Assembly (NCBI RefSeq): GCF_900637655.1
Contig: NZ_LR134384.1
Coordinates: forward strand, 1,364,001-1,428,000
Direction: 5' to 3'
Length of the DNA stretch: 64,000 nucleotides
From: Segatella oris
Lineage (GTDB): Bacteria; Bacteroidota; Bacteroidia; Bacteroidales; Bacteroidaceae
Part shown: positions 1-64,000 of the stretch, piece by piece
Numbering within the stretch: the first letter of the stretch is position 1
Layout: each line of letters starts with the position of its first letter
Notes under the pieces: generated by a model
The model's input: only the letters and a program-made list of their open reading frames with translations
Database searches by the model: none
What the model was told of the DNA's origin: nothing
Program-made: the position numbers and the translations under genes

Positions 1-727
1 TGCTTATTCTGGAGATTGTTTTTGGTTTGCTGCCACAATGATCGGATTGGATGTTAAGAAAGATTTTATTAAGGTACTTGAAACTATTATACGAGACTTG
101 CAACTAAACATCTACATAGGAAAGCAAGAACGCTTTGAACAACGATCTACGATAATGAAACCTCCTAAACCTCCTATTTCACAACCAGCAGACCAACCAA
201 AGTTAATGGAAGAGAAGAAGTGGTTTAAACTAATAGAACAATCTTTTGGTATCGAGGAAATGAAATATTGGCAACAATATGGTATTGATTCCAATACCTT
301 ACAACGTTTTCATGTAAAGTCGCTTGCTCGTTATGAGTCTATCTCTAATCAAGGTAAGCCGTTTACATTAGGGTCGACAAATGAAGAGCCGATGTTTGCT
401 TACAATATGGGGGAGTTTGTAAAGATTTATCGTCCTAAAAGCAAGCTACGCTTTCTTTATGGTGGCAAGAAAGTGACCGATTATGTCTTTGGCTTCCAAC
501 AGTTGCCCAGTAAAGGAGATATCATATTCATCACTGGTGGAGAGAAAGATGTACTATCTTTATCTGCCCATGGTTTTAATGCTATTTGTTTCAATAGTGA
601 GACGGCAGAGATTCCTGAGAATATTATCGAAGGGTTACAGCTTCGTTTTCGACATATTATCATCTTATATGACACTGATGAGACGGGAATAAGAGAAGCC
701 AAACAACAAACAGATCACTCAATATAA
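1..727 (+). CDS. Toprim-domain DNA primase, 5' end outside window, probably frameshifted at 3' end
   Basis: The reading frame is open from the first base of the window (it reads AYSGDCFGLLPQ before the first ATG at 38), so the gene starts upstream. That opening resembles the region after a CHC2 zinc finger in primases. The body has a Toprim-like core: an FITGGEKD segment (glutamate of the fold, around 520-545) and IILYDTDETG (Asp pair, about 660-690). These proteins make primers for plasmid or circular-intermediate DNA replication. The frame ends at 725-727, but the next frame is open from 693 and continues directly into a helicase with a sensible sequence (ITQYKVLSL), so a one-base insertion around 700-713 has probably split a primase-helicase gene. 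If so, this and the next entry are one broken gene. Confidence 0.7.
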   Translation, partial: AYSGDCFWFAATMIGLDVKKDFIKVLETIIRDLQLNIYIGKQERFEQRSTIMKPPKPPISQPADQPKLMEEKKWFKLIEQSFGIEEMKYWQQYGIDSNTLQRFHVKSLARYESISNQGKPFTLGSTNEEPMFAYNMGEFVKIYRPKSKLRFLYGGKKVTDYVFGFQQLPSKGDIIFITGGEKDVLSLSAHGFNAICFNSETAEIPENIIEGLQLRFRHIIILYDTDETGIREAKQQTDHSI

Positions 728-731
728 GGTT

Positions 732-1871
732 TTGAGTCTGACCTTGCCGTTGCAAGGAATTAAGTCGGAGAAAGATATATCTGACTTCTTCGCCTTGGGA
801 AATAACTCGAAAGACTTGAAAGTCCTCCTTTCTGATATGTTTACCAATATGTATTCGCAGACAATGATGATATTAAAATCTTGTGAAATCGACTACGATA
901 ATCCACCTGATGCTTCAAAATCAGTTGTGGCAGTCAATGGTGTTCCACTTGGAACACAGGATAATTTGTTTTGCATCACAGGTGGAGAAGGAACAGGTAA
1001 GAGCAACTATATTTCTGGAATCCTTTCAGGCACACTTGGTTCGGAACGATTACAAGCTGAACAGACATTGGGATTAGAGATAACTGCTAACCCAAAAGGA
1101 TTAGCGGTACTCCACTATGATACGGAGCAGTCTGAAGCACAGCTGCACAAGAACTTGGGAAAGACACTTCGTCGGGCAGGAGTAAAGGCAGTGCCAGAGT
1201 TCTACCATTCACTCTACTTGGCATCGCTATCCCGCAAAGACAGGCTAAAAATCATTCGTGAGAGTATGGACTTATTCCATCACAAGCATGGTGGTATCCA
1301 TATTGTGGTAATTGACGGTATTGCTGACTTGATACGCTCTGCCAACGATGAAACGGAAAGTATAGCCATTGTAGATGAACTGTACCGATTGGCAGGCATA
1401 TACAATACCTGTATTGTTTGTGTGCTTCACTTTGTGCCTAATGGCATAAAGTTGCGTGGGCATATTGGTTCGGAACTTCAACGTAAGGCGGCGGGTATTC
1501 TCTCCATAGAAAAGGACGACAATCCTGAATATTCGGTCGTAAAGGCATTGAAAGTCCGTGACGGAAGCCCATTAGATGTTCCAATGATGCTCTTCGGTTG
1601 GGATAAAACTGAAGACATGCACGTCTATCGTGGCGAGAAATCGAAGGAAGATAAGGAAAAGCGCAAGACCGATGAACTCTTGCTTGTCATCAAATCTGCA
1701 TTTCGGACCAAACTAAGGCTTTCATACCAGGAACTTTGTGAGGTGCTGATGTGTGAAATGGAGATCAAAGACCGAACTGCAAAAAAGTACATTGCATATA
1801 TGAAAGAGCAGCGCATATTGACGCAAGATACAAGTGGAAACTATCAAAAAGGAGAACTATGCCATACTTAA
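732..1871 (+). CDS. RepA/AAA_25-like hexameric helicase domain (second half of the split primase-helicase)
   Basis: A RecA-fold ATPase with Walker A GGEGTGKS (about 985-1010) and Walker B IVVIDG (about 1305-1320), followed by a C-terminal segment that looks like a winged helix (residues about 310-375). This is the layout of plasmid and mobile-element replicative helicases. The only start in frame near the beginning is a TTG at 732, five bases after the preceding stop. Because the frame is already open and coding-like from 693, I think this is not a genuine start but the result of a frameshift. The stop overlaps the next gene by 13 bp, so the three genes form one operon. A programmed frameshift cannot be excluded, but I see no classical slippery heptamer. 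Confidence 0.72.
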
Positions 1872-2167
1872 ACGATACTTCAGAAACAGATTGGTGCAAA
1901 CAATTGTTTGATAAACTAAGAACTGTCGAGAATAAACTCGACCAGTTACTTGTCCTGCAAGAGCAATCCGTCGATACAACTGTCCGTCCACCTTTGAAAC
2001 CGGAATATCTGGATATCATAGATGTTTCTATAATCTTGAAAGTTGAGCAAAAGACTATCTATAACTGGGTTTGGGCGGGTAAGATCCCATTTCTCAAAGC
2101 TAATGGTAGGCTGCTGTTTCTTCGTGAAGAGATTGATAGTATACTACGTAAGCGAGAGTGTAGGTAA
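1859..2167 (+). CDS. Excisionase-like helix-turn-helix protein (MerR/HTH_17 type)
   Basis: A 102-aa protein with a charged, coiled N-terminus (residues 10-42) and a C-terminal HTH_17-like domain, residues about 50-100: [21 protein letters not shown], then a wing with [14 protein letters not shown]. This is the usual architecture of recombination directionality factors and excisionases in Bacteroides mobile elements, where they sit beside replication or mobilization genes. It overlaps the helicase gene by 13 bp. Without an adjacent integrase in the window I cannot say which recombinase it serves; it may belong to a different element from the ICE on the right. Confidence 0.7.
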
Positions 2168-2206
2168 ATTCTCTCAAAAATTAGATTCTTTCAATATTCT
2201 TCTATT

Positions 2207-2320
2207 GTTCACTATTATTGAACAAAATTAATTTATTGAACAAAATATTTGGTGGTTTTGTATTTGTTCATTATCTTTGCAGTGTTCAATATTATTGAAC
2301 AAGTAATAAATAATGAACAA
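2207..2320 (+). promoter_or_regulatory. Autoregulated promoter with palindromic operators before the AbiE operon
   Basis: A good Bacteroidetes promoter is present: TTTG at 2248-2251, a 20-nt spacer, and TATCTTTG at 2272-2279. Around it lie two copies of a 17-bp palindrome, GTTCAnTATTATTGAAC: 2207-2223 (one mismatch) and 2284-2300 (perfect). Extra half-sites TGAACAA or TTGTTCA are at 2236-2242, 2264-2270 (inside the spacer) and 2314-2320. Binding there would block RNA polymerase. AbiEi-type antitoxins are known to repress their own promoters through inverted repeats, so this is the likely operator. Confidence 0.75.
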
Positions 2321-2322
2321 GT

Positions 2323-3327
2323 ATGGGAGAAATACATATTATAGAACAGGCAGTAAGTGCAATGAAGCAACAATGGGGAGAAAGTGGACTCAATATCACC
2401 TATGATTTAACCCCACAAAGTAATCCTATACTTAAAGGACGAGTTAACATCATAGGAATAGACTTTCCTTGCCTTGTAGAAAACGAGGTGAATAGTATCA
2501 ACATTGGCCGCATTCAGGATTTGATAAAGGGGTGTGCTGAACTACAAAAGATACCTATTTTGCTTATTGCACGATATGTTCAACCAGGTGTTTATAACAT
2601 TTTACGAACGGCAGGCATTAATTTTGTAGATACTGTTGGTAACTATCAAATCCTATATACAAAAGGTAAGAAGTTGATTTTTCAACTTTCTCACACAGGT
2701 GAAAAAGCACCTATAGCGCTTAACAAGGCTTATCCAATCTTTCAAGAAGCGGGCTTAAAAGTCATTTTTTATTTGTTGCAAGATGTAGACAATGTGGGTA
2801 AAACTTTTAGGGAAATCAAAGAACAGTGCGATGTTTCGTTAGGTACTATAAAAAATGTACTTGATGAATTAGAAGCTCGAAAGTTTGTATTGACTACTAA
2901 AAGAAAGCGTATACTGAAAGACAAACGCAGGTTGCTTGACCTATGGGTGGAAAACTATCATCATGTTCTTAAGCCAAAACTTTTGGTGAAGCATTTTGCC
3001 TTTCGAGATGAACAGTCTAAAGCACAATGGGATAAAATAGTGTTGCCCGAAGGAATATGCTGGGGTGGAGAGTGTGCTGCTTATCAAGTAAACGGATATT
3101 TAACTCCACAAAAGTTTGAAATATATACCGATGTAGCTTGGGGTAATCTGATGAAAACAGGTGCCATGCGTGCTACAGAAGGAGAAATTACAATATATCA
3201 GAAGTTTTGGAAAGGCAGTACAATGCCAATAATTCTTATTTATGCAGACTTATTAGGTGATGGCAATAGTCGTTCAATAGAAGCTGCAAATAAAATATTG
3301 AATGATGAGCTTTCAAATTTCAAGTAA
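2323..3327 (+). CDS. Type IV toxin-antitoxin AbiEi-family antitoxin / repressor
   Basis: A 334-aa protein with a winged-helix segment in the middle (residues about 155-190, GKTFREIKEQCDVSLGTIKN) and a C-terminal region of the AbiEi antitoxin kind. In AbiE systems the antitoxin does not bind the toxin but represses the operon and counteracts the toxin's effect. The ATG at 2323 lies just downstream of the palindromic operator cluster. The stop overlaps the next start by 26 bp, consistent with coupled translation. The assignment rests on architecture, gene order and the neighbouring nucleotidyltransferase; sequence identity to the classical lactococcal AbiEi is not something I can measure here. 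Confidence 0.72.
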   Translation: MGEIHIIEQAVSAMKQQWGESGLNITYDLTPQSNPILKGRVNIIGIDFPCLVENEVNSINIGRIQDLIKGCAELQKIPILLIARYVQPGVYNILRTAGINFVDTVGNYQILYTKGKKLIFQLSHTGEKAPIALNKAYPIFQEAGLKVIFYLLQDVDNVGKTFREIKEQCDVSLGTIKNVLDELEARKFVLTTKRKRILKDKRRLLDLWVENYHHVLKPKLLVKHFAFRDEQSKAQWDKIVLPEGICWGGECAAYQVNGYLTPQKFEIYTDVAWGNLMKTGAMRATEGEITIYQKFWKGSTMPIILIYADLLGDGNSRSIEAANKILNDELSNFK

Positions 3328-4144
3328 TAAGATAGACAATCCATTTTTGGTTGAATTATTAAGAACCGCCAGTGAATGTTTTAAAGAGGTAGGACAAGAC
3401 TTCTTTGTAATTGGTGCAACTGCACGTGATATACTGATACAGCAATTAGTAGGCATTAGCTCTGGTCGAAAAACGAGAGATTTAGATTTAGCTATTGCTA
3501 TCCCTAATTGGGAAGCCTTTGACGAAATAAAGCAGATGCTTTTGGCGCATGGTTTCACTAAGGATGAGAAAATGTATCAACGCTTCTATTATGGGGTTTA
3601 TGAAATGGATATTGTTCCTTACGGAGATGTTGCAAAAGAAGATGGATATATTTATTGGCCACCAGAAGAAGATATAGCCATGTCTGTGAAAGGTTATGAG
3701 GAGGTACTAAAAGATGCTATAACCATAAGTATTGATAATGAATTTGACATCAAGCTAGCATCACTTCACGGACTTTTTATTCTAAAGTTTAATGCTTGGT
3801 TAGATCGTAACCTGCAAACAAATAAAGATGCTGATGATATGGGGTTTATCATTGAGAACTACTTCATAGCCAACTTAAATAGGAGTGTATACCAAGAAGT
3901 TTTTGATTGGGACGATTTTGATGAGTTTATTGTCGGTGCATATTGGCTTGCCAATGACATTGTGGGTTTTCTCCCCATAAAGTATTTGTCCTATTATGAA
4001 AAATGCCTACAAAAGGAAATCGCAAAAGAAGAGGACAGTAGGCTTCTTCAACAAATACTGGACAGTAACTCAGTTCTTCAGTATGAGCAAGTTTTATATG
4101 CATTCCAAAAAATGATAGAAGTTTTTAATAAGTTTACCCGATGA
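3302..4144 (+). CDS. AbiEii-like nucleotidyltransferase toxin
   Basis: A 280-aa protein with the nucleotidyltransferase signature: FVIGATARDIL (residues 36-45), then TRDLDLAI with the metal-binding Asp pair D60/D62, and a third acidic strand MDIVPYGD. This is the fold of AbiEii/AbiGii toxins, which transfer nucleotides to tRNA or other targets and arrest growth during phage infection. It overlaps the antitoxin gene at its 5' end and the phosphatase gene by four bases (ATGA) at its 3' end. Two ATGs, 3302 and 3305, are possible starts. The toxin role is inferred from the pair; a stand-alone sugar- or aminoglycoside-type nucleotidyltransferase is the alternative. Confidence 0.7.
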   Translation: MMSFQISSNKIDNPFLVELLRTASECFKEVGQDFFVIGATARDILIQQLVGISSGRKTRDLDLAIAIPNWEAFDEIKQMLLAHGFTKDEKMYQRFYYGVYEMDIVPYGDVAKEDGYIYWPPEEDIAMSVKGYEEVLKDAITISIDNEFDIKLASLHGLFILKFNAWLDRNLQTNKDADDMGFIIENYFIANLNRSVYQEVFDWDDFDEFIVGAYWLANDIVGFLPIKYLSYYEKCLQKEIAKEEDSRLLQQILDSNSVLQYEQVLYAFQKMIEVFNKFTR

Positions 4145-4767
4145 AGATATGTATTGCTTTTCAAAGCATAGCTGCTAACGAAAAGAATGGAGACTTTATT
4201 CTTCAGAAGAAAATAGCAGACGGAACTTTGGTTTTACTTGCTGATGGTATGGGAGGATTAGATTTTCCTGAACAGGCATCGAAAATCGTTTGTGAAGCAA
4301 TCCTTGATTACTTTGAAAGTTACAATGCGTCTGCCCCCTCAAAGATTATTCGAGAGAGCTTAGAATATGCCGATAAAACCTTACGTAAGGCATGCTACCA
4401 AAGAAAGTGTAAGATGGGTACTGCCCTCACGCTTGTGTATCTGACGGATAGCTTTCTCTATTATACTTCATTGGGTGATGTTCGTCTATATCATGAACAC
4501 ATTAATGGGACAATCACACTGCTGACGTCCGATGATGTAATCAACATTGGAGGTGAGAGTTACCTTACAGTCTGTATTAATGGAAGAGGGTACAGAACTC
4601 CAATAGAAGTATATCAAATGTCAGTACAAACAGGAGATCGCTTCATACTTTGTAGCGATGGCTTCTACAAACAATATGATGTAAGTGAGTACTTGCAACA
4701 GAGAACTTTACCACCTTTACAATGCACGGAAGATGACTGTTCTGTGGTTGATATTAATATAAAATAA
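4141..4767 (+). CDS. PP2C-family (PPM) serine/threonine phosphatase-like protein
   Basis: A 208-aa protein with PPM-family metal-binding motifs: ADGMGG (D35), SLGDVRLY in the middle, CSDGFYKQ, and a terminal TEDDCSVV. PPM phosphatases remove phosphate from Ser/Thr residues using two metal ions. It is short for the family (usually about 230-260 aa), with a compact N-terminus. The start codon overlaps the stop of the nucleotidyltransferase gene (ATGA), so it is translationally coupled to the toxin-antitoxin pair. A phosphatase as third gene of an AbiE-like operon is unusual; it might modulate the toxin or a host kinase signal. That is inference from position only. Confidence 0.75.
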   Translation: MKICIAFQSIAANEKNGDFILQKKIADGTLVLLADGMGGLDFPEQASKIVCEAILDYFESYNASAPSKIIRESLEYADKTLRKACYQRKCKMGTALTLVYLTDSFLYYTSLGDVRLYHEHINGTITLLTSDDVINIGGESYLTVCINGRGYRTPIEVYQMSVQTGDRFILCSDGFYKQYDVSEYLQQRTLPPLQCTEDDCSVVDINIK

Positions 4768-4772
4768 AATGT

Positions 4773-4810
4773 TAGATTTCGGCAGCAATATATATACTAC
4801 CGAAAATCTA
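4773..4810. terminator. Inverted repeat between convergent genes
   Basis: TAGATTTCGG (4773-4782) pairs with CCGAAAATCTA (4800-4810) with one bulged base and a 17-nt AT-rich loop. It sits between the stops of the phosphatase (+) and the methylase/helicase (-), where a bidirectional terminator is expected. The stem is weak and has no clear U-tract. Confidence 0.4.
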
Positions 4811-4830
4811 CTCTTCTATATATTGGAGAA

Positions 4831-7800
4831 TTAGTGCCTCCATTTTGGACGAAAACCTTGTGAACGACCATCCTCACTGTCTTCATGTATCTTAGATTGT
4901 TTATTATCTATTTGGTTAGGTAGTCCACTTATGGATATGGATTTGTCTTGTTCTACATCTCCTTTTGCCTCTTTATTGGTAGAAATTGTCAATGCAATCT
5001 TTCTGTCCAATTCTGCAGCTTCACTTTTAAGTGAGCGAAGTTCGTCCTCTTTTTTCCAAGAACTGTTGGCAATGTTGGTGTAAACTTCTTTATTGGCCAC
5101 AACCTTTGCCATTTCCTTCTCATGCGATTCTATCACCTTTGGAATACGCTCCAAGGCATTAATGAAGTTCTGACACGCAAGTTTCGGGTCTGTTGCCAAC
5201 TTACCGTTATTATAGGTATAGTAGATACTCTCCTGTCCTTTGACGAAGAAGCGGTTCACCGAACAGTCAAACAAATCCTTGGAAGTGCTCTCTGTCTTGA
5301 CCATAATGGAGAAACCATAGATTTCGCCAATTTTGTGGTATTCCCCTTTGGTGCGAGCTTTCTCGTCAATCTCCTGCAGACGTGCAGCAATGGCCTTGAT
5401 ATCGGTGCTGTCTTCCACACCTTTGATAGTCAGTTTATTTATAGGTGTACCTTCATCATCACGCTCCACACACTTCTCAAAGAGAGCTAAGTCAGACTGT
5501 GCCTCCTTGATTTTATCCGTATGGAAGGACACGGAACTGTTAATCTCTGCCAACTTACCCGTTGCGGCATCACGCTCACGAAGGAAGTTCTTACGTTCTG
5601 ATTCCAAGGTGGTAATCTTCTTATCCAATCTTGCTTTCTCTAAAAGGTCGGTATTACCTGAAAGCACTGCTACATACTCTGAGAAGTTCATGCCGCTGTC
5701 CTCATCCATCGAACCCTCATCAATGGTACGACTACCAAGCGTGTTTGTCTTTAACTGATTAATGAAGAGCTGCTTGTTATGCAGCAGGTTAAACTTGTAG
5801 CTATCCAAGGAACGTTCCACGGCATAGATAATCACATCGACTTTGTTGTCGGCAAACTCTTTGGCGACAAGGTTTCCCTTGCGCACGGCTCGCCCGTTAC
5901 GCTGCTCCAAGTCCGATGGTCGCCAAGGCGTATCCAAATGATGGATTGCCACGGCACGCTGCTGTGCGTTCACGCCCGTGCCCAACATGGAAGTTGAGCC
6001 GAAAATGATGCGGATGTCGCCCCGATTCATGGCATCCACCATTGCTTTCTTTGCCTTCTCATTCTTGCATTCCTGAATGAAGCGTATCTCGTATGCTGGG
6101 ATATGGTAGTCTTCCACCAACTTTCTTTTGATTTCCGAATAGATGTTGAAGTCTCCACCGGGCTTGTAAGTCCCCAAATCAGAGAAAACAAACTGCGTTC
6201 CTTTCTGTGCATCGTACTTCTGATAATAGTCATTCAAGAGTTTCGCACAATGACTTGCCTTGTTGTCAATATGATCTGAGTACGCATTTTCATCAATCAT
6301 GCGTAAATCAAGGCTCATCTTGCGGGCGTAATCCGTTGCGATGAGCATCTTTGCTCTTTCCTCGCTCTCACTCAGTGGCGCTCGTCCCAAGATTGTGGCA
6401 TCGCCACTCTTGGCAAACTCCATCAGTTTGCCGATAAAAACCTCCTGCTCGGGCGTGGGCGGTATGTTGTGTAGTATCTCGTTCTTTTCCGGGCGGTCGA
6501 TACCGATGTCCTTGGCTGTGCGAAAGTCACAAATCTCCGCATAGAATGCAGCCAGCTCAGGCACCTTAATGAATGTCCTAAACCGCTCTTTCTGAATGAT
6601 GTCGTTTGTGATGGAGAACTCATAGTCGGTAGACTTCTTGGCAAAGACGGCTGCCCAGGCGTCAAAACTGTTGATACCTTGCTTCTCTAAAGCCTGCGGG
6701 CGCAGATACTTGAACAGGAGATACAACTCCGTCAGGCTATTGGAAATAGTCGTTCCTGAAAGGAAAGTGGCTCCTAAGTCCTTGCCGGACCGTTCTTGTA
6801 TGGTACGAATAGCAAAGAGCATGTTTAAGGCACGCTGTGAACCATCAGGATTGCCCAAGCCCGACACACGGTCGTGGCGGGTATTGAACATCAGGTTCTT
6901 GAACTGGTGGCTTTCATCGACAAAAAGGTGGTCGATACCCATCATCTTGAAGTCCACGGCATCGTCTTTTCTTTCGGCGATGCTGTCCTGTATGTTCTGC
7001 AACTTGGCTTCAAGTGTCTGCTTGCGCTTCTCCAAGCCTTTGAGCATACCACGGGAGATGTCTCTTCCTTGTTGTCGCAACACTTCGAGATTCTCTTCCA
7101 CGGAGTCCAGTTCCTTTTGCATAATCGCTTCCTGTATCTCCAAGGCCTGCGGTATCATACCGAACTGTTCGTGCGTCAAGATAATACAGTCCCAGTCGTT
7201 GTTCTTGATGTCGTTGAAAATACGTTGGCGGTTCTGCTTATTAAAATCGTTCTTGCCCGGATAGAGTACCTTAGCATTAGGATAAGCTTTCCTAAAGGTG
7301 TCGGCAATATCAAAGACGTTTGCTTTCAGTCCGATAATCATTGGTTTGTTCGCCAGTCCCAAGCGTTTCATCTCGTAGGCTGCCGTACACATAATCAAGG
7401 TCTTACCCGCACCCACCTCGTGGTCACATATACCGCCACCGTTGGTCTTGAGCATCCATACCGCATCCTTCTGACTTTTGTAGAGGTCGGCAATGCCCAA
7501 TCGTCTGAGGTCAAGGTCGGGAAACGTCTGGTGCGTGCCGTCAAAGTTGGGTCGCACAAAACAGTTGAAAAGACGATTATAATGGTCAGATAACTGCTGC
7601 TTGAACGTGTCAGGTGTCCGTCCGAGCCAATCGATAAAGCCCTGCCTGATTTCCTCAATCTTGGCATTTGCCATCTGGATGGCATGCCCGTCCCTTACTT
7701 TGATAGTTTTAGTCTCTCCCGTAACCTTATCCGTCACCTCCTTACTCTTGTTGATGTCGGGAATGGTATTGTGCAAGGCGTGCTTGAGGAGATTGATACC

Positions 7801-10800
7801 GTCATAGCGGCGGAACTCCCCCTGTACGGCATACTTGTGCCAGATATTGGCATTCTTATGGTCACATACAATGCTGTACTCGTCCATATTGGAATGGTAG
7901 GATACGCCAATGTCCGTCTCGAAAAACTCCGAAGCGAACCTGCCATAGACCTTGGCAGGTATCCAGCGTTCACCGAGATTGAAGTCAAGGTCTGCAAATG
8001 GAATGGGTGTTGGTGTGGCTGCACGCAAAGCGGCAAGGCTCTGCTTTGCCTCTTCGTGGTCGGGATGGTCCAAGAGCCACGACTCGATACGCTCCGCCTT
8101 TTCTATTACATTGCCCGAAATGAACTTGTCCGCCACTTCGTAGGCATTCTCTTCGGGATTGTAATAGATGCGACCTTCCAAGGAAGAAATGATGTCGCTT
8201 TCCTCCATATCAGGTAAAAGCGAACTCATGTAGCCAAGTTCCACCGTGCCGTACTTGTTGAGCGATGCACCCAGTGCCTCCATCGGGTCTGTGGCAACGG
8301 TCAGTTCCGTGGTAGAAAATGCCGTGGGATGGTCGAAGATGTCCGCCTTGATGTACCTGCCGTTTTCGGAGCGTTCCAAGAAGAGCATTTCCACGCCTGT
8401 AGCATCCATCTTGATAATGTCAGTGTTTGCCTTCTGGTTAAAGTAGCCCCAGCGTGCAACATAGTCATCATACAGGTGATTGAGCCTGCTGCGGTCTTCC
8501 CTGTCTTCTGCATGGTTCTCTGCCTCGTAGTCATAGAGACGATGATAGCACTCCCGTATCTCGATATAGCTTTTTAGACGGGAAAGCTGCGCATACGGCA
8601 AGTCCATCGGGTTAAAGGTCGGATGTCGCTTCAGATCAGAAAGAAACCCCACCTGCCCTTTCTGCACGACAATGGAGCCGTCTCTTAGGTGTGAGTCCGG
8701 CGAAGAGAGAAAAGGGCGTGGGGAAGCGTCAAACTCCTTTCTGACTTCCGCTATCGGTTTTGGCTTGCGCTCCTCGTCTTCGTTCATGAAGTCGAAAAGG
8801 GATGGCTCACGTGAAGATGAAGAAGCTGCTTTCCTGCTACTACGGGTACGCCGTTGAGGAGAGGTTACTGACTTTTGTATCTTGGACTCCGATGGTTTCT
8901 GGGGAGCAGTTTGTGTTATAGGACGGTGCGCCTGTGAAGTTCCTGAATTATCCTTGATTTCATTGTTTACACGGCTTACCTCTCTTGTCCAAAGGCTGTA
9001 TTCCTCTGGGGCAAACAGTGACAGTTGCTCCGGTTGTCCGATGTCTTCCATGTTGTTGTCCACCACTGGATGATGATCGTCGTCAAAGAACACCGTCTGT
9101 CCGTTCATCTCTCTTGGGGCTTCAATATCCGTACGGATTTCCGACCTTTCCTGTTCGTATTGTCGGTGAAGTGTCAAGGCGGGTACACCTTCGGGTGCAG
9201 GTTCAACGTTTATGGATGGTTGCTCTGACACAGATTGCTGTGGTACAGACTCCGATGATGGTGGTTGCAATGGAGTAGTCTCTCCATTGGAAACGGTATT
9301 TTCTGTTGCCTGTGCCTTGGTAATGGTAAAATCGTCCGGTTCTATGACTTGCCCGACATTAATTTCTGTTTCAGTTTCCAACTCTTCCTTGGATATCTTG
9401 ATTCCAGAAGTACCGTTCACAGTCTTCTTAACCGTGTCTTCTGTATTTGTTACCGCTTCTTCCTTAATTTCCTCTGCCACCACTTCTTCTTTGGTATATT
9501 GTTCCCTGACGATTTCTTCCAACTCGGCTATCTCGTGCAATTTCTTAGGAGAGAAATACAGGTCGCGTTCAATCCCCAGTCCTCTTACCTTCACGCCTTC
9601 CATCTCATCAAGGGACATATTGCCAAGCTCCCAGCCGTAACCCATTGTCACGGCACCGAAGCCAATGCGGCTCTTAGGGTCATATTCCAGAAGGTAGGCT
9701 GTGTATGCTCCCATAGGGAAGAAATAGCGTGCATAGGCTATCTTATCGCCAATGAGTTCCTTTTCCGTGCTGTAAAGTTTTGGCAACTGTTTCCTGATAC
9801 TGTCGGGCATGAGGTTATAGGCATCGTTTATTCCCTTGTCTTCTGTCTTTATCCTCTCTGTTTCTTTTTCCCGACTTATGGTAATACCCAACTTGCGGAG
9901 CTGTTTTTCTGCTTCTGCCTCTCGCTCTACCTCTGTCATAGGTATACCTGTTTCATATAGCTTATGGTCGACACGTTGTCCCATTTCAAGGGAGAGTTGT
10001 GTTCGGAGACTTTCTACCATTTCCTCAATCCCTCCCGTGAACCGATACTCCCATGTAGGTCTTCCATAAGGGTCTGTACCCATTATGCGCTCTGTGGCAA
10101 TGGTGCGATGAGATATGTCCTTCCAATCTCCTACAAAAAGAGAGTTATGCTTGAAGACGACAGAAGAGCCTTCTTCCTTGGGAACAGAAACAGTTTCTAC
10201 GAACTGCTGCTCAATTCCCTTGCTGATTTCTTTACCTGTCTGCTTCTGTAGTACGATGAGGTCACTGCCTACGTCCGTTCCTGCATTGTCAGAAAACATA
10301 CCCGATGGTAGTCGGAGAGCGGAGATAAGGCGGCTGTTCTGCATGAGGTAACGGCGTATGGATTCATTGCGGGGACTGTCCAATACACCCTGTGAGGTGA
10401 TAAATGCCAGTAAGCCACCTTCTTTGATGCAGTCCAGACCTTTCACGAAGAAGTAATTGTGAATGGCACGTGTGGACTCGCGCTTGAGAGTGTCCTTGCC
10501 TTTGCTATACTCTCGGTCATAGACCATGAAATCACCGAAAGGAATGTTACTTGTAATAAGGTCGTACTTATCTTTCTCTTCCAGTTCTCCAATAGCTTCA
10601 AAAGGCTCGTTTCTAACGAACACGTTGCCTTTACCATAGGGGTGCAGGGCTTGGCTGATGCGAGCAGTGAGCAAGTCCTTCTCCATTGCATCTACAACTC
10701 CTGCTTGCTTTGCAAAGGTCTCGGCAAAGGCACCCATACCCATAGAAGGGTCTAAGCATCGTCTTACCTGCAGGTTTGTGGATACAAGTGCATCAGAGAT

Positions 10801-11142
10801 GGCAGAAACGATACGGGTATCGGTATAGAAGGAGGTCAGTACGCTTGCCTTGATGCTCTCCCAATACCGCTTGGCAGTGTTGGCATCTATGGCTTCACGA
10901 TAAATCATCTGCTTGAGCTGCTGGGTAGGTTCAAAGAGATTCTGCTCTGACTTGCTCCAATAGCGGATGTCATCGGGATTATCTGTGCGGTTGAGTACAC
11001 ATTTCAAGCCACCGAATCCTTGATAGTTCCGTAAGATACTTTTCTCAGCTTCGGTGGCTTCGCGGCGTTCCTTCTCTAATCGCAAGACCACTCGGATAGC
11101 TTCCGTGTTGGCTTGCAGGACTTCTTTCTTTTTGTATGCCAT
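4831..11142 (-). CDS. Giant N6-adenine methylase / SNF2-type helicase of conjugative transposons
   Basis: A 2103-aa protein. N-terminal methyltransferase: AdoMet motif [10 protein letters not shown] (131-140) and catalytic motif SNIPFGD (198-204), a variant of the usual (N/D)PPY. The middle is low-complexity, rich in Glu, Ser, Pro and Thr (about 560-780). C-terminal superfamily 2 helicase: GAGKT (about 1242-1246), FVDESHQF (about 1407), and [11 protein letters not shown] (about 1743), then a coiled tail. Proteins of this kind are common in Bacteroidales ICEs and resemble phage P1 DarB, thought to protect incoming DNA from restriction. It is the last gene of the minus-strand DUF3945-topB block. 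A protective role during transfer is inference; catalytic activity with NIPF is untested here. Confidence 0.85.
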
Positions 11143-11177
11143 AAGGTATAACTTGTTCTATTATGGGAATAACTACT

Positions 11178-11219
11178 CTGATACCAAAGCTTGACCGTAA
11201 TGTCAGACTTTAGTATCAG
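11178..11219. other. Hairpin between topB and the methylase/helicase gene
   Basis: CTGATAC (11178-11184) and GTATCAG (11213-11219) are perfect inverted repeats, extended by an inner AAG/CTT pair. On the minus strand the hairpin lies after the topB stop and before the start of the methylase gene, so it could attenuate or separate expression of the very long gene. Confidence 0.4.
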
Positions 11220-11234
11220 AAATGAAGTAATATG

Positions 11235-13313
11235 CTATTTCCGTTTCTTGTTTTGTTCAAACTCAAAGGTGGTGGTATAATCATCCTTCAAAACAAGTCG
11301 GGCATTGAATGTCTTGCCTACCTTGCTGGTCAGCCCTTTAAGGATAGGCGTACGACCGGAGCTTATCAAGTCACGGATGTTATCTTCAGAGAGATGTATG
11401 CCGCAGACTTCACGAAACATGTGGAAGCCACAGGTTTCATGTCTGCACTTGGCTACCTTGGCATAGATGCCGACACTCTGCTGTCCGCACTTTGGGCAGC
11501 GGTATACAGGATAGGACTTCTGCTCTGAAGAAAGCGAGAGGAGTTCCTCGCAGATTGTTCCCACGTATGAGTTGATACCCTGTGAGAACCTTTCAGATGG
11601 CATCTTTCCTGCTTCAATAGCGGCAAGTGCAAGTTCCCAACTGCCTGTCATTTCCGCATTGGCAATCTTCTTATCCTTGACAATCTCATAGACAGCTAAG
11701 CCTTTCTCGGTAGGTATGATGGATTTCTTGTCCCTTCGGATATAATCACGGAGAATCAACGTTTCGATGATGTTGGCACGGGTGGCTGGTGTTCCAATAC
11801 CACACTCTGCCATTACCTTGCGCTTATCGTCTTCCTTCACTTCCTTGCCTGCGTTTTCCATCGCAGAAAGCAGTGTTGCTTCTGTATAGAGAGGTTTAGG
11901 TTTGGTCTTATGCTCGGTGATTTCGGCAGAAACAAGTGACAAAACCTCTCCCTCTGTAAAATCATGCAATGAAGGTAAAACCTGTTCATTGTCGTTTTCC
12001 TTTTCCTTTTTCTCTGCATCAGTAACCTGCTCTTTCTGCACGACTTTCCATCCCAAGGAAATCTGTCTACACGCTTTCCAAGTAAAGATGTTGGTACCGT
12101 CAATGAATCGCACCTGTATACGCTCTTCCTCGGAATCGGGAGAAAAGGCTTCTATGAAGCGATTAACTACCATTTGATAGATAGTTGTTTCATCTGCCGA
12201 CAATCCTAAGGGTGTTTCACCTGTTGGAATAATGGCGTGGTGGTCGGTAACTTTGGTATTGTCCACCGAGTGGCGGTTAAGCGGATTGGACAGCGTCTTG
12301 CCTATCTTGCGTAGCAGGGCGGGGATTTCCTCGAAGATATCCTCGCTGATGTATCGGCTGCCAGTGCGGGGATAGGTCGTGATTTTTTTCTCATAGAGGC
12401 TCTGAGCTATCGAGAGGGTTTTGTCTGCAGAAAAGCCGTGGCGTCTGTTGGCATCTTTCTGCAAGGCAGTAAGGTCGTACAAGAGTGGTGGCGGTGTACC
12501 AGCCACCTTTCTTACGACCGATTCCACTGTAAGCTGGCTCTGACTGCGAAGTGCAGCGAGAGCACTCTGTGCCGATGCTTCACTCTCATAGTCTGCACTG
12601 CCAATGGCTTTCAGCGACAAACCCTCTTTTTCTGTGTGAACGGATAATTTCCAATAGGATACGGAAGAAAAATCACGATTCTCTATGTACCGACGGCAGA
12701 CCATAGCAAGAGTTGGGGTCTGTACCCGTCCCAAAGAATAGCCGCCTTTGCGGACGATGGACAATGCACGGCTGGCATTGATACCCACCAACCAGTCGGC
12801 TTCGCTTCTTGCCTTGGCGGAATGATAGAGATTGTCGTAACAGTTTCCAGGTTTGAGATTGGAAAGTCCCTCACGAATGGCTTTGTCCGTGAGTGAACTT
12901 ATCCAAAGGCGGTCAAAAGGCTTTCGGCATCCCAAATGTTGATAGATATAACGGAAAATAAGTTCACCCTCCCGTCCTGCATCAGTAGCGACGATGATAC
13001 GATCTGCCTTGTCAAAGCAGGAGCGTATCACTTTGAGTTGTTTTAGTGCTGCTGGGTCGGATATATACTCCTTGTCCTTGCGCACTTGGCGGACGATTAA
13101 TTGGAAAGGATTGGGACGGATGGGCAGGTCTTCCGCTTTATAGGCTGTAAAACCATAGGCTTCTGGCATAGCAAGGGCGATGAGGTGTCCCATTGCCCAA
13201 GTAACGACATAGCCGCAGCCTTCCATATATCCGTCTTGCTTGCTCGTTGCTCCTACGATGTGGGCAATATCTCTGGCTACCGAGGGTTTCTCGGCAATAA
13301 TACAAGTTGTCAT
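11235..13313 (-). CDS. topB: DNA topoisomerase III (type IA)
   Basis: A 692-aa type IA topoisomerase. The N-terminus CIIAEKPSVARDIA and the Toprim segment ATDAGREGELIFRY are diagnostic. The active-site tyrosine lies in TTYPRTGSRYI, and a C-terminal zinc-binding region has CPKCG plus further Cys/His (about residues 610-640). It passes single strands and decatenates DNA, and is a standard component of Bacteroides ICEs (the exc gene region of CTnDOT contains a topoisomerase homologue). It is 20 bp downstream of the DUF3945 gene and co-transcribed with it. Confidence 0.93.
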   Translation of the reverse strand: MTTCIIAEKPSVARDIAHIVGATSKQDGYMEGCGYVVTWAMGHLIALAMPEAYGFTAYKAEDLPIRPNPFQLIVRQVRKDKEYISDPAALKQLKVIRSCFDKADRIIVATDAGREGELIFRYIYQHLGCRKPFDRLWISSLTDKAIREGLSNLKPGNCYDNLYHSAKARSEADWLVGINASRALSIVRKGGYSLGRVQTPTLAMVCRRYIENRDFSSVSYWKLSVHTEKEGLSLKAIGSADYESEASAQSALAALRSQSQLTVESVVRKVAGTPPPLLYDLTALQKDANRRHGFSADKTLSIAQSLYEKKITTYPRTGSRYISEDIFEEIPALLRKIGKTLSNPLNRHSVDNTKVTDHHAIIPTGETPLGLSADETTIYQMVVNRFIEAFSPDSEEERIQVRFIDGTNIFTWKACRQISLGWKVVQKEQVTDAEKKEKENDNEQVLPSLHDFTEGEVLSLVSAEITEHKTKPKPLYTEATLLSAMENAGKEVKEDDKRKVMAECGIGTPATRANIIETLILRDYIRRDKKSIIPTEKGLAVYEIVKDKKIANAEMTGSWELALAAIEAGKMPSERFSQGINSYVGTICEELLSLSSEQKSYPVYRCPKCGQQSVGIYAKVAKCRHETCGFHMFREVCGIHLSEDNIRDLISSGRTPILKGLTSKVGKTFNARLVLKDDYTTTFEFEQNKKRK

Positions 13314-13333
13314 AGTGCTGAATGGTTTTAAGG

Positions 13334-14743
13334 TTACAATCTACGTCCACGGGACTTCTTCTGCTTGTTCTCGTCCTGCTTTTGCTTCTGCTCGGCAGTA
13401 GGTTGTGTCTGTCCCGTTTTGAGAGGCTCTTTCACATCCTTGGTGGCTTCGTTGGTCTTGCCGTGATTATTCACGGCTACCTGCGTTTTGTGTTCTTCGG
13501 CTACGGCAACCATCTTTTCTTTGCCAGTTTCCTGCTTCTTGTCAGGATTCCACTTGTAAAAACGTGGGCGGTTCTGTTCCTTGTCCATGCGAACGTATGC
13601 GTTGAAAGGTTGTCCCTGTTTGTCCACCATATTCTTTAGATATAGTGTACGACCGCTATCCAAGGCTTCACGCTGTTTATCTGATAGTTCCAGTCCGCAG
13701 AGCTTATGGGGTACGCCTTGCTGCTGTGTCTGTTTGTGTTCCTGTCGTTCTCTTAAACTCTTGTTGTCGCCAAAGATAAACTCAATGCCCTTTCGCTCGG
13801 CATTGATCTGCAGGGTGGCGTTGAAAGACTTACCGCTCTTAGCAGTCATACCTTCAACCTTTACTGCTTTGCCCTCCACAAGGTCTTTATACTGAGTGTC
13901 AGAGAGCGTCACGCCCTTGATTTCTTTGGGGATGTTCACACGGTCGGCGCGCAGGGCTATGATTTCATTCGTCTGCGGATCGATAGAGACGTAAGCAGAA
14001 AAAGGCTCAGCGTTCTTAGGTGTTACCTCAATGGTCTTGCCAAGATTACCCGTAGCAAGGAGTTGCTCCTTTTCTTCGGGAGAGAACTTGTAACCCATAT
14101 AGGGAAAGTCAAGCTGTGGTTCTTTTCTCAAAGGATGAATTGCCAAACCGATATTGCCGTTATCGTCCGTGCGAAAAGCAAGGCGAGCTTCGGTGTAGAT
14201 GATTGTGTCGCCAATGGGAACGGCAATCGTCAAGAGATTGCTCTTCTGCCAATTGAGCATCTTTTCCAATTCTCCACTCTGCTTCAATCGCTCACGGGTA
14301 AGTCCGAGATTATCGAGTTGCTTCCAATCAACCTTCGACTCATCGATAGCAGTAGCATTCTTCTGCTGGGGAAGATAGTCCTCAAAGGGAACGCCCATCT
14401 CAGCCAGCTGCTGATTGCTTTCTGGCTTTTCACGGCTTTGTAGCATGGTGCGCAGATTGTCCACGCCCTGCTCCACATTGTCTGCCAATACCTTGTACAG
14501 TCCAAAATGAGTCGGGTTATTGAACTGTTTGAGGAAGTTGGCCATGAAGTTCTTCAGCAGTCCGTCCTTGTTGTTGAACTTCAAGAACGCTGCCTGATTG
14601 GCAGCAATTGCCTCAGTGGTTTTAAGGTTTCCCTTTTCGTCAACACTGGATACGACGGACAATTTACCCGCTTCCTGTTCATTCTTTACCTCCGTGCGGT
14701 CTTCCAGGACCAGCACGTAATTGTCATTACTGTTTGATTCCAT
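13334..14743 (-). CDS. DUF3945/DUF4099-type mobile-element protein
   Basis: A 469-aa, highly charged protein made of repeated modules: GKTIEVTPKNAEPFSAYVS, EGKAVKVEGMTAKSGKSFNA and SGRTLYLKNMVDKQGQPFNA are three related copies (residues about 240-410) typical of DUF3945. The C-terminus is Lys/Gln-rich and low complexity (420-469). The family is almost confined to Bacteroidetes ICEs, always next to topB; the biochemical function is unknown to me. It is the first gene of the minus-strand DUF3945-topB-methylase block. A truncated second copy of residues about 128-327 exists at 30.1-30.7 kb. Confidence 0.8.
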   Translation of the reverse strand: MESNSNDNYVLVLEDRTEVKNEQEAGKLSVVSSVDEKGNLKTTEAIAANQAAFLKFNNKDGLLKNFMANFLKQFNNPTHFGLYKVLADNVEQGVDNLRTMLQSREKPESNQQLAEMGVPFEDYLPQQKNATAIDESKVDWKQLDNLGLTRERLKQSGELEKMLNWQKSNLLTIAVPIGDTIIYTEARLAFRTDDNGNIGLAIHPLRKEPQLDFPYMGYKFSPEEKEQLLATGNLGKTIEVTPKNAEPFSAYVSIDPQTNEIIALRADRVNIPKEIKGVTLSDTQYKDLVEGKAVKVEGMTAKSGKSFNATLQINAERKGIEFIFGDNKSLRERQEHKQTQQQGVPHKLCGLELSDKQREALDSGRTLYLKNMVDKQGQPFNAYVRMDKEQNRPRFYKWNPDKKQETGKEKMVAVAEEHKTQVAVNNHGKTNEATKDVKEPLKTGQTQPTAEQKQKQDENKQKKSRGRRL

Positions 14744-14779
14744 TTTTTGTATTTAAGATGAATAAATAACTATTTTCTG

Positions 14780-14787
14780 CAAAAATA
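14780..14787 (-). promoter_or_regulatory. -7 element for the DUF3945-topB-methylase block
   Basis: On the minus strand TATTTTTG matches the Bacteroidetes -7 consensus TAnnTTTG about 37 bases before the ATG at 14743. I do not see a convincing TTTG -33 box at the normal distance, so this is a weak call. Confidence 0.35.
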
Positions 14788-14884
14788 CATGTATAAAACA
14801 AGCCTTTTATAAGGCAAGGATATAGCAGGAAATGATGGGGAAATATTGGAAATATGAAGATTTTTCGGAATTTCTGTGAACGTT

Positions 14885-14917
14885 CTTGCTTAATCTGATC
14901 AGAAAAGAGTACCTTTG
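14885..14917 (+). promoter_or_regulatory. Promoter of the defence-like island
   Basis: CTTG at 14885-14888, a 21-nt spacer and TACCTTTG at 14910-14917 give a good Bacteroidetes promoter about 40 bases before the ATG of the XRE regulator gene at 14958. It would drive the whole plus-strand island, whose genes are nearly contiguous to 29608. Confidence 0.65.
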
Positions 14918-14957
14918 TGTGGAATTTAATCATTGTCCAGATAAATAAAATCATCGT

Positions 14958-15161
14958 ATGGCGATAATAAATAGAATCAAAATTATGCTTGTTGAAAAAC
15001 AACGAACAAGCAAATGGCTTGCAGAACAACTCGGAAAGTCGGAAAATACTGTCTCGAAATGGTGTTCCAACAAGGTTCAACCCTCTTTGGAAAATCTTTA
15101 CGAAATTGCTAAGCTGTTAGATATAGAAGTACGTTCTTTAATTTGTTCTTCAAAAGAATAA
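14958..15161 (+). CDS. Small XRE-family (Cro/CI) helix-turn-helix regulator
   Basis: A 67-aa protein that is essentially one HTH_3 domain: RTSKWLAEQLGKSENTVSKW (residues about 16-35) is the helix-turn-helix, followed by QPSLENLYEIAKLLDIEV. Such single-domain regulators commonly precede restriction-modification and phosphorothioation operons, holding them down until the modification is established. It is the first gene after the island promoter and about 95 bases before the DUF4007 gene. Control of the island is inferred from position. Confidence 0.8.
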   Translation: MAIINRIKIMLVEKQRTSKWLAEQLGKSENTVSKWCSNKVQPSLENLYEIAKLLDIEVRSLICSSKE

Positions 15162-15254
15162 GTATGAATCTATTACGTATTCTTTTGATAATAGATACTA
15201 AGAAATCTATTAGTGATAGACATTTTGCTAAAAGCTTTAATTGTAATTCTAACT

Positions 15255-16115
15255 ATGGTTATAACTAAATATACATTTTCAGGACACGAATCATTCCCCT
15301 GTAAGACATTGTGGCTTAAAAAAGGATATGATTTTGTTCTAGAAAATAATGATTGGAACAATCTTTACTCTGTTGTTAAACTCGGAGTTGGGAAAAATAT
15401 GGTAGCATCTATACGTTATTGGATGCGATCTTTTGGTCTAATAAATAATGATGGGGTAACTGATGTTGCTCATCTAATTTTTGATTCAAATAGTGGTACA
15501 GATCCTTTTATGGAAGATCTAGGTACATTATGGCTTTTACATTACCAACTTGTAAGATCTAATGAAGCAACCCTTTATAATTTATTTTTTACACGATTTC
15601 AGCGAGAACGTATGACTTTTGACAGAAATCATGTTGTTGCATTTGTCAAACGTTTTATGCTTGAGAATGGGAAAATAAAACAGTTTAACGAAAATACTAT
15701 AAAAAAAGACGTTGGCGTTCTTTTGCAAAACTATACTCTTTCACGCACACCCTCTTCTATGGAAGATTATTCTGTTCTATTAGCAGATTTAGATTTAATA
15801 TCGTTATCAAGTGATGAAAAACAATACTCTTTTAATATTGAAGGAAAGAGACAATTACCTATTGAGATACTCCTTTACGCTATCGTTAAGGAAAAAGGTA
15901 ATACTGATAGTGTAGACTATGATACACTTCAGATGATAGGCAATGTATTCTGTCTTAACGATATGGGGCTCATCAATATACTTATGAAACTACAGACAAA
16001 ATTCCCAAATATATTTCGTTATACCGATACAGCAGGATTGAGACAAGTACAATTTCTCAAGAGAGTGCTACCCTACGAAGTTCTTAAATATTACTATAGA
16101 AATGAAGAATTATAG
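15255..16115 (+). CDS. DUF4007-family protein
   Basis: A 286-aa protein beginning MVITKYTFSGHESFPCKTLWLKKGYDF, which is the conserved start of the DUF4007 family. I chose the ATG at 15255 rather than an in-frame ATG at 15213, because the extra hydrophobic residues are not part of the family. From memory, DUF4007 genes usually neighbour PAPS-reductase-like genes, and here the order is DUF4007, ATPase, PAPS reductase with overlapping coding ends (14 bp with the next gene). The function is unknown. The Cys in FPCKTLW and the GHESF motif are the most family-like residues. A DNA-binding or target-selection role, like DndB or BrxP partners, is speculation. Confidence 0.75.
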   Translation: MVITKYTFSGHESFPCKTLWLKKGYDFVLENNDWNNLYSVVKLGVGKNMVASIRYWMRSFGLINNDGVTDVAHLIFDSNSGTDPFMEDLGTLWLLHYQLVRSNEATLYNLFFTRFQRERMTFDRNHVVAFVKRFMLENGKIKQFNENTIKKDVGVLLQNYTLSRTPSSMEDYSVLLADLDLISLSSDEKQYSFNIEGKRQLPIEILLYAIVKEKGNTDSVDYDTLQMIGNVFCLNDMGLINILMKLQTKFPNIFRYTDTAGLRQVQFLKRVLPYEVLKYYYRNEEL

Positions 16116-19100
16116 TCCATCGGCCAATATAGAATCCGGGGTTACAGGTAATGAAAAATACATTATTACACCCAATGTTCAAAAAGTAGCGGGCGAAATC
16201 GTTAATCAGTATCAAGCAGGCATTCATTCTTTTACCATCATTGGGACATATGGTACAGGAAAGTCGTGTTTCCTTCTGAAATTAGAACGAGACCTAATTG
16301 GATTTGATTCTGAGGCTGCTTTGATAAAAAGCCTAAGAGTCTTAGCTCCAGTTAGCGGAGTTGACATACTAAACATAATTGGAGAGTATTCTTCATTAGA
16401 GCGGCTAATAATTGATAAATTAAATAAGAAGGCGAATGGAGATACTGCGATAGAACTATTAAAAAACTATTACAATAGATTGAAAAGGCAGAATAAAATG
16501 CTAGTAATAGTCATTGATGAATTTGGTAAACTTCTTGAACACGCAGCAAAAAATGAAGTTGAGAAAGAACTATACTTTGTGCAACAGCTGGCAGAGTTTG
16601 TCAATATGCCTGAAAGAAATATTCTTTTGCTAACAACTCTCCATCAAAATTTTAGTTCATATGCATCCAAACTCAGTTCGGTTCAAAAGAACGAATGGAC
16701 AAAAGTAAAAGGACGCTTCCAAGAAGTGGTGTTTGCAGAACCTGTAGAGCAGTTGTTGTATATGGCTGCGGAGTCTCTTAACAATGAGGTTATCAATGCT
16801 GACATGCAGGTATCTAGTATTTATGCAATGGCTCTAAAGTGTAAGCTTATAGTGCCGACACTCAAAGAAGAGACGATACGAAAACTCTTTCCTTTAGATG
16901 CATTTTCTGCAGTAATACTCACAAAGGCTATTCAAAAATATGGCCAGAATGAACGTTCTTTGTTTTCATTTCTGAATGCTAATGGATCTCATGCTCTGAA
17001 TTCTTTTGAGCCTACGCCTACTTGTACATATAATTTGAGTATAGTTTATGATTATCTTGTAGCTTATTTCCATTCATATTTGTCTGATGCAAATGCAGAT
17101 TCAATGGGATGGAGAGCTATCCTTGTAGCCATAGAACGTGTGGAAACTGCCGACTGGAAGACTACTCAATTAATGGAGGAAGCAATAAAGACAATAAAAG
17201 CAATCGGTCTTCTCAATATTTTTGGAGGGGCGGGATTCTCTATGTCAAAGAATGAGCTTGTCGATTATATGAAACAAGCTATGTCAATAGATTTTGCAGA
17301 AAATTTACTAGATGAACTGATTCGACGTCGTATTATAAGGTATGCAGAGTACAAATCACGATTTATCCTGTTTGAAGGGACTGATGTAAACATTGAAGAT
17401 GAAATTATAAAAGCTTCGACTATTGTATCTATTCCAACGAACCCTGTTGATTCTCTTAGAGACATTTTAGGCAATCATATAGTTCCTGTTAAGGCATATT
17501 ATTACTATAGTGGTACACCTCGCTATTTTGAGTATCTTCTCTCTGAAAGTCCTTTGGATTTAATTCCAGTTGGAGAAGTTGATGGGTTTATTGAATTAAT
17601 TTTCTCAACAAATGAAAATACAACAGATGAGGTACGAAAGTTTAGTGCAAATTGCGAATATGCACGTGTATTTGCAGTTTTCAACAATACAGAATCTTTT
17701 ATTTTACATTTGCACAAAATACAGATTTATGACTATATCATTCAAAAAACTTTGATAGATAAGACTGATCATATTGCCTTACGTGAAATTAACAATCTAA
17801 AGTCATATGAACATAACTTGTTAAAAAAAGAGCTTAAAGAAAGCCTATTCTCATATAATGGACACGTCGTCTGGTTCTACAAGGGAGAAGAAAAGATAAT
17901 AAAGAATCAGCGAGACTTCAATTCTTTATTATCTTATGTTTGCAAGGATGTTTATCCTCTTAGTCCTGTTATAAGTAATGAACTTATTAATCGTCATAAA
18001 CTGAGCGGAAGCATATCTGCCGCACGTATAAAATACTTACAAGCCCTTATTGGTGAATCAGAAAAAGACGATTTTGGATGGGACAAAGAGAAATGCCCTC
18101 CAGAGAAATCAATCTATTACACTCTACTCAAAACGACGGGCTTACACAAAGGCGGAGAATTTGCAGAAGAGCCGACAGTAGATAGCATTATGCCCTTATG
18201 GAATGCCTGTGAGAGTTTTCTTCGTAGTACTCAAGATAAATCGCGAAAAATATCTGAACTGATTAAGATGCTATCCGAAAAACCCTACAAGGTAAAGATG
18301 GGAGTATTGGATTTCTGGATTCCTACATATTTGTATATGAAGCGGCTTGACTATTCTCTATTTGGAAGTAATGGTATGTATATCCCGGAAGTCAATATGG
18401 AATTCTTTGATTTATTAAAGAAGCATCCTTCAGATTTTAGTATAAAGGCATATACAGAAGATGGTGTAAAAATAAAATTCTATAACCAATATCGAAGGTT
18501 TATCAATGTAAGTGAAGACGAAAAGATTAAAGGAGACAAGTTTATAGAAACAATAAAACCTTTCTTTTCTTTTTATAGCCGTCTGAATGATTATGCTAAA
18601 TACACACGTAAATTTGACAATATTACAACTCTTCGTTTTCGAGATGTATTGGCTAAAGCCAAGGATCCGGAGAAGACGTTTTTTGAGGATTTACCTGAAG
18701 CTTTAGGATACGATAAAAAATCTCTTGACAATGAGGTGTTTGTAAAAAATTATTGCAATCTCATCCAAAAGGCTGTGAGAGAACTTCGTTCGTGTTATAA
18801 TGCGCTAATAGATCGAATAGAAGGACAATTAATCGAAAGGCTTGAACTACAAGGATATGAATATTCAGATTACATCATTGAGATTCGTCATCGTCTTTCA
18901 CATATAAAAGAACATCTCCTGTCGGACAAGCAACATGATTTTTATAATCACGTTATGACAATATTCGACAATCGACAAGAATGGTTTCAAAGTATTGCAT
19001 ATGCTGCTCTGGATCAACCTCTTGAGCGTTTAAAAGATGACCAAGAGGAACAACTAATAGATAATATCGTATATCTCTTCCGTGAGTGTGAGAAACACTC

Positions 19101-19251
19101 TATTGTTTCTGAAGCCATGTCTTTTCAAATAAATGCTGAAGAGAGAAAACGCTCTAAAGAGTTAGAAACGAAAATAGAGAAGCTATTGTCAGAGGATGTT
19201 AATCTCAATATCTATGCTTTGATGAATTTATTGAAAAAGAAAATGAAATGA
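16102..19251 (+). CDS. Large P-loop ATPase of the DUF4007/PAPS-reductase module
   Basis: A 1049-aa protein with Walker A GTYGTGKS at residues 48-55 and Walker B VIVIDEFGK at 135-143, followed by NILLLTTLHQNF (sensor-like) around 170. This is a KAP/STAND or ORC-like AAA domain at the N-terminus with a long alpha-helical remainder, resembling in layout the BrxC/PglY or DndF-type large ATPases of DNA modification systems. The end is Lys/Glu-rich and helical. It overlaps DUF4007 by 14 bp and the PAPS-reductase gene by 4 bp (ATGA), so the three are translationally coupled. The role (motor or sensor of DNA) is inferred. Confidence 0.72.
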   Translation: MKNYSPSANIESGVTGNEKYIITPNVQKVAGEIVNQYQAGIHSFTIIGTYGTGKSCFLLKLERDLIGFDSEAALIKSLRVLAPVSGVDILNIIGEYSSLERLIIDKLNKKANGDTAIELLKNYYNRLKRQNKMLVIVIDEFGKLLEHAAKNEVEKELYFVQQLAEFVNMPERNILLLTTLHQNFSSYASKLSSVQKNEWTKVKGRFQEVVFAEPVEQLLYMAAESLNNEVINADMQVSSIYAMALKCKLIVPTLKEETIRKLFPLDAFSAVILTKAIQKYGQNERSLFSFLNANGSHALNSFEPTPTCTYNLSIVYDYLVAYFHSYLSDANADSMGWRAILVAIERVETADWKTTQLMEEAIKTIKAIGLLNIFGGAGFSMSKNELVDYMKQAMSIDFAENLLDELIRRRIIRYAEYKSRFILFEGTDVNIEDEIIKASTIVSIPTNPVDSLRDILGNHIVPVKAYYYYSGTPRYFEYLLSESPLDLIPVGEVDGFIELIFSTNENTTDEVRKFSANCEYARVFAVFNNTESFILHLHKIQIYDYIIQKTLIDKTDHIALREINNLKSYEHNLLKKELKESLFSYNGHVVWFYKGEEKIIKNQRDFNSLLSYVCKDVYPLSPVISNELINRHKLSGSISAARIKYLQALIGESEKDDFGWDKEKCPPEKSIYYTLLKTTGLHKGGEFAEEPTVDSIMPLWNACESFLRSTQDKSRKISELIKMLSEKPYKVKMGVLDFWIPTYLYMKRLDYSLFGSNGMYIPEVNMEFFDLLKKHPSDFSIKAYTEDGVKIKFYNQYRRFINVSEDEKIKGDKFIETIKPFFSFYSRLNDYAKYTRKFDNITTLRFRDVLAKAKDPEKTFFEDLPEALGYDKKSLDNEVFVKNYCNLIQKAVRELRSCYNALIDRIEGQLIERLELQGYEYSDYIIEIRHRLSHIKEHLLSDKQHDFYNHVMTIFDNRQEWFQSIAYAALDQPLERLKDDQEEQLIDNIVYLFRECEKHSIVSEAMSFQINAEERKRSKELETKIEKLLSEDVNLNIYALMNLLKKKMK

Positions 19252-20357
19252 CAAACGTAAGACATATACTCGGCATATCAGGAGGCAAAGATAGTGCTGC
19301 CCTTTCTATCTATCTAAAGCAGAAATATCCTCAGATGAAGATAGAGTATTACAATTCTGACACGGGTTGCGAGTTGGAAGAGACCGAGAGGCTAATAGAT
19401 AAACTTGAAGCCTATTTAGGGAGTATTAAGCGATTACGTGCAGCAGAAAGGAGTCCCGAAGCAACTCCCTTTGACCACTTTCTGAAAGCCTGTGGTGGAT
19501 TTCTTCCATCTCCACAAGCTCGATGGTGTACGCAAAAAATGAAATTAGCTGAATTTGAACAATATGTTGGAGATGATTATGCGGTATCTTATGTCGGCAT
19601 ACGCGGTGATGAAAATCGTGATGGATACATCTCCTCAAAGCCCAATATCCAAGCGGTCTTTCCTTTCCGAAGAAATATTTGGAGCATTGACATTATTAAT
19701 AAGATTCTCCATAATGATCAGCGGGAACAACTAATTGATATCTATAATCATTTTTATTCGGAGTCCCAGCAAGAAAAAATTATGGGAATATTAAAAAGAC
19801 CACTTAGTAAACAGTTTTATTATTCTAAAACGCTTAATGCTTTACTTGACATTGACGTAAAATTATTCAACCGCGTAGTTTTTGAGTATCTAAAGACCAC
19901 AGACTACCCAGTGGGAAAATTGGATTCATTTCCACTAATAGATAATGATGAAGTTCTCGTCAAGGAGGATATATTTCGTTTGTTGCACGAAAGTGGAGTT
20001 GGAGTTCCTGCATATTACGAAAAGATACCTTTTGAAGTTGATGGAAAGATTGGAACATATTGTCGAAGCCGTTCAGGCTGTTATTTCTGTTTCTACCAGC
20101 AGAAAATTGAATGGGTTTGGCTTTATGAACAGCATCCTGACCTATTTAAAAAAGCAATGGAATACGAAAAAGATGGTTACACCTGGAATCAAGGTGAGAG
20201 TTTGGAAGACTTAATTAAGCCTGAACGTATACGTCAAATTAAGTTAGATGCTATTAAACGACAAGAACAAAGAGCAAAGATGAACAGCAATTCTTTGTTG
20301 GTAGATATATTCACGGACGATGATAATGACGTTTTATGTGCAAATTGTTTTATATAG
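19248..20357 (+). CDS. Phosphoadenosine phosphosulfate reductase-family (DndC/BrxP-like) enzyme
   Basis: A 369-aa N-type ATP pyrophosphatase. The PP-loop is SGGKDS (residues 11-16), followed by NSDTGCELEET. Cysteines C94 (ARWCTQKMK), C272, C278 and C281 (CRSRSGCYFC) match the pattern of iron-sulfur ligands in DndC, the enzyme that activates the DNA backbone for sulfur insertion; sulfate-assimilating PAPS reductases lack this arrangement and would sit with cys genes. A second CxxC ends the protein (LCANCFI). It overlaps the ATPase gene by ATGA. No cysteine desulfurase (DndA) is nearby; a host IscS could supply sulfur. Sulfur modification of DNA is a hypothesis. Confidence 0.78.
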   Translation: MTNVRHILGISGGKDSAALSIYLKQKYPQMKIEYYNSDTGCELEETERLIDKLEAYLGSIKRLRAAERSPEATPFDHFLKACGGFLPSPQARWCTQKMKLAEFEQYVGDDYAVSYVGIRGDENRDGYISSKPNIQAVFPFRRNIWSIDIINKILHNDQREQLIDIYNHFYSESQQEKIMGILKRPLSKQFYYSKTLNALLDIDVKLFNRVVFEYLKTTDYPVGKLDSFPLIDNDEVLVKEDIFRLLHESGVGVPAYYEKIPFEVDGKIGTYCRSRSGCYFCFYQQKIEWVWLYEQHPDLFKKAMEYEKDGYTWNQGESLEDLIKPERIRQIKLDAIKRQEQRAKMNSNSLLVDIFTDDDNDVLCANCFI

Positions 20358-20362
20358 AAAGT

Positions 20363-22549
20363 ATGGATGCGCAGAAAGAAATAAAGAAAGTCGGTTTTAC
20401 TGTAGATGCTGGACTTATTCAAAGATTGGGATATGAATTGGTCGGTCGTGCAGAAACAGCTGTATCGGAATTGATTAAAAATTCCTATGATGCTGATGCA
20501 ACGGTAGTTGATGTAGATTTTATTGATTCAAATGAAATTGGCGGAAAACTATTCATCTCAGATAATGGTGCCGGTATGTCAGAGAGTCAGTTGATTAATG
20601 GATTTATGAGAATTTCATCGACTGATAAAGTGCATAATCCTACTTCTGCAAGATTGCATAGGACAAAAGCTGGTAAAAAAGGTATTGGTCGATTCGCGGC
20701 TCAACGATTGGGAGAAAAATTGGTTATTGTTACACAAACTAAAGAATCTAAAAGTGCTATCCGGATTGAAATTGATTGGAATGAGTATTCGATAGACAGA
20801 GATTTAACATCTATCACTTTCCCTATTGAAACTGTTCAAAAAGAAAAATCTGAAGGTACAGTTATTGAGATCCACAGTCTTAGAGAGAGATGGACCGAAG
20901 CTGCTATTAAACGCATTTATAGATATGTCTTAGATTTATTTCAACCGGATTATTTGTCTGAACGAAGTAAAATCGACAGTATTGCAGTTCAAAACGAAGA
21001 GTCGTTCAAAGTGAATTTCAACTTAGTTTTCAATGATAAAAAGTATCCATTTCTAAACGACCAAATTTCTGTGTTCGATAAATCCTTAGCTGTTTTTGAA
21101 GGCTATATTAATAAGGAACATTGTGGGCTGGTAAACGTAAAAAGTGATAGTTTACACATCAATGATATTCTTGAAATTGAACACAAAGAAGATGATAACA
21201 AGTTTTCTGCTCTTTCAGATGTTTATTTTAAAATTCATTACTTCATTTACGATAGACCTCAATATTATGGAGATAAGCTTTCTGGTCTTGAATTAAAAAA
21301 AATACAAGAATTATCAAAAACAATTGGTGGTGTTAGGTTATATAGAAATGGATTCAGAGTATTACCATACGGAGAACCAAAGGATGATTGGACAAACATT
21401 GACAAACGTTGGAGCACGGAGTCTGGAAAAACAAATATCCCTCTAAACAATCAGAATTTGTTTGGCTTTGTGGAAATAATTGACCCAACAGGTGATATAT
21501 TTGAAGAAACAGCTAGTCGAGAAGGGCTAATAGAAAATGAAGCATTCCACCAGTTGTCTGATTTTATTAACAAATCTCTTATTGCCGTTAGAGGTCGGAT
21601 TGCAGAGAAAATAAAATGCTTCAAAGGCAGCCAAAACAATGATGATTTTACTCAAAATTCAGAGAAAAAAGAGCAAACAACTCTGGAAATGTTCGAAAAA
21701 TTAAAGAAGATCCTTGACTATAAATCTGATCAAAATACAGAAAAACAGAATAGCGAACAATTCTCAGAAAATGACAGAGAAGAAGGGTTGGAAATTATAA
21801 AAAAACTGGAAAATCTAATTGAAGAAGCAGGAATGCTTCGAGTATTAGCCGGTTTAGGTCTTACGATTGGAGAATTTACACATGAGATGAAGCAATTCCA
21901 TTCATCTGTTTATGGATATATCAGCAAATTAAATCAGATGCAACTTGCGGTTGAGGTACAGAGCCAATTAGATGGAATAAAAACAGATTTCGATAACCTA
22001 TTTAGTTATACTGAGTATTTTGGAACAACGATATCTCAAAATATAAATAGAAAGAAATCACCAATAGATTTGTTGGCAACTTTGGATAGATTTTGCAACA
22101 TAATAAAAAATGACTTGGAAAAAAATCAAATTGAGCTCCAAATTACTGCATTTGACTTTGATGCTATCACAATACCTATGCACAGTTCTGAATGGAATTC
22201 AATTTTGTATAATTTATACACAAATTCAAGAAAAGCCATAAAGAGGGCAAAAGTGGCAGGTAAAATTTTGGTCGAAGTTGGCGTTGAAAATGAAGATACG
22301 TTTATCAACTTTCACGATAATGGAGACGGTATCCCAAAGGAAAATGAACATAGGATTTTTAATGCATTCTTTTCAACTTCTACACCTGCAAGTTTTGACG
22401 CTCCTAACGAAGAACAGTTGATTGGGACAGGTCTTGGACTAAAAATAGTAAAAGACATTGTGGTTTCATACAAAGGGAATGTCTGTGTTGTATCCCCCAA
22501 TCAAGGATATTCTACGTGCTTAAAAATTACGATTAGTAAAAACAAATAA
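20363..22549 (+). CDS. Double GHKL ATPase: Hsp90/MutL-like N-domain fused to a histidine-kinase C-domain
   Basis: A 728-aa protein starting at ATG 20363. N-terminal Hsp90/MutL-type ATPase: ELIKNSYDAD (36-45), ISDNGAGM (65-72), GKKGIGRFA (104-112). A Lys/Glu-rich coiled segment covers about 420-490. C-terminal histidine-kinase part: a candidate phospho-acceptor His507 in GEFTHEMKQ, an N-box LYNLYTNSRKA (about 614), DNGDGIP (about 652) and GTGLGLKIV (about 689). Having two GHKL domains in one chain is uncommon. The gene begins five bases after the PAPS-reductase stop and is followed ten bases later by a receiver protein, an obvious partner. It may sense phage or DNA state and signal by phosphotransfer. 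Confidence 0.78.
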   Translation: MDAQKEIKKVGFTVDAGLIQRLGYELVGRAETAVSELIKNSYDADATVVDVDFIDSNEIGGKLFISDNGAGMSESQLINGFMRISSTDKVHNPTSARLHRTKAGKKGIGRFAAQRLGEKLVIVTQTKESKSAIRIEIDWNEYSIDRDLTSITFPIETVQKEKSEGTVIEIHSLRERWTEAAIKRIYRYVLDLFQPDYLSERSKIDSIAVQNEESFKVNFNLVFNDKKYPFLNDQISVFDKSLAVFEGYINKEHCGLVNVKSDSLHINDILEIEHKEDDNKFSALSDVYFKIHYFIYDRPQYYGDKLSGLELKKIQELSKTIGGVRLYRNGFRVLPYGEPKDDWTNIDKRWSTESGKTNIPLNNQNLFGFVEIIDPTGDIFEETASREGLIENEAFHQLSDFINKSLIAVRGRIAEKIKCFKGSQNNDDFTQNSEKKEQTTLEMFEKLKKILDYKSDQNTEKQNSEQFSENDREEGLEIIKKLENLIEEAGMLRVLAGLGLTIGEFTHEMKQFHSSVYGYISKLNQMQLAVEVQSQLDGIKTDFDNLFSYTEYFGTTISQNINRKKSPIDLLATLDRFCNIIKNDLEKNQIELQITAFDFDAITIPMHSSEWNSILYNLYTNSRKAIKRAKVAGKILVEVGVENEDTFINFHDNGDGIPKENEHRIFNAFFSTSTPASFDAPNEEQLIGTGLGLKIVKDIVVSYKGNVCVVSPNQGYSTCLKITISKNK

Positions 22550-22558
22550 ACATTTTCT

Positions 22559-23668
22559 ATGACAACAAAATTCTATTATATTGACGACGATCCTAATTCT
22601 CAAAATAAAGTACAAGGTTTTGAGAATGAAGATTTAGACATTGTTGCAATGCAACATAAAGACTCTTGGGAAGAAGAATTTTCGTTCTTGAACGATGAGA
22701 AAGACCAATTTGATGGGATAATTCTTGATTTGAAACTTGATGATTTACCAAATAGTAATGGTAAAAGAGCCGATTTTCGAGGAACTTCTCTTGCACAAGA
22801 AATTAGGACGAGACAAAAAGAGGGAAGCATGAATAGTTTCCCGATTATCCTGTTTTCTGCGAATGATAAAACCCAACAAGCATTGGAAAATTCGGGAAAA
22901 GATTTGTTTGATATTCTTATCAATAAATCAATGTTGGATGACATTGCATTTTCTCGTTTTACTCCTCAATTAATTGATTTATCTGATGGCTACAAGCGTT
23001 TGACGGATTCTTCATTAGCAATAATAAACGAGGTCTTGCAAATTGATGAAATGATTCTTGACAGTAGATTTGTTGGCGAGTATAATAAAAACAAGGAGTG
23101 TCCAGTACATATTCAATCAAGATTCTTAATTACAGAATTTTTGACAAAACAGGGATTAGTAATTGATGAAGATGTACTTGCAGCAAGACTTGGTATTGAT
23201 AAGTCTAATTCTGATGATTGGCCTAATTTGTTGAAAAGATTATCGGAAGCCAAGTATCAAGGTGTGTTTTGCAATGGGTGGCCTCGTTGGTGGATGCAAT
23301 TGGTGGAACAATGGTGGACTGAAACTATCAAAGCTGAAACTTTTTTGCGTTCGACACCTGCAGCCGAAAGAGTTGAAAAGATAAAAGAAGTTACTGAACT
23401 ACCAGGATTAGTTGCCGCAAAAAAAATAGACAAGTCAGAAAGTGACGAATTCTGGACTGTTTGCAAAGGTTTTGGTCAGCCATTAGATCCAATAGATGGA
23501 ATGTTAATCCAAGGCCAAGATAATTTGTATTCTTGGCAAGAACCTGAATATGTTTCAATTGAAGCTGCACTATGGAGAAAAAACATTGATAACTGGGTAA
23601 GCGTTGCAGATATTGAAAAAGAAAAATATGAAAATTTGAAAGTATTGTATTCACGCAAAAAGCAATAA
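22559..23668 (+). CDS. Receiver-domain protein with unknown C-terminal domain
   Basis: A 369-aa protein with an N-terminal receiver-like domain: acidic pocket YIDDDP (D9-D11), phospho-acceptor candidate D57 in GIILDLKL, and a later INKS (Lys of the receiver fold). The spacing is longer than in standard receivers (insert with NSNGKRADFRG at 65-75). The remaining 200 residues (WPNLLKRLSEAKYQGVF, GWPRWWMQLVEQWW) match no output domain I recognise and carry no DNA-binding motif. It lies directly after the double GHKL protein, so the two look like a private two-component pair whose output is not transcription. Confidence 0.7.
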   Translation: MTTKFYYIDDDPNSQNKVQGFENEDLDIVAMQHKDSWEEEFSFLNDEKDQFDGIILDLKLDDLPNSNGKRADFRGTSLAQEIRTRQKEGSMNSFPIILFSANDKTQQALENSGKDLFDILINKSMLDDIAFSRFTPQLIDLSDGYKRLTDSSLAIINEVLQIDEMILDSRFVGEYNKNKECPVHIQSRFLITEFLTKQGLVIDEDVLAARLGIDKSNSDDWPNLLKRLSEAKYQGVFCNGWPRWWMQLVEQWWTETIKAETFLRSTPAAERVEKIKEVTELPGLVAAKKIDKSESDEFWTVCKGFGQPLDPIDGMLIQGQDNLYSWQEPEYVSIEAALWRKNIDNWVSVADIEKEKYENLKVLYSRKKQ

Positions 23669-23671
23669 GAT

Positions 23672-24334
23672 ATGGGAAACTATGCAACGGAAATACAAAA
23701 TATTGCAACCATTCTCAAGAAGAATAGACTATGTTCTGACACTTCCCCATTAACTAATGGTTACAATAATGGAAAATGCAATGTCGCAAAGCTGAAATTC
23801 AATATAAGTAATGTTCCACGGAATACGAAACCCGCAGTAGATTTCTTGGCTGTTATTTTAGATGTTGCTTTCGATGAAAAAACGGGTACAGACATTCCCG
23901 TTACTAATTATTTTTTTAAGGTAACAGTTGAAGGACTAGATGGTAGTAATAATGTAAAATCGTCTTGGCATTTGGATTATGATAGCAATAATGGGCAAGA
24001 TTATGTTCATCCTTATTTCCATTTAACTTGGGGTGGTGATACAATAAAAAAAATGAATTTAGGGAATGTATTGCTTTTGCCAACTCCTCGAATTTCATAC
24101 CCGCCTATGGATATTATATTGGGGATAGATTTTGTACTTTCTAATTTTGTAAAAGCAGAAATTTACAAGAAAATTCAGAGTGATTCACAATATAAAGCTG
24201 CAGTGAAAAAGGCACAAGAAAAACTATGGAAACCTTATATGTTGTCATTAGCTCATCATTGGTGTAAAAATATATGTTCTAATGTTCATTTGAATACTAT
24301 TACTGCTACGAATTTCCATCCAACATTGATATAG
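23672..24334 (+). CDS. Uncharacterised 220-aa protein
   Basis: I do not recognise this protein. It begins three bases after the receiver gene and seems mostly beta-stranded at first (residues 35-105), then has HPYFHLTWGG and LLLPTPRISYPPMDIILGIDFVL (about 112-155), which look like a conserved block, and ends in a helical region with two Cys (WCKNICSN). There is no signal peptide or membrane segment, so it is likely cytoplasmic. Its position fits a third member of the GHKL-receiver unit. It is AT-rich like its upstream neighbours, while the next gene is visibly richer in GC. Confidence 0.6.
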   Translation: MGNYATEIQNIATILKKNRLCSDTSPLTNGYNNGKCNVAKLKFNISNVPRNTKPAVDFLAVILDVAFDEKTGTDIPVTNYFFKVTVEGLDGSNNVKSSWHLDYDSNNGQDYVHPYFHLTWGGDTIKKMNLGNVLLLPTPRISYPPMDIILGIDFVLSNFVKAEIYKKIQSDSQYKAAVKKAQEKLWKPYMLSLAHHWCKNICSNVHLNTITATNFHPTLI

Positions 24335-24344
24335 GTTAATTGCA

Positions 24345-26615
24345 ATGCTAAAAGAAGTGATATTTCCAGCACACCGCCATTTTAAATCGCGGACAGAGTG
24401 GGAACCTATAGGCTTCTTCTCTGATTGTTTGTGTAATGCCACTAGATTTGATTTAATGTTAGGGTTCTTTTCCTCTTCTGCAATTAATATCTTAGCTGAT
24501 GGTTTCGCATCGTTTCTATATAATGGTGGACGTATGAATCTAATTGTAAACGACATTCTGACTGAGCAAGATAAAAATGCCATTGCCAGTGGTGAACTTG
24601 ATTTGTACATACCATTTTTCGATATAACTGACATCGAAAAACTAAAAAATATATTGTCAGAACGAGATACTCATTTCTTCGAATGCCTTGCCTGGCTTAT
24701 CCGCAACAATCGGCTTGACATTAGAATTATTGCCCCAAAAGATGGCATTGGTATTTCGCACACCAAAACAGGTATTTTTAGTGATGGAGTGAATAAAGTC
24801 TGTTTCGATGGCTCTTGCAACTTTTCACGGTCGGCATTGATTGACAATATCGAAAGCCTTACGGCTTTCTGCGATTGGGACGGCAATCCAGCATCCGCTA
24901 CCATAAATAAAATCAACGGAGAGTTTGAACTTGTGTTTACAGGCAAAGATGAGAATGTTGTTTTTGTTCCAACCGACAGAGTGAAAACCCATATTGCAGA
25001 ATCGTTCAAAAATAAGGAACTGAAGGATTTACTGGAAGATGAATACAAGTTTATTCAGCAGGATATTGCTGATAAGTTATTGCCAAAATCTGTGACTAAG
25101 GCGTTGGAAAAAGCCAAAAACAAAGTTGAGTTCGAGATAGAGAGAATCAAGAAGCAAGGCGAAACTATTGAGTCAATTGATTTTGGTAAGCCTAGTTTCC
25201 CATACGAATCTGGTCCACGTGAATATCAGAAACAAGCATTTGAGAATTGGAAGCATAATAAGCAGAAAGGCTTGTTTGTAATGGCGACAGGTACGGGCAA
25301 AACTATTACCTCTCTGAATTGTCTTCTTGAGATCTACAACAAGTTAGGCTACTACAAAGCCATTATCCTTGTTCCGACCATTACACTTGTCGAACAATGG
25401 GAATCTGAATGTAAAAAGTTCAATTTTAGAACAATCATAAAAGTTTGCTCAAAGTATAACAATTGGAAATCGGCGGTGGCTAATCTTCGCTTGCTCGAAA
25501 TGACGAACGCCAGCAATGATTTGTCATACATTATCATATCAACTTACGCATCGTTTGTCCGTTCCAATGTTTTTATGGAATTGAACCAATTCCCCAAAAA
25601 TAAACTTTTATTTATCGCTGACGAGGCTCACAATATGGGTGGCGGATTGATGGCTCAGCGCCTTTCTGATATAAAATATTTGCGTCGCATAGGACTTTCT
25701 GCTACACCCGAAAGGCAGTTTGATGATACGAGTAACCGAAAACTGATGGATTTCTTTGGCTGTGCCAACAATTACACCTTTGAATATTCAATGGCTGAAG
25801 CCATTCAAAAAGGTGCTTTGTGCCGTTATTATTACTATCCACACATTGTTCGACTGACCGAAAACGAAATGGCTGATTATGTTGAACTTTCAAAAAAGAT
25901 AGTCAAAATAATGGGCTTTCACGATGAGGAAAGTTTGAAACGATTGAAAATGCTTTTACTAAAACGCAAACGTATCATTCACAAAGCAGCCAACAAGTTG
26001 TCCGCTTTCCAACAGATTGTTCAACAGCGTATGGAAGAAAAGAACAGTCTGAAATACACGTTGGTCTATGTTCCAGAAGGCAACAAGCCCGACAATTTCG
26101 AGGCAGATATTTTCGATCAATCCGACACCATCGATTCCGACCCTGAAACAGAACATCTGATTGACGTTTTCACTCGCATTGTCCGTGATATGAATTCTCA
26201 TATCATTGTCCGTCAGTTTACTTCTGAATCAACCGACCGCGATGCCATGCTCAAAGGCTTTACCGATGGCAACATTGATGTGCTTACCTCGATGAAGTGT
26301 TTGGATGAAGGTGTTGATGTGCCGCGAAGCGAATTGGCTATATTCTGTGCAAGCACAGGGAACCCACGCCAATTCATTCAACGCCGTGGTCGTGTCCTAC
26401 GTACACACAAAGACAAACGCTTCGCCATCATTCACGACCTCATCGTAATACCTGACAATGTGTTTGATGAAGAATGCTACGCTTTGGAGAAAAGCCTTGT
26501 GCAAAGCGAGTTGAGACGTGTCCGTGATTTTGCATTATTGTCAGAGAATCTGAATGATACCGACAACGAACTGCAAGAAGTATTAAATCATTATAATTTA
26601 TCCATATTTAATTAG
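24345..26615 (+). CDS. PLD-nuclease/DEAD-box helicase, like phosphorothioation-linked restriction enzymes
   Basis: A 756-aa protein. The N-terminal phospholipase-D-like nuclease part has GISHTKTGIF (HxK, about residue 138) and DGSCNFSRSAL (about 150-160), a single PLD motif set. The C-terminal superfamily 2 helicase has ATGTGKT (about 313), IADEAHNMGG (about 424) and QRRGRVLRTH (about 678). The PLD-helicase fusion is that of type III-like restriction subunits and of the family annotated in Dnd loci as the DNA phosphorothioation system restriction enzyme. That family association is from memory, not a search. It starts 10 bases after the unknown protein and would be the cutting component of the island. 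Confidence 0.75.
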   Translation: MLKEVIFPAHRHFKSRTEWEPIGFFSDCLCNATRFDLMLGFFSSSAINILADGFASFLYNGGRMNLIVNDILTEQDKNAIASGELDLYIPFFDITDIEKLKNILSERDTHFFECLAWLIRNNRLDIRIIAPKDGIGISHTKTGIFSDGVNKVCFDGSCNFSRSALIDNIESLTAFCDWDGNPASATINKINGEFELVFTGKDENVVFVPTDRVKTHIAESFKNKELKDLLEDEYKFIQQDIADKLLPKSVTKALEKAKNKVEFEIERIKKQGETIESIDFGKPSFPYESGPREYQKQAFENWKHNKQKGLFVMATGTGKTITSLNCLLEIYNKLGYYKAIILVPTITLVEQWESECKKFNFRTIIKVCSKYNNWKSAVANLRLLEMTNASNDLSYIIISTYASFVRSNVFMELNQFPKNKLLFIADEAHNMGGGLMAQRLSDIKYLRRIGLSATPERQFDDTSNRKLMDFFGCANNYTFEYSMAEAIQKGALCRYYYYPHIVRLTENEMADYVELSKKIVKIMGFHDEESLKRLKMLLLKRKRIIHKAANKLSAFQQIVQQRMEEKNSLKYTLVYVPEGNKPDNFEADIFDQSDTIDSDPETEHLIDVFTRIVRDMNSHIIVRQFTSESTDRDAMLKGFTDGNIDVLTSMKCLDEGVDVPRSELAIFCASTGNPRQFIQRRGRVLRTHKDKRFAIIHDLIVIPDNVFDEECYALEKSLVQSELRRVRDFALLSENLNDTDNELQEVLNHYNLSIFN

Positions 26616-26621
26616 TGAAAT

Positions 26622-26855
26622 ATGAGTACATATAAAACAAACGGTGATAAGATTTTACAGGCTGTAATTGCTGATGAACAGCTTCTCAATTTCTATGGCT
26701 ACAATCCCGATAATTTCAGGTCAATTTCAGAAGCCTTGGATTCTGAAATAGCAGTAATCCAAGCCATAGCACAAATTATCAACCGAAATGAGCAAAAAGC
26801 TACCGAAAGGGAAATCTACAATGAAGTCAGTAACTTTTTAAAAGCAAACATATGA
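26622..26855 (+). CDS. Small protein of the DNA-modification type cluster (77 aa)
   Basis: A 77-aa protein between the helicase and the SMC-like ATPase, overlapping the latter by ATGA. It is predicted helical, with SISEALDSEIAVIQAIAQIINRN and a C-terminal YNEVSNFLKANI. Small proteins in this position are known in Dnd-type clusters (DndE and others annotated as modification-system-associated small protein), but similarity to DndE is not visible by eye. Probably a partner or regulator of the following ATPase. Confidence 0.65.
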   Translation: MSTYKTNGDKILQAVIADEQLLNFYGYNPDNFRSISEALDSEIAVIQAIAQIINRNEQKATEREIYNEVSNFLKANI

Positions 26856-29026
26856 TTATCAAAGATATAAAAATAAATAACTTCCGTAGTTACTACGGAA
26901 GCAATAACCTTTCGTTATCAAAAGGTCTAACTTTGGTTATCGGAGATAATGGTGATGGTAAAACGACCTTATTTGAAGCGTTGGAATGGCTGTTCGACAC
27001 GACGGGCGAGAACAGAAAAGATTCACACATTTCCGAAAAGCGTAAATCAGAATTAGAAATTGGTGAAAGTGATGAGGTCTCGGTAAGCATAACCTTTGAA
27101 CATGATGGTGAGAAAGAGATAGAAAAGAGTTTCACTTTTGAGAGAATATCCGGAGACAACATTCGTACAAAGGATTACAAGTTTGTCGGATATTCCATTG
27201 TTGGTGCGGAACGTCATTCCATAGCCGGCGACAAGCTGTTGAATGGGTGTTTTGAGCCTGTCTTACGCAAATATTGTTTGTTCAAAGGGGAAAACGAACT
27301 CAATGTTTTCGACAATGACACTGCGTTGAAAACGTTGGTTGATACGTTTTCGGGAATCAGGGATTTTGACAAATTGGTTGATTTGACATCAAATTTTGAG
27401 CAAAGCTCTGCAAGAGCGGCAAACCGTGAATTGCAAAACGATAAGAAAGTATCGAAGCAAGCGAAAGAATTGAATACACAACTGAATGATGTTACAAACG
27501 ACATTCAAAGCATCAAGACAGAACTCAATCAAAAGAAAATCTCAATCAATGAATTTTCGTCGAAGTTGGAATTGCTAGAAAAGAACCAAGAAACATCGGA
27601 ACGCTACCAAGCCATAAAAGAACGTATCAAAGGGTTGAAAGACAAGCAGGCGAAGTTGGTGGCGTGGTCATCGTGCGAGTACAGCACTAACTTGTTGGAT
27701 GAATATTGGATTTTACGTTCCTTCCCTGCAATCATAAAAGAGTTTTCCGCAAAAGTTTCTGCTTTGAGCAAAGAGAAACGAAGACTTGACAAACAGGAAA
27801 CAGAACGTCGTGCGAAAGAGGCTGGAGAACGTGAGGCTATTTCAAAAATTCAAAAACTTGCCAATGATGCCGTTCCTTTGCCATGGAATTTGCCCGATGA
27901 GGCGACAATGAAAGAAATGATTGATGATGAAATCTGTAAAGTCTGCGGTCGCCCTGCCCCCAAAGATTCGGAGGCTTACGAATTTATGTGTAATAAACTG
28001 AATGAATATCTTGCCCATATAGCAGCGGAGGCCAATAAAAATTCAAGTTTAAAAGAGGATGATGATAAGCCGCTGTTTCCAAATTCTTTTATCAATGAAT
28101 TACATTCTCGCCAAATCAAATTAAGTGGCGACACAGAGCAGGAGATTGCAAAGATTGCAACAACAATTTCAGATCGTTTGGAATTTGTTGCGAAAAGAAA
28201 GGCGGAATTGGCAGAGGTAGATAAACAGCTGCAAGAGTTGGAAATAGAACAAAATGATTTGCTGATGCAATCAGGTTTAAGCACAGATTTGCTAGATAAG
28301 ACTATATCTGATTTAAGAGGTTTCTTTGATGCTAAAAGTCGTGCTGAAAGCCGTGTTTCAGAATTGGAAACCACTCTAAAATACAAGGAGAGTGCAAGAG
28401 ACGAAATACAAGAAAAACTGTCGCAACTTGAACCGACAAGTTCTATGACACAGGTATATCAGCGTGTGCATATTGCATTTGAGAAGATAACCAAAACATT
28501 CGCTAACGCAAGAGAGCAGAATGTTAATAATTTTCTTCAAATTCTTGAGAATGAATCAAATAAATATTTACAGAAGTTGAATAAAAACGACTTCTATGGA
28601 ATAATTCGCATCAGAAAAACCCTCAACAGTTCTGCACGTATTGAACTCTATAGTGATAACGGAACTCGAATCGAAAATCCAAACGGTGCACTGAAGACAA
28701 CTATGTATATGTCGGTCCTGTTTGCCATTTCTCAAATCACAACATTGAAACGCGAACAAGACTATCCATTGATCTTTGATGCCCCAACATCCTCATTCGG
28801 CGGTTTCAAGGAAGATACTTTCTACAATGTAATAGATACCATTGATAAGCAATGTGTTATCGTTACGAAAGACTTGCTCAATATCGACAAAGTAACAGGA
28901 AAAAAGGTGTTGGATTTCGACACAATCAATATACTTTCTTGTTCTGTCTTCCGGATTGAGAAAGTAGAACCATTCAATGACAAGGATTTGTCAACCATTC
29001 AAACAATTGTTAAACAGGTAAAATAA
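26852..29026 (+). CDS. DndD/SMC/RecN-like coiled-coil ATPase
   Basis: A 724-aa ABC-type ATPase with the split layout of SMC and DndD proteins. Walker A is GDNGDGKTT at residues 31-39; two long coiled coils flank a zinc hook ICKVCGRPAP (C362, C365) near the middle; Walker B is PLIFDAPTSSF (about 637-647). It opens KINNFRSYYG like RecF/DndD. DndD provides the ATPase for sulfur incorporation in phosphorothioation systems, and SMC-like ATPases also serve as sensors in Septu, Gabija and related defences. It overlaps the 77-aa gene and is followed after 6 bases by the last gene. Confidence 0.78.
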   Translation: MIIKDIKINNFRSYYGSNNLSLSKGLTLVIGDNGDGKTTLFEALEWLFDTTGENRKDSHISEKRKSELEIGESDEVSVSITFEHDGEKEIEKSFTFERISGDNIRTKDYKFVGYSIVGAERHSIAGDKLLNGCFEPVLRKYCLFKGENELNVFDNDTALKTLVDTFSGIRDFDKLVDLTSNFEQSSARAANRELQNDKKVSKQAKELNTQLNDVTNDIQSIKTELNQKKISINEFSSKLELLEKNQETSERYQAIKERIKGLKDKQAKLVAWSSCEYSTNLLDEYWILRSFPAIIKEFSAKVSALSKEKRRLDKQETERRAKEAGEREAISKIQKLANDAVPLPWNLPDEATMKEMIDDEICKVCGRPAPKDSEAYEFMCNKLNEYLAHIAAEANKNSSLKEDDDKPLFPNSFINELHSRQIKLSGDTEQEIAKIATTISDRLEFVAKRKAELAEVDKQLQELEIEQNDLLMQSGLSTDLLDKTISDLRGFFDAKSRAESRVSELETTLKYKESARDEIQEKLSQLEPTSSMTQVYQRVHIAFEKITKTFANAREQNVNNFLQILENESNKYLQKLNKNDFYGIIRIRKTLNSSARIELYSDNGTRIENPNGALKTTMYMSVLFAISQITTLKREQDYPLIFDAPTSSFGGFKEDTFYNVIDTIDKQCVIVTKDLLNIDKVTGKKVLDFDTINILSCSVFRIEKVEPFNDKDLSTIQTIVKQVK

Positions 29027-29032
29027 CAAATT

Positions 29033-29608
29033 ATGGCGACAGAAAAAATATATGATTTGTGGGCAAACCGAAATCCACAATGGGAAAAAAGATACGAAGA
29101 CAGCATCATCAAAAACTTTTGTGACTATGGCCGTGGTGCAACTTCTTTACGTGAAGACAGAGGAAAAGTCTTTGGTGGTGGTTATGAAATATTCATTGTC
29201 GCATTTTTTATGGGACTTTATTTCAACCAAAAGCGACCACTCATAGAGGACACACAAAAACGCAAGACTTTCGGACAGCCCATTCAATATTGGGGCAATT
29301 TAGACTCTGTCAAAGGACGAAAAGCCTATCCGAAACTCCGGGAGTATATTTTCACCGCTCTTGTTTCCCGTACCGACATTGATTTCATTGCTTTGGAAAA
29401 AGGCGAAATGACATCACGAAAAGCGGTTGACATGCTTATGCAGACAATGGAGGAGTACGCCAATTGGGGGTTTCATTTTATGGAGGATAAACTGACCGAT
29501 GCCCCTAATTATTTCTTTCGTGAAACTGCATTTTTAGAAGTATTTTTAGCTTTTGATGCCGCAGCTTCTGAAAATATAAATGAAGATGAACCAGAATCAT
29601 TAGATTAA
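29033..29608 (+). CDS. Uncharacterised 191-aa protein, last gene of the island
   Basis: Starts six bases after the ATPase gene. The sequence has GGGYEIFIVAFFMGLYFNQKRPL (a family-like block, about residues 47-69; quoted in part: FMGLYFNQKRPL) and a helical acidic C-terminus. It may be related to the Dnd system-associated protein family that shows a similar aliphatic block followed by a Gly-rich turn, but I cannot confirm this by eye. No membrane segments or signal peptide are evident. Just downstream lies AT-rich sequence and then the scar of older element genes, so this is where the island ends. Confidence 0.6.
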   Translation: MATEKIYDLWANRNPQWEKRYEDSIIKNFCDYGRGATSLREDRGKVFGGGYEIFIVAFFMGLYFNQKRPLIEDTQKRKTFGQPIQYWGNLDSVKGRKAYPKLREYIFTALVSRTDIDFIALEKGEMTSRKAVDMLMQTMEEYANWGFHFMEDKLTDAPNYFFRETAFLEVFLAFDAAASENINEDEPESLD

Positions 29609-29724
29609 GCATATTCATATTGATCAAACACAGTAGAAGAGAATGTCTTATTTATTTTATATCTAATTGAATTTATTGTATATCAGATTCTATTACCAAT
29701 ACGGGATTCTGAACTTAGGCTTCA

Positions 29725-30126
29725 CTAATCTCCATTCTTTATTAGATGACATAAACTTGGAGTGGTCTTAATTATTCTAATCTCATTATCAACAAGTGTT
29801 AGTATCTCTTTTTTTACACGCTTATAGTTGGCTTCGATGGTCTCGTTGAGAGCGTCGGAGCCATTTTCGTTTGTAAAGTCTGCTATCACAGGTATGGGTT
29901 GGTAGGCTTTCATCTCGGCAGATACCTTGACACTGTCCACCACAATCTCTGCATGAAAAATCTTCTGGTTGATGCGTTCATCAAAGTTGTCTGATACTGC
30001 CCCCACAAACATTCCTTGCGTAAGGTTACTGATTTTGGATGCAGGGATAAGGCTATCCATCTGAGTGGAAATAGATGTGGATTTGTCATTGCGGTTGATG
30101 GTCATAGACTGCCGTTGCTGGAGCAC
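29725..30126 (-). pseudogene. Remnant of mobC/TraG coupling protein (C-terminal ~130 aa)
   Basis: On the minus strand the frame reads VLQQRQSMTINRNDKSTSIS and continues to HLIKNGD, nearly the same as the C-terminal part of the intact mobC product at 39916-41919 (from about residue 537). It contains the true end of the protein but lacks the N-terminal 80 percent, including the Walker A. Upstream it is joined to a DUF3945 fragment, so it cannot make a functional coupling protein. It marks the right edge of the defence-like island. Confidence 0.85.
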
Positions 30127-30730
30127 ATTACTTGTCAAAGATGAACTTAATGCCTTTTCGCTCGGCATTAACCTGCAACGTGGCATTGAAAGTTTTTCCA
30201 CTCTTGGCGGTCATGCCCTCCACCTTCACAGCCTTACCTTCCACAAGGTCTTTATACTGTGCATCGGAAAGGGTAATACCCTTGATTTCCTTGGGGATAT
30301 TCACATGGTCAGCACGCAGGGCTATAATTTCGTTGGTCTGCGGATCGATAGAGACGTAAGCAGAAAAAGGCTCAGCGTTCTTGAGTGTTACTTCGATAGT
30401 TTTACCGAGATTGCCCGTAGTGAGAAGTGCCTCCTTTTCTTCGGGAGAGAACTTGTAGCCCATATAGGAAAAGTCAAGCTGTGGTTCTTTTCTCAAAGGA
30501 TGAATTGCCAAACCGATATTGCCGCTATCGTCTGTGCAGAAAGCAAGGCGAGCTTCGGTGTAGATAGTCGTGTCGCCAATAGGTACGGCAATCGTCAAGA
30601 GATTGCTCTTCTGCCAATTGAGCATCTTTTCTAATTCTCCACTCTGCTCCAATCTCTCACGGGAAAGACCGAGATCGTCGAGTTGCTTCCAATCAACCTT
30701 CGACTCATCGATGGCAGTAGCATTCTTCTT
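30126..30730 (-). pseudogene. Remnant of DUF3945 gene (internal ~200 aa), joined to the mobC remnant
   Basis: The minus-strand frame from KNATAIDESKVDWKQLD to ERKGIKFIF is nearly identical to residues about 128-327 of the intact DUF3945 protein at 13334-14743. Both ends are lost: the N-terminus gives way to unrelated sequence near 30730, and the C-terminus breaks off just before the mobC remnant. It lies upstream of, and in the same direction as, the mobC remnant, an order opposite to that of mobC to DUF3945 in the intact element, as expected for a junction between two element copies. Confidence 0.85.
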
Positions 30731-30873
30731 GGTCTTTGATTTTTTCGTCCATATTACAATGTTTTTAATGACATTAACAGCGGTGCACGGACAAAGGAAA
30801 ATCAAAGAAATAGTATGTGTTAGCAATTGTAGATAACTGCGTACTTGTAGCGTTGATATGGATGGAAATGGTA

Positions 30874-30900
30874 AAAAAGAGGTATGGTTCAAATACCATA
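30874..30900 (-). terminator. Terminator of the ABC transporter operon
   Basis: On the minus strand TATGGT (complement of 30895-30900), a 6-nt loop and ACCATA (30883-30888) form a hairpin followed by CTCTTTTTT. It lies about 25 bases after the stop of the second ABC transporter gene. Confidence 0.65.
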
Positions 30901-30924
30901 TCTCCATATTTTTCATTGATTAGG

Positions 30925-32622
30925 TTATTGCATAGACAGCAATTTGCAGTACATTCCGTTTTTTGCTGCAAGTTCTGCATGCGTCCCGTTCTCTACAAGG
31001 TGTCCCTTGTCCATCACAATAATTTGATTAGCATTACGGATGGTTTGCAAATGATGGGCAATGACCAAGACTGTGCGATTTCGGATAAGGGCAGACATTG
31101 CCTGTTGTATCTTATATTCATTGACAGGGTCAACATTGCTTGTTATCTCGTCCAAAAGAATGATGGGAGCATCTTTGAGGAACGCACGGGCGATTGAAAG
31201 CCTTTGTTTCTGACCTCCGGATAATCCCAAACCGTTTTCTCCGATTTTTGTTTCATAACCTTCCGGCAGATTGATGATAAAGTCGTGTATCATCGCCCTA
31301 CGTGCTGCGTCTTCGATTTCTTCCTGCGTAGCATGTTGATTGCCTACTTTGATATTATTGGCAATGGTATCTGAAAAGAGAATAACATTCTGCATCACCA
31401 CACTGATTTTACCGAGTAAATAATCATAGTCCATTTCTCGAATGTCTATACCACCGATACGGATACTGCCGATCTGCGGTTCCCAGAAACGGAGTAACAG
31501 GTTGGTAATGGTTGTTTTACCTGAACCTGACGAGCCAACAAGTGCCGTTACCGTTCCTTCGGGAACATGGAACGTGAGATTTTTCATCTCAAAACCTTCC
31601 TTTTCATAATGGAAATCCACTTTGTCAAAGGAAAGATTGAAATGGGTTGCTGTTTTCGGCTGTTCAGGATTGGTGATAACAGGAGCATTCAATAAATGGG
31701 AAATGCGTCCGTAACTATCTTTTACCTTGATATAATTCAACCAATGATTCTCCATATTGACAAAAGGTTTGTAGAATTCTTTTGAGACGATGATAAACAT
31801 TAAATAAGCGAAAATAGAAAGTTCCCCCTGCTGTGTCCACCAAAGACCGATTGTAGCCATCAGAGCGAAAGCCAATTCTATCAGGAAAGTGTATCTGCCC
31901 ACACTCACAGCTGCCAAACGAGAAGTATTCTTACTGCTTTCTCCAAATTCACTGACAGAGTGGTAAAGTCTGTCACGGAACATTCCTTTTCCTCCAAACA
32001 CTTTCAAAACCGGAATGCCCTTGACGTATTCTACAAAGAGGCTGACCATATCAGCCAGATTGTCCTGAGACTCTTCCTGTGCTTTCATTCCCGAGCGAAT
32101 GCCCCGATACAGAGAAAACAGGGCAATAGGAAGAATGGCTACCATTGTCAATCCCATGCGCCAGTCCACACAGAACAGTCCGATGCCAAGTATCAGAGCT
32201 ACAATGAAATCAGCAGACATCCGTGTCCATAGATGTCCTACTACCATTTCCATGTTATCCACGTCTTTGTGAATGACTGTACTTATCTCTCCCAGACGCT
32301 CATTGGTATAGAAACCGAGTGAGAACATTTTCAGTTTCAATATGATTTTCTCGCGGATACGTTCCACAAGATCAAATCCGGCAAAATGCTTGCTCATATC
32401 GGCAATGGCATTGGATAGGGTTTTCAATACCAGCAGACCGCCAAGTAACCATGCTGCCGAAATGAAAGAGATGCTTTCTCCTTGTATATGACGGTCGATA
32501 AGGAACAAGACGGTTAGCATGATTGCCGTGCCACAAAGAGCATAAACCACGAAAAACAGTGCAGAGATAATCAGATGCCGCACTCCGCGAGCGGTCAATT
32601 CATTCAATATATTGCGTACCAT
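30925..32622 (-). CDS. ABC transporter, fused membrane and ATPase domains (second half-transporter)
   Basis: A 565-aa half-transporter: six predicted membrane helices in the first 300 residues, then a nucleotide-binding domain with Walker A GSSGSGKTT (about 362-370), signature LSGGQKQR (about 468-475), Walker B IILLDEITS and an H-loop AHHL. It starts four bases after the end of the first ABC gene, so the two form a heterodimer. Exporter-fold pairs beside a TonB receptor and an AraC regulator recall YbtPQ and IrtAB, which import ferric siderophores despite the exporter fold. Export of a small molecule is the alternative. Confidence 0.9.
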   Translation of the reverse strand: MVRNILNELTARGVRHLIISALFFVVYALCGTAIMLTVLFLIDRHIQGESISFISAAWLLGGLLVLKTLSNAIADMSKHFAGFDLVERIREKIILKLKMFSLGFYTNERLGEISTVIHKDVDNMEMVVGHLWTRMSADFIVALILGIGLFCVDWRMGLTMVAILPIALFSLYRGIRSGMKAQEESQDNLADMVSLFVEYVKGIPVLKVFGGKGMFRDRLYHSVSEFGESSKNTSRLAAVSVGRYTFLIELAFALMATIGLWWTQQGELSIFAYLMFIIVSKEFYKPFVNMENHWLNYIKVKDSYGRISHLLNAPVITNPEQPKTATHFNLSFDKVDFHYEKEGFEMKNLTFHVPEGTVTALVGSSGSGKTTITNLLLRFWEPQIGSIRIGGIDIREMDYDYLLGKISVVMQNVILFSDTIANNIKVGNQHATQEEIEDAARRAMIHDFIINLPEGYETKIGENGLGLSGGQKQRLSIARAFLKDAPIILLDEITSNVDPVNEYKIQQAMSALIRNRTVLVIAHHLQTIRNANQIIVMDKGHLVENGTHAELAAKNGMYCKLLSMQ

Positions 32623-32625
32623 TGT

Positions 32626-34371
32626 TTATACCTCCTCTTCTTTCAGTTGCCATTTACTTACTTGTTCTTGCGTCTCCGTCATATTGCGGTACAGAGAACA
32701 GTCTTTCATCAGTTCTTGGTGTGTTCCTTTTGAGACAACCTGCCCTTTGTCCATCACAACAATACGCTCCATATCCTGAATCGTATTGAGACGGTGAGCA
32801 ATGGTAATGACGGTCTTGTTGCGCTGCAATTCGTCAAGAGCTTCTTGGATTAGTTTCTCATTCTCTCCGTCCAAAGCAGCGGTGGCTTCATCGAGAATAA
32901 CTATTGGAGAGTCTTTGAGCAACATTCGAGCAATGGAAATACGCTGTTTTTCTCCGCCAGAGAATTTTATGCCGGCTTCGCCTGCCAGCGTATCATAACC
33001 ATTCGGCAAGCCCATGATAAAATCATGAATACGAGCACGCTCTGCTGCCGTTTCCACTTCCTTTTGTGTGGCGGTAGGTCTTCCAATACGGATATTATCC
33101 CGAATGGTTGTGTTAAAGAGAAAAACCTCCTGCTGTACCATCGAAAAATAATCAGCGATATTACGTTCGGAGAGTTCCGTAATATTCTCTCCTCCCAATC
33201 GGATAGTACCTGTTTGGGGGTGCCAGAACCCCATCATCAGACTTGCCAACGTGGTTTTTCCCGACCCTGACTCGCCGACGATAGCAGTATGGCTTCCTCT
33301 CGGAAATTGAAGACATACATCTTTCAACGCATTGTCTTTCTTGTTTGGATAGGAGAATGTAACATGCTCGAAACAAACATCCGTCTGTGTCGTATCTGTT
33401 TTCTTGTCCGCAGTTTCCTTTGTCTGTACCTCTGTAATGGACTGTACTTTTGCCAACGACTGACCATAGATGATTCGGAAATGTTGGAATGTAGCCAACT
33501 TAGCAAAGGAGGACGAGAACAATCCGCCCAATATCAAGGCAAGGATAAAACGAGCTACAGTTAATTCGCCCGAACTCATCATCCATAGTCCAATAAGAGT
33601 CATTACCACGATACCACCTTCTAAGAACATCGTTATCAATGTCATGGGAACGGTAACGCTAAACATGCTCCGCTTTACCCAACGGATGTAGTTGCGCATA
33701 CCACCAAGTACCTGTTCCGTTCTGTTTTCCTCGTTACTGAAGGCTTTGATTACCGATATGGTAGCCACATATTCTAAAAGGTCTTCCGATATTTTTTGCG
33801 TACTTTCCATAAAGTGTTGAAAGCTCTTTCCCCAAAGTGTTTTGACAGCCATTTGCAGAAGAAATGCCACAGGCAAAAGAGAAATGAGCGACAGCCCCAA
33901 ACGCCAATCTAACACCATAATGATTACCCAGAGTAAGGCTGGAAAAAGCGTAGCCGAAAGGATTTCGGGTAATCCATGTGCTAAATAAATTTCAATTTGT
34001 TCCACATCGTGGTTAATAATATTAACCAAGTCGCCAACTTTCCGTTCTTGAAAGAAACCGAGCGGCAAGCGTTGCAGATGACTTATGATACGCAACCTCA
34101 ATCGTGTAAGGGCATTGTAAGCCGACCGGTGTGCGCGCCAAATCGAGGTTCCATAGAATACGCCTCTAAGCATTGCCAACAGTATCATTATTCCTCCAAT
34201 ACCCCAAACTATTATGGGAGAGAGTGTACTATTCATCAACTTGTCAACCGTCCACACTACAAGCAGTATAGGGAGTGTGCCTAAAATAAGGTGCAATATA
34301 ACCACAGCATTGGAGAGCAGGCTACGACTCTCCCGTTCCTCATCAAGAGGTCTGACTTTTTGTTTATCCAT
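32626..34371 (-). CDS. ABC transporter, fused membrane and ATPase domains (first half-transporter)
   Basis: A 581-aa half-transporter starting MDKQKVRPLDEERE at the ATG at 34371. A longer frame to 34548 exists but its extra 59 residues overlap promoter signals and do not look like protein. Membrane domain in residues 20-300; ATPase domain with GESGSGKTT (about 375), FSGGEKQR (signature) and IVILDEATAALD (Walker B). Both catalytic Glu residues of the heterodimer are present. It is the first gene of the minus-strand pair and diverges from the TonB receptor gene. Confidence 0.9.
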   Translation of the reverse strand: MDKQKVRPLDEERESRSLLSNAVVILHLILGTLPILLVVWTVDKLMNSTLSPIIVWGIGGIMILLAMLRGVFYGTSIWRAHRSAYNALTRLRLRIISHLQRLPLGFFQERKVGDLVNIINHDVEQIEIYLAHGLPEILSATLFPALLWVIIMVLDWRLGLSLISLLPVAFLLQMAVKTLWGKSFQHFMESTQKISEDLLEYVATISVIKAFSNEENRTEQVLGGMRNYIRWVKRSMFSVTVPMTLITMFLEGGIVVMTLIGLWMMSSGELTVARFILALILGGLFSSSFAKLATFQHFRIIYGQSLAKVQSITEVQTKETADKKTDTTQTDVCFEHVTFSYPNKKDNALKDVCLQFPRGSHTAIVGESGSGKTTLASLMMGFWHPQTGTIRLGGENITELSERNIADYFSMVQQEVFLFNTTIRDNIRIGRPTATQKEVETAAERARIHDFIMGLPNGYDTLAGEAGIKFSGGEKQRISIARMLLKDSPIVILDEATAALDGENEKLIQEALDELQRNKTVITIAHRLNTIQDMERIVVMDKGQVVSKGTHQELMKDCSLYRNMTETQEQVSKWQLKEEEV

Positions 34372-34400
34372 ATATGTGTCGTTTTGATTTTTTTCTGCTG

Positions 34401-34435
34401 CAAAAGTACGGCAACAAACAGGGATAAAATAACCC
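34401..34435 (-). promoter_or_regulatory. Promoter and GGGTTATTT box of the ABC operon
   Basis: On the minus strand TACTTTTG (complement of 34401-34408) matches TAnnTTTG 30 bases before the ATG. A GGGTTATTT box (complement of 34427-34435) starts exactly 27 nt upstream of the first base of that -7 element. There is no normal TTTG -33 box, which fits an activator-dependent promoter. Confidence 0.6.
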
Positions 34436-34510
34436 CGATAAGCATTACACTGCCCCAAAACAACAATTTGCTCGCATATAAACACAACAGGGGTATAAGC
34501 GTGTATAATA

Positions 34511-34545
34511 GGGTTATTTGTTTGCTCGGAAGGTAAGTACCTTTG
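34511..34545 (+). promoter_or_regulatory. Promoter and GGGTTATTT box of the TonB receptor operon
   Basis: GGGTTATTT at 34511-34519 and TACCTTTG at 34538-34545; the distance between their first bases is again 27 nt, the same geometry as in the divergent ABC promoter. The AraC regulator encoded at 38273 is the likely binder. Confidence 0.6.
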
Positions 34546-34571
34546 CACAGAATCTCACAAACAAATATGAT

Positions 34572-36947
34572 ATGTCAATCAGCTCAATAGTCCATTTATA
34601 CAAAAGAATGCTTATTGTCGACTTTCTTTCGTTGTGGTCTTTTCCTATGTTTGCACAACTGCAACCAACAGAAGTAAAAGTTATTGATTCAGAAAATGGG
34701 AACAGTATAGAATTTGCCGCCGTACAATGGAAAGCTTTGAATGCTCCAACGTACACGAATGGTACGACTACAAACAGGAAAGGTATTGCAAAACTAAGTG
34801 CATCAAGTAATCAAATACTTATGCTTATGGTAAGTTATGTCGGTTATCAGACCATTACCGATACGATTACTGCAAATGGGAAGCGTTATACCATAAGACT
34901 ACTCCCGGAATCAACAGAGCTAGCAGATGTAGTCGTAGTAGGAAAAACAAGAGCACAAATACTCAGAGAGTCGCCTGAAGCAGTTTCTGTAATAAATGCA
35001 AAAGAACTTCAAGGCAGATCTATTTCGTTAGAAACCGTTTTGAATAAAACCATAGGTTTGAAAGTTGGGCAGACTGGCGGTTTGGGAAGCAGTTCGAGAA
35101 TTATTGTTCATGGATTGGAAGGAAACCGCATTCAAATCTTATGGGACGGAATACCAATGAGTACTTCTGACGGGGCTTTTTCTCTTGATGAAATTCCGAT
35201 AGACATTATAGAAAGAATAGAAGTCTATAAGAGTATCATACCCGCCCGTTTCGGATGTGATGGATTGGGAGGAGCCGTCAATATCGTTACTAAAGAGTTT
35301 AGTACGGATTATTTAGATGCCTCGTATGAATTCGGATCTTACCAAACACACAAAGGAAGTGTCTTCTCTCGCAAGAATTTTCCAAAGAGTGGCATTCTAC
35401 TCGGTGCGGGAGGTTATTATACATCTGCAAAGAATGACTACTCTTTCAGAGTTCCCGAGAGAGAAAATTTGTTGGTAAGACGTGACCACGACCATTTTCG
35501 TTCGTATATGTTGAAGGGAAAAATTGCTTTCACGAAACTTTGGTTCGATGAGATTAGTACCGAGGTCGGGTATTACAATCGTTTCAATGAAATCCAAGGT
35601 ATCTTAAAAAACATACAACATGCCGAAAACCAATCAGGAATGTTTATGTTGGAAAACAAATTGATAAAAAGCGGAATGCTGAACGACCGCCTTAATTTTG
35701 AGTCCCATTTCTCCCTTTCACATACAACAAACAATTTTGTGGATACGGCACGAGTTAATCACGATTTCGAAGGAAACATATATCCGAGTCCGAATGGACA
35801 GGGAGAAACAGGGGATGTTCCTCACAACTCGAATGACAAAGGATTGGAAATCAATGAACGTATCAATTTTGATTACAAGTTGTCCGCCAATCACAGTTTG
35901 AATCTGAACACACTTATTAACTACGCCAGAAGACAACCGAGCGACAACATTGCAAGTCAGCATGCAGGTTTTGTTATCGGAGGATTTCCCAGTAAAAAGA
36001 CCAGTTTCATTTCGGGGTTGACTTGGGAGTCAAAACTCTTTGATAAGAAACTGACGAATATGCTCTCCGCAAAGTATTTCCACCTCCATTCCGAGATAGA
36101 AGATTTGACTTCATACGAGATGATTGAGGCTCCGAAAAAAAAGAACAATACGACCTCACAAATAGGCTGGATAGAGGCTATAAAATACGAGCCCTTCAGA
36201 GGTTTTCACTTGAAAGCATCTTACCAGCGGGCAATACGCCTTCCCAATTCACAAGAACTATTCGGTGATGGTATCATCACCTTTCCTGCAGCCAGATTGA
36301 GACCAGAGAAAAGCCACAACTTCAATCTGGGGTTCTTAATAGACAAAAATGATGTCCTCGGATTATCGCGATTGCAGTTTGAAGTGAACAGCTTTTATAT
36401 GCAGGTAAGCGATATGATAAAACTGATGAAACAACACATGGCAGCCGGATATGTAAACGCAGAAAAGGTACATATTAAAGGTATAGAAACCGAAATAAAA
36501 TTAGACATATCGCCAACGGTCTATGCTTACGGAAATCTAACATATCAGGATGTGCGTGATGTCTTGAACTATTTACCCGGTACCCAAGCCCCCAATCCGA
36601 CAAAAGGATTGCGACTACCGAACATTCCCTATTTGTTCGCCAACTTCGGGGCGGAGTATCACAGCAACCGATTATTCAAGAATTGGTATGTCAAGGCTTT
36701 CTGGGACGGCAAATTTACTGAGGAGTTCTTCTACTTCTGGGAACTTACCGAATTACAGAAACGACGTATTCCCCGCAGTTTCGTCAATGACATGGGGCTA
36801 TTGTTGACCTACAAAAGCAAATATTCCGTAGCCTTGGAATGCCATAATATAATGAACAAAGAAGTTTGGGACCAATTCCGCCAACCATTGGCAGGACGGA
36901 CACTTCACCTCAAATTCAGATATGTCTTCTCAAAAGGAATTTTCTAA
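34572..36947 (+). CDS. TonB-dependent outer-membrane receptor
   Basis: About 791 aa from the ATG at 34572 (a TTG at 34518 lies inside the promoter). A hydrophobic leader ends at SFPMFAQ. Then comes a carboxypeptidase-regulatory-like beta domain (about 25-110), a plug domain (VINAKELQG, GLGSSSRIIVHGLEG, about 135-240) and a long 22-strand-type barrel ending in FRYVFSKGIF with the terminal Phe typical of outer-membrane barrels. It imports siderophores, haem or similar ligands. It is followed 18 bases later by a DUF4374 lipoprotein, with ABC genes divergent and an AraC regulator downstream: an iron-uptake-type cargo cluster. Confidence 0.92.
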   Translation: MSISSIVHLYKRMLIVDFLSLWSFPMFAQLQPTEVKVIDSENGNSIEFAAVQWKALNAPTYTNGTTTNRKGIAKLSASSNQILMLMVSYVGYQTITDTITANGKRYTIRLLPESTELADVVVVGKTRAQILRESPEAVSVINAKELQGRSISLETVLNKTIGLKVGQTGGLGSSSRIIVHGLEGNRIQILWDGIPMSTSDGAFSLDEIPIDIIERIEVYKSIIPARFGCDGLGGAVNIVTKEFSTDYLDASYEFGSYQTHKGSVFSRKNFPKSGILLGAGGYYTSAKNDYSFRVPERENLLVRRDHDHFRSYMLKGKIAFTKLWFDEISTEVGYYNRFNEIQGILKNIQHAENQSGMFMLENKLIKSGMLNDRLNFESHFSLSHTTNNFVDTARVNHDFEGNIYPSPNGQGETGDVPHNSNDKGLEINERINFDYKLSANHSLNLNTLINYARRQPSDNIASQHAGFVIGGFPSKKTSFISGLTWESKLFDKKLTNMLSAKYFHLHSEIEDLTSYEMIEAPKKKNNTTSQIGWIEAIKYEPFRGFHLKASYQRAIRLPNSQELFGDGIITFPAARLRPEKSHNFNLGFLIDKNDVLGLSRLQFEVNSFYMQVSDMIKLMKQHMAAGYVNAEKVHIKGIETEIKLDISPTVYAYGNLTYQDVRDVLNYLPGTQAPNPTKGLRLPNIPYLFANFGAEYHSNRLFKNWYVKAFWDGKFTEEFFYFWELTELQKRRIPRSFVNDMGLLLTYKSKYSVALECHNIMNKEVWDQFRQPLAGRTLHLKFRYVFSKGIF

Positions 36948-36965
36948 TTTAACAAATATAAAAAG

Positions 36966-38147
36966 ATGAGTACAACAATTTTCAATCGTATAGCTTTTTC
37001 TGCTATGCTGGTCGGCTTCATAGGGCTGACATCTTGTAACAAAAATGATGAACCTACGCCTACTCCTCAAGAGGTTCAGCAACATTTCACCTTTGTGCAT
37101 TATGTGGACAAAAGTGCTTATGTAGGGACATTCAGTGATTTGACTCCTCAAGCAACCGACAATAAGAAAGCATTTGAATTCGGGTTCGGTTGCTATCTCT
37201 TTGCTAAGGGTAATACAGTGCTTGTACCCGAAGGGAAATTCGGGGATAAGATACATAAGTTTACAAGAGGTGCCCATGGAGAACTGATAAAAGCAGGTAC
37301 TATGACATTTGAACAGATGGCTCAACCCGGAGAAATTAACTTCGTTGATGAACAGCGGGCATACGTTGCTTTGCACGGACGTGGAAAAATTGCGTTAATC
37401 AATACTTCAACATTGCAAAAGGAAGATGAAATTGACCTCTCGTCTTATGCGGTTCAAGACAACAATCCTGATCCCGGCTGTAATGTCATCCGTGATGGAA
37501 AGATGTATGTTGCCCTCAATCAGCTCAATTCGCCTCATACCTCCGTACCGGGTACTGGAGCAGAGGTTGCTATCATTGACCTCAAGACGAAAAAGACTGA
37601 AGTTATCAAAGATAACCGCACAAGTGTTGTAGGATTGTTCCGCCATTCTGACGCATTCATAGACGAGCGGGGTGACATCTACTTTTACAGTGCGGGTAAC
37701 AACTTCAATGTTGCCAATAAGGAAGGTTTCCTGCGTATCCGCAAAGGAAGCGACAAATGGGATAGCGATTATCTGTTCAACCTATCGAAGACAACCATAA
37801 AAGGAATAGGCAAAACAGGGCAGTATATGATTAAGTCTTTCTATGCAGGTAATGGTATTGTGTATAGTTGCGTGAAAGTAACGGATACAGAATTTGGAAT
37901 ACTCAAGAAAGACTTCCAACCTGTGAAAATCGACATTTGGAACAAAACCATCGAAAAACTTGATTTGCCAATGACCGACAGCAATGGCTCTTTTGCTATA
38001 ACTCGCTACAAGGACTTCATCGTCTTTGGAATGATATGTAACAATGGTACGGGGTATTACACATACAATACCAAGACAGGCGAATGCTCGCAAAAGCCAA
38101 TTGTTACTGCCATAGGAGTTCCTTCAAGTTTAGTCGCATTTGAGTAA
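36966..38147 (+). CDS. DUF4374 lipoprotein (partner of the TonB receptor)
   Basis: A 393-aa lipoprotein: signal peptide with lipobox LTSC (Cys24), then a flexible DEPTPTPQE linker and a domain predicted to be a beta-propeller (residues about 45-390; repeated strands such as GRGKIALINTSTLQKEDE and GAEVAIIDLKTKKTE). DUF4374 proteins in Bacteroidetes accompany TonB receptors, probably as surface-exposed ligand-binding partners. Co-transcribed with the receptor (18-bp gap). Ligand unknown. Confidence 0.85.
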   Translation: MSTTIFNRIAFSAMLVGFIGLTSCNKNDEPTPTPQEVQQHFTFVHYVDKSAYVGTFSDLTPQATDNKKAFEFGFGCYLFAKGNTVLVPEGKFGDKIHKFTRGAHGELIKAGTMTFEQMAQPGEINFVDEQRAYVALHGRGKIALINTSTLQKEDEIDLSSYAVQDNNPDPGCNVIRDGKMYVALNQLNSPHTSVPGTGAEVAIIDLKTKKTEVIKDNRTSVVGLFRHSDAFIDERGDIYFYSAGNNFNVANKEGFLRIRKGSDKWDSDYLFNLSKTTIKGIGKTGQYMIKSFYAGNGIVYSCVKVTDTEFGILKKDFQPVKIDIWNKTIEKLDLPMTDSNGSFAITRYKDFIVFGMICNNGTGYYTYNTKTGECSQKPIVTAIGVPSSLVAFE

Positions 38148-38200
38148 ACTCTCATTAAAAACATTTCTCATGGAGCTATTGGTTCTTTTTTGAGAGTAAT

Positions 38201-38238
38201 ACGGATAAAAACTTGCAATAATTCAAGTTTTTATCCGT
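38201..38238. repeat. Perfect 15-bp inverted repeat before the AraC gene
   Basis: ACGGATAAAAACTTG (38201-38215) and its exact complement CAAGTTTTTATCCGT (38224-38238) with an 8-nt loop. It follows the DUF4374 stop by about 50 bases and overlaps the -33 region of the AraC promoter. It could be a terminator for the receptor operon or an operator for AraC autoregulation; there is no U-tract right after the stem, which favours an operator. Confidence 0.6.
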
Positions 38239-38247
38239 GTTTGTTTG

Positions 38248-38255
38248 TAACTTTG
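38248..38255 (+). promoter_or_regulatory. -7 element of the AraC regulator gene
   Basis: TAACTTTG at 38248-38255 matches TAnnTTTG and lies 18 bases before the ATG at 38273. The -33 area is occupied by the right arm of the inverted repeat. Confidence 0.55.
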
Positions 38256-38272
38256 CAAAAAGACATGATAAA

Positions 38273-39253
38273 ATGACCATAGAATTTTGTGCAATTAATA
38301 AGCCTGAAGATTGGATGGAGATGGTTGCCGAACAATTTGGCACATCAGTAATAAACGATGGATTTACCATTCCTTCTTCTATTGGTAGTGGATTCTTCAA
38401 ACAATATTATCCTCTGCCATGGCTAACATTGACTTATATCAGTTTCGTAGCATACGAGCCGATAACTATGATACGTCGCTCGGTAGAAAACTCGAAATGG
38501 ATTCCTGTCATGTTCTATATCAATGAGCATAAACACGAGCAGATAATTGGAACAAGTACAAAAACGGTCGGAGTGGACACACTCGATGGCATTTTCATGC
38601 CTTCAAGTAGCATCCCGACTGAGTGGAGTTTTCCTCCAAAGAAACGATACGAAAATATTACACTGACTTTCAATAAGGATTGGATTGAAAAGATTGATGC
38701 AGCACATGAAACCTATATCGGTCGGCTTCTCCAATCGGACAAGGCTTTTTATTTGTTTGAGACCATTACACCTGCAATGCAACAGGTCTTGGATAACATT
38801 AAGTCTATAACTGAAATCGACAATCCTTTTTCAACGCTTCATTTGCATGGAAAAACTATGGAATTACTGACAATGTTCCTTGAAAAGCTCGAAAAACGTT
38901 CGGAAGTAAAATCTCTTGCCAACCTAAACTTGAATGATGTTGAATCAATATTCCGTGTTCGTCGCCAGATTCTTCAAAGTCTTAGTAATGTACCGAGTAT
39001 TCCCAAATTGGCGCATGAAGCCAATATGAGCAGTTCCAAATTACAAAAGTGCTTCAAGCAGGTTATTGGAAAAGCCATCGCAGAATATGCCCTATCCGAA
39101 AAGATGGAATGGGCAAAACGACTGCTTTCCACTCGCCTCTACTCGGTGTCAGAAGTAGGCTATAAAGTTGGATATACTAACCTCAGTCATTTCACAGAGG
39201 CTTTCTGCAAATATCACAGGATGAAACCTAAGCAATATCTTGATTCATTATAA
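38273..39253 (+). CDS. AraC-family transcriptional regulator
   Basis: A 326-aa protein with a ligand-sensing N-terminal part (1-225) and a C-terminal pair of HTHs: LAHEANMSSSKLQKCFKQ (about 250-267) and VSEVGYKVGYTNLSHFTEAF, ending in HRMKPKQYLDSL, the classical AraC tail. The ATG at 38273 is preferred over an upstream GTG at 38237 because of the -7 element at 38248. It follows the receptor operon and is probably a YbtA/PchR-like activator of siderophore genes. Its binding site is plausibly the GGGTTATTT box seen at both divergent promoters. Confidence 0.9.
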   Translation: MTIEFCAINKPEDWMEMVAEQFGTSVINDGFTIPSSIGSGFFKQYYPLPWLTLTYISFVAYEPITMIRRSVENSKWIPVMFYINEHKHEQIIGTSTKTVGVDTLDGIFMPSSSIPTEWSFPPKKRYENITLTFNKDWIEKIDAAHETYIGRLLQSDKAFYLFETITPAMQQVLDNIKSITEIDNPFSTLHLHGKTMELLTMFLEKLEKRSEVKSLANLNLNDVESIFRVRRQILQSLSNVPSIPKLAHEANMSSSKLQKCFKQVIGKAIAEYALSEKMEWAKRLLSTRLYSVSEVGYKVGYTNLSHFTEAFCKYHRMKPKQYLDSL

Positions 39254-39282
39254 GTTTTACACAAATATTACTTGCATTTTGA

Positions 39283-39317
39283 GGGTTATTTTGCCCTAAA
39301 CAATCTTTCGAACTTAG
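39283..39317 (+). promoter_or_regulatory. Third GGGTTATTT box with weak -7 at the same 27-nt spacing
   Basis: GGGTTATTT at 39283-39291, and GAACTTAG at 39310-39317 where a -7 would be expected (27 nt downstream), matching four of the six consensus positions. It precedes an ATG at 39337 that opens a truncated frame (next entry). Confidence 0.4.
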
Positions 39318-39336
39318 CCTGCAAAAACATCAGGCA

Positions 39337-39661
39337 ATGAAAATAACGACATTTAAGTTTCATTTTTTTGCCGGAGTAACAATTTTATCATTGTCTTCTG
39401 GTATTTCTGTTTATTATTTAGTCGAACTCTTGTATGCTCTCGATACCTGCAATTGTATCAGCAATGGAGAAATTGGTATGGAGGAATTGGCACACACTCT
39501 CTGAAATCTTCGGAGTGGAGATAAAGAACTGCTACAACGTATATATGAATATAAAGCATCGCAAAGATGACAGTCGCACTTATTTTTTTGACGAACTCCG
39601 TGAAAAAATCAATAAGCGGATGGTGGGGAGCGACCTGAAAGGCGGCAAGTTCAAGAAGTAG
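39337..39661 (+). pseudogene. Broken gene: 5' fragment of unknown gene fused to frameshifted rteC C-terminus
   Basis: From ATG 39337 the frame reads MKITTFKFHFFAGVTILSL, a hydrophobic start of some membrane protein, then from about 39409 YYLVELLYALDTCNCIS, which resembles the RteC consensus region, ending at a TGA (39502-39504). In the frame shifted by one base the RteC-like sequence continues (SEIFGVEIKNCYNVYMNIK, then SRTYFFDELREKINKRM) to 39661. RteC is the tetracycline-cascade activator of CTnDOT excision. The N-terminal two thirds of RteC are missing and the rest is frameshifted, so it is a remnant. Confidence 0.7.
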
Positions 39662-39670
39662 TAAATCAAA

Positions 39671-39702
39671 AGGGAGATATTCCGACTCTGGAATATCTCC
39701 CT
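39671..39702. terminator. Strong bidirectional terminator hairpin
   Basis: AGGGAGATATTCC (39671-39683) and its perfect complement (39690-39702) with a 6-nt loop, right after the rteC remnant. The stretch from here to 39915 has no clear gene; a short frame of 33 codons ending at 39880 (NFERNRCEIYRDHTFDSYWE) looks like the tail of a lost coding region but cannot be assigned. Confidence 0.75.
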
Positions 39703-39915
39703 TCATTCATTCTTTGATAAGCACTTCCAACTTTTTGGCTATATCCTCTGGGGTTGGAAGCACTTGTTTCCGTATTTAATGCATTATGAGAAAATAGGCT
39801 ATAATATTAATATACTCAATTTTGAACGAAATCGTTGTGAGATTTACAGAGATCATACCTTTGATTCTTATTGGGAATAATCAAATCCATAATTAATGAT
39901 GTATAGATGAAAGGA

Positions 39916-41919
39916 TTACATTTTGATTAAATGAGCAAGTTTCGGATCATTCTTAATACGCATAATCTCTAAATCAACTAACGAGAGAATTTCTTCCTTG
40001 ACTTTGCGATAGTTAGCTTCGATGGTCTCTTTGAGATTATCGGAGCCATCTTTATTTGTAAAGTCTACTATCACAGGTATGGGCTGATAGGCTTTCATCT
40101 CCGCAGAAACCTTTGCACTATCAACTACTATCTCTGCATGGAAAATCTTTTGGTCGATGCGTTCATCGAAGTTATCGGACACAGCCCCTACAAACATTCC
40201 TTGCGTAAGGTTGCTGATTTTCGATGCAGGGATAAGACTGTCCATCTGTGTGGAGATAGACGTAGACTTGTCGTTGCGGTTGATGGTCATAGATTGGCGT
40301 TGTTGAAGCACCTTACCAAATCGCTCGGAAAGTGTTTTAGCTGTTTCCCCAACTACCTGCCCGGAAAAGACATTGCCCACAGTGTTCTGTATCACCTTAC
40401 TCTCTTTGTCGCCATAATCACGGGTAAGTTGTGAGAAGTCCTGAAAGCCCAAACATACGGCCACCTTGTTGCTTCGTGCAGTAGCTATGAGGTTGTCAAG
40501 CCCACGAAAGTAGATAGTCGGCAACTCATCGATAATCACTGAGGATTTGAGTTGCTTCTTCTTGTTGATGAGCTTCACGATACGACTGTTATACAGACCA
40601 AGTGCTGCAGAATAGATATTCTGACGGTCGGGGTTGTTACCCACAACAAGGACTTTCGGCTCATTGGGATTGTTGATATCGAGTGAGAAATCATCACCCG
40701 TCATCACCCAATAAAGGGCAGGGCTTATCATACGGGATAGCGGTATTTTGGCACTGGCTATCTGTCCTTGTAGCTGATCCTGTGCTCCACCTTCCCAAGC
40801 ATCCATAAAGGGGGAAAGGTAGTTGGCAAGCTCATCGTAGGAAGTGAGTATCGGGAAAATCTGTGCATAGGGACGGTTCAAAAACTCGATGGCGTGAGGG
40901 AATGTGCAGTACTTACCATCCTCATAGATTTTCAAAAACCAAATGATGGCCGCAAGCAAGATAATCGGTGACTCCACGAAGAAATCTCCCTGCTTTTGTA
41001 TCCACGAGCGGTTCAGATTGAGCATGATGGTGTAGGCACTCTCATAGGCGTCCGATATATCCGTCATAAAGACAGGATTGATAGGGTTGCAGCGATGGCT
41101 CTTGCGTGGGTCGTCGAAGTTGATTACAAAGAACTGCGGTTTTACCTTATAGGCGTCCAAATGCTGGAGCAGGTGATTATAGGCTATCTCGGAAAGGTCG
41201 GGAAACTTGTAGTCATAGATATACATCGCAAAGCCTTTCTCTATCTGCTGCTTGATGTAATTGTTTACGATGGCGTAGGACTTTCCCGACCCCGGTGTTC
41301 CAAGTATCATCGAAGCACGGAAGGGGTTGACTACGTTTATCCAGCCATTATTCCACTTCTTCTTATAGTAAAAACGTGTAGGGAGATTGACAGAGTATTC
41401 ATTCTCCATCAACCTTGTTTCTTGCATAAAACTTTCATTTTCTGTATTGAACACATCGTCCATCAGGTTGTTTTTGAGTAGTCGGCTCATCCATACACCA
41501 CCCATCAGCAGGCAGATATAGCCAACAGAAAGCGTAAAGATATAGAGTGAAGCTGCACTCACCTTTCCGATAGGCAATGCCAACAGCCACCAGTTGAGAA
41601 AGAAAAAGACAAAGCCTGAAAAAAGCACTGTCCAAATCTTTGGCCACGTGATTTTCTCTTCCTTTACTCCCTTTGTGCCAAGACAGGACAGTGCAAGGAA
41701 TACCACACAAAAGAGTTTCGTCCAAAGTATGGACGAAAATAAGCCCGCCGTGCGTTGGAAATTCATCAAAATCTTGTCCACTACAGCTATTGTAAAGTGC
41801 CATGTATGGAAAGCTTCATAGCAGAACCAATAACAGTTAATCAAGAGGAATATCACCGATATGCCCCGCATAAAGTCCATAACTTTTCCCAATGCCCTTA
41901 AATCATCTTCTTGTGCCAT
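39916..41919 (-). CDS. mobC: MobC/TraG-family type IV coupling protein
   Basis: A 667-aa membrane ATPase. Several membrane helices lie in the first 160 residues (FMRGISVIFLLINCYWFCYE and two more hairpins); Walker A GTPGSGKS is at about residue 205 and Walker B VIIDELPTIYF near 455. It links the relaxase-DNA complex to the secretion channel. It is co-transcribed with mobA and mobB. Its C-terminal part is duplicated as a remnant at 29725-30126. Confidence 0.92.
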   Translation of the reverse strand: MAQEDDLRALGKVMDFMRGISVIFLLINCYWFCYEAFHTWHFTIAVVDKILMNFQRTAGLFSSILWTKLFCVVFLALSCLGTKGVKEEKITWPKIWTVLFSGFVFFFLNWWLLALPIGKVSAASLYIFTLSVGYICLLMGGVWMSRLLKNNLMDDVFNTENESFMQETRLMENEYSVNLPTRFYYKKKWNNGWINVVNPFRASMILGTPGSGKSYAIVNNYIKQQIEKGFAMYIYDYKFPDLSEIAYNHLLQHLDAYKVKPQFFVINFDDPRKSHRCNPINPVFMTDISDAYESAYTIMLNLNRSWIQKQGDFFVESPIILLAAIIWFLKIYEDGKYCTFPHAIEFLNRPYAQIFPILTSYDELANYLSPFMDAWEGGAQDQLQGQIASAKIPLSRMISPALYWVMTGDDFSLDINNPNEPKVLVVGNNPDRQNIYSAALGLYNSRIVKLINKKKQLKSSVIIDELPTIYFRGLDNLIATARSNKVAVCLGFQDFSQLTRDYGDKESKVIQNTVGNVFSGQVVGETAKTLSERFGKVLQQRQSMTINRNDKSTSISTQMDSLIPASKISNLTQGMFVGAVSDNFDERIDQKIFHAEIVVDSAKVSAEMKAYQPIPVIVDFTNKDGSDNLKETIEANYRKVKEEILSLVDLEIMRIKNDPKLAHLIKM

Positions 41920-41988
41920 TACAGTTTTATTTAGAATATCGTTTGAATACTATTTGAAAAGTTTTTGAATATTATTTGAACAGTGTAC

Positions 41989-43269
41989 TTAGCGCTTCCT
42001 GCGTTTAAGATTTACCTTATTTTGTCTGCGGAGCTTACGCTGCCACGCCGCCTCCTTCCAATCATCGTTGCCCGTAGATAGGAATGAGCCATCTGCCATA
42101 CTTTCGATAAGTTCATCGACAAGGTTGTCGCTTTCCTCCGTATTTGGCTGCGAGGGTTGAACGGTTGCCGATTGTTCCAAACGGACAGACGGACTGCCAT
42201 ACAAGGTTTCGTCCAAGAATGGGTTATGGGCAGGATTGGAGAAATAACCATTGAATATATTAGCGGCATATCCCTTGCCCAATCGTGAGCCATTAAGAGC
42301 AATGCCCTCCTTGTCGTCAATGAACGTGATGCCATATATTCGCCCGCTTTCGTTCTTTCGGATAAACACACACAAGCCTTGTTCCTCCAGTCTTTGCTGA
42401 AGTTCTTCCTCTGTCTTTGGAGAGGTACGCATTGTTTGTAACACCCTGTACCTTATGATTGATATCAATGGCTTGATAGCTTGTTTGGACTTCTGCATCC
42501 TGTTCTGCACGGCTGTATAGCCCACACCACGTCCAATGTCCGAGGCGTGGATAGGGCTGCTTACCTTGTCTCCCTTATCATCTGTTGGGACATAGACAAG
42601 TCCATCGTATTTCTTTCCCCGAAACTCCGTCTTCACTTCTTCTACAGCAAGGTTATATTTGTTCAGAATGGCATTCAGTTCGCCCAATGAACAGAACTTA
42701 TAATGCTTAAGCACCATGCGGATAACGCTTGCCACCTGCTCCTTGATGTTTCCTCTATCAATATCCACCTTGGGCGTTTCTGTTTCCACCTTACCGCTAA
42801 CCTTTGAACTTGGAATGAGATTGTACTTCCTCTCCAAGGTATCAGTAATCTGCTTGCTCCTTCGCTTTTCAAATTTATCGTTGATTTTCTTTCCTTCACT
42901 ATCCACCCGAAGCGATACGATGTGTATATGCTCACGGGCGATGTCGTTGTGCTTGAACACGATATAAGGCTGTTTGCCATAACCAAGTGCTTCCATATAC
43001 TCCTTGGTAATCTGCATAAGCGTTTCATCGGATAGTTTTTCGTCCGGGTGCGGATTGAGCGAACAATGGAACACCGTCTTCTTCGTTCGGCATTTTTTAG
43101 GTATCAAAGCCTGCATATCGGCCAGTACATCCTCCATCGTGTAATTACCATCGTTGCTTTGATACAGTTCAGCGGCAAGAAGGATGCTCGCTTCTCCTTT
43201 CTCCACTTTCTTGAAGTTGTAGTCGAGTGCCCCTCCAAGGTTCTCAGTACTTGAAATCTTCGCTATCAT
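41989..43269 (-). CDS. mobB: MobB relaxase (MobP-type)
   Basis: A 426-aa relaxase: N-terminal catalytic domain with the His-triad region HNDIAREHIHIVS (residues 107-119) and an upstream VFHCSLNPHPDE; a catalytic Tyr is likely in the first 25 residues (DYNFKK). It nicks oriT and remains attached to the strand. The C-terminal third is disordered with a basic RRQNKVNLKRRKR end. It overlaps mobA by four bases. Confidence 0.9.
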   Translation of the reverse strand: MIAKISSTENLGGALDYNFKKVEKGEASILLAAELYQSNDGNYTMEDVLADMQALIPKKCRTKKTVFHCSLNPHPDEKLSDETLMQITKEYMEALGYGKQPYIVFKHNDIAREHIHIVSLRVDSEGKKINDKFEKRRSKQITDTLERKYNLIPSSKVSGKVETETPKVDIDRGNIKEQVASVIRMVLKHYKFCSLGELNAILNKYNLAVEEVKTEFRGKKYDGLVYVPTDDKGDKVSSPIHASDIGRGVGYTAVQNRMQKSKQAIKPLISIIRYRVLQTMRTSPKTEEELQQRLEEQGLCVFIRKNESGRIYGITFIDDKEGIALNGSRLGKGYAANIFNGYFSNPAHNPFLDETLYGSPSVRLEQSATVQPSQPNTEESDNLVDELIESMADGSFLSTGNDDWKEAAWQRKLRRQNKVNLKRRKR

Positions 43270-43646
43270 TTCTTACGGTAATCTATGGTAAGACTGTTAG
43301 CCTGTTCCTGCAAGACAATGATTTGAGCAGACAATTTCTCCAACTTTTCAAGCAGTATCTGTGCAGTTTTTACGCTGTGATAGCTGTTGATGGCACGCAC
43401 GGTTTGGTTATATAGTACACCAATCTTATGAATTTGTGCCGTCAGTTCCGAGAGTTTTCGATAATATTCCACGGCAGATTTATCCACCGTAATCACTTTG
43501 AAACTCTCTCCAAGAATACGACCACGCACAAAATCCGACTTGGTCTGCGCACCCGAACGCTGAAACAAATCAATTGCCCTTTGCTGGTCTTTCGGGTTGG
43601 GAAGACGAGTGTCCCATCTGTCCCATCGTTCAATCCTGTCATTCAT
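43266..43646 (-). CDS. mobA: MobA accessory mobilization protein (ribbon-helix-helix)
   Basis: A 126-aa basic protein of the MobC/BmgB-like family of relaxosome accessory proteins: a start MNDRIERWDRWDTRLPNPKDQQ, a ribbon-helix-helix-like stretch (GAQTKSDFVRGRILGESFKV) and a helical rest (LSELTAQIHKIGVLYNQTVRAIN). It binds oriT and helps the relaxase. It is first in the mobABC operon, preceded by the probable oriT. Confidence 0.85.
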   Translation of the reverse strand: MNDRIERWDRWDTRLPNPKDQQRAIDLFQRSGAQTKSDFVRGRILGESFKVITVDKSAVEYYRKLSELTAQIHKIGVLYNQTVRAINSYHSVKTAQILLEKLEKLSAQIIVLQEQANSLTIDYRKK

Positions 43647-43697
43647 TGTCTTTCCTTATTATAAGTACGACTTTGGAGTAATTCATCTCCCCTTTGG

Positions 43698-43752
43698 GGC
43701 AAGGGTCTTTGTCGGCAAAAACGCAGTTTGTCGGACAAAGACACACCTTGCC
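43698..43752. other. Candidate oriT: nested inverted repeats upstream of mobA
   Basis: GGCAAGG (43698-43704) pairs with CCTTGCC (43746-43752), and directly inside GTCTTTGTC (43705-43713) pairs with GACAAAGAC (43734-43742); TTTGTCGG is also directly repeated. CCCCTTTGGGG and CCCTTTTGGGG palindromes flank it at 43690 and 43786. The position, just upstream of mobA in a 540-bp gene-free gap, is where the oriT of Bacteroides ICEs lies. No nick site can be read from the sequence. Confidence 0.55.
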
Positions 43753-43911
43753 AATATCAAGAGTTGATACGATTGAAGTATCCACCCTTTTGGGGTGTCT
43801 GCTTCGGGATATTACCTCCATGTGTTATTCTCGCCTGCAAAGTTACGGCGAGTTTTCAAATATCTCATTATCAGTGATGTTCACTCTTTTTCCTTGCATT
43901 TCCTTGTACTT

Positions 43912-44082
43912 CTATCGCATAGAAATATCTATCGAAAAAGCTTTTATTTTGCAGATAAAACGAACGTGATATCGTTCGATAGAACTATTTAAATAACGAT
44001 ATGACGAACTCTATTTCAATCGTTCAATATATCGTCAGATAGAACTATCGAGATGTCGATAAATCGACAAATAAAACGATAG
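43912..44082. repeat. Cluster of CTATCG/CGATAG boxes in the tra control region
   Basis: Five copies of CTATCG or CGATAG lie at 43912, 43929, 43977, 44045 and 44077, with longer copies ATCGTTCGATAGAAC (43971-43985) and ATCGTCAGATAGAAC (44031-44045). The area is AT-rich, between the mob and tra operons. It probably holds tra promoter and regulator sites; nothing codes between 43647 and 44187. Confidence 0.55.
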
Positions 44083-44187
44083 AGACTTCGGTATTTCGAC
44101 AGATAAAAGAATTAATAATTCGCTGTGACGATTATTCTAACGAACTACCATTCAAATTATAGTTTAAACGATTAAAATATCTATAGT

Positions 44188-44967
44188 ATGGAACAGATAC
44201 AAACATCGCCCATATTCCTGGGCTTTTCCTCTCAAAAGGGAGGTGTTGGCAAAAGCACTTTGGCTGAGATTGTCAGCAGCATTCTTTACTACGAAAGAAA
44301 TATCCATCTTTTTGTAGTAGACTGTGACTTGTCTCAGGACTCATTCTATAAACTCCGTGAAAGGGAAAAGGCTTGCATTGAAAGTGATCCACAGCTTTCT
44401 AAGCAGATGAAGCAACATTTCTACTCTTTGAAGCGTACAGCCTATCGCATCCTCAAGGCAGACCCTAAGGAGGCAATAGAAAAAGCTAACGAGTATATCC
44501 GTAAACATCCGTCTGAGCGGTTTGATTTGGTTATCTTCGACTTTCCTGGTCATGCTGGCACAAGTGACCTTTTGCAGCTATCACTGGAGATGGACTATAT
44601 TCTTTCACCTTTAGAGCCTGACGTTCAGTCAATGGTTGCCTGTCTTACCTATATCAAGGCAGTAAATGACTTGGGTGTATCCATGTCAAGTGTCCGTATC
44701 AAGGAGGTCATTCTCCTATGGAACAAGGTTGACCGAAGAGTTAAGAACACGCTCATAGAACACTATAGTAGGTATATCAAGAACGAAGATTACACGCTAC
44801 TTAATCAGCATGTCTATGCTGCTCACCGCTTCAGCCATGAACTGGAGCAATACGGATTCCGTGGAGTATTCCGTTCCACTTACCTACCTCCCAATAAGGC
44901 TTTACGAATTGGGACCGGCATTGAAGAGCTGACAGAGGAATTACTTACCCATATTCAAATTAAATAA
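44188..44967 (+). CDS. traA: TraA, ParA/MinD-like ATPase
   Basis: A 259-aa deviant Walker ATPase with SQKGGVGKST (residues 15-24), the signature lysine form, VDCDLSQ and DFPGHAG. In CTnDOT-family elements traA is the first gene of the transfer operon. ParA-like proteins position DNA or complexes in the cell; its precise function in transfer is not established. It is followed ten bases later by traB. Confidence 0.85.
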   Translation: MEQIQTSPIFLGFSSQKGGVGKSTLAEIVSSILYYERNIHLFVVDCDLSQDSFYKLREREKACIESDPQLSKQMKQHFYSLKRTAYRILKADPKEAIEKANEYIRKHPSERFDLVIFDFPGHAGTSDLLQLSLEMDYILSPLEPDVQSMVACLTYIKAVNDLGVSMSSVRIKEVILLWNKVDRRVKNTLIEHYSRYIKNEDYTLLNQHVYAAHRFSHELEQYGFRGVFRSTYLPPNKALRIGTGIEELTEELLTHIQIK

Positions 44968-44976
44968 GACAGCACT

Positions 44977-45483
44977 ATGGCAAGGATACAGGAACAACGG
45001 CAGAGATTGGAAGCCAAGCTTAAAGAAATGGCAGAAGACGGGGTGATGAAGACACCACCCAAGGAAACAGTGGCTTTTGACCCTCCTGATGAGGAAGAGG
45101 ATATGAAAACCGAGGTCAGTACCAACCAAAAGGAAAACCAACATCTGGTAAAGGAGCTTATGTCTACCTCGGACGATAAGCAGGACAAGACCTTGTGTAA
45201 AAGCCACGAGAGAGGAAATGAGAGAAGTGCGGAAACACCTCGGATTTCTTTAGAGGACTACCGGACACGCTATTTATACTCAATCCGCCTTCGGGAGCGA
45301 ACCAATTTTACTATGAGTGCTGATACACTCCAAGTGCTGAGAAACATTTTACAGGACTTGGGAGAGCGGGTATCGATGGCTTGTTATATTGACAATATTC
45401 TCCGTGAACACCTTAAAGAACATAAGGAACTACTCAATAATGCTACAGCAAAGCATCGCCGCAAGGTGGCAATAGACTTTTGA
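44977..45483 (+). CDS. traB: TraB, DUF3408 protein
   Basis: A 168-aa protein: a charged disordered N-terminus (1-80) and a C-terminal domain YLYSIRLRERTNFTMSADTLQVL, typical of DUF3408, which is thought to have a ribbon-helix-helix-like DNA-binding fold. Next to the ParA-like traA it may act as its partner, as ParB does for ParA. Confidence 0.75.
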   Translation: MARIQEQRQRLEAKLKEMAEDGVMKTPPKETVAFDPPDEEEDMKTEVSTNQKENQHLVKELMSTSDDKQDKTLCKSHERGNERSAETPRISLEDYRTRYLYSIRLRERTNFTMSADTLQVLRNILQDLGERVSMACYIDNILREHLKEHKELLNNATAKHRRKVAIDF

Positions 45484-45516
45484 ACATAGAATAAATGACA
45501 AACAAACATCACCATT

Positions 45517-46332
45517 ATGCAAACAATACTATTCAACATTCTCCTGATTTTGATAATAGTATGGGTGTTCATTGGAATACTCTTCCTTTGGCAGCAGTCC
45601 CGTATAGCGTGCCGCAGATTGGAGAAAGCGTGCGAGAATAAAAATGAGCAGAAACAAAAGCAGAATGTTTCTTCTGTTACGCAAGACCAGCTTGAACAGG
45701 CACGTCAAGTGCTTGTCGGTAAGAGTAAGTCATATAGGGAAGGCTATGACGAAATCTCAAAAGACATTACGACAAATTCTCAAAAAATCCCTGATGTTCC
45801 CGATACTTCATCAAAAGAAAAACCAGCTGATAATCCTAATACCTTTGTAGAGAAAAACTCATCTGTATCCGAAGAAATAAAAGAAGCGGAAGGTACAGAA
45901 GAGGACAATGAAATGCAGGTTGACTACACAATGGACGAATCTGACGAAGACACTATTATCCGTGAGGAACTGCAGATTGCAGACAATTCCTTACCTGAAG
46001 TTTCACCATCGGCTATTCTTACAAGAGACTTGTCCCGTGTAAACGGCTGGCACAGCAATGACGATGTACTCAATGAGGAAAACGAAACTGACGTTCACGA
46101 AACACTGCAAGCAATACGAGGCACACAGCTCATGGACTACATTAAGGAGGCAACGCTTAAGCAGGAGAAAGACCATCAAAAGCTACTTGCTGCCATTCGC
46201 AAGGCGGAAGAAGCGGAATTAGAGGAAAGTAATATAAGCTCTTCTCCTGATTCTGAAACAGACTCAAACATAGAGAGCTGCAACAACGATGTTACGGAAG
46301 ATGACGAACGTCCACTTTCATACTATCTGTAA
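45517..46332 (+). CDS. traD: TraD-like conjugation protein
   Basis: A 271-aa protein with one N-terminal membrane helix (residues 5-30, LFNILLILIIVWVFIGILFL) and a long acidic, disordered remainder ending in SYYL. By size and place, between traB and traE, it corresponds to traD of CTnDOT. It has no recognised domain. Confidence 0.6.
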   Translation: MQTILFNILLILIIVWVFIGILFLWQQSRIACRRLEKACENKNEQKQKQNVSSVTQDQLEQARQVLVGKSKSYREGYDEISKDITTNSQKIPDVPDTSSKEKPADNPNTFVEKNSSVSEEIKEAEGTEEDNEMQVDYTMDESDEDTIIREELQIADNSLPEVSPSAILTRDLSRVNGWHSNDDVLNEENETDVHETLQAIRGTQLMDYIKEATLKQEKDHQKLLAAIRKAEEAELEESNISSSPDSETDSNIESCNNDVTEDDERPLSYYL

Positions 46333-46367
46333 AACTATTGTTTTTGTTCATATTGTACAGTGTTCGA

Positions 46368-46429
46368 GGGGTGGCTCAAAAGTAAAACAATCAACCAATA
46401 TCAGTCATACAATAAAACCGAGTCACCCC
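46368..46429. repeat. Inverted repeat between traD and traE
   Basis: GGGGTGGCTC (46368-46377) pairs with GAGTCACCCC (46420-46429) with one mismatch and a 42-nt loop. It sits in the 155-bp gap before traE, where it may act as an attenuator or internal processing site of the tra mRNA. Confidence 0.4.
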
Positions 46430-46486
46430 TTACCACCTCTATCTAAAAGAAAATAATTCATTTAACAACATAAAATAAAAAGAACA

Positions 46487-46789
46487 ATGAACAACAAAAA
46501 GAAAATCACAATGCTGTTCCTGCTGACGGCTACTGCCATAGGAGCATACGCACAAGGCAACGGCATGGCGGGTATCAATGAAGCCACAAAGATGGTAACA
46601 AGCTATTTTGATCCCGGAACGAAGCTTATCTATGCCATTGGTGCTGTGGTAGGTCTGATTGGAGGTATTAAAGTCTATAACAAGTTCTCAAGTGGTGACC
46701 CCGATACGAGCAAGACCGCAGCCTCTTGGTTCGGTGCGTGTATCTTCCTCATTGTGGCTGCCACTATCCTGAGAAGCTTCTTCCTGTAA
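46487..46789 (+). CDS. traE: TraE (DUF4134), small membrane protein
   Basis: A 100-aa protein with a signal peptide (cleavage near GAYAQG) and two membrane helices (LIYAIGAVVGLIGGIKVY and SWFGACIFLIVAATILRS). DUF4134 proteins are the VirB2/pilin-like subunits proposed for Bacteroides conjugation. Directly followed by traF. Confidence 0.85.
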   Translation: MNNKKKITMLFLLTATAIGAYAQGNGMAGINEATKMVTSYFDPGTKLIYAIGAVVGLIGGIKVYNKFSSGDPDTSKTAASWFGACIFLIVAATILRSFFL

Positions 46790-46793
46790 GGCG

Positions 46794-47129
46794 ATGGCAG
46801 CATTTGAAATCAATAAGGGTGTAGGCCGGACGGTAGAGTTCAAGGGCTTGAAGGCACAGTACCTCTTCCTCTTTACAGGAGGGCTGCTGGCTGTCTTTAT
46901 TCTTGTAGTCATTCTCTATCTCTGCGGCATCAGTCAGATAGCCTGTCTTGTCATAGGTGTAGTGGGTGCCAGCCTTGTGGTATGGCAAACGTTCACCATG
47001 AATAGAAAGTACGGGCAATACGGGCTGATGAAAAAGGGAGCAGTGCGTATGCACCCACGCTACCTTGTGAACCGCCGTACGGTCTGCCACCTTATCCGTA
47101 ACCTTCAACCAAAGAAAGCAAAGAAATGA
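46794..47129 (+). CDS. traF: TraF (DUF4133), VirB3-like membrane protein
   Basis: A 111-aa protein with two membrane helices (residues about 20-70) and a basic C-terminus. DUF4133 is the VirB3-like component next to the VirB4 ATPase. It overlaps traG by four bases (ATGA). Confidence 0.85.
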   Translation: MAAFEINKGVGRTVEFKGLKAQYLFLFTGGLLAVFILVVILYLCGISQIACLVIGVVGASLVVWQTFTMNRKYGQYGLMKKGAVRMHPRYLVNRRTVCHLIRNLQPKKAKK

Positions 47130-49639
47130 GAAACAAAAGCAAGATAACGACCCTTGAATCAAAGTTCCCGCTGCTCTCCATAGAGCAGGGCTGTATGGTG
47201 AGCAAGGATGCCGACATTACGGTGGCTTTCCGTGTGGAATTGCCCGAACTCTTTACCGTTACCTCTACAGAATACGAAGCAATGCACTCTGCTTGGCATA
47301 AGGCAATCAAGGTGCTACCCAATTACAGCATCGTACACAAGCAGGACTGGTTCATTAAGGAGGACTATCAAGGAAATCTCTCCGATGACGGACTGAGCTT
47401 CCTTGCCCGTTCCTCTGAACGGCACTTCAATGAGCGTCCGTATCTCCACCACTCAGTCTATCTCTTCCTTACCAAGACGAACAAGCAGCGTATGGCACAA
47501 CAGAGCAATTTCTCTTCGCTCTGCCGTGGACACCTGCTGCCCAAGGAAATCACCAACAAAGATGAGGTGATGAAGTTCATGGAAGCCGTCGATCAGTTCG
47601 AGCGCATCATCAACGACACCGAGCAGCTAAGGATTGTCCGCATGACAGAGGAAGAGTTGGTTGGCACAAATGAAAAGGGTGGACTCTTGGACCGTTATTT
47701 CTCCCTCTCGGAAGAAGGACACGCGTCTTTGGAGGACATCCGTCTGGGCGCAGACCTTGTGCGTGTGGGCGACAATATGCTTTGTCTACACACACTCTCC
47801 GACACGGATGACCTGCCGACAACGGTCAGCACGGACAGCCGATATGAACGACTGTCCACCGACAGAAGTGACTGCCGTCTTTCCTTTGCCTCTCCCGTAG
47901 GGTTGATGCTACCCTGCAACCATATCTATAACCAGTATCTCTTTATCGAGGACAGCGACGCCAACTTGGAACGCTTCGAGAAGCAGGCAAGGAATATGCA
48001 CTCGCTGGCACGCTACAGCCGTAGCAACCAAATCAACGAGGAGTGGATACAGGAGTATCTCAATATTGCCCACTCGCAGGGATTGACCTCTATCCGTGCT
48101 CATTTCAATGTACTGGCATGGAGCAGCGATAAGGAAGAACTTCGCCAGATTAAGAATGACGTGGGCTCTGCACTTGCTCTTATGGAATGCCATCCTCGCC
48201 ACAACACCATTGATGCGGCAACGCTCTACTGGGCAGCCATTCCCGGCAATGCGGCAGACTTTCCAGCAGAAGAGTCATTTTATACTTTCATCGAGCCTGC
48301 CCTCTGCTTCTTTACGGCAGAGACGAACTATAAGGACTCGCTCTCTCCCTTCGGTATCAAGATGGCAGACCGCCTTTCAGGAAAGCCCGTCCACTTGGAT
48401 ATATCGGATTTGCCGATGAAAAAGGGAGTCATCACCAACCGTAACAAGTTCATCTTGGGACCTTCGGGTAGTGGCAAGTCTTTCTTCACCAACCACATGG
48501 TACGCCAGTATTACGAGCAGGGGGCGCACGTCCTCTTGGTTGATACAGGTAACTCATATCAAGGCTTGTGTGAACTTATCCACCGCAAGACCAAGGGTGA
48601 GGACGGTGTGTATTTCACCTATACCAATGAAAATCCGATATCCTTCAACCCTTTCTATACGGATGATTATTTCTTCGATGTAGAGAAAAGGGAGAGTATC
48701 TGTACGCTACTGCTTACACTTTGGAAGAGTGCAGATGAGCATATCACTAAGACCGAGGCTGGCGAACTTGGTTCTGCTGTAAACTCCTATATTGAGCTGA
48801 TATGTGCTGACCACAGCGTTACACCCTGTTTTAATACCTTCTATGAGTATCTGCGGGACGTGTACCGAAAGGATATGGAAAAGCGTGACATTAAGGTAAC
48901 GCTCTCAGACTTCAATATCAATAATCTCCTTACGACACTCAAGCAATACTACAAAGGCGGTCGTTACGACTTCCTTTTGAACTCGGACAAAAACATCGAC
49001 TTGCTCAGTAAACGCTTTATCGTCTTTGAAATCGACCAAGTGAAGGATAACAAGGACCTCTTTCCTGTGGTAACGATTATCATCATGGAAGCCTTCATCA
49101 ACAAGATGCGAAGACTCAAAGGTATCAGGAAAATGATACTCATTGAAGAAGCGTGGAAAGCCATTGCTTCGGCTAGCATAGCAGACTATATAAAATATTT
49201 GTACAAAACGGTGAGAAAGTATTTCGGGGAAGCCATTGTCGTGACGCAGGAGGTGGACGACATCATCCAATCACCCATTGTCAAGGAGAGCATCATCAAC
49301 AACTCCGACTGCAAGATACTGCTTGATCAGCGCAAGTACATGACCAAGTTCGACGGCATACAGGCTATGCTCGGCTTGTCCGAAAAGGAAAAGAGCCAGA
49401 TTCTCTCCATCAACCAGAACAATGACCCGAACCGACTCTACAAGGAAGTGTGGATAGGGCTGGGCGGTATGCAGAGTGCCGTCTATGCCACGGAAGTGAG
49501 CATGGAGGAGTACCTCACCTACACCACGGAGGAAACCGAGAAGGTGGAGGTGATGAACAGGGCGGCACAGCTCGGTGGTGATATCGAAACGGCTATTCGT
49601 CAGCTTGCACAAGAGAAACAGGCTGCGCGAAACCGTTGA
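47126..49639 (+). CDS. traG: TraG, VirB4-family conjugation ATPase
   Basis: An 837-aa ATPase with Walker A GPSGSGKSF at about residues 443-451, Walker B MILIEEAW at about 673-680 and the VirB4 signature sequence around it. It powers assembly of the mating channel and is the largest tra protein. Overlaps traF. The next gene follows only after a 200-bp gap holding a 22-bp repeat array. Confidence 0.93.
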   Translation: MRNKSKITTLESKFPLLSIEQGCMVSKDADITVAFRVELPELFTVTSTEYEAMHSAWHKAIKVLPNYSIVHKQDWFIKEDYQGNLSDDGLSFLARSSERHFNERPYLHHSVYLFLTKTNKQRMAQQSNFSSLCRGHLLPKEITNKDEVMKFMEAVDQFERIINDTEQLRIVRMTEEELVGTNEKGGLLDRYFSLSEEGHASLEDIRLGADLVRVGDNMLCLHTLSDTDDLPTTVSTDSRYERLSTDRSDCRLSFASPVGLMLPCNHIYNQYLFIEDSDANLERFEKQARNMHSLARYSRSNQINEEWIQEYLNIAHSQGLTSIRAHFNVLAWSSDKEELRQIKNDVGSALALMECHPRHNTIDAATLYWAAIPGNAADFPAEESFYTFIEPALCFFTAETNYKDSLSPFGIKMADRLSGKPVHLDISDLPMKKGVITNRNKFILGPSGSGKSFFTNHMVRQYYEQGAHVLLVDTGNSYQGLCELIHRKTKGEDGVYFTYTNENPISFNPFYTDDYFFDVEKRESICTLLLTLWKSADEHITKTEAGELGSAVNSYIELICADHSVTPCFNTFYEYLRDVYRKDMEKRDIKVTLSDFNINNLLTTLKQYYKGGRYDFLLNSDKNIDLLSKRFIVFEIDQVKDNKDLFPVVTIIIMEAFINKMRRLKGIRKMILIEEAWKAIASASIADYIKYLYKTVRKYFGEAIVVTQEVDDIIQSPIVKESIINNSDCKILLDQRKYMTKFDGIQAMLGLSEKEKSQILSINQNNDPNRLYKEVWIGLGGMQSAVYATEVSMEEYLTYTTEETEKVEVMNRAAQLGGDIETAIRQLAQEKQAARNR

Positions 49640-49680
49640 CCGGACAAAATTTATAAAGGATGTACTAATTTAACCAAACG

Positions 49681-49753
49681 TGTCCAAACAATTGGATTAG
49701 TTTGTCCAACGAATTGGACAGGCGTGTCCAAAGACTTGGACTAACTTGTCCAA
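49681..49753. repeat. 22-bp tandem array of TGTCCAA-N4-TTGGACA palindromes
   Basis: TGTCCAA recurs at 49681, 49703, 49725 and 49747, exactly 22 bp apart. The first three are palindromes closed by TTGGATT, TTGGACA and TTGGACT after a 4-bp centre. Twenty-two bp is two helical turns, so protein dimers would line up on one face of the DNA. It lies between traG and traI, about 90 bp before the traI start, and probably regulates the downstream tra genes. Confidence 0.75.
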
Positions 49754-49839
49754 CTTATCTATATAACAGCAAGCTGAATAGACATCCCTTAGTGGACATT
49801 CAGACAAACATAGTATTCACATCATAAACAAAAAGAACA

Positions 49840-50472
49840 ATGAGAACAAGAATTTTAATGCTGCTGATGGGCACCGTCCTTTTATTCAGCGGAAAGGCCC
49901 ACGCACAGTGGGTGGTGACTGATCCCGGTAACTTCGCCGGCAACATCGTCAATTCGGTCAAGGAGATAGCCACCGCCTCCAAGACGGTGAAGAACACCTT
50001 GGACGGATTCAAGGAGGTGGAAAAACTCTACAACGACACCAAGAAGTATTACGATGCGCTTAAGAAGGTGAACAATCTCATCGGAGATGCCTACAAGGTC
50101 AAGGAGTGCATCCTGATGGTGGGCAACATCTCGGAGATTTACGTCACCTCGTATAAGAAAATGCTCTCGGACAAGAACTTCCGCCCTTCAGAACTTGCTG
50201 CAATGGCTTCGGGCTATGCCAAGCTTCTGGAGCAGAGCGGTGAGAGTCTCAAGGAACTCAAGTCCATCGTCAAGTCGGGTGTTCTCTCGATGAACGACCA
50301 CGAGCGTATGCAGGCCATCGACCGTATTTATACCACGCTTAGGGAAAACCGTTCGCTCGTGTCGTATTACACAAGGAAGAACATCTCCGTAAGTTACGTC
50401 CGTGCCCGTGAGAAGAACAACCTTGCCTCTGTCAAGGCGCTCTACGGCAATACGGCAAGCAGGTATTGGTAA
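49840..50472 (+). CDS. traI: TraI (DUF4141), periplasmic conjugation protein
   Basis: A 210-aa protein with a signal peptide (ends GKAHAQW) and a helical body with repeated Lys-rich heptads (residues 35-90). DUF4141 proteins are periplasmic, VirB5-like in position, before the VirB6-like traJ. It starts about 90 bp after the 22-bp array. Confidence 0.85.
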   Translation: MRTRILMLLMGTVLLFSGKAHAQWVVTDPGNFAGNIVNSVKEIATASKTVKNTLDGFKEVEKLYNDTKKYYDALKKVNNLIGDAYKVKECILMVGNISEIYVTSYKKMLSDKNFRPSELAAMASGYAKLLEQSGESLKELKSIVKSGVLSMNDHERMQAIDRIYTTLRENRSLVSYYTRKNISVSYVRAREKNNLASVKALYGNTASRYW

Positions 50473-50519
50473 TTAAGTTATTGGTAATTGGTCATTCATA
50501 CATCTAAACACACTTGCTT

Positions 50520-51557
50520 ATGGATTTTGCCAGTTTACATGAGCTGCTACGCTCAACCTATGACGAGATGATGCCACTCTGTGCCCAGATGACGGGTATT
50601 GCCAAAGGCATTGCAGGCTTGGGTGCACTCTTTTATATTGCCCTTCGGGTATGGGCTTCCATTGCCCGTGCCGAGGCGATAGATGTTTTCCCACTTCTCC
50701 GACCTTTTGTCTTAGGCTTTTGTATAATGTTCTTTCCGACAGTCGTACTGGGTACGATGAATGCCGTTCTCTCGCCCGTAGTGCAGGGAACGGAGATGAT
50801 GGTACACCAGCAGGAGGGGAACCTTGCCGAGCTTACTGCCAAGCGTGACAAGTTGCAAGAGGAAGCCTACCTTAGAAATCCTGAGACAGCCTACCTTGTC
50901 TCCAACGAGAAATTCGATGAGAAGATAGAGGAGATGGGTATCATTGGGCCTGAAGATGCCGTGACGATAGCGGGTATGTATGCCGAGCGTGCTGCCTATC
51001 AGACCAAGCAGTGGATCATGAAGATGGTACACGACCTTTTAGAACTTCTGTTCCATGCTGCAGGGCTTATCATCGACACGCTACGCACCTTCATACTCAT
51101 CGTCCTTGCCATTCTCGGTCCGATAGTCTTCGGCATTGCCGTATGGGATGGTCTTGCTGGCTCACTTACGGCATGGTTCTCACGCTATATCTCTGTCTAC
51201 CTGTGGCTGCCTGTCAGTTCTATTCTTACGGCACTGCTTACGAAAATACAGGTGCTGATGATAGAGAAGGATATCGAAGCACTCAGTGACCCTAACTACC
51301 TGCCTGATTCGGGAACGTGGTACTACATCGTCTTCTTCCTTATCGGTATTGTAGGCTACTTCTGTGTACCTACTGTGGCAGGCTGGATTATCGAAGCTGG
51401 AGGTGGTATCGGCTCATACGGTCGTAATGTCAACCAGACAGCACAGCATGGTGCGCAAGGCGCATATACTGGTGGCAAGGCTGCTATGGCTGGCGCAGGT
51501 GCTGCTGTGGGAAATGTCGGTGGACGTATCAAGGGTGCACTGCTCAAAGGAAAATAG
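50520..51557 (+). CDS. traJ: TraJ, VirB6-like multi-pass membrane protein
   Basis: A 345-aa polytopic membrane protein starting at ATG 50520 (a TTG at 50514 adds two residues). Several helices (residues 25-90 and 165-290), with a glycine-rich C-terminus. It corresponds to VirB6, the inner-membrane channel part, between traI and traK. Confidence 0.88.
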   Translation: MDFASLHELLRSTYDEMMPLCAQMTGIAKGIAGLGALFYIALRVWASIARAEAIDVFPLLRPFVLGFCIMFFPTVVLGTMNAVLSPVVQGTEMMVHQQEGNLAELTAKRDKLQEEAYLRNPETAYLVSNEKFDEKIEEMGIIGPEDAVTIAGMYAERAAYQTKQWIMKMVHDLLELLFHAAGLIIDTLRTFILIVLAILGPIVFGIAVWDGLAGSLTAWFSRYISVYLWLPVSSILTALLTKIQVLMIEKDIEALSDPNYLPDSGTWYYIVFFLIGIVGYFCVPTVAGWIIEAGGGIGSYGRNVNQTAQHGAQGAYTGGKAAMAGAGAAVGNVGGRIKGALLKGK

Positions 51558-51607
51558 AAATGGAGCAACTATACTTAATAAATCAACAGATATAAAAGAA
51601 AAAAGAA

Positions 51608-52231
51608 ATGGAATTCAAATCACTTGGTAATATCGAGACTTCATTCAGGCAGATAAGACTCTATGCCTTTGTCTTTGCCATCGTCTGCGTGGCAGTAAGC
51701 GGTTATGCCGTCTATGCCTCGTACAGCTTCGCAAAGGAGCAGCGGGAGAAAATCTATGTGCTTGACCAGGGAAAGTCGCTCATGCTGGCTCTCAGTCAGG
51801 ATGCAAGCCGAAATCGTCCCGTAGAGGCAAGGGAACACGTGCGTCGTTTCCATGAGCTGTTCTTCACCATCGCACCCGACAAGGATGCCATTGAGAAGAA
51901 CATGGAGCGTGCCTTCGTGCTGTGTGACAAGTCGGCTTTCAACTATTACAAGGACTTGGCAGAGAAGGGCTATTATAACCGCGCCATATCGGGTAATGTC
52001 AATCAGCGCATAGAGGTGGACTCTATCCACTGTAACTTTAATACTTACCCTTATGCCGTAACGACCTATGCAAGGGAGTTTATCGTCCGTCAGAGTAACG
52101 TTACAGAGCGTAGTCTTGTTACGACCTGCACGTTGCAGAACTCTGTCCGTTCGGACAACAACCCACAAGGCTTCCTGATGGAGAACTTCCTCGTCAAGGA
52201 GAACAGGGATATACAGACTTATAAACGATAA
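51608..52231 (+). CDS. traK: TraK, conjugation protein
   Basis: A 207-aa protein with one N-terminal membrane helix (about residues 16-36, LYAFVFAIVCVAVSGYAVYAS) and a soluble periplasmic domain. It is VirB8-like by layout. Followed after 4 bases by traL. Confidence 0.88.
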   Translation: MEFKSLGNIETSFRQIRLYAFVFAIVCVAVSGYAVYASYSFAKEQREKIYVLDQGKSLMLALSQDASRNRPVEAREHVRRFHELFFTIAPDKDAIEKNMERAFVLCDKSAFNYYKDLAEKGYYNRAISGNVNQRIEVDSIHCNFNTYPYAVTTYAREFIVRQSNVTERSLVTTCTLQNSVRSDNNPQGFLMENFLVKENRDIQTYKR

Positions 52232-52235
52232 GGCT

Positions 52236-52538
52236 ATGGCAAGGAAAAGAAACTTCTTACTCTCACGTCAATATCTGCGCTTTCACCTATGGCTTCGACA
52301 TCGGTGTGAACGGCTCACGATAAGGCAGAGAAAGGAAATCGTCTATGGGCTGAGTTTCATCTATCTGCTCTGCTCACTCTGGATGATAGCGCAGTTCTTC
52401 CTTCCTCCAAAGAAGGAGAAACTACCCATCCCCACGGGAAAGCTGACGGACAGTCCGATACGGACGGACAGCATTTTACAAGAGTTACACGGCAATTTTT
52501 ACCTACAACATCATCAAACAATCAAAGAAAATGGATAA
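52236..52538 (+). CDS. traL: TraL (DUF3989), small membrane protein
   Basis: A 100-aa protein with a basic N-terminus (RQRKEIVYG) and a single membrane helix at about 40-57 followed by a Pro-rich stretch. DUF3989, small TraL-type, overlapping the start of traM by eight bases. Confidence 0.75.
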   Translation: MARKRNFLLSRQYLRFHLWLRHRCERLTIRQRKEIVYGLSFIYLLCSLWMIAQFFLPPKKEKLPIPTGKLTDSPIRTDSILQELHGNFYLQHHQTIKENG

Positions 52539-53799
52539 TAAACAGAAAGAACAAATGAAAAAAGGCTTGGTCTTCGGAGGACTGGGACTGCTGTTTGCCC
52601 TCTCGATGTGGTTTATCTTCGCCCCTTCGGGCAAGGATAAGACTGCAGCGGAGCAGGGACTCAATGACAGCATCCCGCAGGCAACGACAGAAAAGCTCAC
52701 CGAAAACAAGCTCAAAGCCTATGAATTAGGCGACAAGGCACACGAGGAGGAACAGACTCGCGAGGAGATGGGCAGACTATCGGACTATTTTGCACAGAAC
52801 ACAGCTCCATCAGAGGAGCAGCGTGCAGAAACAGCTGCTTCTACGGCAAAGATAGAAAACTCCATGCATCGCTATGAGGAGAACAATCGCCTCTTGAACT
52901 CCTTTTACGCTCCCGATCCACACGAGCAGGAGCGTGAAGCCTTGCGCTCGGAGATAGATAATCTAAAGAAAGAACTATCTCAAAAGGATACTAAGGAGGA
53001 CAATGAAGAGAAACGACAGCTTGCACTGATGGAAAAGAGCTATCAGATGGCAGCGAAGTATCTTCCCAAAGCATCAACTCCACCTACCTTCAATAATGGT
53101 CTGGCGGCAGGAAATGAAAAAACGGAAGGAGCAGCAGGTGGCTCTGACGCCGCTAAGGGCAAGACCATGCAGAATGAAAAGCCTGCAATGGAAGTTCTGC
53201 CGGAGCGTAGACAGATAGTATCTTCACTTAATCAGCCTATGAGCGATGTGTACTTTATGGAGGAATACGGCAAGAAGGCTCGTAATATGGGCTTTCATTC
53301 GATTACCAATAGTTCTCCATCTTTGATGCGCAATACACTGAAAGTTGTAGTGGACAGGACTACTATTCTTAAGGAGGGTGACAATGTCGTACTCCGTCTG
53401 CTTGAAAGTGCCAAGGTACAGGGCTTGCGCATTCCACGACAGAGCCGACTCATAGCTGTCGCCAAGATTGAGGGTAACCGTATGCACCTGCTTGTCAAAA
53501 GCATTGAGGTGGACGGACATATCATAGCCGTCAAGCTCTCGGCATACGACACAGACGGACAGGAGGGTGTGTATATCCCCGGTTCGGAAGATGTAAATGC
53601 GCTTAAAGAAGTCGGGGCGAACATTGGCGGTTCAATGGGAACATCTTTTACCTTTGCTTCCTCTGCCAAGGACCAGATTATCTCCGAGGCTGCCCGTGGG
53701 GTGATGCAGGGTGCAAGTCAGCTGCTTCAGAAGAAACTGCGCACTATCAAGGTAACGCTTAAGGGTGGCTACCGCCTTTTCTTGGTTCAGTCCAAATAA
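52531..53799 (+). CDS. traM: TraM, VirB10-like conjugation protein
   Basis: A 422-aa protein with a short cytoplasmic N-terminus, one membrane helix (about residues 13-30, GLVFGGLGLLFALSMWFIF), a helical acidic linker (60-220) and a C-terminal beta domain (VVLRLLESAKVQGLRIPRQS, about 290 on). This is the VirB10-like component bridging the membranes. Confidence 0.88.
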   Translation: MDNKQKEQMKKGLVFGGLGLLFALSMWFIFAPSGKDKTAAEQGLNDSIPQATTEKLTENKLKAYELGDKAHEEEQTREEMGRLSDYFAQNTAPSEEQRAETAASTAKIENSMHRYEENNRLLNSFYAPDPHEQEREALRSEIDNLKKELSQKDTKEDNEEKRQLALMEKSYQMAAKYLPKASTPPTFNNGLAAGNEKTEGAAGGSDAAKGKTMQNEKPAMEVLPERRQIVSSLNQPMSDVYFMEEYGKKARNMGFHSITNSSPSLMRNTLKVVVDRTTILKEGDNVVLRLLESAKVQGLRIPRQSRLIAVAKIEGNRMHLLVKSIEVDGHIIAVKLSAYDTDGQEGVYIPGSEDVNALKEVGANIGGSMGTSFTFASSAKDQIISEAARGVMQGASQLLQKKLRTIKVTLKGGYRLFLVQSK

Positions 53800-53847
53800 A
53801 ACAATCGAAAATGATAAGTAAAAAATAACATCAAATCAAAAGGAACA

Positions 53848-54798
53848 ATGAAGAAAATTATTTTATCAATGGCTATGCTTACCTTGGTGGGAGCAACAGC
53901 CACAGCACAGGAAAACAATGATGGTCTGACACCAAGCCGTCCGCTTACTTCGGGTGAGCTTTTTCAAGGTATGAGCCGTTCCATTCCTAACGGGCGTGTC
54001 GTCCTGCCGTATGGTCTGGACGTTACCTTTGACAAGACCGTGCATCTTATCTTCCCTTCTACTATCCGCTATGTAGACTTAGGTTCACAGAACATCATCG
54101 CAGGGAAAGCGGAGGATGCTGAGAACGTACTGCGTGTAAAGGCTTCGGTGAAGGACTTTGAGACGGAAACCAATATGAGTGTCATCTGTGAGGACGGCTC
54201 TTTCTATGCTTTCAACGTAAAATATGCCGATGAGCCAGAGAAGTTAAGCATTGAGATGAAAGACTTCTTGTCACCAACGGACGGACGCCTGCCAAGCAAT
54301 CGCTCTGACATTTACTTCAAGGAACTCGGCAACGAGTCGCCCGTATTAGTAAAACTGATGATGCAGACTATCTATCAGAATGACAGACGCTGCATTAAGC
54401 ACATCGGTGCACAGCAGTTCGGTATGAAGTTTCTACTTCGTGGTTTGTATGCCCATAACGGCTTGCTGTATTTCCACATTCGTATGGAAAACGGCACGAA
54501 TATGCCATACTCGGTGGACTTCATCACGTTCAAGGTGGTGGATAAGAAGATGGCAAAGCGCACGGCCATACAAGAGCAGGTGTTACAGCCACTTCGCGCC
54601 TATAACCAGGTGATGCAGGTGCGTGGCATGGGTAGTGAACGCGCTGTGTTTGCGCTCGAGCAGTTTTCTCTTGCAGAAGACAAGCAGCTTGAAGTGACGC
54701 TCTATGAGAGAAATGGCGGTCGTACGCTGACCTTCTATGTAACGGCAGAAGACCTGCAGCTGGCAAAGAAGATTGATAACCTCAAACTGAAATGGTAG
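53848..54798 (+). CDS. traN: TraN (DUF4138), VirB9-like outer-membrane channel protein
   Basis: A 316-aa protein with a signal peptide (ending ATATAQE) and a beta-rich body, VTFDKTVHLIFPSTIRYVD being the family start. DUF4138/TraN is the VirB9-like partner of traM in the outer-membrane channel. Confidence 0.88.
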   Translation: MKKIILSMAMLTLVGATATAQENNDGLTPSRPLTSGELFQGMSRSIPNGRVVLPYGLDVTFDKTVHLIFPSTIRYVDLGSQNIIAGKAEDAENVLRVKASVKDFETETNMSVICEDGSFYAFNVKYADEPEKLSIEMKDFLSPTDGRLPSNRSDIYFKELGNESPVLVKLMMQTIYQNDRRCIKHIGAQQFGMKFLLRGLYAHNGLLYFHIRMENGTNMPYSVDFITFKVVDKKMAKRTAIQEQVLQPLRAYNQVMQVRGMGSERAVFALEQFSLAEDKQLEVTLYERNGGRTLTFYVTAEDLQLAKKIDNLKLKW

Positions 54799-54803
54799 AC
54801 ATT

Positions 54804-55385
54804 ATGAAGAAGAAAATCATTTTATCGGTTTGTGCAGCGGTAGCAATGGCTTTTAGCTTGCCATCGCAGGCACAGCGGCTTATCCCCAAACAGCGTGGGA
54901 TTGAAGTCTTAGGGAGTGTTCCGCTTATCAAGGGTGAAAAGTTCCTTGCAGCTGGCAATTTCGGCATGGGAGCATCACTCACCCGATATCTGGGGCGTGA
55001 GAACTATACCTTTGTTATGGCAGAGTATGAACAGCAGAATATGCCGTACAGAAGTTATAACGTAAAACTCAAGGATGCACTCTTGCAGGTGGGCTATATG
55101 TACCCTGTTCTTTCCGATAGAGGTAAGAATGTGTTTCTCTATGGTGGCATATCCGCCTTGGGTGGTTATGAACAGCTGAACGAGGACAAAAAGCTGCTGC
55201 CCGATGGGGCGACGCTGCTCGACCGCTCCCGCTTTGTCTATGGCGGTGCCGTGCATGGTTCGGTGGAAGTGTTCCTAACAGACAGGGTTCTCTTTCTTGT
55301 AAAGGCGCAGGGCCATTTCCTCTTTGGCTCGGACGTGCATCGTTTCCGTCCGGCTGTTTCAGCAGGACTAAGGTTTAACTTTTAA
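54804..55385 (+). CDS. traO: TraO, conjugation protein
   Basis: A 193-aa protein from the ATG at 54804, which starts the signal peptide MKKKIILSVCAAVAMAFSLP; a further ATG at 54792 overlaps traN. The mature part looks like a small outer-membrane beta-barrel (GASLTRYLGRENYTFVMAEYE, final F). In CTnDOT, traO precedes traP; here no traP-type primase follows and traQ is next. Confidence 0.82.
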   Translation: MKKKIILSVCAAVAMAFSLPSQAQRLIPKQRGIEVLGSVPLIKGEKFLAAGNFGMGASLTRYLGRENYTFVMAEYEQQNMPYRSYNVKLKDALLQVGYMYPVLSDRGKNVFLYGGISALGGYEQLNEDKKLLPDGATLLDRSRFVYGGAVHGSVEVFLTDRVLFLVKAQGHFLFGSDVHRFRPAVSAGLRFNF

Positions 55386-55397
55386 GTAGAAGAAAAG

Positions 55398-55856
55398 ATG
55401 AAGAAGATATTGAATACGATTTGGGTAATGGGTGTGCTGACCCTTGCCGTGTTTTGCCTATCTGCTTGTGATAGGGATTTGGATGTTCAGCAGTCTTATC
55501 CGTTTACGGTGGAAACAATGCCAGTTCAGAAGGACATTATAAGGGGGCAGACGGCTGAGATACGCTGCACGCTGAAGCGAGGCGGTGAGTTTGCCGACAC
55601 TCGCTATACGATACGTTATTTCCAGTCTGATGGCAAAGGTTTGCTAAGAAATGATAACGGTATGGTGTTCAAGCCTAACGACCGCTATCCGCTGACGAAG
55701 GATGTGTTCCGCTTGTACTACACTTCGTTGTCATCTGACCGTCAGACGATTGATGTATATGTGGAGGATAATTTCGGCAGGGTTCAGCAGCTGACCTTTA
55801 GTTTTAACAACGAGCGGGAAGAGGGCAAGGATAAGCCTGCATCTTCTCGCCACTAA
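55398..55856 (+). CDS. traQ: TraQ (DUF3872) lipoprotein
   Basis: A 152-aa lipoprotein: lipobox LSAC in the signal (CLSACDRDLDVQ), then a beta-sandwich-like domain (YPFTVETMPVQKDIIRGQT). It follows traO by 12 bases. DUF3872 is the usual gene at this place in CTnDOT-like tra operons. Confidence 0.85.
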   Translation: MKKILNTIWVMGVLTLAVFCLSACDRDLDVQQSYPFTVETMPVQKDIIRGQTAEIRCTLKRGGEFADTRYTIRYFQSDGKGLLRNDNGMVFKPNDRYPLTKDVFRLYYTSLSSDRQTIDVYVEDNFGRVQQLTFSFNNEREEGKDKPASSRH

Positions 55857-55867
55857 GACCATAATTG

Positions 55868-56374
55868 ATGCGAACGATAAATGCTTTCATTTTACTTTGT
55901 GTATTCTGCCTGTTCTGTCAGCCGACCCTTGCTCAGCGCAGGGTGCGGCTGGCAGACTTGCCACCTTTTGAGCGTGCAGTTGTCGTAGTGAAATACTTTG
56001 AGGGTATGCACGGCTGGAAGAATTATCCGTATGTTGGATATGGGCATCAGCTGCAACCAGGAGAGCGTTTCACAGCGGATATGACGGAACGGCAGGCAGA
56101 CTCCCTGCTCCGTGCCGACCTTTGGAAATGCTTTGAACACTTCAAAGGGTATGGTAAGGATGCCCTGCTGCTGACCTTGCTTGCCTACAATGTGGGTGTA
56201 GGGCGATTGCTTGGATATGGTAAGCACCCAAAGAGTAAGCTACTGCGAAAGATAGAGGCTGGAGATAGAAACTTCTATTGGGAGTATGTTTCGTTTTGCC
56301 GATATAAGGGTAAAGTTTTGAATGGGTTAGTCAAACGCCGAAAGGTTGAGTTTGCGTTGTTCTTTATCATCTGA
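55868..56374 (+). CDS. Lysozyme (GH24-type) of the tra operon
   Basis: A 168-aa exported protein (signal ends QPTLAQR). It has the lysozyme signature KYFEG followed by YVGYGHQL (residues about 35-60), with the catalytic Glu in FEG. Such enzymes open the peptidoglycan for the secretion channel and end many Bacteroides tra operons. The start at 55868 is preferred to the TTG three bases upstream. Confidence 0.82.
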   Translation: MRTINAFILLCVFCLFCQPTLAQRRVRLADLPPFERAVVVVKYFEGMHGWKNYPYVGYGHQLQPGERFTADMTERQADSLLRADLWKCFEHFKGYGKDALLLTLLAYNVGVGRLLGYGKHPKSKLLRKIEAGDRNFYWEYVSFCRYKGKVLNGLVKRRKVEFALFFII

Positions 56375-56430
56375 CTATATTAAACCAAGAATTATTCCTA
56401 TGATGTTGTTTCTATTTTGCTGAAAAATTG

Positions 56431-56438
56431 TAACTTTG
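56431..56438 (+). promoter_or_regulatory. -7 element of the DJ-1/PfpI gene
   Basis: TAACTTTG at 56431-56438, 25 bases before the ATG at 56463. No clear TTTG at the usual -33 distance. Suggests that the gene has its own promoter rather than being read from tra. Confidence 0.5.
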
Positions 56439-56462
56439 TATTACGATTAAATAGGATAAGCA

Positions 56463-57065
56463 ATGAATAAAGAAACAAAAAAGGTACTTTTCGTCTTATT
56501 GAATGAGTACACAGATTGGGAAGGTGCTTTTCTCTCTACAGCCCTTCATGTTGGCGTAATACCAGGTAGTGAAATCAAGTACAGAGTGCATACAGTTGCT
56601 CCGACATTAGATGCAGTCTGTTCCATTGGTGGATTCAAAACGTTACCTGATTATTCTTTTGAGAATATGCCCAAAGACTATGCAGCCTTAGTCCTTATCG
56701 GTGGCAATCGATGGGATTCACCTGAAGCAGAACTTGTTGCGCCATTGGTACAAGAAGCATTGGATAAGGGTAAAATAGTAGGAGCGATATGCAACGGAGC
56801 ATCGTTTCTGTGTGCTCATGGCTTCTTGAACAACGTAAAACATACGGGTAATGGTCTCGACCAACTTAAACAATGGGGTGGTGAAAGATACACGAACGAA
56901 ACAGGATATGTGAACGCACAGGCTGTAAGTGATAAAAACATCGTTACAGCAAATATTACTGGTCACTTGGAGTTCACTCGTGAAATGCTCTTACTTCTGA
57001 AAGCCAATACCTCGGAAAAGATTGCAGCTTGGTATGACTTTTATAAGAATGGATTTGTAAAATAG
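56463..57065 (+). CDS. DJ-1/PfpI-family protein (type 1 glutamine amidotransferase-like)
   Basis: A 200-aa protein with a DJ-1 core: VLIGGNRWDSPEA and the nucleophile elbow GAICNGASFL (Cys near residue 118). The fold is that of proteases, chaperones and deglycases of the DJ-1 superfamily. It is flanked by its own promoter and a strong terminator, so it is a single-gene cargo. Substrate unknown; annotated elsewhere in Bacteroidetes simply as glutamine amidotransferase. Confidence 0.85.
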   Translation: MNKETKKVLFVLLNEYTDWEGAFLSTALHVGVIPGSEIKYRVHTVAPTLDAVCSIGGFKTLPDYSFENMPKDYAALVLIGGNRWDSPEAELVAPLVQEALDKGKIVGAICNGASFLCAHGFLNNVKHTGNGLDQLKQWGGERYTNETGYVNAQAVSDKNIVTANITGHLEFTREMLLLLKANTSEKIAAWYDFYKNGFVK

Positions 57066-57081
57066 TAGTCATACTACTAAA

Positions 57082-57125
57082 TAAAATTGATGCGTGGAGT
57101 ACATCGTCTCCACGCATCAATTTTA
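57082..57125. terminator. Bidirectional terminator with an 18-bp stem
   Basis: TAAAATTGATGCGTGGAG (57082-57099) pairs perfectly with 57108-57125 around an 8-nt loop. AT-rich ends give T-tracts in both directions. It sits between the DJ-1 gene (+) and the HU-like gene (-), which converge here. Confidence 0.85.
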
Positions 57126-57153
57126 TAGTTAGCAATCACACATACATCTTATT

Positions 57154-57621
57154 TTATGGATGCGGTTCTGGCTGAGGTCCTGGATTGGGATGTTCCTCAC
57201 CAGACTTCTTGTCAGGTGCTGAAACACGTTCGTAGCTCACGCCAGTAAGTGTAAAATACTTCTTTGAAGGGGTGAGATGTACCACAGGTTTCGTAATATG
57301 AACCTTTGGGTTGAACTCCGTTTTTCCCTTCTCAACCAATTTACTCTGGAAAGAAGGTGTAAGTGTCCCGATGTCTCCGAAGTCTACAATGTCTCCGTTC
57401 TCAACGTGCTTCTTTGCTATCTCAGCTGCAAGTCTGAGAACAGCCTCGACTTCTGCACCTGTGAACGTTGTAGCGTGTGCCACTTCATCACAGAAACTAC
57501 GATGATCAACTCTCTTTCGTCCTGTAGGATGAGCCTGCACAACGATTTTCCCTTTCAAATTTCCAACTGTTCCTTTACGCTCCTTTAGCGTATAAGCAAT
57601 GGGTCTGTTCGCCATAGTCAT
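57154..57621 (-). CDS. HU-family DNA-binding protein
   Basis: A 155-aa protein of the Bacteroidetes HU-like family: FTGAEVEAVLRLAAEIAKKHV, VDFGDIGTLTPSFQSK and a C-terminal Pro-rich tail. A second start at 57615 (MANRP) is possible. Nucleoid-type, DNA-bending protein; it lies just downstream (in its own direction) of the 22-bp array, so its product or another factor may act there. Confidence 0.85.
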   Translation of the reverse strand: MTMANRPIAYTLKERKGTVGNLKGKIVVQAHPTGRKRVDHRSFCDEVAHATTFTGAEVEAVLRLAAEIAKKHVENGDIVDFGDIGTLTPSFQSKLVEKGKTEFNPKVHITKPVVHLTPSKKYFTLTGVSYERVSAPDKKSGEEHPNPGPQPEPHP

Positions 57622-57748
57622 TAGTGTTGCCCCCGATTGTTAAGCCTTTGGAGGCTGGGGCTTTATCCTCCTCAACTTGTTAATAGATTTATATCAAAAA
57701 GGTAAGAAATTTCTTGATTATCTCCAAGAAAAGCACATATTTCTTTTG

Positions 57749-57902
57749 ACACTTATCAACCCTTTTTCGCAAAGGGGTTCACCTAAATGAGTAAAACTAT
57801 CTACCTATTATCAGAAAAGGGTCTACCTTTTTCGTCAAAAGGGTCTACCTTTTCAATTAAAAAGGTCTACCTTTTTTGCCGAAAAGGTAGACCCTTTTTG
57901 AA
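57749..57902. repeat. 22-bp iterated array with AAAAGG-N5-CCTTTT palindromes
   Basis: Seven units in a 22-bp register, starting at 57749, 57771, 57793, 57815, 57837, 57859 and 57881. The units at 57815, 57837 and 57859 share GGTCTACC flanked by A-runs and T-runs; the earlier ones decay progressively; the last carries GGTAGACC, the core in reverse orientation. The gap between the HU-like gene and the next gene is otherwise empty. Resembles iterons or a multi-site operator. Confidence 0.75.
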
Positions 57903-57938
57903 GAAACTGACAAACCTCTTCTGTAGATTTGGATATGG

Positions 57939-58046
57939 TTAATTAATAACCCTAATGAGAATATGCAGTATTTGGCTTTCACCTTGTCCGCCAATTTTCA
58001 ATTCATCCGCATAGTTGTAGATGATGTCCTCAATCTCTGTCTTCAT
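57939..58046 (-). CDS. Small protein of 35 aa downstream of pcfJ-like gene
   Basis: On the minus strand an ATG at 58046 opens 35 codons (MKTEIEDIIYNYADELKIG and on to RVIN). It lies 27 bases after the stop of the PcfJ-like gene and in its direction, with TCAGAG shortly before the ATG as a modest ribosome-binding region. It is codon-like and charged, but too short for a confident call. Confidence 0.45.
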   Translation of the reverse strand: MKTEIEDIIYNYADELKIGGQGESQILHILIRVIN

Positions 58047-58073
58047 ATCTCTGATAATTTAATGGTTCATACT

Positions 58074-59348
58074 TTATGCTGTTGCTTTCATTCTTCGGCT
58101 TATAAGACCTCGATTGGCATTGACAAGGTTTACAATTTGCTCGTGATATTCCGTATTCTTGTTGCATACCCCACGACTTTGCACCACTTCCAAAGTTCGT
58201 AATGATACTTCAATGGTTTCTATTCGCTTGCCTTCAATGGTAGCCGAAAGGATAAGGGAGTCTTCCTTAAGGTAGTATGCATTAGAAAATACGCAATGGT
58301 GCATTGATACACCTTCTTCCAAATGTTCCTGCACGCTCTCCAACACGTGGACTTGGATTATGCCGTCCGTAAAACAGATACCGAAAAACTTGGATTTGAG
58401 TTCCTTGAAGCGTTTCTCATCTTCGATTGCCTTCTGCTGCTTCTGTTCTATCTCCTCCCTTTCACGCAGTTTGAGAAGTTCCTCGTGCCTGCGGTCGTGT
58501 TCGCCTTTAAGGTCTGTGGGGCATAAATACTTTGGATTATGAATATCCTTTCCTAATCTTCTAAGTGTATCTACATAATCACTCCAAAGAGAAATGTCTG
58601 CTATCTCATAGCCGTTACGAACTGCAATTTTGTAGGACTGCCATAGTTCCTCAAAAGTCCTCCTGTTGCCAAGAAAGTAACGTAAATGGTCTGTGCTACC
58701 TGCCTTTAGTAATGTTTCCACACGGCTGTCTGTAAGCAATGCAGGAATAAGTTGGGTAGGCACGATACCATAGAAATTATCCTTAAAACCATTTCTACGA
58801 AGTATGTCTGTAACCTTGAACTTCGGATATATCGGTGAGTAGGCAATATGCTGATAGGCTTCATTATCGTTACGGATTGCCATAGGACTATAATAGGAAA
58901 AGGTATCAACATAGTGTCCCAATACCCTCTGTATGGCAACCACGGCTTTTCGTCCCTGCATATTCCACCAACATTGCCCAATCTCAATTATAGAAGTCTG
59001 TGCTTTGTAACCTTTCTCCATACCCACAATAAGTAGGAACATACGCAATACTTGAAACTCTCCACAAGTGGTAAGTATGGTGAAATATTGCTTCTGCTGC
59101 AACTTGCGCTCATAGGTTTCTTTGACCTGCAACTTTGCCCTACAATGAGGGCAAGTGCAAGTTTCTCTATGTTTGTTCATTACCCAACTATGCCCACAAT
59201 CCATACAAGTGGTACGATCTTTTGGCAAGCGGTAGGAGAAGTGGTCTATGCACTCACGGAATGCCCACTTGCTTTGTTGCTTGGTTATCGGGCGAAGATG
59301 CTTGCTTTGTTCCAAAACCGCCTTTTCAAATTTGTTTCTTGGTTTCAT
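58074..59348 (-). CDS. PcfJ-like protein
   Basis: A 424-aa protein from the ATG at 59348 (MKPRNKFEKAVLEQ; a TTG five codons upstream is less likely). It has an N-terminal zinc-binding pair CMDCGHSW...CTCPHC (about residues 50-75) and the C-terminal PcfJ signature: MHHCVFSNAYYLKEDSLIL and VVQSRGVCNKN. PcfJ is known from pCF10-type conjugative plasmids; the function is unclear. Four bases after the PcfK-like gene. Confidence 0.82.
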   Translation of the reverse strand: MKPRNKFEKAVLEQSKHLRPITKQQSKWAFRECIDHFSYRLPKDRTTCMDCGHSWVMNKHRETCTCPHCRAKLQVKETYERKLQQKQYFTILTTCGEFQVLRMFLLIVGMEKGYKAQTSIIEIGQCWWNMQGRKAVVAIQRVLGHYVDTFSYYSPMAIRNDNEAYQHIAYSPIYPKFKVTDILRRNGFKDNFYGIVPTQLIPALLTDSRVETLLKAGSTDHLRYFLGNRRTFEELWQSYKIAVRNGYEIADISLWSDYVDTLRRLGKDIHNPKYLCPTDLKGEHDRRHEELLKLREREEIEQKQQKAIEDEKRFKELKSKFFGICFTDGIIQVHVLESVQEHLEEGVSMHHCVFSNAYYLKEDSLILSATIEGKRIETIEVSLRTLEVVQSRGVCNKNTEYHEQIVNLVNANRGLISRRMKATA

Positions 59349-59352
59349 AGGC

Positions 59353-59772
59353 TTAAAAATCAAATAAGGATGGTTGTACTTGGGTTACTACACTCTCAGT
59401 CTTCTTCACTCGTGCGTTACGGCTCTGTATCTTTGCAAGTTCCTCACGCTGATATTGCTTAATGGCTTCCTGCCTTGCTTCGGCTTTTTCTTCCTCTGTG
59501 AGTTCCACAATGTGATTGACGGTAACTTGGCAAGAAACAGCCTTACCCACCTCTATATCGTCCTCATCGTAGTAGTGAACAGCCATAGAGAAGATTTCAT
59601 CATCATCAAAGCCGTTACAACCGCTTTTCTGCACTTCATTAAGAATGTAGGTGATGCACTCCTCGATATTCTTGTTCGGCTTCATCAAGTTAGGGGCAAA
59701 CAAGGGGTCTGCCATAGCACGCTGATTGAGATACTCGGCTATTGTCCGTGTGAAATGTTCTGTTCCTTTCAT
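59353..59772 (-). CDS. PcfK-like protein
   Basis: A 139-aa acidic protein: MKGTEHFTRTIAEYLNQRA, a helical centre with CNGFDDDEIFSMAVHYYDEDDIEVG and an ELTEEEKAEARQEAIKQYQ coil. It matches the PcfK-like family that always accompanies PcfJ. Function unknown. Confidence 0.82.
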   Translation of the reverse strand: MKGTEHFTRTIAEYLNQRAMADPLFAPNLMKPNKNIEECITYILNEVQKSGCNGFDDDEIFSMAVHYYDEDDIEVGKAVSCQVTVNHIVELTEEEKAEARQEAIKQYQREELAKIQSRNARVKKTESVVTQVQPSLFDF

Positions 59773-59794
59773 TGTCGTATATGTTTTGATGTTG

Positions 59795-60226
59795 TTAATA
59801 CTTGGGAATTTCTACTATTTGATTGATGCGCCCATATAGGTAGGCTCTTAGGCTTGTTCTGTCGGGTGCGTAATACTCTGTCCATTGTCCGTACTGATTG
59901 ACAAGGTATTTCTTCAGTACATCAAAGAAGTCAAAGCGATAGCCTTGCAGGGGAACGGCTGTACGGAAATAGGTGTTTGAGTTCACAGCTTCACAAAGCC
60001 AATTCTTTTCTTCACGGCTCATACGCTCGCCACGATTGAGTTTCACACGCAGGAGATATACTTTGCTGTTACAAAGGCTCTCCAAAGGGGGAACGTCCCA
60101 TTGTACAAACTTAATTGCCAACACTTGCTCACTCTTTTCAGCCGTAGGGTTAATGCGGTAATGAGAGGAGGAGCTATATCCTTTTCTGTTCATCGAAGAT
60201 GTTGTATTTACTTTTTGCTTATCCAT
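59795..60226 (-). CDS. Conserved ICE protein of unknown function (143 aa)
   Basis: I start this at the ATG at 60226 (MDKQKVNTTSSMNRKG). A longer frame upstream to 60604 runs through the conserved non-coding region and is rejected. The C-terminus has LQGYRFDFFDVLKKYLVNQYGQWTEYY and YLYGRINQIVEIPKY. Recurrent companion of PcfJK-like genes in Bacteroides elements as far as I remember, function unknown. Confidence 0.65.
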   Translation of the reverse strand: MDKQKVNTTSSMNRKGYSSSSHYRINPTAEKSEQVLAIKFVQWDVPPLESLCNSKVYLLRVKLNRGERMSREEKNWLCEAVNSNTYFRTAVPLQGYRFDFFDVLKKYLVNQYGQWTEYYAPDRTSLRAYLYGRINQIVEIPKY

Positions 60227-60239
60227 AGCGACATTTTTT

Positions 60240-60578
60240 TTATGCGTCCAAAGATCGGAGTATGCTGATTCCTTTTTGTAGCAAAATAGAGGTAGCGGGG
60301 CAGGCTTACACAAGGTTTTGGCGGAAAATACAACCCGTAGGTGTGGAGATTTTCCAGACAAACCAGGCGGCGCAGACCTTTTGAAAGCCACAAGCCCCGT
60401 ACTACCTTTGCGGATAAAAAGGGAACAGCATCCGTCTCCTTGACTTCGCATCATGTGGAGCATTGGAAAAGAAGCAAAAGTGCAACGCTCGTAGTGGAAA
60501 ATAGAAAAGGTGGCTATCTCAATATGCGAGATAACCACCTGATGAAATAACATGAAAGGTTTTACAGAACTATGCTTC
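60240..60578. ncRNA. Structured non-coding region with a plus-strand promoter (possible small RNA)
   Basis: No gene in 60227-60578. Strong plus-strand promoter: TTTG 60380-60383, N19, TACCTTTG 60403-60410, so a transcript would start near 60417. A hairpin AGGTGGCTATCTC (60508-60520) / GAGATAACCACCT (60528-60540) has one mismatch; on the minus strand it is followed by a T-rich run and would end the next gene upstream (60579-60926). GGAAAAT/ATTTTCC (60323/60349) also pair. A plus-strand RNA of about 120 nt is possible but unproven. Confidence 0.4.
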
Positions 60579-60926
60579 TCAAAGCACGCATAGCAGGATG
60601 GCACAGAGAATTGCCAACCAGAAGAGAATGCTCAGCAGCGTAATTGTCACTTTTAGAATTACCCTGACTATAAAGCGCAGTATCAGAAAACCTGCAATGA
60701 CAGAGACGGCAGTTACGACTTGCGGCGTTACAATCTTCGAGATAAGCCAAATGACACCGATAACGACGGAAAGCAGGATAGTGAGTTCGATGAAGCGTGT
60801 CCAACCGAAGCGGCGGACTTGCTTGGGAGAAGTCGGTTGCTGCTTGATATTATCGGTTTTGTTCGATGCGTCTGCCTTGATGAAGGCAGGTGTGTGAACG
60901 TCTTGATTCATGATGATTGTATTCAT
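60579..60926 (-). CDS. Small membrane protein
   Basis: A 115-aa protein with a soluble N-terminus (1-45, KADASNKTDNIKQQPTSPKQ) and two or three membrane helices (about 47-66, 70-87, 92-115). ATG codons at 60926 and 60911 are both possible. No recognised family; the hairpin at 60508-60540 ends its transcript. Confidence 0.6.
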   Translation of the reverse strand: MNTIIMNQDVHTPAFIKADASNKTDNIKQQPTSPKQVRRFGWTRFIELTILLSVVIGVIWLISKIVTPQVVTAVSVIAGFLILRFIVRVILKVTITLLSILFWLAILCAILLCVL

Positions 60927-60928
60927 AT

Positions 60929-61079
60929 CGGAGCTTTTAATAGTTCAAGAGCAATAACAAGATATTCTGCCTCACACGAGTTGTTGAGAGCTATGCTCGA
61001 AAAAAGCCAAGTGTTTGCCCAAACTCTTGGTGTGTGGGGAAGAATAGTTATCTTGGCTCTTGACACTACAAAAGCTCCG
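60929..61079. repeat. Long imperfect inverted repeat (151 bp) upstream of DUF1896 stop
   Basis: CGGAGCTTTTAATAGTTCAAGAGC-like ends (60929-60952 and 61056-61079) pair over 24 bases with few mismatches: the outer ten (CGGAGCTTTT) and inner seven (CAAGAGC) match perfectly. Pairing resumes further inside (ATTCT..CC..CACAC), and a small hairpin CCAAGtGTTTG...AAACtCTTGG lies near 61010-61030. Either a structured RNA or a MITE-like insertion without visible target duplication. Confidence 0.5.
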
Positions 61080-61091
61080 TGTGGTGTTGCA

Positions 61092-61559
61092 TCAAGTCAT
61101 GTTCTCACCGCCTATCGTTGGCAGACCATTGACCTCAATGATCAGAACGATTGTCCCTGTCAGTTCAGTGTAGAGTTTCTCATACTCTGGAGTTGCGCCA
61201 AAGTCGTCTGTCAGTTCGTACTTATTGAAAACGCTTTGCACAGCCTTATTCTTCAGAAGCATTGGTGTTAATCTTTCTGGAAGAGGAGAAGGGAGTTCTT
61301 TCTCGAACTCATTCTCTAAGACAGACACAAGCGTGTCATACTTGGAAAAATGCAAATTTTGGTATAATACTTCGCTTGCCATTGTTTCTGCCTCTGGGTG
61401 AGAAAAACCTTGTGCTATAGCATCGCAGTAAGTTGTCAATGCTTCGTCTGCGCGAGCAGTTATAAACGTATTTTCATTCACTCTCTCTGGAAAATGCTCT
61501 CCGAGATACGCTTCCAACTTCAAACGGAAGTAAGAAAGCTCTTTCTTTGTTGTTGTCAT
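61092..61559 (-). CDS. DUF1896-family protein
   Basis: A 155-aa acidic protein: KKELSYFRLKLEAYLGEHFPE, ARADEALTTYCDAIAQGFSHPEA and ASEVLYQNLHFSKYDTL, typical of DUF1896 in Bacteroides ICEs, usually next to the integrase. Function unknown. Confidence 0.8.
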   Translation of the reverse strand: MTTTKKELSYFRLKLEAYLGEHFPERVNENTFITARADEALTTYCDAIAQGFSHPEAETMASEVLYQNLHFSKYDTLVSVLENEFEKELPSPLPERLTPMLLKNKAVQSVFNKYELTDDFGATPEYEKLYTELTGTIVLIIEVNGLPTIGGENMT

Positions 61560-61584
61560 AATCTTCTTAGTTTAGGGTTGTACA

Positions 61585-62817
61585 TTATTTTGAGTTGATG
61601 CCCATAGCAACATTGAACTTGTCTAACTTGCCAGCCAACTGTTCCATATCGTGTTCTATCTTCTTATTGGTTATACGGGCATAAATTTGTGTCGTTTTAA
61701 TGTTGGTGTGTCCCAGCATCTTCGACACACTTTCCATAGGAACGCCCTTGCTGAGCGACATGGTCGCAAATGTATGCCGGGCAAGATGGAAGGTCAGATT
61801 CTTCTTGACACCGCAAAGGTCGGCAATTTCTTTTAAATATGCGTTGGTTTTCTGATTCGTTAGGATGGGAAATAGTTTGCCGTCCCGATAGGTCTTATGA
61901 CTGTACTTGGCAATGATACTCTTGGGAATGTCAAGCAATAAAACATTTGTCTCCACATTTGTTTTCTGCCTCTTGGTCATAATCCACTGCTTATCAGCAA
62001 GTGTTACGATATTGTCTGGTGTGAGATTGGAAACATCAATATATGCCAGACCTGTGAAACATGAAAAGATGAAAACGTCCCTTACTAGTTCTAAGCGGTG
62101 GATATACAGTTCTTTGTTGGCAATCTTCATGATTTCCTCGTCCGTAAGGAAGCCACGGTTTACCGGCTCCAAGTGGAAACGATGATTGAGGAATGGGTCG
62201 TGAAGAAGATAGCCACGCTTTTGCGCATAGATGGTCACGGTTTTCAGTGCCTTCAATTTCTTGACTGATGTGTTATAGGCACACCCAGCCGCCGTACTCA
62301 GATATAACTCAAAATCCTGTACTACGGATGGCGTGAACTCTGCCAGTCCAATATCTTTCTTCCCATACTTATAGATAAGGAATTCTGCGAAATGCCTTCT
62401 TAAAACGCTGTATTTCTGCAGGCTGTCCTTGCTGATGGTATGTCCGACACGCTGTCTTACATCTTCGTTGAACTTGTCGAATATAGGGAGAAAGGTCGTG
62501 TACTCCCTGTCTTTCCCGACAAAGAATGAGCGGATTTTATCCAATGACAAGGATTCATCATCCTCGAATTTGTGGTAAATGTTATTCAGCATTGTGGAAA
62601 TGGAGTCCAATGCGGCATTAGCGGATAAGGCTTCTGCCGTCCGACCTTTGAGCCTGCTGGTAGTGTTATTCCACAGCGACTTGTCCACGAATATTTTCGT
62701 AGATCCGAAATTAGCCATCTCTCCGTTAAGGAATACACGGAGCATTACAGGCGACTTTCCTTCTTTGTTCTCATAGTTTGAACGTAGGTAGAAGGACACC
62801 TTGAAATTTGTTCTCAT
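61585..62817 (-). CDS. int: Tyrosine recombinase (IntDOT-like integrase)
   Basis: A 410-aa tyrosine recombinase: arm-binding and SAM-like core-binding domains in 1-210, catalytic domain after. Catalytic residues: H344, R347 (HLARHT), H370 (MLGHT), Y379 (QIYARI). The motif that holds the first arginine in most members reads CFTGLAYIDVS here, without the arginine, as in IntDOT where a serine stands in its place. It faces the attachment region and the 3' end of the tRNA-Ser gene at 63129. Confidence 0.92.
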   Translation of the reverse strand: MRTNFKVSFYLRSNYENKEGKSPVMLRVFLNGEMANFGSTKIFVDKSLWNNTTSRLKGRTAEALSANAALDSISTMLNNIYHKFEDDESLSLDKIRSFFVGKDREYTTFLPIFDKFNEDVRQRVGHTISKDSLQKYSVLRRHFAEFLIYKYGKKDIGLAEFTPSVVQDFELYLSTAAGCAYNTSVKKLKALKTVTIYAQKRGYLLHDPFLNHRFHLEPVNRGFLTDEEIMKIANKELYIHRLELVRDVFIFSCFTGLAYIDVSNLTPDNIVTLADKQWIMTKRQKTNVETNVLLLDIPKSIIAKYSHKTYRDGKLFPILTNQKTNAYLKEIADLCGVKKNLTFHLARHTFATMSLSKGVPMESVSKMLGHTNIKTTQIYARITNKKIEHDMEQLAGKLDKFNVAMGINSK

Positions 62818-62835
62818 AATGCATCATTCTTTTGT

Positions 62836-62968
62836 GTAGCACTCGGCTGCAAAGTTAATACTTAATACATTGAAAAAGAAAGAGTTGATGCCGTCAATAT
62901 GGTATTCAAAATCCCGTCACTGCTACATTTTTTGCTACTGCAATTTTTGTGTAGCAGTAAGTGTAGCA
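62836..62968. other. Probable attachment region: five GTAGCA/TGCTAC arm-type sites
   Basis: GTAGCA is at 62836, 62951 and 62963, and its complement TGCTAC at 62921 and 62933; CTGCTAC...GTAGCAG are arranged as mirror pairs. Repeated arm sites next to an integrase are typical of att regions. The minus-strand int promoter TAACTTTG (complement of 62850-62857) lies among them. The gap 62818-63039 holds no gene. Confidence 0.6.
62850..62857 (-). promoter_or_regulatory. -7 element of the integrase gene
   Basis: Minus-strand TAACTTTG (complement of CAAAGTTA), 33 bases before the int ATG at 62817. It lies next to an arm-type GTAGCA site, so integrase binding could repress its own promoter. Confidence 0.5.
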
Positions 62969-63039
62969 GAAATTGACCGAAAGATGACTGTCAAAATATA
63001 GGGTTATGCCGTCAGGCAATGGAGGTATATACAAAGAAA

Positions 63040-63071
63040 AATCGTTGTAAAACCTTGATTTTACAACGATT
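63040..63071 (-). terminator. Rho-independent terminator of tRNA-Ser
   Basis: AATCGTTGTAAAA (63040-63052) and its perfect complement (63059-63071) around a 6-nt loop; on the minus strand the hairpin is followed by TTTCTTTG. It lies about 58 bases after the tRNA 3' end. Since it belongs to the tRNA unit, the ICE end should lie left of it. Confidence 0.75.
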
Positions 63072-63128
63072 AGCTAATTTTGAAGGCTAAATTGACAACC
63101 CTTGTGAAGTCCTTTTGAAGCCTATTAG

Positions 63129-63213
63129 CGGAGAGAGAGGGATTCGAACCCCCGGTGCCTCTCAGCACGACGGTTTTCAAGACCGTTGTAATCGACCACT
63201 CTACCATCTCTCC
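63129..63213 (-). tRNA. tRNA-Ser (UGA anticodon)
   Basis: An 85-nt class II tRNA read on the minus strand: acceptor GGAGAGA/TCTCTCC with discriminator G, anticodon loop CTTGAAA (anticodon TGA), long variable arm, T loop GGTTCGAATCC. No CCA encoded, as is common in Bacteroidetes. The tRNA is intact and its 3' end faces the integrase. Confidence 0.95.
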
Positions 63214-63251
63214 AATGGTTAGTAACCAAATGCTTTGTTAAAAGAGCAGTG

Positions 63252-63283
63252 CAAAGGTAGGAACTATTTTTGAAATAACCAAA
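63252..63283 (-). promoter_or_regulatory. Promoter of tRNA-Ser
   Basis: Minus strand: TTTG (complement of 63280-63283), 20-nt spacer, TACCTTTG (complement of 63252-63259), about 39 bases before the tRNA 5' end. A textbook Bacteroidetes promoter. Confidence 0.75.
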
Positions 63284-63379
63284 TGTTTTGCAAACTTTTT
63301 TGCAGTTTCAATAGTTTCTTTCGGCAGACAGATGGTGTTATATTTTATGTCATCATTTATGAATGTTGCTGTGACATAT

Positions 63380-64000
63380 TTATAATCTGTCTAATTCCTC
63401 AATGTTTTTCTCCACCTTATTGAACTTCTGTTTACCAAAGCTATAGCTGAAGCGCAGGATGACTTTACGGCTTTCTCCATATCCCCACGACGAGAGGTTC
63501 AGGGCATCTTTTACTCCATAACTATCCCAACGTTCTGTATGTAAAATGTCGGTCATCAGTAATGAAAGTCGAATGCGATTCTCAAGCCAACTCTTATTGA
63601 AGCCCAAATCAATGCTTCCTGTAGGTTTGCTAATCTCATAACTTCCTCCTTGGCGTTTTGAGTAATATCGTCCGGAGAGTTCAAAGTTTATGCCCCAAGG
63701 CAGAAGAATGTTATTGCTTGCCGAGAGGGAACAGGATGGACGCTTGTATTCTTGTTTGTATCTTTCGTAATCCAACTTATTCACAAAGTAGTAAAGTCCT
63801 ACGTTTGTACTGAAATCCCACCATGAAGTAAGGCGTTTAGAGAAAATCGCTTCCAATCCAACTTGCTGTTGTGTTCCGATGTTTTTCGTTGTCATTATCG
63901 TCTTGTTGTTCTCAAAAACATCTGTGAGGGAAGTGAAATAGTCATCAAGTTTGTTGTAATATAAGTTCAAAGACAAACTCTTCCGTGTATAGTTCAATGT
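63380..64000 (-). CDS. Outer-membrane beta-barrel (TonB receptor-like), C-terminal part
   Basis: The last 205 or more residues of an outer-membrane barrel: repeated amphipathic strands (SLNLYYNKLDDYFTS, INFELSGRYYSKRQGG, VILRFSYSFGKQKFNKVEK). The frame stays open to the window end, so the gene begins further right; the listed TTG at 63997 is not a start. It belongs to the chromosome beyond the tRNA and is typical of Bacteroidetes outer-membrane beta-barrel (CarboxypepD_reg) proteins. Confidence 0.8.
   Translation of the reverse strand, partial: TLNYTRKSLSLNLYYNKLDDYFTSLTDVFENNKTIMTTKNIGTQQQVGLEAIFSKRLTSWWDFSTNVGLYYFVNKLDYERYKQEYKRPSCSLSASNNILLPWGINFELSGRYYSKRQGGSYEISKPTGSIDLGFNKSWLENRIRLSLLMTDILHTERWDSYGVKDALNLSSWGYGESRKVILRFSYSFGKQKFNKVEKNIEELDRL

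Follow-up and report, generated by a model that had tools for sequence, protein, structure and literature searches.

An apparently portable GHKL–receiver–X220 triad between Ssp and Pbe genes in a candidate defence island of Segatella oris

Which kind of defence system is encoded by a run of closely packed genes that recalls Dnd, Ssp and type 4 BREX systems in some of its parts? To answer this question for Segatella oris, we analysed a stretch of 64,000 nucleotides (the window, to which the positions in Table 1 refer), in which an XRE gene and ten tightly packed plus-strand genes form an island at 14958–29608, that is at genome coordinates 1378958–1393608. The original prediction had proposed a sulfur-type modification/restriction system with a signalling module for this run. 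All genes it named are present and open on the plus strand, and the small ORF at 26622–26855 turned out to be a missing member, giving a total of 11 genes including the XRE gene. From SspB to the last gene, adjoining genes overlap or lie 3–10 bp apart, as in one operon (an alternative start of SspB, GTG 15213, is possible). The gene order was found again in further genomes, and the arrangement is therefore not due to chance. Searches with Pfam returned DUF4007 (E 1.8e-75), two HATPase domains and ResIII as well as weak matches to PAPS_reduct, Response_reg and PLDc_2 below the cut-offs, in line with the DUF4007 protein, the double GHKL sensor and, more faintly, the receiver described before. 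Profile searches resolve two known modules, SspB-SspC-SspD and PbeA/PbeC, and the triad GHKL-REC-X220 is located between them. This triad, consisting of a double-GHKL protein, a receiver protein and X220, is the new part of the island. We consider it somewhat better than an even bet (roughly 55%) that the whole represents a mobile three-module phosphorothioate-based defence island, in which the triad would act as a portable restriction-like effector gated by His-Asp phosphotransfer.

Table 1. Genes and flanking features of the island (positions within the window)
Feature	Position	Strand	Evidence
XRE-type small regulator, 67 aa	14958..15161	+	57% identity to the XRE gene preceding GHKL in locus L018
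SspB (DUF4007)	15255..16115	+	PADLOC SspB 4e-91; PF13182 1.8e-75; solved SspB 6juf 3.7e-13
SspC ATPase	16102..19251	+	PADLOC SspC E 0; Walker A and B present
SspD PP-loop ATPase (SGGKDS)	19248..20357	+	PADLOC SspD 7.2e-89
Double GHKL protein	20336..22549	+	N-terminal HATPase_c_3 (MORC/MutL-like) and C-terminal histidine kinase, DHp His516
Receiver protein (REC)	22559..23668	+	REC domain, residues ~1–150 (D10, D57, S100, K123), and C-terminal part
X220, third triad protein, 220 aa	23672..24334	+	conserved H100, D102, H113, H117, R140
PbeA, PLD nuclease-like domain fused to SF2 helicase	24345..26615	+	PADLOC PbeA E 0
77-aa protein, PbeB position	26622..26855	+	position and size; homologues in L016, L022 and L026
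PbeC, ABC/SMC-like ATPase	26852..29026	+	PADLOC PbeC 3e-21; CKVC hook 362–365; Rad50 2.9e-7
191-aa protein, PbeD position	29033..29608	+	position and size
Right-edge remnants	29824..30729		308 bp like 40009–40316 (86%); 594 bp, direct repeat of 13771–14364 (88%)

Homologues of SspB, SspC and SspD stand together in one operon (Table 1). The PP-loop of SspD and the Walker motifs of SspC are intact, and cysteines C94, C278, C281, C364 and C367 of SspD are invariant among 17 sequences. Judged by profiles and motifs, SspBCD fits a phosphorothioate writer. The 'large ATPase' of the original prediction is indeed an ATPase and can now be specified as SspC, and its DndC/BrxP-type enzyme keeps the likeness to PAPS reductases only as a weak match below the cut-off and is of the SspD rather than the Dnd or BREX type (SspD 7e-89, DndC 1e-3). 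A Dnd- or BREX type 4-like system with an added signal module could draw on the faint matches of SspD to DndC and BrxP (1e-4) and on a BrxC match of 1.8e-63, which is far below that of SspC. This explanation is extremely improbable, because SspB, SspC, SspD and PbeA match their own profiles far better than any Dnd or BREX profile listed, and the DndD match (9e-10) is inferior to that of PbeC. Moreover, DndB, DndE, PglZ and BrxL are not among the PADLOC matches listed for nine island proteins (for PbeA and PbeC, the best 25). The original prediction had stressed that DndA, DndB, PglZ and BrxL are missing; their absence says little, since the modification half is Ssp. Thus, the sulfur, restriction and signalling parts of the prediction were recovered by profiles and motifs, and the Dnd/BREX-4 framing was not.

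A cysteine desulfurase SspA is not encoded within the island; the seven places matching Aminotran_5 in the genome all lie outside, the best of them being the cysteine desulfurase SufS. In four related Ssp loci, desulfurases of the SspA/DndA type are encoded close to the triad. An SspA within the locus is not essential, as sspBCD is also found paired with iscS, according to a passage of PMC8092258. SspE is absent among the PADLOC matches listed for nine island proteins, whereas the same search detected SspE with E 0 in locus L137. The immediate 3' neighbours of sspD vary, with SspE in L137 and a lone GHKL gene in L138 and L141; the triad follows sspD in 4 of 20, perhaps 5 of 20, SspD genomes of the order.

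The distal genes are predicted to provide the restriction arm of the island, PbeABCD, a phosphorothioate-linked restriction module that is known already. PbeA comprises an HKD motif (139–147), Walker A (314–320) and DEAH (426–429), so that both halves of the PLD-helicase noted before are present; its match to the NCBIfam model dnd_restrict_1 (8e-121) is under the cut-off of that model. For the ATPase previously called DndD/SMC-like, the SMC likeness persists and a CKVC hook is present, with PbeC rather than DndD as best PADLOC match. For the 191-aa protein at the PbeD position, Pfam gave no match and PADLOC none to Pbe or Dnd models. Of the 12 genomes of the order with PbeA, 8 have SspBCD beside it, the remaining four comprising one with split contigs, one with no Ssp in view and two outside the check.

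The triad proteins retain the residues expected of a two-component pair. The phospho-accepting His516 of the DHp domain is conserved in all 58 triads and the N and G boxes of the GHKL kinase in 55–57 of these; in REC proteins, Asp57 is present in 62/62, S100 in 54/62 and K123 in 57/62. That is, DHp His, N/G boxes, the receiver Asp pair, Ser/Thr and Lys, which a His-Asp pair requires in sequence, are all there. The C-terminal part of REC gave no match in a limited search, and no known family was found for X220. None of GHKL, REC and X220 showed a recognisable nuclease fold or motif, which, as regards REC and X220, leaves the attack step of the mechanism considered below unsupported. The triad, X220 included, is a barely described module.

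A complete triad is present in 58 of 84 distinct GHKL loci, with gaps of at most 50 bp between GHKL and REC in 57/58 and between REC and X in 58/58. A modification enzyme adjoins it in 55/58 loci: 40 triads are partnered by an N6-adenine methyltransferase, 15 by SspBCD, none by both and three by neither. When the count is restricted to loci flanked by 6 kb or more on each side (n = 41), the numbers are 28, 12 and one with neither. The methyltransferase profile labels none of 18 loci chosen for SspD or PbeA. In a viral collection (IMG/VR), 8 of 66 GHKL loci carry the whole triad, all eight with a methyltransferase, and SspD is found in 0/66. In two prophages of this collection (L154, L155), the sole same-strand ORFs of at least 110 aa between integrase and repressor encode methyltransferase, GHKL, REC and X. 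A third collection contributed a Hymenobacter plasmid and E. coli TUM11353; in the latter, the same four genes (L219, 7200–13020), two of them annotated as hypothetical, adjoin hsd genes. Hence, GHKL, REC and X220 look like a portable three-gene module that occurs more often beside adenine methyltransferases than beside SspBCD; signalling stands as predicted, and its genes seem to be more than an addition to a sulfur system. The best reading of the pairing is that the triad goes with SspBCD in Bacteroidota and that the island adds PbeABCD.

SspBCD, the triad and PbeABCD are each coherent internally and separate in movement. Independent, random assortment of the genes had been named as evidence against the original prediction; it is partly seen, at the level of modules and not within them. 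GHKL distances follow those of the methyltransferases (r 0.73 across 47 loci; 0 of 2000 permutations reached this value). Among 14 Ssp loci, agreement with SspD (r 0.22; 87/2000 permutations as high) and SspC (r 0.29; 31/2000) is weak, so that a tight coevolution of triad and sulfur writer is unsupported. The small share of SspD genomes that carry the triad and the lack of SspD in the 66 viral GHKL loci also weigh against the reading we favour. Identity to the counterparts in locus L016 is 88% for PbeA and 85% for PbeC, as against 50% for GHKL. Such separate histories are also what ordinary crowding of defence islands would produce, with three unrelated systems side by side that do not cooperate. 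This we regard as very improbable, given the writer that adjoins nearly all triads, the confinement of Ssp-linked triads to one clade of 18 rows and the frequent adjacency of PbeA and SspBCD. An archaeal locus (L095) has the order GHKL-REC-X-methyltransferase-PbeA-PbeC.

According to the reading we favour, SspB-SspC-SspD (module 1) would put phosphorothioate marks on host DNA, with sulfur supplied by a desulfurase encoded elsewhere, probably SufS. The GHKL protein, combining a MORC-like ATPase with a histidine kinase, would sense the DNA state or a missing mark, autophosphorylate at His516 and pass the phosphate on to REC at Asp57; REC may then use its C-terminal part to release or activate X220 (or itself). 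X220 (or REC) would in turn attack the infected cell or DNA lacking the mark, and PbeABCD (module 3) could serve as a second restriction arm of the helicase/HKD type reading the same mark, the whole presumably providing phage defence. The XRE protein, whose family is also found upstream of the triad in some methyltransferase loci, probably sets the timing of expression; it may be likened to the C-proteins, which time expression in restriction-modification systems.

In the main rival explanation, the triad regulates the transcription of neighbouring genes, with GHKL sensing infection or DNA damage and a DNA-binding REC turning on modification and restriction genes. Response regulators are indeed usually built from a receiver and a C-terminal domain, a DNA-binding output could reside in the C-terminal part of REC, the island already has a restriction arm in PbeABCD, and in CapK/CapS, as outlined in part of PMC13373217, a GHKL kinase controls immune operons by phosphorylation. 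However, the two prophages carry only methyltransferase, GHKL, REC and X220 as same-strand cargo of that size, and no other family recurs in more than five of 56 triad neighbourhoods (6 kb on each side), leaving a pure regulator little to act on beyond the methyltransferase. This view also leaves X220 unexplained, and loci L015, L024 and L029 have SspBCD and triad with no Pbe in view. We therefore consider the regulator role unlikely. The sparse neighbourhoods also mean that no common separate restriction enzyme was found, in a clustering that would miss a nuclease differing from lineage to lineage. Less probable still is an abortive-infection guard, which would kill or arrest the cell once modification is lost or overwhelmed and would not restrict phage DNA directly. 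Gating by a phosphorelay would suit a dangerous effector, X220 yielded no nuclease fold, and SspFGH is toxic in cells lacking the mark (PMC8092258, in the portion concerned); arrest and DNA attack are, however, not separable by the present results.

Beyond the island, we tentatively propose, as possible rather than probable, that GHKL-REC-X220 represents a novel type of restriction module: a His-to-Asp phosphorelay would decide on the attack, and the module would work with chemically different self-marks, namely N6-methyladenine in most lineages and phosphorothioate in Bacteroidota after one writer switch; X220 would then be a new effector family. If true, a decision on restriction that runs via kinase and receiver would amount to a novel principle of control, compared with the usual view of an enzyme reading DNA directly, and one module serving two unrelated marks would imply that self-recognition and attack are separable. 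The four-gene form of E. coli brings the module within reach of tests in a laboratory host. In addition, the triad is a possible restriction partner for some sspBCD clusters without SspE and SspFGH: among 2,678 sspBCD clusters, sspE was found in 7.4%, sspFGH in 7.3% and both in 36 more, as stated in a section of PMC8092258.

Taken together, the island shares features with several known systems, as far as these are set out in the respective excerpts. Like SspABCD with SspE or SspFGH (PMC8092258), it has the SspB-SspC-SspD writer with restriction genes beside sspD; it differs in that triad and PbeABCD follow sspD and in that no SspA or SspE was found. The succession of PbeA, a small gene of PbeB size, PbeC with its CxxC hook and a gene at the PbeD position resembles DndCDEA-PbeABCD (PMC6459918) and the CxC ABC-ATPase systems (PMC10853773), the Pbe genes being paired with SspBCD here in contrast to DndCDEA-PbeABCD; in the one paper found to use both terms, PbeABCD is given once, in the introduction, among restriction partners. 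The N-terminal GHKL ATPase and the restriction context recall GHKL restriction enzymes (BbrUII/HgiDII family; VcSduA Shedu, PMC12137116). However, VcSduA has a nuclease domain where the island protein continues with a histidine kinase, and the match of the island protein to NF050001 (2.7e-23) is far below the cut-off. CapK/CapS likewise employs a GHKL kinase, acting on a STAS/Ser substrate (PMC13373217, in the part considered), whereas the island has His-Asp residues with a receiver. Similar in plan are the HEF_HK/Response_reg_2 paraMORC pairs, a double-GHKL kinase beside a divergent receiver near DNA methylases. As described in the relevant section of PMC8011034, these pairs define PF19191/PF19192 and occur chiefly near C5-cytosine methylases, N6/N4 methylases being given in the legend of its Fig. 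5. The triad matches neither model: PF19191 gave no match to the island GHKL at E 0.01, and at E 0.1 neither family turned up in the table of families compiled for 62 REC proteins. L081, a distant relative, matches both with scores slightly short of their cut-offs, and the triad itself is distinguished from these pairs by X220 and by its partners, an N6-adenine methyltransferase or SspBCD.

The island joins the phosphorothioate writer SspBCD and the phosphorothioate-linked restriction module Pbe to a triad consisting of a double-GHKL protein (MORC-like ATPase plus histidine kinase), a receiver protein (REC) and X220, a 220-aa protein of no known family. Its eleven plus-strand genes follow each other in the order XRE, SspB, SspC, SspD, double-GHKL, receiver, X220, PbeA, 77-aa, PbeC and 191-aa protein, and from SspB onward the coordinates of adjacent genes overlap or leave gaps of 3–10 bp. 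A profile-library scan covered nine of the eleven proteins, from SspB through PbeA plus PbeC and the 191-aa protein. PADLOC profiles identified SspB (4e-91), SspC (E 0), SspD (7.2e-89), PbeA (E 0) and PbeC (3e-21), while the Dnd profiles scored weakly on island proteins (DndC 1e-3, DndD 9e-10). SspB also matched the solved SspB structure 6juf (E 3.7e-13). The SGGKDS motif and five cysteines of SspD are invariant across 17 sequences, Walker A and Walker B are intact in SspC, HKD, Walker A and DEAH were all found in PbeA, and PbeC has Walker A and a CKVC hook. None of the seven places with Aminotran_5 matches in the genome lies within the island, the best of them being a SufS cysteine desulfurase. 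A gene scoring as SspA (E 1.2e-145 or better; DndA about equal) occurs near the triad in the related Ssp loci L024, L027, L030 and L042.

Coordinates of the features in the window and in the compared loci (L-numbers)
Locus	Coordinates	Feature
Window	13771-14364; 30136-30729	direct repeat, two copies
Window	14958-15161	XRE gene, first of the island
Window	29608	end of the last island gene
Window	29824-30729	mobile-element gene remnants (two genes)
Window	29873-30129	stretch shared with L015 and L021
Window	30925-34548	next cargo block
Window	40009-40316	segment resembled by right-edge remnant
L042	7419-9809	796-aa recurring protein
L067	8662-9900	DndB-like gene
L095	9968-21317	GHKL-REC-X-methyltransferase-PbeA-PbeC
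L132; L135	10305-13882; 1460-5037	three-gene set
L133	12706-13707	PbeA remnant
L138; L141	7976-9778; 9592-11382	lone GHKL protein
L154; L155	2513-8392; 1316-7213	prophage four-gene unit
L219	7200-13020	E. coli TUM11353 operon

A 594-bp direct repeat (88%) flanks the island, whose right edge carries a 308-bp remnant resembling a more distal segment (86%). In L015 and L021, SspBCD and the triad lie immediately 5' of a stretch 72–73% identical to one in the window. Remnants of two mobile-element genes separate the island from the next cargo block, which by eye holds ABC-transporter-like genes, and it looks as if the two were cargo insertions into one slot. The ICE genes for topoisomerase, DUF3945 and mobC were identified by eye rather than by profile.

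A receiver-protein search of the 393 Bacteroidales genomes gave matches in six, including the window's own, and in all six the GHKL, receiver and X220 genes are consecutive. L018 and L019 lack SspBCD and instead encode, directly after X220, a methyltransferase in which an NPPY motif was spotted by eye; that of L018 is Eco57I/N6_Mtase by Pfam. The GHKL alignment was then scanned against 84,980 species genomes, and the best 80 of at least 545 confirmed relatives were annotated with HMMs together with the window and L015–L019, giving 84 loci after removal of two duplicate contigs. Six of these (window, L015–L019) had been chosen beforehand for carrying the receiver; L015 and L021, identical in GHKL, were both kept in the counts, and weaker matches were accepted for X220 in L095 and REC in L096, the latter even so being without X220. 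Among these 84 loci, whose relatives are the best 80, the triad is complete in 58, partnered by a methyltransferase in 40, by SspBCD in 15 and by neither in 3. Excluding the pre-chosen loci leaves 52 triads in 78 loci (38, 11 and 3, respectively), and the 41 triads with at least 6 kb on both sides divide into 28, 12 and 1. Two partnerless triads (L044, L059) lie near contig ends; the third, in L067, has a DndB-like gene (PF14072, 1.6e-13) immediately 5' and neither SspBCD nor a methyltransferase in view. In 27 of 40 loci the methyltransferase gene follows the triad on its strand, in 11 it precedes the triad and in 2 it is on the opposite strand; SspD precedes the triad on its strand in 12 of 15 and is on the opposite strand in 3. 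As a control, the methyltransferase profile labelled none of 18 loci (3.8–19.9 kb) chosen for SspD or PbeA. Hosts of the triad include Bacteroidota, Pseudomonadota, Chloroflexota, Planctomycetota, Acidobacteriota, Bacillota, Campylobacterota and one haloarchaeon.

Genes of one small XRE family stand ahead of SspBCD loci, both those that have the triad and those that lack it, and of methyltransferase-triad loci (window, L018, L022, L039, L077, L132, L134, L135); the family is a candidate for a timing regulator common to both locus types. The 796-aa protein of L042, GHKL-like by eye and of a type that gave no PADLOC match, recurs near Ssp-linked triads in L024, L028 and L030.

Within Bacteroidales, 20 of 393 genomes have SspD (E 1e-20) and 12 have PbeA (E 1e-40). 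The neighbourhood comparison covered ten of the 12 PbeA genomes: PbeA adjoins SspBCD in eight, one more is on split contigs and one has no Ssp in view. The gene following sspD differs by locus: PbeA comes next in L134 and SspE in L137, and the triad takes this position in four or perhaps five genomes. The triad occupies the place of SspE, which supports an effector role. An unnamed set of three genes (about 547, 366 and 278 aa) between sspD and pbeA in L132 and L135, whose 366-aa member in L132 is a BrxC/D-like ATPase, is possibly another SspBCD-linked effector. Immediately 3' of sspD in L138 and L141 is a lone GHKL protein with an MzaB-like N-terminus; a Pfam scan of the L138 protein gave no kinase match. 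L133, from the window's own genus, is a decaying relative, with SspBCD and a PbeA remnant containing an internal stop.

When 80 GHKL rows were placed in a quick, unrooted maximum-likelihood tree, all 15 Ssp-linked ones came to sit within one 18-row clade (SH-aLRT 100), whose remaining three rows are partnerless in view. A single change between Ssp and methyltransferase suffices on this tree, or three when partnerless rows are counted. The methyltransferase pairing is probably the older, since it is spread over phyla, although the tree is unrooted. Distances correlate strongly inside the triad (GHKL-REC r 0.90, GHKL-X220 0.79, REC-X220 0.83) and between GHKL and methyltransferase (r 0.73), with 0 of 2000 permutations as high in each case, as well as inside SspBCD (r 0.51–0.85; at most 1 of 2000). 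Triad and SspBCD barely agree across the 14 Ssp loci (GHKL-SspD r 0.22, 87 of 2000; GHKL-SspC r 0.29, 31 of 2000), and identities between the window and L016 are uneven (PbeA 88%, PbeC 85%, SspD 75%, GHKL 50%). Both observations, set beside the agreement within modules, argue for three cohesive modules that have been shuffled. In the archaeal locus L095 (Halostagnicola), triad and Pbe have come together a second time, there with a different writer.

The same GHKL alignment retrieved 66 IMG/VR loci, 65 of which match the GHKL profile and none of which carries SspD. GHKL and REC co-occur in 15, not all independent since some resemble each other (L160 and L178, for instance, score equally); every one of the 15 loci carries a methyltransferase label at some place, weak in L162 and L165, and the triad is complete in eight loci. 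In the prophages L154 and L155, integrase and phage repressor flank methyltransferase, GHKL, REC and X220, and the one additional ORF of at least 110 aa in between is an overlapping one on the opposite strand in L155. Beyond this unit lies a replication-nicking gene, which we take to be P2 gpA-like. E. coli TUM11353, the sole DNA-level match among 5,426 genomes, carries a complete N6 methyltransferase-GHKL-REC-X operon adjoining the M, S and HsdR genes of type I restriction-modification. Its four genes, annotated as N-6 DNA methylase, sensor histidine kinase and two hypothetical proteins, all match our profiles, and the operon is a ready object for laboratory testing. A Hymenobacter plasmid has the row GHKL-REC-X-methyltransferase. 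The key residues listed for the triad are all retained in the five of these triads that were checked (L154, L155, L156, L219, L220).

In 56 triad neighbourhoods (6 kb each side) no additional gene in common was found, no other family occurring in more than five. Given that the four-gene form is a bounded unit in two prophages and that this comparison found no additional common gene, the triad is, if this is a defence system, the most likely source of the attack. The gene order suggests signal, relay and effector, that is, the GHKL ATPase-kinase would sense, the receiver would relay and X220 would act; we infer every step from sensing to attack. The GHKL domain of VcSduA is proposed in PMC12137116 to control a nuclease, and CapK, according to PMC13373217, is an ssDNA-activated GHKL kinase controlling immune operons.

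In the CC-licensed PMC literature (bioRxiv excluded), SspBCD and PbeABCD meet in one paper, where PbeABCD is named a single time, in the introduction. The same literature yielded nothing on SspBCD with a histidine kinase, only unrelated material on two-component or phosphorelay systems with anti-phage activity, and, in the accessible portions, no link between paraMORC and phosphorothioation, co-mentions concerning other matters. Neither X220 nor the four-gene adenine-methyltransferase unit nor the phosphorothioation pairing is described in the available text of PMC2292703, which founded the paraMORC idea, or of PMC8011034. The latter holds the nearest precedent found, HEF_HK/Response_reg_2 pairs tied to restriction-modification genes, chiefly C5 methylases, and lists unnamed orthologous groups near these pairs, among which X220 could be.
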